Virus record (IMG/VR): IMGVR_UViG_3300046010_006992 | Coordinates: 1 to 21,669 of that record | Length of the DNA stretch: 21,669 bases | Direction: 5' to 3' (one strand) | Source of the DNA: a virus | In this document: in pieces, positions 1 through 21,669 of the stretch | Numbering within the stretch: the stretch's first letter is position 1 | How the letters are laid out: each line of letters opens with the position of its first letter | Made by a program: the position numbers and the translations under genes | The notes under the pieces: model-generated | What the model saw: the letters and a program-made list of their open reading frames with translations, nothing else | What the model was told of the DNA's origin: nothing | Databases searched by the model: none

Positions 1-2884
1 AACTTAATGTTTTCTGTCCATAAACTAATAAACCATTACCTGGGAGGAATGTCAAAGGATTAATTTTGTTAGTGTACAATACATCTCTTAAACCTTGAGT
101 TACCCCAATTGAAATAAACTGACCGCTAGTGGGTTGAATATAGCCAATTGCATTAAGGTTGTCTATTAAACCTCGTCTAGTTCCTGCAGGCGCCAACCAA
201 GGATAACTAATATTATCACTTTTTAACATTGCACGTAATACTGCATGACTTGATGGAACTACTACGGCGTTTCCATCAAGATCATTGGTTTGTCCTTGTG
301 GATAGTATAAACCAACGTAAGGACTTGTTGTATTCAATCCATATTCACCAGTTGAGGTAACCTCCAAACTGTTTGTGGCCCAAGCTTGGATGTCTGTACC
401 TGTAGCAACTAATCTCATAGGAGTATCACCAATAATAAACGCGGTGTTTTCTCTATCTTCATTTAAAGTAATCATGTTAGGAATCAACTCAGGATATCCA
501 GGACATGCGATTAAATTAAACTGATTGGCATCCTCACGTAATGCTGTGCTTGCATCAATTGACGCTTTGAGTGCAGCAACCACAACACCTCTTGGTGCTT
601 TTCTACCAAAGTTCGGAACTCCAGTAACATCAAATCCGCTAACACTGACCCAAGTATTCTTTTGTGAGGGCAATGATTCATTTGGATATGCTGCAGCATT
701 GAAATAATTTGTTCTAAACTCTTTGACATTATAACCGCTTGTTCTGGTATTCCATAGTAACATACCTCTTGGATATAGTGTTGGATCTGGAGCATCTAAA
801 TCAACATAATTACTTGTCAATAAAGTTGTAATTGGTGGAATTGTGTCTAATGCTGGATCTGTTGTGCCAGATGTTGCCCAACGTGCATCAGCAAAAATAA
901 TACCATTTTGGCTAACTGCATCTGTATTGTCAATAAGCACCCATTGATCTAACCCGTTTACACTTTGATAACGATATAATTTTGGATAATTTTCTAAATC
1001 GCTTGTATCTAACCATAAATCACCGTAGACTAAAGCATCACCATTGTCTTGTGTAGTGGGCTCTTCTGTACCAAGAATTACCCCGGACTCATTAGTATTA
1101 GATAAATTATAACCTCTAATATCGTTTGTTAAGTTCTGATAACCCAACCAAGCAGTTCCGTTGCTGACCATGATATCAACTCTACTTGGGGTATTGTAAT
1201 ACCATAAAGTTTCATTAGCAGGAGAAACATACGGTCTAGTGACTTTAGGTGTATAAGTAACTTCTTCTAAAGGTTCCCAATTGGTTCCATATAAGGCAGA
1301 GTCGCCCAAAGTTGGTGTCGCATAAACATTAGTTGCAGAATCAGTGATACCAACGTTAGCTAGAGGTGTTCCTGCACCATCTACTAGTAGTAGATCACCG
1401 CCAAGTTCGTGTCGCAAAGTCATTGCACCTGTGCTACTTAGTGCTGCTGAAACATATGGAATTCCTGCAGTAGCAACTGCCTGAATAAATCCGTTTACAG
1501 TAGCAGTCGCAATAGAAACAGTATATGTGCTTAAATTAGCTAATTGTACATTGGCTCTAGTTGTAAGAGTAAAACTTGCATTAATGTTTGCTGCACTAGG
1601 GCTTGTTGTATTTCCAGTAATTATTGTTGGCCCAGTAGATTTACGTTGCCATATATAATTCACTAACTGATTATTGTCATATGGATTATACTGATTGAAT
1701 ACTGTGCCTTGACTTACATTAATACCACCACCTGTAGGATCTAAAGCAAATGTTGCGGCAAAAATATTAGCATAACCATTAACTGTTAATGTGTCCCAAG
1801 TATTTGTAGTACTGTTAAACTCATTAACAATCATATTCATACCGTCACGTTGAGCTGTAGCAACTTGCCACACGCTGCCAGTTGGCTTCCCTACAAATGC
1901 ATTACCTTGCCAACTTGGAACTGACGTATAAGGAGCAATACTTGTAGCTGCCGCAGGATATGCACCAGGAGTAATACCTAAATCAGTTAATGCTGTTCCT
2001 GATACGTTTTGTATATTTGCTGCGCTGACTGTAGCTGCAGAATTAGCACTTATCACTAGTTGATTGTTTGCAATTCTTGCAATAATACCAGTAACTGCTG
2101 CACTGTTGATTGTATCTCGTACCACAGTTACATTGGACGAACCAGATAAAATAATACTTGTACCATTAATAGAAATAGTTCCGCCAGTTGATAATACTGG
2201 GTTTGTGACTGTTCCAGTCACTGACGGAATACCCATTTGCCAACCAGCATTTCCTACCAATTGCCAAGTGTTATTGTAAATTTTGTAAAATACAGGGTTA
2301 TATGCATTAGCTGCATTTACTGCGTAATCACCAATCGATCCAAAATTGACATTAGGTGTAAAACTATCGCCTGCTAGATATTCAGTACTAGTAATGACAT
2401 TAGGAGTCTTCTTCACCCAATTTTGAGTTGTAAAGTTCCATTCGTATACGCCCCAATTACTGCCTGCTGTATCTAACCATAAATTGCCGTTGCTAGGATT
2501 AGCTAAAGGTCTAATTGTAGTACCTTCAAGTGTCCCTAAATCAACGTCTGCTCTTTGTACATAAATTCTATTGCTGACACCTAATGCACTATATGCAGCC
2601 AATAAACCATATTCGTTTTGTTCATCCCCGTTAATTGCTGCACCACCTGCGGTAGTTTTAAATATCGGAGTACCAAAAGTTGTAATCAGGTCACGTTGAC
2701 TAGTGATTGTATATATTCTTCCTGCATTTTCAGCAAGAGTGCCAGCAGCATATGATGATCCACCTGGTGCTAACTTATTTTCTGCTGTAGCAAGTAACAC
2801 ATATGCTACTGAGCCTAAAGCAGCTGGTGCATAGTTACTTTCATCTATTACGGTAACTTGTACGCCTGGAGAAACTAAAGCCAT
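1..2884 (-). CDS. 18: Tail sheath protein gp18 (C-terminus cut by window edge)
   Basis: This is the contractile tail sheath subunit, which polymerises around the tail tube and contracts during infection. I read 961 codons open from the ATG at 2884 to the left edge. The N-terminus begins MALVSPGVQVTVIDES, a typical sheath start. The C-terminal third carries the conserved sheath core (for example GRKAPRGVVVAALKAS near residues 757-772, and PWLAPAGTRRG). The visible end reads GQKTL, the usual near-terminal sheath motif, so little is missing. T4 gp18 is about 660 residues, so roughly 300 residues are inserted centrally. The inserts include a segment resembling flagellin-hook IN modules near residues 218-304 and W-rich modules near residues 129-149 and 602-655. 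The start has a good ribosome site (GAGG, about 9 bases upstream) and a late promoter at 2911-2918. The family call is confident; the exact C-terminus is not visible. Confidence 0.93.
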   Translation of the reverse strand, partial: MALVSPGVQVTVIDESNYAPAALGSVAYVLLATAENKLAPGGSSYAAGTLAENAGRIYTITSQRDLITTFGTPIFKTTAGGAAINGDEQNEYGLLAAYSALGVSNRIYVQRADVDLGTLEGTTIRPLANPSNGNLWLDTAGSNWGVYEWNFTTQNWVKKTPNVITSTEYLAGDSFTPNVNFGSIGDYAVNAANAYNPVFYKIYNNTWQLVGNAGWQMGIPSVTGTVTNPVLSTGGTISINGTSIILSGSSNVTVVRDTINSAAVTGIIARIANNQLVISANSAATVSAANIQNVSGTALTDLGITPGAYPAAATSIAPYTSVPSWQGNAFVGKPTGSVWQVATAQRDGMNMIVNEFNSTTNTWDTLTVNGYANIFAATFALDPTGGGINVSQGTVFNQYNPYDNNQLVNYIWQRKSTGPTIITGNTTSPSAANINASFTLTTRANVQLANLSTYTVSIATATVNGFIQAVATAGIPYVSAALSSTGAMTLRHELGGDLLLVDGAGTPLANVGITDSATNVYATPTLGDSALYGTNWEPLEEVTYTPKVTRPYVSPANETLWYYNTPSRVDIMVSNGTAWLGYQNLTNDIRGYNLSNTNESGVILGTEEPTTQDNGDALVYGDLWLDTSDLENYPKLYRYQSVNGLDQWVLIDNTDAVSQNGIIFADARWATSGTTDPALDTIPPITTLLTSNYVDLDAPDPTLYPRGMLLWNTRTSGYNVKEFRTNYFNAAAYPNESLPSQKNTWVSVSGFDVTGVPNFGRKAPRGVVVAALKASIDASTALREDANQFNLIACPGYPELIPNMITLNEDRENTAFIIGDTPMRLVATGTDIQAWATNSLEVTSTGEYGLNTTSPYVGLYYPQGQTNDLDGNAVVVPSSHAVLRAMLKSDNISYPWLAPAGTRRGLIDNLNAIGYIQPTSGQFISIGVTQGLRDVLYTNKINPLTFLPGNGLLVYGQKTLS

Positions 2885-2910
2885 GTTGTTCTTCCTCTAT
2901 CTGTTAAAGA

Positions 2911-2918
2911 TATTTATC
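2911..2918 (-). promoter_or_regulatory. T4-type late promoter for gp18
   Basis: On the minus strand the sequence reads GATAAATA, close to the T4 late consensus TATAAATA. It ends 26 bases before the gp18 ATG, a spacing like that of the late motifs before gp13 and gp14 in this window. No -35 element is needed for this promoter class, which uses a phage sigma factor. The call rests on motif, position and gene type. Confidence 0.65.
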
Positions 2919-2961
2919 GAAACTGATAAAAAAAGTCAAATTGACTGCCCTTTGCAAAGGT

Positions 2962-3327
2962 ATGGGTAAATACCAAATGCAAAGACCATTATGTGCAGTA
3001 TGTGGGCACACGCCAGCTGCTGTGAACTATATCAAAAACAACATCCATCATTATAGAAAGATGTGTGATAGTTGTATTAGGAAGGGTAAAAAATTAAAAC
3101 CTAAGCCGTCGGCATGGTTTAAAGCAGGCTATAGGAAAAAAATGCATTGCGAAAAATGTGGGTATGTTGCAAAATTTCCTGACAAACAACTTACAGTTTA
3201 TCATGTAGATGGAAATTTAAAAAATTTATCTTCAATAAATTTAAAATCTGTTTGTTTAAATTGCAGAGTCGAAATTGCCAATAGTAGATTGCCTTGGCGA
3301 GAAAGTCCAATTACACCAGATTTTTAA
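2962..3327 (+). CDS. Zinc-ribbon, HNH-like conserved phage protein
   Basis: This 121-residue basic protein has two Cys pairs near its N-terminus (CAVC, CDSC), a third pair CEKC in the middle and a final CLNC. Between the last two pairs lies YHVDGNLKN followed by NLKSVC, the layout of an HNH (beta-beta-alpha metal) nuclease core. The first catalytic His position is Tyr and no His follows the last Cys pair, so catalysis is doubtful and a nucleic-acid-binding role is possible. From memory, short proteins starting M-x-K-Y with this Cys pattern are common in marine T4-like phages, usually annotated as hypothetical. I chose the ATG at 2962 over an in-frame TTG at 2941 because of that N-terminus. 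AAAGG precedes it but very closely. It lies on the opposite strand to its neighbours, and its end overlaps the dNMP kinase gene by 17 bases. Confidence 0.8.
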   Translation: MGKYQMQRPLCAVCGHTPAAVNYIKNNIHHYRKMCDSCIRKGKKLKPKPSAWFKAGYRKKMHCEKCGYVAKFPDKQLTVYHVDGNLKNLSSINLKSVCLNCRVEIANSRLPWRESPITPDF

Positions 3328-3907
3328 GAGCCCTGTACAAATCTTCTATACTAGCATTGTTTTCAATAACAGCATCAAAATCTGTTGTGGCCCAACTGTA
3401 TTCACTAGCATGAATTTCGGGCCAATCAACTTTCATACACTCTGGATGAAATCTTGCAGTTTTAAACCACTCAGGGTCTGGACCTCTAACAATTCTGACT
3501 ACTCTACCGCCTGCACGCCGTATGGCTGTGATTTCATTAGGAAATCTGCAGTCACTGATTACAATGCTGTCTTCTGACTTTCGTAGTTTATTTTCCAAAC
3601 TGGCAATCCAAATGTCATCATGAAATCCCTGACGACAAACTTCTGTACCCCAAAGTTGCAAAATAAGTCTCGGAGTTAATCCAGGCATTTTTAATCTTTC
3701 ACTCCACCATGGATCAATTTCTTCACGCCATTCACGAGCATGTTTAGTACGTCCTTCCAATAACTCTCGATCCCAACTAAACACCGATGCTACTGCATCT
3801 TTTAATGTAGCAGCAAAACTGTCTCGTTTGAAACCATGGAAGTTAACAAGATAATCGGCTGCAGTATCCTTGCCTGCGCCAATCAAACCGCAAATACCAA
3901 TAATCAT
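3311..3907 (-). CDS. 1: Deoxynucleoside monophosphate kinase (T4 gp1-like)
   Basis: The enzyme phosphorylates dNMPs to dNDPs with ATP in the cytoplasm, supplying phage DNA synthesis. The N-terminus carries a P-loop, GLIGAGKDT at residues 7-15, followed by FKRDSFAATLKDAV. The middle region LILQLWGTEVCRQGF and the later SIVISDCRFPNE match the phage dNMP kinase family. At 198 residues it is somewhat shorter than T4 gp1 (about 240). The ATG at 3907 has a GGAG ribosome site about 9 bases upstream. A sigma70-type promoter overlaps the end of gp13 just upstream, so the gene can be expressed early and independently of the structural gene before it. It converges on the zinc-ribbon gene. Confidence 0.9.
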   Translation of the reverse strand: MIIGICGLIGAGKDTAADYLVNFHGFKRDSFAATLKDAVASVFSWDRELLEGRTKHAREWREEIDPWWSERLKMPGLTPRLILQLWGTEVCRQGFHDDIWIASLENKLRKSEDSIVISDCRFPNEITAIRRAGGRVVRIVRGPDPEWFKTARFHPECMKVDWPEIHASEYSWATTDFDAVIENNASIEDLYRALKNLV

Positions 3908-3927
3908 AATATAAACTCCGTAAGCTT

Positions 3928-3956
3928 ATATTACATTATCCTATGACCCATGTCAA
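3928..3956 (-). promoter_or_regulatory. Sigma70-type early promoter for dNMP kinase
   Basis: On the minus strand there is TTGACA (3956-3951), a 17-base spacer and TAATAT (3933-3928). The -35 is perfect and the -10 matches 4 of 6 positions of TATAAT. The -35 lies inside the last codons of gp13. The predicted start, near 3921, leaves a leader of about 14 bases that contains the GGAG ribosome site for the kinase. Confidence 0.65.
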
Positions 3957-5099
3957 CGGTTGCGATCCATCAACATAGTTTTTCAAATCTTCTTCCAATT
4001 TTTCCATTTCTGCTTGCGCTTCTTGTAGCAAGGCTGCTCCATTCAATTGAGTGCCAGCTTGAGGACCCGCTATACTGGCAAATTTACCACGTGCCTGCCC
4101 TAAAATACTCTTACAAAATGCTAAAGCATATTCCTGCAACCATGGATAAACTTGTGGATCACTTAAAAGCATACTGTCTGGCTTGTAATTAAATATCCAA
4201 AGTAGAACACTTTCGGTATTGTTTAATCCATCCACTTCAGGACTCCAAATTTGTGTTTGGCTCAAATTAAAGCCAGTAACTGAATTAGATCCTAACGCTT
4301 GGGTGGCTTGCACTGTAATCACCGTATTACTATTGTTAACAGAAACTACAGTATATTGCCCACTATAGCCGCTTACAGGACAATTTTGAATGTACAAACT
4401 GTTGCCTGCAGCCAACGTAACTGGTTGCCCTAAATTAATGGTTATTGTACTGCCTATAGTTGTACCAGCAGCAGTTAAAGAATTTAAGGTAAAATAGGTA
4501 TGTCCATATTCTGGCATCTTGCGTACCAGCGTTAACTTCTTGGTTACACGATTCCAAGTGTAGTTCATGTAACCACCGAACATTGTCATTGCCAACTCTT
4601 GATACTGAGTGAATAATTCATAGTTTAGTAAACCTCCCACACGACCTGCCACTAACATATAAGTGTTCAAGTAACCACTAGCAAACGGTTCAAATTGACT
4701 TGCTGTTGTGCCGGTTGTACTACCTATGCCTCTGCGAAATATCTGTCTTACTTCCATTATATAGTTAGGAAGAATATATTCTTGCACTTCTGGTAACAAA
4801 TCTAAAAATGCATAGCTTTCTTCTACTGCGTTTTGTGCTTTCTGTCTATATTTTGTAAGTGCCTGTTTAATAGATAACTCATAGTGTTCTTTGTCCAGTT
4901 CTAAATCTACTATTTGATCACCTAACCGTAATCTTATATAATCGATCATTTCATTACGCAATTGATTTAAAGTTTGAATATTACCTGCAGCTTCAATTGC
5001 GCTGGCCTGACTTATAGGACCAGGTCCTCCAAGATTATAGGTGCGTAAACTCAGATCATTTTGTAAGTTAGGTTGAATAACAACATTTGCAGTAGTCAT
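3936..5099 (-). CDS. 13: Neck protein gp13
   Basis: This head-completion/neck protein joins the filled head to the tail. Residues of about 45-200 carry the gp13 core of marine T4-like phages: NEMIDYIRLRLGDQIVDLEL, then ALTKYRQ, EESYAFLDLLPE, IMEVRQIFRRGIG and LVRKMPE. The core resumes at SVLLWIFNYKPD near residue 297. Between them, residues of about 200-293 form a Thr/Ser/Gly/Val-rich, probably beta-stranded insert that I do not expect in ordinary gp13. I placed the start at the ATG at 5099 (MTTANVV..., 387 residues) because AGGA lies 8 bases upstream. An in-frame ATG at 5120 lacks a ribosome site and lies inside the loop of the preceding hairpin. The gene is on the opposite strand to gp14 and gp15. 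Confidence 0.9.
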   Translation of the reverse strand: MTTANVVIQPNLQNDLSLRTYNLGGPGPISQASAIEAAGNIQTLNQLRNEMIDYIRLRLGDQIVDLELDKEHYELSIKQALTKYRQKAQNAVEESYAFLDLLPEVQEYILPNYIMEVRQIFRRGIGSTTGTTASQFEPFASGYLNTYMLVAGRVGGLLNYELFTQYQELAMTMFGGYMNYTWNRVTKKLTLVRKMPEYGHTYFTLNSLTAAGTTIGSTITINLGQPVTLAAGNSLYIQNCPVSGYSGQYTVVSVNNSNTVITVQATQALGSNSVTGFNLSQTQIWSPEVDGLNNTESVLLWIFNYKPDSMLLSDPQVYPWLQEYALAFCKSILGQARGKFASIAGPQAGTQLNGAALLQEAQAEMEKLEEDLKNYVDGSQPLTWVIG

Positions 5100-5137
5100 A
5101 AAAAAAGTCCTGTTAACCATATTTAGCTAACAGGACT
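5100..5137 (-). terminator. Hairpin terminator overlapping the gp13 ribosome site
   Basis: On the minus strand a perfect 10-bp stem (AGTCCTGTTA paired with TAACAGGACT, positions 5137-5128 and 5115-5106) encloses a 12-base loop and is followed by seven T residues. It starts 5 bases after the stop codon of the 388-residue gene, as expected for an intrinsic terminator. The 3' arm contains AGGA, the gp13 ribosome site, and the T-run ends at the gp13 ATG. Confidence 0.8.
5120..5126 (-). promoter_or_regulatory. Late promoter motif in the hairpin loop, for gp13
   Basis: The minus strand reads CTAAATA within AGCTAAATATGG, inside the loop of the terminator hairpin. Its last base is 20 bases before the gp13 ATG, matching the spacing at gp14 (21) and gp18 (26). 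A transcript started about 6-7 bases downstream would begin near the 3' stem arm and lack the 5' arm. Confidence 0.6.
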
Positions 5138-5141
5138 AGGT

Positions 5142-6308
5142 TTAAGCTACCTTTAACAGAACAATATCAGTGTTGATTCTTCCATTGAGTTTTGTTTCTG
5201 TAGCCTTGATATCGTCTAAAAACTTTCTAAGAATAATTTTGCCTGCTTTGGCAAACTCCTTAAGCTTCTCTTCTGGCTTTCTCAAAGTTTTACTAATGCT
5301 CTTATCTGTGTCAAAATTTTCAATTCCGGTGCCTTTAACTGAAAGCTGACTATGAGATGCTGCAACGTATTTGCCCAATTTACGGGTTTTAGTATTATAA
5401 ACCCATAGTTCAGTGGAACCAATAATCTCAGCTGGATTGATACTGACCAATTTTAATTCTTTGAAATCCTTGGCATATTTAAGTTTTGCAGTTAATTTTT
5501 CTTTTGTTGGTGCTTTTTTAACTCGGGCTTTCTTGGTTGCCTGTTTTACTTGACGATATTCGTCCAACGCCAACAACACCAAATCCAACCAACTAATAAT
5601 TCTTTTGAAATCTGCTGCTTTATAATGTTTATAAGCTTCTGCAAGTTGGGAATCTTTTTTAGATTGTGCTAATTCCAATTCAAATTTTCTGTTTTCAAAC
5701 ACTGCTTTGTACTTGGGCAACTGTGCTTGAATAACTTTATTAGTTGTAAGAAAATCGTAAGGTTTAAAATTTGGCTTGGTATTTTTTACAATTTCGTCAA
5801 ACATACCTTCCATTTCGCCTATCAGTTCAGAAGTTTTTTCTGCCAGTCTATCTTGAATAGTAGGACGGTATTCTTGTGCCTTAGGTTTTGTAGTGATTTC
5901 TTCAGGATCAGGTTCAGTATCTGAAATTGCTGCAATGATAGACTTAGTAAGAAATTCAATATGCGTTGCCTTTAATGGCATACCTGCACGATGCGCCATT
6001 ACTAGGCTACATGCAGTCATAGGAATACTTCTGTCTGCACTACGTTTAAATGCTTTGACTTGTGTTTTGTCAAACATTCCAGATTTTTCAGCCCACTCCT
6101 CTACATGTTTTTTAGTGTCTTTTTGATTGTAAAAATAATTGTAGTAAAAGAAACTTTTACGCAATAGATGATCAAAGTCCTCGTCAGACCATTCTAAAGC
6201 ATCTGCGGGCCATTCAGGCTCGCCACCTGTGTATTTTTCATCCGCAAATAAAGGATTACGAACTCGGGGAGGTTTAGTTTTAATTTTAATTCCGGCAACT
6301 GTAGGCAT
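5142..6308 (-). CDS. Conserved phage protein of unknown function, 388 residues
   Basis: I do not recognise a named domain. The protein is Lys-rich and highly charged, with no signal peptide or membrane segment. It opens with a Pro-rich stretch (VAGIKIKTKPPRVRNPLF), followed by an acidic/aromatic segment WSDEDFDHLLRKSFFYYNYFY. Long helical, possibly coiled-coil stretches lie near residues 150-290, with a very basic linker, KKARVKKAPTKEKL, near 258-271. The last quarter contains ELWVYNTKTRKLG. The ATG is preceded by AAGGAG at ideal spacing and follows the upstream stop by one base, so it is co-transcribed with the 88-residue gene from a sigma70 promoter. That makes it early rather than structural. 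A nucleic-acid-binding role is only a guess from charge. Confidence 0.85.
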   Translation of the reverse strand: MPTVAGIKIKTKPPRVRNPLFADEKYTGGEPEWPADALEWSDEDFDHLLRKSFFYYNYFYNQKDTKKHVEEWAEKSGMFDKTQVKAFKRSADRSIPMTACSLVMAHRAGMPLKATHIEFLTKSIIAAISDTEPDPEEITTKPKAQEYRPTIQDRLAEKTSELIGEMEGMFDEIVKNTKPNFKPYDFLTTNKVIQAQLPKYKAVFENRKFELELAQSKKDSQLAEAYKHYKAADFKRIISWLDLVLLALDEYRQVKQATKKARVKKAPTKEKLTAKLKYAKDFKELKLVSINPAEIIGSTELWVYNTKTRKLGKYVAASHSQLSVKGTGIENFDTDKSISKTLRKPEEKLKEFAKAGKIILRKFLDDIKATETKLNGRINTDIVLLKVA

Positions 6309-6309
6309 A

Positions 6310-6576
6310 TCAAACTCCTTTTGTCAAGTAAGCCAAAGTAATGTACTGTTCAAGATTACTAACCAGTTCATCAAATTTGGTTAGTTCATTATTATATTGA
6401 GCTGTAACTTTTCCTATTCTTCTACATTCTATCCACAAATTATTTACAAGTTTTTGAGTTTCCGTCACTGATTGGTACATTCTTTGTAGATCAATTTTTT
6501 CTCTGCCAGACGGCATTCCAGCTATCTGATCCCTGCATTTGTACAGTCTAGATTGGCAGTTAAGCATATCCGGCAT
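6310..6576 (-). CDS. Small early protein of unknown function, 88 residues
   Basis: This short, predominantly helical protein has heptad-like spacing of Leu/Ile/Val, notably in the last 40 residues (NNELTKFDELVSNLEQYI), and could form a coiled coil. It has three Cys residues but no pairing that suggests a zinc site. I know no function for it. The first ATG, at 6576, is 6 bases downstream of a perfect-looking -10 element, so the message would start at or next to the start codon. No ribosome site is present. A second in-frame ATG at 6567 also lacks a good ribosome site. It is the first gene of a two-gene early unit. Confidence 0.75.
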   Translation of the reverse strand: MPDMLNCQSRLYKCRDQIAGMPSGREKIDLQRMYQSVTETQKLVNNLWIECRRIGKVTAQYNNELTKFDELVSNLEQYITLAYLTKGV

Positions 6577-6582
6577 TTAACA

Positions 6583-6611
6583 AGTATAGCACCTTTAGTT
6601 TTTATTGTCAA
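6583..6611 (-). promoter_or_regulatory. Strong sigma70 early promoter
   Basis: On the minus strand there is TTGACA (6611-6606), exactly 17 bases of spacer, then TATACT (6588-6583). The -35 is perfect and the -10 matches 5 of 6 positions. It reads leftward into the 88- and 388-residue genes. It is the best host-type promoter I see in the window. Confidence 0.85.
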
Positions 6612-6617
6612 TCTAAC

Positions 6618-6625
6618 AATAAATA
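6618..6625 (+). promoter_or_regulatory. T4-type late promoter for gp14-gp15
   Basis: The plus strand reads AATAAATA, 21 bases before the gp14 ATG, close to the T4 late consensus TATAAATA. It is back to back with the leftward sigma70 promoter; the two core elements are only 6 bases apart. Confidence 0.7.
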
Positions 6626-6646
6626 CATGATAAAAGGGTTAAATGT

Positions 6647-8026
6647 ATGCCTAGGCTAAGTATGTGGCGCCCAAACCACACTAACGATTACAAATTTTTT
6701 GACAAATTAATATCCGAACAATTTACAGTGGGCGGCACAGGCATTCTTCTCCACAAATATATAGGCACAAACAGCCAGGCAAATAGTTACGTCACTTCGA
6801 ATTCTACTACATCAGGTGCTACATTACATTTTAGCAATGTGGCTAATTTTGAACCAGGACAAACTGTACAAGGTGTAGGTATAGGTGCAAATACTGTTAT
6901 TGTTAGCACCAACACTGGAAGCAATACTGTTGTCCTAAGCAGTAACATAACATCAAACATTTCAACAGGACAATCCTTAAGTATATTTTGGAAAGATGCA
7001 TCACAACCCGTTTATCAAAATCAAAGTGCTCTAAATATTCAAGACTTATTGTTTTTAGAAAATAGGGACAGGAAATATGATACTTCCGTCTATACTCTTC
7101 GGGGTGTTTATACTGTTAATGATAACGATTTTGATTTAAATCAATTTGGTATATTTTTAAGTGCAGACACAATTTATATGACGTTTCATTTAAATGACAT
7201 TGTGGCTATTTTAGGTCGCAAAATTATGTCGGGTGATGTATTGGAACTTCAACATAAAAAGGACTATTATCCATTAAATGAGGAAATTCCCGCTTTATTA
7301 AAAAGATATTATGTGGTGCAAGATATAACATTTGCAGCAGAGGGATTCAGTCAAACTTGGTGGCCGCATTTATTAAGAGTTAAAATGACTCCGCTAGTAG
7401 ACAGCCAAGAATACAAGGATATAATTAATCAAATTACTGGCACTGACAGTCAAGGAAATATAACACCATTGGGTTCATACTTAAGCACCTTAGATAAATT
7501 ATTAGAAATAAACGATGCTGTAATAACTCAAGCTGAAATTGAAGTTCCTAAAAGCGGAACCAACGTTGATGAATTGTATGTAGAACCAATTAATCCGGAT
7601 GGTAGTCCAGGAGATCCCACTGGAGTGCAAGTTGATATTACCCAGATGACAGTGGATTCCACCGTAAATTTTGCAGCTACCCAACCAACAACTCCAGATA
7701 CCAACATTCCAGCATATTTGGGAGGGGACGGAACTCCGCCTAATGGCTGGCCCGTATCTGCCAGAACTAGTTTCCCTCAGGACCCCACTATCGGCGATTA
7801 CATATTGCGTACAGATTTTGTTCCTAATAGGTTATTTAGATATGATGGTACAAGATGGACCAAGATAGAAGATAGTGTTAGAACAGATCTAACACCAGGA
7901 CCAAATAATCGTACACAACGTAGTTTATTTGTAAATAATACAGACACCTTTATAGACACCGAAGGCCGAACACAGCCTGTCAGACAAAGTCTTAGCAAAG
8001 CATTAACCCCAAAGGCAGATAATTAA
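6647..8026 (+). CDS. 14: Neck protein gp14 (extended)
   Basis: This virion neck/connector protein is the partner of gp13. The start, MPRLSMWRPNHTNDYKFFDK, and the core from about residue 127 to 260 (QDLLFLENRDRKYD, DFDLNQFGIFL, RYYVVQDITF, WWPHLLRVKMTPL) match the gp14-type protein of marine T4-like phages as I recall them. The order of elements also parallels T4 gp14, but similarity to T4 itself is weak. The protein has 459 residues against 256 in T4. Residues of about 45-115 form a Gly/Thr/Val/Asn-rich beta-type insert, and residues 381-409 carry a GDYILRT...RYDGTRW module. AAGGG lies 8 bases before the ATG. Its stop overlaps the gp15 start as TAATG. Assignment as gp14 rather than a generic neck protein is likely, not certain. 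Confidence 0.78.
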   Translation: MPRLSMWRPNHTNDYKFFDKLISEQFTVGGTGILLHKYIGTNSQANSYVTSNSTTSGATLHFSNVANFEPGQTVQGVGIGANTVIVSTNTGSNTVVLSSNITSNISTGQSLSIFWKDASQPVYQNQSALNIQDLLFLENRDRKYDTSVYTLRGVYTVNDNDFDLNQFGIFLSADTIYMTFHLNDIVAILGRKIMSGDVLELQHKKDYYPLNEEIPALLKRYYVVQDITFAAEGFSQTWWPHLLRVKMTPLVDSQEYKDIINQITGTDSQGNITPLGSYLSTLDKLLEINDAVITQAEIEVPKSGTNVDELYVEPINPDGSPGDPTGVQVDITQMTVDSTVNFAATQPTTPDTNIPAYLGGDGTPPNGWPVSARTSFPQDPTIGDYILRTDFVPNRLFRYDGTRWTKIEDSVRTDLTPGPNNRTQRSLFVNNTDTFIDTEGRTQPVRQSLSKALTPKADN

Positions 8027-9642
8027 TGTCTCTCCAACAATTTTTTTACGATAATCAAATACGTAGATACATTATTCAATTCATGCGAATGGTATCTAAC
8101 TTTCAAGTAGAATTTGGAAAAGACCGTAATGGTGTTACTGCGCTACAAAGAGTGCCAGTCATATACGGTGATAGTAGTAGACAAGCTGCAGCTATAATCA
8201 AACAAAACAGCGAAAACATAATGAATGCAGTTCCAGCAATGGCAGTTTATGTAAGCGGATTAACCTATGACAGAGCAAGGCTTCAAAATCCTAGTTATGT
8301 AGGAAAATTGAATTTAAGAGAACGATATTATGATCCACAAACAGGTAATTACAGCACTACACAAGGTGATGTTTTAACTGTAGATAGATTAATGCCTGTA
8401 CCTTACAAATTAACTATCAAATTAGATATTTGGACTAGCAATACCGAACAAAAACTTCAATTATTAGAACAACTTTGTATTTTATTCAATCCAGCACTAG
8501 AAATTCAAAGCACAGATAACTATATTGATTGGACTAGCATCAGCTATGTATTATTAACTGATGTTCAATGGAGTTCTAGAACTGTTCCTCAAGGCACAGA
8601 AAACCCAATTGATATAGCCACATTAACTTTTGAAATTCCTATTTTTATAAGTGCTCCAGCATTGGTGCGTAAATTGGGAGTTATTCAAAGAATTGTTGCT
8701 AGCATATTCGATGGTTCGGGCGGTTTGAACGATGCTATATATGATGAATCCACTCTTTTAAGCAGGCAGTACTATACTCCTATGAATTATGGAGTGATTC
8801 TATTAGAAAACGAACTGAGATTAGTAAAATATAATCAACCTGTAAAGAATGAATTTGGTGCACAGATTATAAAAGAACTAGTAGCTAATGTCAGTGCAAA
8901 CACCACAGTAATATTGACCGACACTGACGGAATTGAGGCTAACATGGTTATTACGGGTGCTAGTATTGCCAGCAATGTTAATCCCACTATTAGAACAGTG
9001 CCTAACTGTTTAGTGTTACAAGTAAACGGTGACACGGTATTAACCAGTAATGTAATTACGGGCAATATTGGAGATAAAATTGCATTTACTGCAGTGACCA
9101 GAAAAGCAGGTGTAAGTGAAGTTTGGAGAGACGTAATTAATGTTTATGGAAACTTAGTAAACGGGGCAAGTTCTATCACTTTAGAATTGGATGACGGCAA
9201 TCAAGTAGTTGGAACGATTGCATACAATCCTATAGATGATACAAGTTTAATATGGACTGCAGACATAGATTCAATTCCTGTAAACACTTTGCAGCCTGTA
9301 AATGCTATAATAGACCCTTTAAGTTCGAGACCTAATAGAGACTTGCAAGACTTAGCTCCGGGCACAAGATATTTGCTCATAAACGATTATGTTTCACAAG
9401 AAGGTGCTCAACCGGTATATAATTGGTTAGGTGTAGATGATACCCCTTTAGAGGCATATGCCAATGACATTATTCAATTTGACGGTCAGCATTGGTCAGT
9501 TGTATTTGATTCAAGATACGAAACTACAGTTCAATATGTAACAAACTTAACTACCAGTGTTCAATATAGATGGAATGGATCTACTTGGATTAAGAGTTAC
9601 GAAGGTTATTACCCGTCAGGAAAATGGTTAATAGCAATTTAA
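8026..9642 (+). CDS. 15: Tail sheath stabiliser / tail completion protein gp15 (extended)
   Basis: In T4, gp15 caps the tail, binds the last sheath ring and connects the tail to the neck. Here the N-terminus MSLQQFFYDNQIRRYIIQF parallels the T4 gp15 start with its F-Y-x-x-x-x-R-R-Y pattern. The region VPVIYGDSSRQ, the PVPYKLTIKLDIWTSN segment near residues 125-139 and ATLTFEIPIFISAP near 198-211 fit the marine phage version. The protein is 538 residues, about twice the T4 length. The extra part begins after residue 280 with a beta-type, Thr/Val/Asn-rich domain and ends with two W-rich stretches (FDGQHWSVVFDS, YRWNGSTWIKSYEG). It is translationally coupled to gp14 (TAATG) and overlaps the Nudix gene by 19 bases. 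Confidence 0.82.
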   Translation: MSLQQFFYDNQIRRYIIQFMRMVSNFQVEFGKDRNGVTALQRVPVIYGDSSRQAAAIIKQNSENIMNAVPAMAVYVSGLTYDRARLQNPSYVGKLNLRERYYDPQTGNYSTTQGDVLTVDRLMPVPYKLTIKLDIWTSNTEQKLQLLEQLCILFNPALEIQSTDNYIDWTSISYVLLTDVQWSSRTVPQGTENPIDIATLTFEIPIFISAPALVRKLGVIQRIVASIFDGSGGLNDAIYDESTLLSRQYYTPMNYGVILLENELRLVKYNQPVKNEFGAQIIKELVANVSANTTVILTDTDGIEANMVITGASIASNVNPTIRTVPNCLVLQVNGDTVLTSNVITGNIGDKIAFTAVTRKAGVSEVWRDVINVYGNLVNGASSITLELDDGNQVVGTIAYNPIDDTSLIWTADIDSIPVNTLQPVNAIIDPLSSRPNRDLQDLAPGTRYLLINDYVSQEGAQPVYNWLGVDDTPLEAYANDIIQFDGQHWSVVFDSRYETTVQYVTNLTTSVQYRWNGSTWIKSYEGYYPSGKWLIAI

Positions 9643-10055
9643 CAGGTTGTGGTGCATTAATTTTCTGTACTAGATCTCAACGATACTTATTTTTATTGCG
9701 AGATAAAGGCAAATATGCCAATACTTGGGGTTTAGTTGGCGGGAAAATAGAACCCAATGAATCTATTTTATCAGGACTAGAAAGAGAAATCAATGAAGAA
9801 CTAGGCGGTAAAATTCTTGGTGCAAAAATTTTACCTATAGAAAAATATACAAGTGATAATGAAAAATTCATTTATCATACGTTCCTGATCAAAGTAGAAG
9901 AAGAATTCATGCCCGATTTAAACGCAGAACATAAAGGGTATTGTTGGGTGCCTTTAGAGGATTATCCCAAGCCTTTACACCCCGGAATTTTACGTATACT
10001 TAATTCAGAAACAGTTAAGAAAAAACTAGATATACATCAAACAATCAAAGATTGA
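9624..10055 (+). CDS. Nudix hydrolase
   Basis: Nudix enzymes cleave nucleoside diphosphates linked to another moiety. The Nudix box is complete in its catalytic positions: G40-x5-E46-x7-R54-E55-I56-x-E58-E59-x-G61; only the final hydrophobic position is Gly. The N-terminal CGALIFCTRSQRYLFLLRDKG and TWGLVGGKIEPNES fit the fold. At 143 residues it is a stand-alone Nudix domain. The substrate cannot be deduced; nucleotide sugars, ADP-ribose derivatives, mutagenic dNTPs or capped RNA are all family substrates. It starts inside the end of gp15 with AGGA just upstream, so it is co-transcribed with the late neck genes. Its end converges on and overlaps the oxygenase gene by 11 bases. Confidence 0.9.
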   Translation: MVNSNLTGCGALIFCTRSQRYLFLLRDKGKYANTWGLVGGKIEPNESILSGLEREINEELGGKILGAKILPIEKYTSDNEKFIYHTFLIKVEEEFMPDLNAEHKGYCWVPLEDYPKPLHPGILRILNSETVKKKLDIHQTIKD

Positions 10056-10638
10056 ACACAATACTAGTTCGTGGTTCTTGGCTTTGATTGGGCACAACTT
10101 CGTGCCATAACCAGCCCGGCCAAATCATTAACAAACCCGGATAGGGATCATACTTTGTGCTGCTCATATTATACCAGTTAGTGGGATCTTTAACTGCGTA
10201 AAGGAAGTCAAAAAACTCTCTATAAGTTTGATGCGGGTAAAAAGTAATAGGGCTACTTCCTGGCGGAGTTTGTAAATAGTAAATTCCACTTATACTGCAT
10301 TGGCTATGTAAATGTTTAGCGTGTGCAGAGCCTTCCTTAAAACTATTTAAGAACATGTAAGGACGCCAATTTACTGCATTACTATCATAGCCCTGTAGTT
10401 CTAAAAATTCTTTTCCTTTTTGAAGAATGAATTCCCCGAAGTCCTTAAATTGCGGTTCATAAAATAAATTTCTAGTACCATGAGTTGTTCTGCCGTTATA
10501 GTAAAACTGTTCATTTAGGTTTGTAGTAGGATTATCCCAAATTTGCTTGGCATTGTTTAATACTGGTTCAATCCATTCAGGATGAAAACTTTTACCTATA
10601 ACACTGGGAAACCAATGATCTAAAGATATTGTACTCAT
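10045..10638 (-). CDS. Putative 2OG-Fe(II) oxygenase (CHP02466/2OG-FeII_Oxy_5 type)
   Basis: This 197-residue protein has the double-stranded beta-helix signature of this oxygenase family. HLHSQCSISGIYYLQTPPGS (109-128) gives the HxH metal pair H109/H111 in place of the usual HxD, as I recall for this family. GLLMIWPGWLWHEVVP supplies the distal H179, and R190 (EPRTSIVFNL) is placed to bind 2-oxoglutarate. The family has been found widely in marine phages, but the substrate is unknown. It is the last gene of the 13-gene block, and its start overlaps the preceding oxygenase stop as ATGA. Confidence 0.85.
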   Translation of the reverse strand: MSTISLDHWFPSVIGKSFHPEWIEPVLNNAKQIWDNPTTNLNEQFYYNGRTTHGTRNLFYEPQFKDFGEFILQKGKEFLELQGYDSNAVNWRPYMFLNSFKEGSAHAKHLHSQCSISGIYYLQTPPGSSPITFYPHQTYREFFDFLYAVKDPTNWYNMSSTKYDPYPGLLMIWPGWLWHEVVPNQSQEPRTSIVFNL

Positions 10639-11168
10639 GATAAAGACTTATTAAAAAATAATTGTACACTCAATCTCGGAAATTCCGCAGCATTGGTTAC
10701 CATTGTGGTACTGTGCCATAACGGAGGAATAAACCATATTGCCGAATTAGGATGAGGGAATACCCAACCCTGCCCTAAACTTTCATGATCATATAAAAAC
10801 ATTCCACCCCAATTCCAATTCCAGCTTTCGTTGATGTAAATGGTGCTGCTTAATCTAGGACTAGTGTCACTGGAATCATGATGCCAATTAATTTGTGTGC
10901 CAGGTAACCAAATATGCATAAAGCAAGTTAAATTTTGATAATCTTTGAATATGGGATCTAAGGCACAATATTTGTCGATAAAATATTGTCTGTATTCCTC
11001 AAGTGGCAGTATCAATACTGGACTGTAACTTCCGTACTCTAAACCTGCACCCCATCGTCCCATATTATTAATTTCAAATGAAGGAGTTCCTTTAGATTTT
11101 TCAAATTTATCCCGCAGATTTTGTAAAACATCTGGTTCTAAAAAATTACTAATTCGATTTATTATCAT
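10635..11168 (-). CDS. 2OG-Fe(II) oxygenase, prolyl-hydroxylase-like
   Basis: With the ATG at 11168 the protein has 177 residues. The metal triad is visible as H96-x-D98 (NWHHDSSD) and H152 (PLWHSTT), with R165 (EFPRLSVQLFF) for 2-oxoglutarate. LSSTIYINESWNWNWGGMFLYD between them is the usual strand pattern of prolyl-4-hydroxylase-type enzymes. Substrates of this superfamily include protein prolines, other side chains, sugars and small molecules, and nothing here settles which. I preferred the ATG over the in-frame TTG at 11174. The gene follows the upstream stop after two bases and runs into the next oxygenase with an ATGA overlap. Confidence 0.88.
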   Translation of the reverse strand: MIINRISNFLEPDVLQNLRDKFEKSKGTPSFEINNMGRWGAGLEYGSYSPVLILPLEEYRQYFIDKYCALDPIFKDYQNLTCFMHIWLPGTQINWHHDSSDTSPRLSSTIYINESWNWNWGGMFLYDHESLGQGWVFPHPNSAIWFIPPLWHSTTMVTNAAEFPRLSVQLFFNKSLS

Positions 11169-11170
11169 AA

Positions 11171-11722
11171 TCAATACTCGGTTGTAAGAAAGAACAATTG
11201 AAACAGCCTACCATTTTCTTTGCTTTGACCAAAATAATCTACACTGTTATGAAATAAATCACTATGATAAAGCACTAGTCTATTATATCTATTACCAATT
11301 ACGTCGTATAACTCCCATTTAGTCATATCTTGTGATTCGTAATTTTCTAGTTCAGATGCTCGAATAGCCCCAGTTTTTTTATATCTATAAAACCCAGTGC
11401 CACCACTAAGTGGAGCATCGGGTGTCAAATATATAACTCCTGCCCAAGTATTAAAATGGTCTGTGTGTATCCAACTACGATCTCTACTTGTGGCTAATTC
11501 AAATGATCCGGTTAAACCGTCACGTTCATTCCAGTTAGTAATTTCACCCGCTGCGTTGTACAAGATTTGACTTAGGGTAGCTTTAGTTGATTCGTTTAAA
11601 AAAGAACGTGTTCTTATTCCAGGAAAATTTTCCCGTTTAGCAAATTCTTGCTGTAAGGCAAAATCCCTAACACCGTCTGGATTACTGTAAAAATCATCAA
11701 TAACAATTACATTTGTTTGCAT
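11171..11722 (-). CDS. DUF6445-like oxygenase-fold protein, copy 2
   Basis: This 183-residue protein carries IHTDHFNTWAGVIYLTPDAP near residues 85-104, giving H86-x-D88. YHSDLFHNSVDYFG offers the distal H158, and R172 (NGRLFQLFF) is the likely 2-oxoglutarate ligand. The pattern matches proteins labelled DUF6445, which resemble 2OG-Fe(II) oxygenases. I assign the family from memory; activity is unproven. It is a close paralog of the gene immediately upstream, sharing the order of every motif from FYxxPDxxRxFALQQE to RLFQxFF. The spacing to that gene is two bases. Confidence 0.83.
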   Translation of the reverse strand: MQTNVIVIDDFYSNPDGVRDFALQQEFAKRENFPGIRTRSFLNESTKATLSQILYNAAGEITNWNERDGLTGSFELATSRDRSWIHTDHFNTWAGVIYLTPDAPLSGGTGFYRYKKTGAIRASELENYESQDMTKWELYDVIGNRYNRLVLYHSDLFHNSVDYFGQSKENGRLFQLFFLTTEY

Positions 11723-11724
11723 GA

Positions 11725-12282
11725 TTAAAATTGTGTGTCAAAGAAAAATACTTGGAACAGTCTTGCATCTTGTGTGTTGCTGCCGAAATAATCTAAACTG
11801 CTATGAAATAAATCGCCGCGATACATAACTAACCGATTATATCTATTTGCGATCACATCAACCTTTTCCCACTTAGTCATGTCCTGTGGATCGTAAGGTT
11901 CTTTTCCCATTTCTGTTGCCGTCATCGCTTTATTCTTTTTATGCAAGAATATACCTGTACCGCCTGTAATAGGAGCATCCGGAGTTAAGTAGCATACTGC
12001 TGCCCATTTATTAAAATGATCAGTGTGGATCCAGCTGCGATCACTTGCATATGTTAATTGAAAAGATCCAGTATAACCGTTGTCGCTGTACCAATTTGTA
12101 ATTTCTCCGCCTGCATACCAAACTATTGTTTGAATCGTTTCCTTAACGTCTGGTGTTAAAAAACTACGTGTTCTATTACCGGGGAAATTTCCAGTTACAT
12201 TATATTCTTGCTGTAACGCAAATTCTCTAATAGCATCGGGATCGCCATAAAAATCATCAGTGATGATTAAATTAGTTCTCAT
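11725..12282 (-). CDS. DUF6445-like oxygenase-fold protein, copy 1
   Basis: This 185-residue protein is collinear with the gene that follows it. It shows IHTDHFNKWAAVCYLTPDAP (H86-x-D88), YRGDLFHSSLDYFG (H160) and DARLFQVFFF (R174), so all likely metal and 2-oxoglutarate ligands are kept in both copies. By eye more than half of the positions agree between the two. The differences cluster in loops near residues 30-35, 66-80 and 115-140, suggesting divergence in the substrate pocket. The start overlaps the stop of the GT10 gene as ATGA, so it is translationally coupled to it. Confidence 0.83.
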   Translation of the reverse strand: MRTNLIITDDFYGDPDAIREFALQQEYNVTGNFPGNRTRSFLTPDVKETIQTIVWYAGGEITNWYSDNGYTGSFQLTYASDRSWIHTDHFNKWAAVCYLTPDAPITGGTGIFLHKKNKAMTATEMGKEPYDPQDMTKWEKVDVIANRYNRLVMYRGDLFHSSLDYFGSNTQDARLFQVFFFDTQF

Positions 12283-13112
12283 AGTATTATTTGACTGTTA
12301 TCAGTATTTAATTTAAATTTTTTAATAATAAATTTTTCGATTTGTTCTTCTATTCTTTGAAAAACACTTTTTTCCCAATATGGTCGTGCAAGCTCATAGT
12401 TTTCTTTAATATAAGGCATCATCTCGTCATAGGTATCCGCTGTCAAATTTGAAATAATGTATTCAAATTCTTCAATAGTTCTGAACTGCAAAATTCCCTT
12501 TGGATTAAAGTATTGCTCTATGTTATGACAACCAAAGTAAATTGGAACTGTATAAGTTTTGAAACAATCTAGTAGTTTTTCTGTAAACATGTTGGGCATG
12601 TCTTGATTTTCACAGGCTATATGAAACTTAGCATTAATGAAAAAAGGATCTTTGTTGGGAATCATTGGCGGGCTTCTATGAAATTTATATTCAAACACAC
12701 CCATGATCTTAGCATTTCGATATCGATTTAATATTTTATATCTCATTCTATAAGGAGCACCATTAATTTTACTGCTCATTATAAAACTGATTTGATTTTG
12801 TTTTTGTAAAGGTAAATTGTCTCCTACCCAAGATCCCACTGCACAGAATTCTTGTGCCTGTGGCATAGCTACAAGTCTAGGATCATATGCTAAAATTAAA
12901 TCAAATTTATTTTGACATTCTTTAACCATTCCGTAAAATTTAATATAAAGGTTGGGCGGCTCATTTTGCACTAACACATTTATATCTGCATCAGGATTAT
13001 AGTTAACGTTATCAAAACAAACAGCAACTTTCAACGGAAATTTTTTAGTAAATCCAAAAGAATGGTTTAGCCCATATGCAGGCATATACCCGCGAGATTC
13101 TATTTCAAACAT
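12279..13112 (-). CDS. Glycosyltransferase family 10 (fucosyltransferase-like)
   Basis: GT10 enzymes transfer fucose (or a related 6-deoxy sugar) from GDP-sugar donors to glycans. The C-terminal donor-binding region is clear: FHIACENQDMPNMFTEKLLD near residues 163-182 matches the family F-x-x-x-x-E-N-x-x...T-E-K signature. VPIYFGCHNIEQYFNPKG follows near 189-206. The N-terminal half is poorly conserved, as is normal. At 277 residues it is slightly shorter than bacterial FucTs. I placed the start at the ATG at 13112, which overlaps the upstream stop as TAATG, rather than at an in-frame TTG at 13127. No GDP-fucose synthase is in the window, so the donor must come from the host or be another GDP-6-deoxyhexose. 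Confidence 0.85.
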   Translation of the reverse strand: MFEIESRGYMPAYGLNHSFGFTKKFPLKVAVCFDNVNYNPDADINVLVQNEPPNLYIKFYGMVKECQNKFDLILAYDPRLVAMPQAQEFCAVGSWVGDNLPLQKQNQISFIMSSKINGAPYRMRYKILNRYRNAKIMGVFEYKFHRSPPMIPNKDPFFINAKFHIACENQDMPNMFTEKLLDCFKTYTVPIYFGCHNIEQYFNPKGILQFRTIEEFEYIISNLTADTYDEMMPYIKENYELARPYWEKSVFQRIEEQIEKFIIKKFKLNTDNSQIIL

Positions 13113-13873
13113 TAGTATTTTACCCAATTACCGGTTACACCACAGCGACCATGGACGTCCCACGGAACTTGTATAACATCATCTAGTAGATTGAATATTC
13201 TCAGAAAATAATATAAGGCATATTCAACGTCTTGATAATAAAATTTTATATTTTCCATACTACTTTGCGCACAGGCAAATATCAATGCTTCGTATTGATC
13301 TATTTTATCTCTATGCATCCCGTGAGCCACAGTATACGTACCTGTTAATGCTCCGTTAACAATTAAATCTCTAGGCAATTGTTCAGGTGTTAAAAAATCA
13401 ATTTGCGGTCCTGACCAGGACATTGGTTTTTTAAGAAAAAATTTATTCCGATTTTGTTCAGTGTATAAATCCAATTTAAATGTTTCATCAAACCAATATC
13501 GTCCACACAGTTTTGTTACAAAGTCAAATTCTTTAAGGTAATTTTTAAAATGTTTAAGAAACTCAATCATCATTAGACATTCACAATAGCTCTTATTAGA
13601 ATAAGTCCTTACTGTGTTAGCTATAGTAGAATTTAAATTTTCAAGTTGAAAATAATTTACATTTGGTAAATTATGTAATTCACTTAGATTTGTTGCACTG
13701 CTGTCTATTAGAAAAATAGTGCTGCCTGGCGCCAATTGATTACATGAATTAATAGTTTTATAAGTTTGCTCTAATCTTTCTTCTGTTGAAAATACTGTAC
13801 GTTTTTTTGTTCCTTTGAAAGGCCGATTAGGATCTAGTTCTATACTGGAAGTTATAAAAAATGCATGTTTCAT
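13112..13873 (-). CDS. Possible glycosyltransferase, unassigned family
   Basis: I do not recognise this 253-residue protein with certainty. The beginning (MKHAFFITSSIELD) is a beta-strand leading to a loop. STIFLIDSSATN (51-62) looks like a second strand of a Rossmann-like GT-A fold. FDFVTKLCGRYWFDE (116-130) resembles the K-x-x-G-R-Y-W/x segment seen in some phage and capsule glycosyltransferases. Its position between two glycosyltransferases, with 4-base ATGA and TAATG overlaps on either side, supports a glycan role. No transmembrane segment is visible. The function is inferred mainly from context. Confidence 0.75.
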   Translation of the reverse strand: MKHAFFITSSIELDPNRPFKGTKKRTVFSTEERLEQTYKTINSCNQLAPGSTIFLIDSSATNLSELHNLPNVNYFQLENLNSTIANTVRTYSNKSYCECLMMIEFLKHFKNYLKEFDFVTKLCGRYWFDETFKLDLYTEQNRNKFFLKKPMSWSGPQIDFLTPEQLPRDLIVNGALTGTYTVAHGMHRDKIDQYEALIFACAQSSMENIKFYYQDVEYALYYFLRIFNLLDDVIQVPWDVHGRCGVTGNWVKY

Positions 13874-14718
13874 AATCTAATAACTTTTTTAATAGAATTG
13901 CTAAAAACTATTGCAGCGTTACTGAAATTACTAGTATTACATATCAATCCACCGCACCTGGCCAATGTCATCGCTTCCATAAAACTTTCTTGCCAAAACT
14001 GTTTTCTAAAAAACATGTCATATTCCCATGACCATTGCCATTTTTCTGTAATTTGCTCAGTAGGCAATCTTAAAAGATTAGGATAATATCTAATTATGTG
14101 TCCGTATCTCTGTTCCATTTTGACCAGACTTTCTACATTATCTGTAGCAACATAAAGTCCATTGTAATTTCCAGTTTCTAACTCTTTATCTATTGCTCCA
14201 CAATAATCTTCAAATCGGGCAATGTTATAGTTATTGTGAACTGCCATCGTGGTCATTCTGACATGTGCGCCTAACGTGCGTTCATCTATTTGCACTAATT
14301 TACATAAATTGTCTACTCGAGTTTTTATTTCATTTTGGATATGAAGTTTACGCAATACTCTTTTGTATTCCTGTAACATTGGACTATGTTCAATAGGATT
14401 TTCTTTATCATACATTTTGCCAAATGGAAGAAAACCATTAAATTCATAGGTTCTGTCTATTTGCTGATCTAATACATATCCCATAATATGATCATAAGGT
14501 TTAGAAATACCATAATTCTCCATACTACTTCTATTTCTTACTATATGATCGACAGCCTCTTGCAGATACTCATCATTATTAGTATTTTCTTCAAAAGGAC
14601 TCAACGTCAAAAATGCGTTATCAAACTCTATATTGTGTTCGGCCAAGGGAATCACTCCACATTGCAAGAATCTACTAAATGGTCCTCCCCCTGGTAAAAC
14701 AAAAATAAAATTTTTCAT
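13870..14718 (-). CDS. GT-B glycosyltransferase, fucosyltransferase-like (GT11/GT23-like)
   Basis: The 282-residue protein shows the C-terminal pattern of alpha-1,2/alpha-1,6 fucosyltransferase-like enzymes. LGAHVRMTTM near residues 149-158 corresponds to the H-x-R donor-phosphate motif. GLYVATDN near 187-194 comes next, then a C-terminal segment, FMEAMTLARCGGLICNTSNF near 246-265, matching the conserved cysteine/serine-rich loop. The N-terminus FIFVLPGGGPFSRFLQ is a glycine-rich loop typical of these enzymes. I chose the ATG at 14718, which overlaps the GMD stop as ATGA, over a TTG at 14733. The immediate link to GDP-mannose dehydratase fits a GDP-6-deoxyhexose donor. The exact family is uncertain. 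Confidence 0.75.
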   Translation of the reverse strand: MKNFIFVLPGGGPFSRFLQCGVIPLAEHNIEFDNAFLTLSPFEENTNNDEYLQEAVDHIVRNRSSMENYGISKPYDHIMGYVLDQQIDRTYEFNGFLPFGKMYDKENPIEHSPMLQEYKRVLRKLHIQNEIKTRVDNLCKLVQIDERTLGAHVRMTTMAVHNNYNIARFEDYCGAIDKELETGNYNGLYVATDNVESLVKMEQRYGHIIRYYPNLLRLPTEQITEKWQWSWEYDMFFRKQFWQESFMEAMTLARCGGLICNTSNFSNAAIVFSNSIKKVIRL

Positions 14719-15683
14719 AATATTTTCATCCAATGCGCAATCATTTCATCTAGCATGGATTCAAAAGTATATTTAGGTTGCCATCCCAGTTGTAATCTGA
14801 TTTCTGTGCTGTCACCTCGGAGATATTTTAATTCTTCGGGACGTAAGAATTTTTGATTTTGTACTACATAGTTTTCGTAATTTAAATCTAAACTTTCAAA
14901 AACGTATCGGCATAGATCTCTTACTGTGTGACTTTCTCCGGTGGCCACAACCCAATCTCTTGCAGCATCATGATTTACAATTAGATGCATGGCACGAACA
15001 TAATCATAACTATGTCCCCAATCTCTTGAACTATCTAAATTACCCAGTTCTAGTAGATCTGCCAAACCTTTTTTAATTTCTACTGCAGTTTTTACTACTT
15101 TGTTAGTAACGAAATTGGTGCCTCTACGTGGACTTTCATGATTAAACAATATGCCATTACATGCATGTAATTTGTATGCGTCTCGGTAATGTCTGGTTAA
15201 ATTAAAACCCATTACTTTACTACAACCATAGGGGCTAACCGGAGTCATTGGAGTTGTTAGTCTTTGTACTCCATCAGTATCAATGCTATTACCAAACATT
15301 TCACTGCTGCTAGCTTGATAAAATTTTGCTTTAGGGCAAAATTGTCTGTAAGATTCCAGCATGTTTAAAACACCGAGACTATTAGTTTTAATAGTAAATG
15401 CCGGCATATCAAAACTAATTCTTACATGACTCATTGCACCTAGATTATAAATTTCATCTGGTTGAACATCATTAATTACTTTGGTCACGGACCACTCATC
15501 TGTCAGATCACCGTATATTCTTGTAATATTGTCGTTGATATGTTGTAATCTACTGCTTTGATTTTCAGGTACACTTTGGCGTCTTACTATACCAAATACT
15601 TCGTATCCAAGTTCTAATAGATATTCTGTTAAGTAACTACCGTCTTGACCGGTAATACCAGTAATTAGTGCTTTCTTTTTCAT
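14715..15683 (-). CDS. gmd: GDP-mannose 4,6-dehydratase
   Basis: The enzyme converts GDP-D-mannose to GDP-4-keto-6-deoxy-D-mannose with bound NADP, the branch point to GDP-fucose, GDP-rhamnose, GDP-perosamine and GDP-colitose. The N-terminal dinucleotide motif is GITGQDG (9-15). The active site shows SSSEMFG (125-131) and the Y152-x3-K156 pair of short-chain dehydrogenases, and NHESPRRG follows near 200, a GMD hallmark. At 322 residues it is slightly shorter than cellular GMDs. GMD is known in marine T4-like phages. It overlaps both neighbours by 4 bases (ATGA), and the DegT aminotransferase and acyltransferase genes directly precede it. Confidence 0.95.
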   Translation of the reverse strand: MKKKALITGITGQDGSYLTEYLLELGYEVFGIVRRQSVPENQSSRLQHINDNITRIYGDLTDEWSVTKVINDVQPDEIYNLGAMSHVRISFDMPAFTIKTNSLGVLNMLESYRQFCPKAKFYQASSSEMFGNSIDTDGVQRLTTPMTPVSPYGCSKVMGFNLTRHYRDAYKLHACNGILFNHESPRRGTNFVTNKVVKTAVEIKKGLADLLELGNLDSSRDWGHSYDYVRAMHLIVNHDAARDWVVATGESHTVRDLCRYVFESLDLNYENYVVQNQKFLRPEELKYLRGDSTEIRLQLGWQPKYTFESMLDEMIAHWMKIL

Positions 15684-16375
15684 ATTAAGTTTTTAAATAA
15701 TTTCTTTTCACTAAGATCTGCATAATTTTCCCACCCACCACAATCGGGATTATTTTCGGGTACTTGATCCATTAGTATGATTCCCCGGGCAGCATCTTCT
15801 GGAGTCATATACATATGCCAACCGCAAATTTCACCATCATCCTCCCATTGGCTTATAGTTAAATCCCTGCCGTCATATCTTGCTTTACTTAACCAATCAT
15901 AAGCATCTTTGTCATCAGTGAGAATCATACCTCCGCGACCAATTGGCACACGTTTTTTTATTTGGAAACTACAAACATGCAACCCACCCTGATACATTCC
16001 CTTGCGCCATCTTGTTGCAGCATCCCAGATGTTATAGGGTTTCAGTTGATACATACCTGACCATTCTTCATGTCTGAATGCGGGGACGCACCCTGCGTGA
16101 ATGATATTCATCGGAATACTTTGATATGTATGCTTTGGGATTTCAATTACACCGCGAGCTTGTACGTATTTCAAACATAAAAAAACTCCATTGGTACAAC
16201 AATCCACTGCTACTGCATATTTTGATCCGGCAAAATCCGCAACTTTACGTTCAAAAATTTCTACTGCATCACGTGGATCAGTCCAGTTGTACCCCAATTT
16301 TTTTAACTCCGCCAATTCCGGTCTTTGAAAATGATCTGGCAGTCGCCCGCTTGGCCAACTATTAAATTTAGTCAT
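15680..16375 (-). CDS. DegT/DnrJ/EryC1/StrS-type aminotransferase, short form
   Basis: This family makes amino sugars from nucleotide-linked keto-sugars using PLP. The visible signatures are VDCCTNGVFLCLKY (57-70, phosphate-binding loop), IWDAATRW (116-123, with D118 contacting the PLP ring) and CSFQIKKRVPIGRGGMILTD (135-154). In the last, K141 is the expected PLP lysine; the usual G-E-G-G is G-R-G-G here. The product has only 231 residues against about 370-400 for the family, ending shortly after the AARGIILMDQ segment, so the small C-terminal domain is missing. The stop is joined to gmd by an ATGA overlap. With GMD next door, a GDP-perosamine-synthase-like role is plausible, but a truncated enzyme may be inactive or have another partner. 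Confidence 0.82.
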   Translation of the reverse strand: MTKFNSWPSGRLPDHFQRPELAELKKLGYNWTDPRDAVEIFERKVADFAGSKYAVAVDCCTNGVFLCLKYVQARGVIEIPKHTYQSIPMNIIHAGCVPAFRHEEWSGMYQLKPYNIWDAATRWRKGMYQGGLHVCSFQIKKRVPIGRGGMILTDDKDAYDWLSKARYDGRDLTISQWEDDGEICGWHMYMTPEDAARGIILMDQVPENNPDCGGWENYADLSEKKLFKNLI

Positions 16376-16898
16376 TATATGTATATCCTAATTTAGCTGC
16401 ATATTCATATGCTTTGTCTTTGTTTCTTTTTCTTATAGGTCTGGCTGGACTTCCTGCGTATACTGTCCACGGTTCTGTATTAGTTTTAAGTAAACTATTA
16501 GATCCTAAAACACTGCCTTCTGCCATAGTTACTCCTGGAAGAACCACACTATTAGCAAGCACCCCACTAAACCGTTTTAGGACTATAGGAGCAAGGGTTT
16601 GTCGATCTTTATATTCATTTGGAATTAAAGGACCAATTAATCCATCACCGTGAAACTGTTCACTGCCACATATGAATTTAGAACCAACGCTTAAAAAACA
16701 AAAATCTTCAACTGTTAATTTAGATAATTTGCCACCTATTACAGCAACGTGCGGACTTATATGCACATAATCGTGAATTTCCAATTGTGTCGAACAATAA
16801 AAGAAAGGATCGATAGCAACATGATTTCCAATTCGACATAACTCTATTCTTGTAAAAATAGCAGTTTTGTCTATACAAACATCAGTTCCTAATTTCAT
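16368..16898 (-). CDS. Hexapeptide-repeat (left-handed beta-helix) acyltransferase
   Basis: This 176-residue protein has the repeating hydrophobic spacing of the hexapeptide transferase fold (IGNHVAIDPFFYCST, IHDYVHISPHVAVIGG). It ends with VVLPGVTMAEGSVLGSNSLL and WTVYAGSPARPIRKR, the standard C-terminus of sugar O- or N-acetyltransferases. These proteins act as trimers with acetyl-CoA. The adjacent aminotransferase makes N-acylation of a 4-amino-6-deoxy sugar an attractive guess, but maltose/galactoside-type O-acetylation is equally possible from sequence. It starts 3 bases after the oxygenase stop, and its end overlaps the aminotransferase start by 8 bases. Confidence 0.88.
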   Translation of the reverse strand: MKLGTDVCIDKTAIFTRIELCRIGNHVAIDPFFYCSTQLEIHDYVHISPHVAVIGGKLSKLTVEDFCFLSVGSKFICGSEQFHGDGLIGPLIPNEYKDRQTLAPIVLKRFSGVLANSVVLPGVTMAEGSVLGSNSLLKTNTEPWTVYAGSPARPIRKRNKDKAYEYAAKLGYTYND

Positions 16899-16901
16899 AT
16901 G

Positions 16902-17522
16902 TTATCTTAATTTAGGACCTAGTACCCATGTAGTAAGAGTTTTTCTTACTCCCCAAGTAACTGGACACACTTTGTGTAATAAAAATGACGGGAACAATAA
17001 TACACTGCCTTTTACTAATGGTGCAATAGTAGGTGTGCGTTCCATACTCATATTAAGTTGAAATTCTCCTCCACCGAAATCTACCTCTGGTTGAGTAAGA
17101 AGAATCACCACTGTTAGTTTTCTAAAAAATTCATTAATTCTGTAATCATATTGTTGTGGATTATCAAATGCCAAGTCCATATGAAAGTCATGGTGCCCAC
17201 CTTTATGATACTCAGCATATTGAATATATGGTATACCGGTCAGATCCAAATTAAAAACATGATCATTAAATCTTTCTATCCTGGAATTTAACCTATCATA
17301 TATCCACTGTGTGTCATAAGTAGGATATTCTATCCAAGCTGTATATGCATCTCTAGTAGAATAATCTGGATTTGATTTAAATAATTCGCCCTTATTGATT
17401 TCTAAAGTTTTACAATAATTGGCAATCCAATCAATTTCTTCCGTACTAAATGCTTCGTTGTCTACAATTTTAGATGTAAAAAACAATTGCTTTTGCATAG
17501 GAATAGTAGACAATTTAGTCAT
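16902..17522 (-). CDS. 2OG-Fe(II) oxygenase, PKHD/P4H-type
   Basis: Starting at the ATG at 17522 the protein has 206 residues. YHKGGHHDFHMDLAF (105-119) provides H114-x-D116, GSVLLFPSFLLHKVCPV contains the distal H183, and R193 (WGVRKTLTTWVLGP) is the 2-oxoglutarate arginine. RKLTVVILLTQPEVDFGGGE between them is the classic prolyl-4-hydroxylase-domain strand and turn. This is the most canonical oxygenase of the five. It sits among sugar genes and starts with a TGATG overlap with the cupin stop, so a glycan or protein substrate is possible; the sequence does not settle it. Confidence 0.9.
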   Translation of the reverse strand: MTKLSTIPMQKQLFFTSKIVDNEAFSTEEIDWIANYCKTLEINKGELFKSNPDYSTRDAYTAWIEYPTYDTQWIYDRLNSRIERFNDHVFNLDLTGIPYIQYAEYHKGGHHDFHMDLAFDNPQQYDYRINEFFRKLTVVILLTQPEVDFGGGEFQLNMSMERTPTIAPLVKGSVLLFPSFLLHKVCPVTWGVRKTLTTWVLGPKLR

Positions 17523-17932
17523 CAAATAAACACCTTATCATTTTGCTGTCCAGTATAAGGACCGGTTTTATATTCATATACCACAGTGTCATCCTCAAGT
17601 ATAGTGTAAGTGTGACCGCCTTCAAATGTCATACTACAATCACCTGCACGAATTATTTGTTTTTCGATAAACGTTCCGTCTGTGTCATAAAAGCTGCATT
17701 CTACACTGCCTTTTATCACTACCCAACTTTCTTGTGCTATTATACACGGACTAGGAGTATTTTTCCAAATATGTCGGTGAGGACGAAACGTTTGTCCTTT
17801 TTTCATTCTTAATGTTGCTAATTGTAAAAATTGATGATCTTCGGCCACGTTTGTACGTTCAGTGATTTCATCAAATCGGTGAACTAAATGACATAAAGTA
17901 GAAGAATTTAATCGACTATAAATTTTATACAT
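17522..17932 (-). CDS. WbuC-like cupin
   Basis: This small cupin is 136 residues from the ATG at 17932, which overlaps the GT4 stop by 8 bases; a longer in-frame start at 17998 would extend deep into that gene. PHRH (51-54), E68 (QESWVVIKG) and H107 (GGHTYTI) give the cupin metal ligands. The terminal YKTGPYTG resembles WbuC-type cupins found in O-antigen clusters. It could be a sugar isomerase/epimerase-like or binding protein; no reaction is established for WbuC that I can cite. The context is glycan synthesis. Confidence 0.78.
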   Translation of the reverse strand: MYKIYSRLNSSTLCHLVHRFDEITERTNVAEDHQFLQLATLRMKKGQTFRPHRHIWKNTPSPCIIAQESWVVIKGSVECSFYDTDGTFIEKQIIRAGDCSMTFEGGHTYTILEDDTVVYEYKTGPYTGQQNDKVFI

Positions 17933-18983
17933 AGTAGAAATTTTGCCTTGCAATTTTTTGAATCCACTCATCAAACTGGTCATGGACAACTTGATCACTG
18001 AAATTTTGTTCGGCCCACGATCTACAAGTTACAGGATCCAATTCATGTACTCGTTGGGCTGCTCGAACAAAACTACCAAAATCTTTACATCTAAATCCTG
18101 TGACTCCATGCACTACACTGTCTACAAATCCACCCCAATCGGTTGTTAAAACAGGAGTTCCACAAAACTGTGCTTCAGCCACAATATTGCCAAATGGTTC
18201 TATATAGTGGGTCGGTGCCATTAAACATTGGGCACGCCGTAATAAATCACTTCGCTGTTTGGGGTTTACATATCCTAATAGTTCCACATGATCTGGAACT
18301 TTTGAATAATTCAAGTGTTGTAAATCAGTGGCAGGACCTGCAATATATAGTTTTTTTCCAATACGTTCTGTTACCTGTATACATAAATCTATGCCTTTGT
18401 CATAGTTAACTCTGCCTAAATAAACAAAATAATCTTCTTTTTCGCTGCAAAAATCAAATTCACTAGGAGTAAATGCGTTTGGAATCACTGCATCATACCA
18501 ACTTGGTTTTAGCAACATTTTGTGTAATCCATAAAAATAGTGCATTTGACTGTAACTAACAAATGCACGATAATTGGAATATACTGCATCGGGCGGATAT
18601 CCAATACTGGGCTCTAAACAAAATAAATCTGGATGATCGTCCATGGTTGGTTTATTGGCTCTACCGTAAAACGCCAATAACATGTCGCCGGGACGTTTTC
18701 TTTTTGCTACAGCTTTTGTGGCACGTTCATTGTAAACACTGATTAAATTTGGTTGATGATTTAGTAAACTACCGTGCTCAGGAGGAGGGAATTCACTGTT
18801 AGTTACACAAACTTCGTGTTCACAGGTAACTCCAGCAGATTCATGTCCATAATGAACTAGATTGTACCCACGTTGTTGCATATTTTCGATGAATTTCAAT
18901 GCTGCAACATTGAATGGTTCCATTCTATAGTTTGTGTGTGTAATGCCAGAAGGATTTGTCAGAATATGTAAAGTACAGTCCAT
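17925..18983 (-). CDS. Glycosyltransferase family 4
   Basis: This 352-residue GT-B enzyme is the first gene of the accessory block. The donor-binding domain shows YFVYLGRVNYDKGIDL near 185-200 and the E-x7-E motif in IEPFGNIVAE (E262, E270). GTPVLTTDWGGFVDSV and HGVTGFRC follow, all typical of GT4. No transmembrane segment or signal peptide is seen, so it acts in the host cytoplasm. Acceptor and donor cannot be assigned. Its ribosome site is poor (AGG very close to the ATG). Confidence 0.92.
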   Translation of the reverse strand: MDCTLHILTNPSGITHTNYRMEPFNVAALKFIENMQQRGYNLVHYGHESAGVTCEHEVCVTNSEFPPPEHGSLLNHQPNLISVYNERATKAVAKRKRPGDMLLAFYGRANKPTMDDHPDLFCLEPSIGYPPDAVYSNYRAFVSYSQMHYFYGLHKMLLKPSWYDAVIPNAFTPSEFDFCSEKEDYFVYLGRVNYDKGIDLCIQVTERIGKKLYIAGPATDLQHLNYSKVPDHVELLGYVNPKQRSDLLRRAQCLMAPTHYIEPFGNIVAEAQFCGTPVLTTDWGGFVDSVVHGVTGFRCKDFGSFVRAAQRVHELDPVTCRSWAEQNFSDQVVHDQFDEWIQKIARQNFYYV

Positions 18984-19010
18984 GCCTAATTGAATTAGTG
19001 AATTTGTAAT

Positions 19011-19018
19011 TATTTAAC
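19011..19018 (-). promoter_or_regulatory. Possible promoter upstream of the glycan/oxygenase block
   Basis: The minus strand reads GTTAAATA, a weak match to the late motif, 27 bases before the GT4 ATG. A sigma70-like alternative nearby is TACAAT at 19047-19042 with only a poor -35. Either, or read-through from the tail fibre genes, could supply the 13-gene block. This is a weak call. Confidence 0.3.
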
Positions 19019-19039
19019 GCAGGGAAAAACAGACAAAAA

Positions 19040-19210
19040 TTATTGTACTGGCATAGTCACAATTCTAAGTTCGTCTAAGGTATATTTTCCGCTAGTAGCT
19101 AAATCTTCGAATTCAATCTGCGCTTTTTGCTCTGAATCAAACGCACCCGATATAATGTAACTTGTGTTATATTCATCATAAGGTGTAATTAATACTAACC
19201 AAATTTCCAT
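19040..19210 (-). CDS. Small protein, 56 residues, unknown function
   Basis: This short reading frame starts MEIWLVLITPYDEYNTSYII and ends in VTMPVQ. It is acidic and looks like a beta-alpha-beta unit: a hydrophobic strand at 2-9, a helix around 25-40 (FDSEQKAQIEFEDLA) and a strand at 48-53. Its ATG lies 3 bases after the stop of the preceding virion gene, with AGGG about 9 bases upstream, which supports translation. I recognise no family. It fills what would otherwise be an empty gap between the fibre genes and the glycosyltransferase block. Confidence 0.6.
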   Translation of the reverse strand: MEIWLVLITPYDEYNTSYIISGAFDSEQKAQIEFEDLATSGKYTLDELRIVTMPVQ

Positions 19211-19213
19211 TTT

Positions 19214-19822
19214 TTATACCCTATATAAAGTGATTATGGGTCTGCCAGCACTTGTGCTACTAGTTGCATCTGCCAAAGTATATGCACCTGCACTGTCAGT
19301 TATAGCATAAGCAATTGAACCCGTACTGTTGCTTCTTACTGAGCCTGCTGCCACATACCCAGTGGGGACCATACCCCATGCAAATCCAATCCCTAAATTA
19401 CTTGTGCCATTCCATGTAAAGTTTGTGTTAAAGATAATATCTAGAGGTAAATTAACACTAGCAGTAAAAGTAGGTAAATTCGCTGCATTCCGAACTGTGG
19501 TCCATCCTGTAGTTATATTAGTTCCAACTGCGTTTGCTGTGTTAATCATTCCCACTGTATAACTAGGATAGGGTTGATAACTACTTGACGGTGCTGTTAT
19601 CACAAACATACCAAGGGCATTAAATGTTGTGGATCCCGAAATGCCAGCTGCATTTAATTCAGCTGCAGTATATATCACTACTATTTTGCTACGTCGATAG
19701 TAAATATTTAGAGGTCCTGGAGCTTGTGTTGAAGGCACAGTGTTAAAAACCAAAGGCTCAATTTGAAAGCCACTTACATTAACCCCGCCAGTTAAAGTTA
19801 CTCCACCGGATAATGCAACCAT
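19214..19822 (-). CDS. Putative virion adhesin / tail-fibre-associated protein
   Basis: This 202-residue protein is rich in Thr, Ser, Gly and Asn, with no Cys and few charged residues, typical of exposed beta-rich virion proteins. YYRRSKIVVIYTAAELNAAG near residues 41-60 and FTWNGTSNLGIGFAWG near 134-149 resemble modules seen in secreted bacterial surface proteins. I infer a binding or decoration role. The gene starts one base after the collagen-like fibre stop, so the two are probably produced together. It could be a receptor-binding tip, a fibre chaperone or a separate fibre. Confidence 0.75.
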   Translation of the reverse strand: MVALSGGVTLTGGVNVSGFQIEPLVFNTVPSTQAPGPLNIYYRRSKIVVIYTAAELNAAGISGSTTFNALGMFVITAPSSSYQPYPSYTVGMINTANAVGTNITTGWTTVRNAANLPTFTASVNLPLDIIFNTNFTWNGTSNLGIGFAWGMVPTGYVAAGSVRSNSTGSIAYAITDSAGAYTLADATSSTSAGRPIITLYRV

Positions 19823-19823
19823 G

Positions 19824-21669
19824 TTAAGTTCGACCTACTACAACAGTGATCATGGCAGGAACATTGCCATGATATTCTTCTAAACTTTTACCAATTATTG
19901 TGCCAGGCTGATAAAGAGCTGGGTCTAGCCGTTGAGCTACTCCTGGGATATGACTGGTCACTAATCGATCTCCTTTCCCAACTGGTCCTATTACCATTGT
20001 GGGCACTCGCCCTGTTAACGCTAATTCTACTACATTTTCACCTTGTTGCATAGAGTTCATCAAATAACTAGGGTTAGTAGATACCACACCTGCGACTTTA
20101 CTGGAATGGCTTGTTGTACTTAGTGTAACTTCTTTAGTACCACCAAAATCTAACACTGTGCCAGGTAGATAGGCTGAGTCAGCTTCAAATTTTTCTGCCA
20201 AGTCAGCATATTGTGCACTAGTTGCTTTAGCAAATACAGTATTAAAGTAGTTGGTTTGTGTTCCAATATTACCTGTATTAGTGGTAAATGCTTTAGTAAA
20301 GTTGCCTGCATTGTCAAAAGTCCAAGAAAATGCACCAGCTGTCACCGTAACATTAGTAGCAGTACCGGACAAGGTAGCTACACCTCCTAAAACCTGACTG
20401 CTGGGGTTATAAGAAAATGCTGTGGCTGTGGTTCTTACACTAGGTGTTTGATTACTGCCTGCTGCTGCTACAAATACAGGATAAAAAGTTCCAGCAGTTG
20501 TAACTGCGGTAGCATTGATCGCAGTGCTAGGTCCGGTTGGGCCTTGGGGGCCTATTGGTCCAATTGGGCCTATGGGTCCTTGATTTCCTATTGGACCGAT
20601 AGGACCTATAGGTCCTTGTGGTCCTCGCGGACCTTGTGGACCAGTATTTCCAATAGGTCCAATTGGACCGATTGGTCCTATGGGTCCTTGATTTCCGATA
20701 GGACCTATAGGTCCTTGTGGTCCTTGCGGACCTTGTGGACCCGTATTGCCTATCGGTCCAATTGGTCCAATTGGGCCTATGGGTCCTTGATTTCCGATTG
20801 GACCAATTGGTCCTTGTGGACCTTGTGGTCCTTGTGGCCCGATTGGGCCTATGGGTCCTTGATTTCCGATTGGACCTATAGGTCCAATCGGGCCTTGTGG
20901 TCCCTGCGGACCGATCGGACCTATAGGACCTTGATTTCCTATTGGCCCTTGTGGCCCTTGTGGCCCTTGTGGCCCTATTGGTCCAATTGGGCCTATAGGA
21001 CCTTGATTACCAATGGGCCCTTGTGGTCCTTGTGGACCTTGTGGTCCTTGTGGCCCTCGTGGACCTTGTGGACCGATTGGTCCAATTGGGCCTATAGGTC
21101 CTTGATTTCCGATCGGACCAATTGGCCCTTGTGGCCCTTGTGGTCCTTGTGGACCAATCGGTCCTATAGGTCCTTGATTTCCGATCGGACCGATTGGTCC
21201 TTGTGGTCCTTGTGGACCTTGTGGACCTTGTGGACCGATTGGTCCAATTGGGCCTATAGGTCCTTGATTTCCGATAGGACCAATTGGTCCTTGTGGTCCT
21301 TGTGGCCCTTGTGGACCGATTGGACCTATAGGTCCTTGATTTCCGATTGGACCGATTGGACCGATTGGACCTTGTGGACCTTGTGGTCCTTGTGGTCCTC
21401 GTGGACCTTGTGGCCCTTGTGGGCCGATTGGACCTATAGGTCCTTGATTTCCGATTGGACCTATAGGTCCTTGTGGTCCTTGTGGTCCTTGTGGACCGAT
21501 TGGACCTATAGGTCCTTGATTTCCGATTGGACCTATAGGTCCTTGTGGTCCTTGTGGTCCTTGTGGTCCTTGTGGTCCTTGTGGACCGATTGGACCTATG
21601 GGTCCTTGATTACCGATTGGTCCTTGTGGACCTTGTGGACCTTGTGGTCCTATTGGACCGATTGGACCG
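19824..21669 (-). CDS. Collagen-like tail fibre protein (N-terminus beyond the window)
   Basis: Read on the minus strand from the right edge, 614 codons are visible with no stop until 19824 and no internal ATG, GTG or TTG start until 20372. A later start there would cut the protein in two, so the gene continues beyond the edge. About the first 378 visible residues are uninterrupted Gly-x-y triplets, nearly all GPI, GPQ and GNQ with rare GPR and GNT. The fibre then changes to a globular domain: [19 protein letters not shown], then [20 protein letters not shown] and [14 protein letters not shown], a C-terminal module I know from marine phage fibres. The protein probably trimerises as a collagen triple helix and presents the C-terminal head to the host surface. 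Confidence 0.88.
20530..21669 (-). repeat. Higher-order collagen-coding tandem repeat
   Basis: The 9-base Gly-x-y unit is grouped in larger units marked by one GNQ triplet. GNQ triplets are found at 20580, 20688, 20787, 20859, 20931, 21003, 21102, 21174, 21264, 21336, 21444, 21516 and 21606. The distances are mostly 72 bases, with 90, 99 and 108 as variants, all multiples of 9. A typical 24-residue unit is (GPI)2(GPQ)3(GPI)2(GNQ). The region is much richer in G+C than the rest of the window. Confidence 0.9.

Follow-up and report, generated by a model that had tools for sequence, protein, structure and literature searches.

The leader of the gp13-like neck gene in this phage very probably works as a temporal switch of the T4 gene e type, in which read-through RNA made early in infection is not translated but late RNA is. 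The window, a 21.7-kb (21,669-nt) fragment of a T4-related phage, carries genes for a tail sheath protein (gp18), a dNMP kinase, a gp13-like head-tail adaptor, a gp15-like sheath stabiliser, and the products phrog_11903 and phrog_11591 (of unknown function and structural, respectively). Between the stop codon of the phrog_11903 gene and the start of gp13, on the minus strand, lies a hairpin (5137-5106) that holds both a late-type promoter motif and the gp13 ribosome site (Table 1). We propose that early in infection host RNA polymerase would start at a sigma70-type promoter (6611-6583) and transcribe the two upstream genes towards gp13. The read-through RNA would fold into the hairpin, hiding the AGGA Shine-Dalgarno (SD) sequence and blocking ribosomes from starting, and in the window and about two fifths of its relatives the U-tract probably ends part of the early transcripts. 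Late in infection, RNA polymerase carrying a gp55-like sigma factor would start at the TAAATA in the loop. The late message would begin at about 5114 without the 5' arm, with a leader of about 15 nt and the ribosome site exposed, and gp13 would then be made alongside the other virion proteins. This reading draws on the sequence, covariation, spacing, an early-type promoter and a sigma gene in relatives, from which the start point, timing, termination and translational effect are predicted.

The layout of the junction is as an earlier note on this DNA had described it. The two arms pair as a perfect 10-bp stem whose loop holds CTAAATA (5126-5120) and whose 3' arm holds AGGA; seven Ts then lead to the ATG, and the match to phrog_211 bears out that note's naming of a neck gene. 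One detail was revised: the stem and the seven Ts are both present, but the first T doubles as the last stem base, giving either 10 bp and T6 or 9 bp and T7. In its best RNA fold, 5137-5106 forms 14 pairs (-19.0 kcal/mol), and a 121-nt piece around the hairpin folds at -30.5 kcal/mol compared with a shuffled mean of -18.4 (z -4.1; reached by 0 of 200 shuffles). Among terminator-like sites in positions 1-20000 of the window the hairpin ranks first; the total of such sites there was not above expectation (13 vs 12.1), and an Rfam search of the window returned 0 matches reaching any family's gathering score. The longest open frame of gp13 begins at an ATG inside the loop, at 5120. We rejected this start: of 80 leaders from relatives, only 8 have an ATG at that position (-21), and six of those belong to the window's nearest kin. 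The ATG at 5099-5097 is the likely start codon. Annotated phage records matching the window's gp13 number 55, including Atu_ph07, GAP32, RaK2 and PA5oct; their identity stays under 60% and their query coverage under 80% throughout.

Table 1. Features of the gp13 junction and of comparison promoters in the window.
Feature	Position	Strand	Basis
gp13-like neck / head-tail adaptor gene	3936..5099	-	phrog_211, E 5e-30
Hairpin 5' arm, AGTCCTGTTA; present only in read-through RNA	5137-5128	-	Sequence and covarying pairs
Hairpin 3' arm, TAACAGGACT; holds ribosome site	5115-5106	-	Sequence and covarying pairs
TAAATA, predicted late (gp55-type) -10 element, context GCTAAATA	5125-5120	-	Loop of 10-bp stem; kept in relatives
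AGGA, SD of gp13, predicted to be paired in read-through RNA	5111-5108	-	Within 3' arm
Seven-T tract between ribosome site and start codon, possible terminator tail	5106-5100	-	Sequence; optional in relatives
Predicted late RNA 5' end; SD begins 3 nt later	5114	-	Inferred from T4 spacing
Upstream co-directional gene, phrog_11903, probably early	5142..6308	-	phrog match; position before gp13 in relatives
88-aa gene, first in upstream operon	6310..6576	-	Open reading frame; match in relatives
sigma70-type promoter, TTGACA-17-TATACT with TG before second hexamer, predicted early	6583..6611	-	Sequence; relatives' leaders
GATAAATA, predicted late promoter of tail sheath gene (comparison late gene)	2911..2918	-	Sequence; gp18 leaders
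ATAAATA, predicted late promoter of divergent structural gene at 6647	6619..6625	+	Sequence

Loss of stem or loop in relatives had been named beforehand as grounds for abandoning the idea; both are conserved. An IMG/VR scan with the window's gp13 found 366 relatives, the best 80 of which were kept and gave 49 distinct 50-nt leaders. In all 49, TAAATA ends 17-22 nt before the ATG; AGGA, GGGA or AGGG lies within the last 18 nt in 47, and 45 form stems that beat at least 99% of shuffles of their own 5' arm. A second scan, with a distant member as query, gave 55 loci, some on contigs shared with the first scan. Fifty-two of these were processed (L251, L259 and L260, cut near the 5' end of the gene, were left out), with starts picked by script and those preceded by an SD preferred, yielding 40 distinct leaders. 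The combined set comprises 81 distinct gp13 leaders, which are related; L245, whose chosen start abuts TAAATA, was left out of it. In this set TAAATA ends 15-22 nt before the ATG in 81 of 81 leaders and the SD lies within the stem in 77. The stem passes a 1% shuffle test in 70 leaders and a 5% test in 75; 11 fail at 1%.

The window hairpin has the form of an intrinsic terminator, 10 bp and T6 with the U-tract following directly. Runs of at least five Ts in the last 12 nt occur in 31 of the 81 gp13 leaders compared with 10 of 294 SD-bearing starts in these phages; the 81 are relatives of one another, and gp13 itself may be among the 294. Conservation of the U-tract alongside the stem was not found: in 39 of the 81 leaders no T run exceeds three, and 31 of this group still clear the 1% stem test. 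These counts indicate that the terminator is an optional addition rather than part of the core, and the U-tract was probably selected in some lineages. The terminator half of the earlier note's proposal is thus upheld for the window and by the enrichment at gp13, but not as a feature conserved with the stem. Longer stems in members lacking a U-tract were a trend only (P 0.08). The same data bear on an alternative in which the hairpin is mainly the intrinsic terminator of the upstream early operon, with the overlap of ribosome site and TAAATA reflecting compactness and no translational control. We regard this as unlikely. It would account for the strong stem and T7 of the window, the excess of T runs before gp13, and the two members that have swapped the hairpin for a separate terminator-like one. 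However, it sits poorly with the many T-poor leaders that keep the stem and with leaders that lengthen the stem towards the ATG instead of carrying a T-tract, and a terminator has no need of the SD that nearly every stem contains.

The junction also carries the compensatory changes that the earlier note had suggested looking for in related phages. In an alignment of 48 distinct leaders, built blind to structure, double changes occur in 11 of 12 stem pairs (7.9 in shuffled alignments; 1 of 500 shuffles reaches 11), and double-change cells number 78 against 21 expected (0 of 500 shuffles). Paired cells make up 85.2%, compared with 71.9% after shuffling (0 of 500) and 36-47% when the partner is slid, and the pair types and covariation score were likewise reached by 0 of 500 shuffles. 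A control in which 5' and 3' arms were exchanged between leaders gave a mean of 16.8 against 26.8 for a leader's own arms; because many arms are similar (95th percentile 26.5), we set it aside and relied on the covariation. An alignment of 26 leaders chosen by register was made and left unused, since such a choice favours structure.

Covariation argues as well against a rival reading, very improbable in our view, in which a dimeric phage protein regulates the central late promoter by binding the inverted repeat as a DNA operator. The palindrome is centred on the -10 element, and G-U and A-C pairs are similarly frequent in the core stem (14 to 11), as such an operator would allow. The letters of the arms vary while their complementarity is kept, however, unlike a binding site with conserved letters, and register and loop length vary too. 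The late-type promoter of gp18, moreover, lacks a generally conserved stem: 8 of 38 leaders, including the window's close kin, have one at no more than 1 in 100 shuffles and 30 exceed that level. Over all pairs there is a clear excess of G-U over A-C (36 to 15); an excess of this kind would favour RNA pairing over a DNA palindrome.

For the temporal switch, the effect on the ribosome site was assessed by folding. Late RNA was modelled as starting at the sixth base past TAAATA, which we take to be the spacing of T4 late promoters. The SD then begins 2-4 nt after the modelled start in 71 of 79 leaders with a recognised SD. The predicted cost of opening the SD in the combined leaders has a median of 11.8 kcal/mol in the full RNA and 0.95 in the late RNA, and in 75 of 78 leaders the drop is 3 kcal/mol or more. 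In the window the predicted cost is 14.0 kcal/mol in the full RNA (reached by 0 of 300 shuffles) and 0.9 in the late RNA, in agreement with the earlier claim that RNA started in the loop leaves the ribosome site open. When more downstream sequence is included in the fold, the coding region of the window's late RNA is predicted to pair partly with the SD (AGGA unpaired at 0.07-0.31), and access to the SD may therefore be incomplete. The T4 genes e, soc and 49, to which the hairpin had been likened, were run through the same test. The positive controls e and 49 showed the same fall (14.2 to 4.1 and 9.8 to 1.8 kcal/mol, respectively), whereas soc gave no signal (1.7 to 1.4). The window's gp18 leader, at 4.4 vs 2.4 kcal/mol, was not above its shuffles, 71 of 300 of which reach it.

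We predict TAAATA to be a late promoter element from its position and conservation, because CTAAATA by itself is not enriched in the window (6 vs 6.9 expected); as an enriched window word it was rejected. Among the 81 gp13 leaders, TAAATA stands in the context GCTAAATA in 35 and as ATAAATA in 29, and A or G followed by C precedes it in 38. Other late-type genes carry related motifs. ATAAATA is found within 60 nt in 38 of 40 distinct gp18 leaders, with CGATAAATA in 23, and TATTTAT, the reverse complement of the ATAAATA at 6619..6625, was read by eye in 10 of 11 upstream leaders. A gp55-like late sigma gene is present in 11 of 16 related records, namely 9 of 9 named phages and 2 of 7 clade contigs (G001 and G003); it was not found in the other five clade contigs, all partial. 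RaK2, 121Q, GAP32 and PHA46, the four searched of the RaK2/121Q/GAP32/CBB isolate group, all have it. The stem is most improbably an mRNA stability or processing element of the read-through RNA whose cleavage in the loop, rather than a new start, permits late translation: T4 mRNA processing by RegB and host RNases is widespread according to passages of PMC3014915, and the loop is A/U rich, but TAAATA is invariant at a near-fixed distance from the ATG and resembles both the gp18 element and that predicted before CBB structural genes.

The temporal switch also presupposes an early unit reading into gp13. The phrog_11903 gene precedes gp13 in 79 of 80 loci, in all 79 of them in the same direction; the remaining locus, L073, is cut short. 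The 88-aa gene was matched in 28 of 80 loci, from which 11 distinct leaders could be placed, and the sigma70-type promoter keeps 11-12 of its 12 consensus bases in all 11. Nine other phage regions surround homologues of the upstream gene, and an RNase H gene is close by in four, which we take as an early setting for the upstream gene. One of the other five regions is unannotated and four are less clear. For the compact early-off/late-on switch put forward in the earlier note, the promoter within a ribosome-site hairpin is strongly supported by covariation, predicted accessibility, spacing, the early-type promoter and the gp55-like sigma of relatives; the terminator part is supported only partly.

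The closest precedents are T4 leaders. As described in passages of PMC3014915 and PMC2988022, the ribosome-binding sites of T4 e, soc, 49 and I-TevI and of Aeh1 mobE lie within a helix, and in T4 e and I-TevI the long early RNA forms this helix, which an adjacent late promoter circumvents. The gp13 leader resembles this class (e, 49, soc, I-TevI/II/III, segB and Aeh1 mobE, in the same passages) in that a late gene sits within an early or middle unit, a long RNA hides the ribosome-binding site, and late transcripts are without the helix's 5' part. Here the SD is predicted to be paired in read-through RNA (by opening cost and covariation), TAAATA is placed in all 81 leaders so as to exclude the 5' arm from the inferred late RNA, and gp13 follows co-directional genes predicted from position and promoter to be early. 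Our fold of T4 e likewise places TAAATA in its loop, and its 3' arm holds AGGAGG. On these testable features the gp13 element would work like the T4 gene e leader, with a predicted effect on translation. Unlike the T4 class, it precedes a virion neck gene of jumbo phages. Its predicted start lies 3 nt before the SD, whereas in T4 e and 49 the upstream late motifs give a spacing of 12-13 nt, and U-tracts are frequent (T7 in the window), whereas the longest T run in T4 e, soc and 49 is 2-3. It departs from the known T4 leaders, then, in its gene and phage group, in a very short predicted leader and in how often a U-tract follows.

In Aeh1, a/gC replaces TA before TAAATA in the late consensus (passages of PMC2988020), and the window's gp13 element likewise has a/gC there; the gp18 promoter differs, both in the window and in the ATAAATA of its relatives. 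Ordinary rho-independent terminators share a G+C-containing stem followed by U residues, but not the promoter-like element and SD inside or a U-tract that is not conserved. For CBB, parts of PMC5259590 report ATAAATA late promoters predicted before structural genes, together with a gp55-like factor; its main text does not mention hairpin, stem, secondary structure, ribosome binding or read-through. Among the matches listed in the open literature, we found no account of such a hairpin before gp13, nor any transcript data from the phage itself or from a relative.

We compared gp13 leaders in 15 named phages, 11 with a co-directional upstream gene and 4 with a divergent neighbour, after shifting the annotated gp13 start 12-18 nt downstream in RaK2, 121Q and Kaldavass. 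Ten of the 11 co-directional isolates (RaK2, Muenster, 121Q, SD-2_S15, GAP32, XbC2, CBB, PHA46, SNUABM_47 and Kaldavass), which are related and so do not stand for ten independent events, fold the SD into a strong hairpin whose 5' side carries TAAATA; opening the SD costs a predicted 11.9-16.7 kcal/mol, reached in each case by 0 of 300 shuffles. The eleventh, PA5oct, has weak pairing only (4.9 kcal/mol; 14 of 300 shuffles). Opening costs with a divergent neighbour are 1.2, 1.6, 4.5 and 6.9 kcal/mol; the last, from Vibrio phage 2.275, is weak yet reached by 0 of 300 shuffles. Leaders of the RaK2/121Q/GAP32/CBB group are like that of the window in their strong SD hairpin, 5' TAAATA, ATG just after and co-directional upstream genes. 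They differ in that TAAATA does not lie in a small loop but overlaps the 5' arm or abuts it, and ends 29-34 nt from the ATG, and in having other upstream genes and different stem sequences.

Exceptions occur within the window's clade as well. L244 and L245 no longer have the hairpin; just upstream, their folds show another strong one that resembles a terminator. L258 is without the hairpin and has no co-directional frame of at least 70 aa within about 750 nt. In L061 and L072/L074 TAAATA is kept and the stem is weak or absent despite a co-directional upstream gene, which stops only about 25 nt before gp13; a terminating ribosome might hold the site open there. L243 combines a short gap to the upstream gene with a weak stem.

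A wider reading is possible, though we hold it tentatively: the same 32 bases may serve as terminator, translational lock and late promoter, with terminator, lock and gene orientation evolutionarily interchangeable as ways of keeping gp13 off early. Interchangeability is suggested by the T-less members, the lock-less members with a separate terminator-like hairpin, and the divergent-neighbour phages without a strong hairpin. In such a division of roles the terminator would end the early operon, the lock would silence escaping RNA and the late promoter would make lock-free RNA. The natural series of lock with U-tract, lock alone, terminator-like hairpin alone and neither offers a way to ask why premature neck protein would harm. 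More generally, our data suggest that the early-silent, late-active leader of T4 extends beyond genes for lysis, capsid decoration, recombination or homing. A covarying version appears to guard a neck gene in a large, mostly uncultivated phage group, with an analogue in the cultivable RaK2/GAP32 group, and it supplies a sequence signature by which genes kept from early synthesis might be recognised.

A degenerate hairpin pattern matched 54 viral contigs, many shared with the first gp13 scan, and gp13 follows in all 54; a mobile promoter cassette is thus unsupported. A scan of the window and pieces of six contigs gave three other candidates; the gp13 of G006, whose start falls at a piece boundary, is missing from it. 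In the same scan TAAATA is concentrated 15-29 nt before open frames, with 77 occurrences in those 15 nt vs 29 in the next 25 nt (raw counts without a shuffled control), and a second peak lies at 5-9 nt.

The annotated gp13 starts of the phages RaK2, 121Q and Kaldavass are ATGs that lie within the hairpin predicted ahead of this neck gene, and starts 12-18 nt further downstream, directly past the hairpin, look better. The gp13 protein of the window is 387 amino acids long, compared with roughly 250-270 annotated for Atu_ph07, PA5oct, RaK2 and 121Q, and by eye has a T-, S- and N-rich insertion in its middle.

In the pieces of six related contigs (G001-G006; L105-L142), TAAATA, the predicted late -10 element, displayed a second peak 5-9 nt ahead of open frames. 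Three more starts there combine TAAATA with a ribosome site in a stem and are possible further switches.

Elsewhere in the window, an open frame with four CxxC motifs sits between the tail sheath and dNMP kinase genes, on the strand opposite to theirs; its product resembles, by eye, an HNH/zinc-ribbon endonuclease. Inspection by eye also suggested a sugar/glycan gene cluster with members of the nucleotide-sugar dehydratase, glycosyltransferase, acetyltransferase-like and aminotransferase-like types, together with several small oxygenase-like proteins. The single cluster gene checked against Pfam belongs to glycosyltransferase group 1. Finally, an open frame truncated by the window end encodes long collagen-like GPIGPQGPQ repeats, and its product is perhaps a tail-fibre or whisker protein.

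Positions of the features in the window and in related phages
Feature	Position	Strand	Gene
CxxC frame	2941-3327	+	
gp13	3936-5099	-	
Sugar/glycan-like cluster	10045-18983	-	
Pfam-checked gene	17925-18983		
Collagen-like frame	19824-21668	-	
RaK2 gp13 start	L083:2974		
121Q gp13 start	L086:2935		
Kaldavass gp13 start	L104:935		
TAAATA start	L106:13939	+	short frame
TAAATA start	L116:4745	-	238-aa frame
TAAATA start	L137:13394	-	tail sheath
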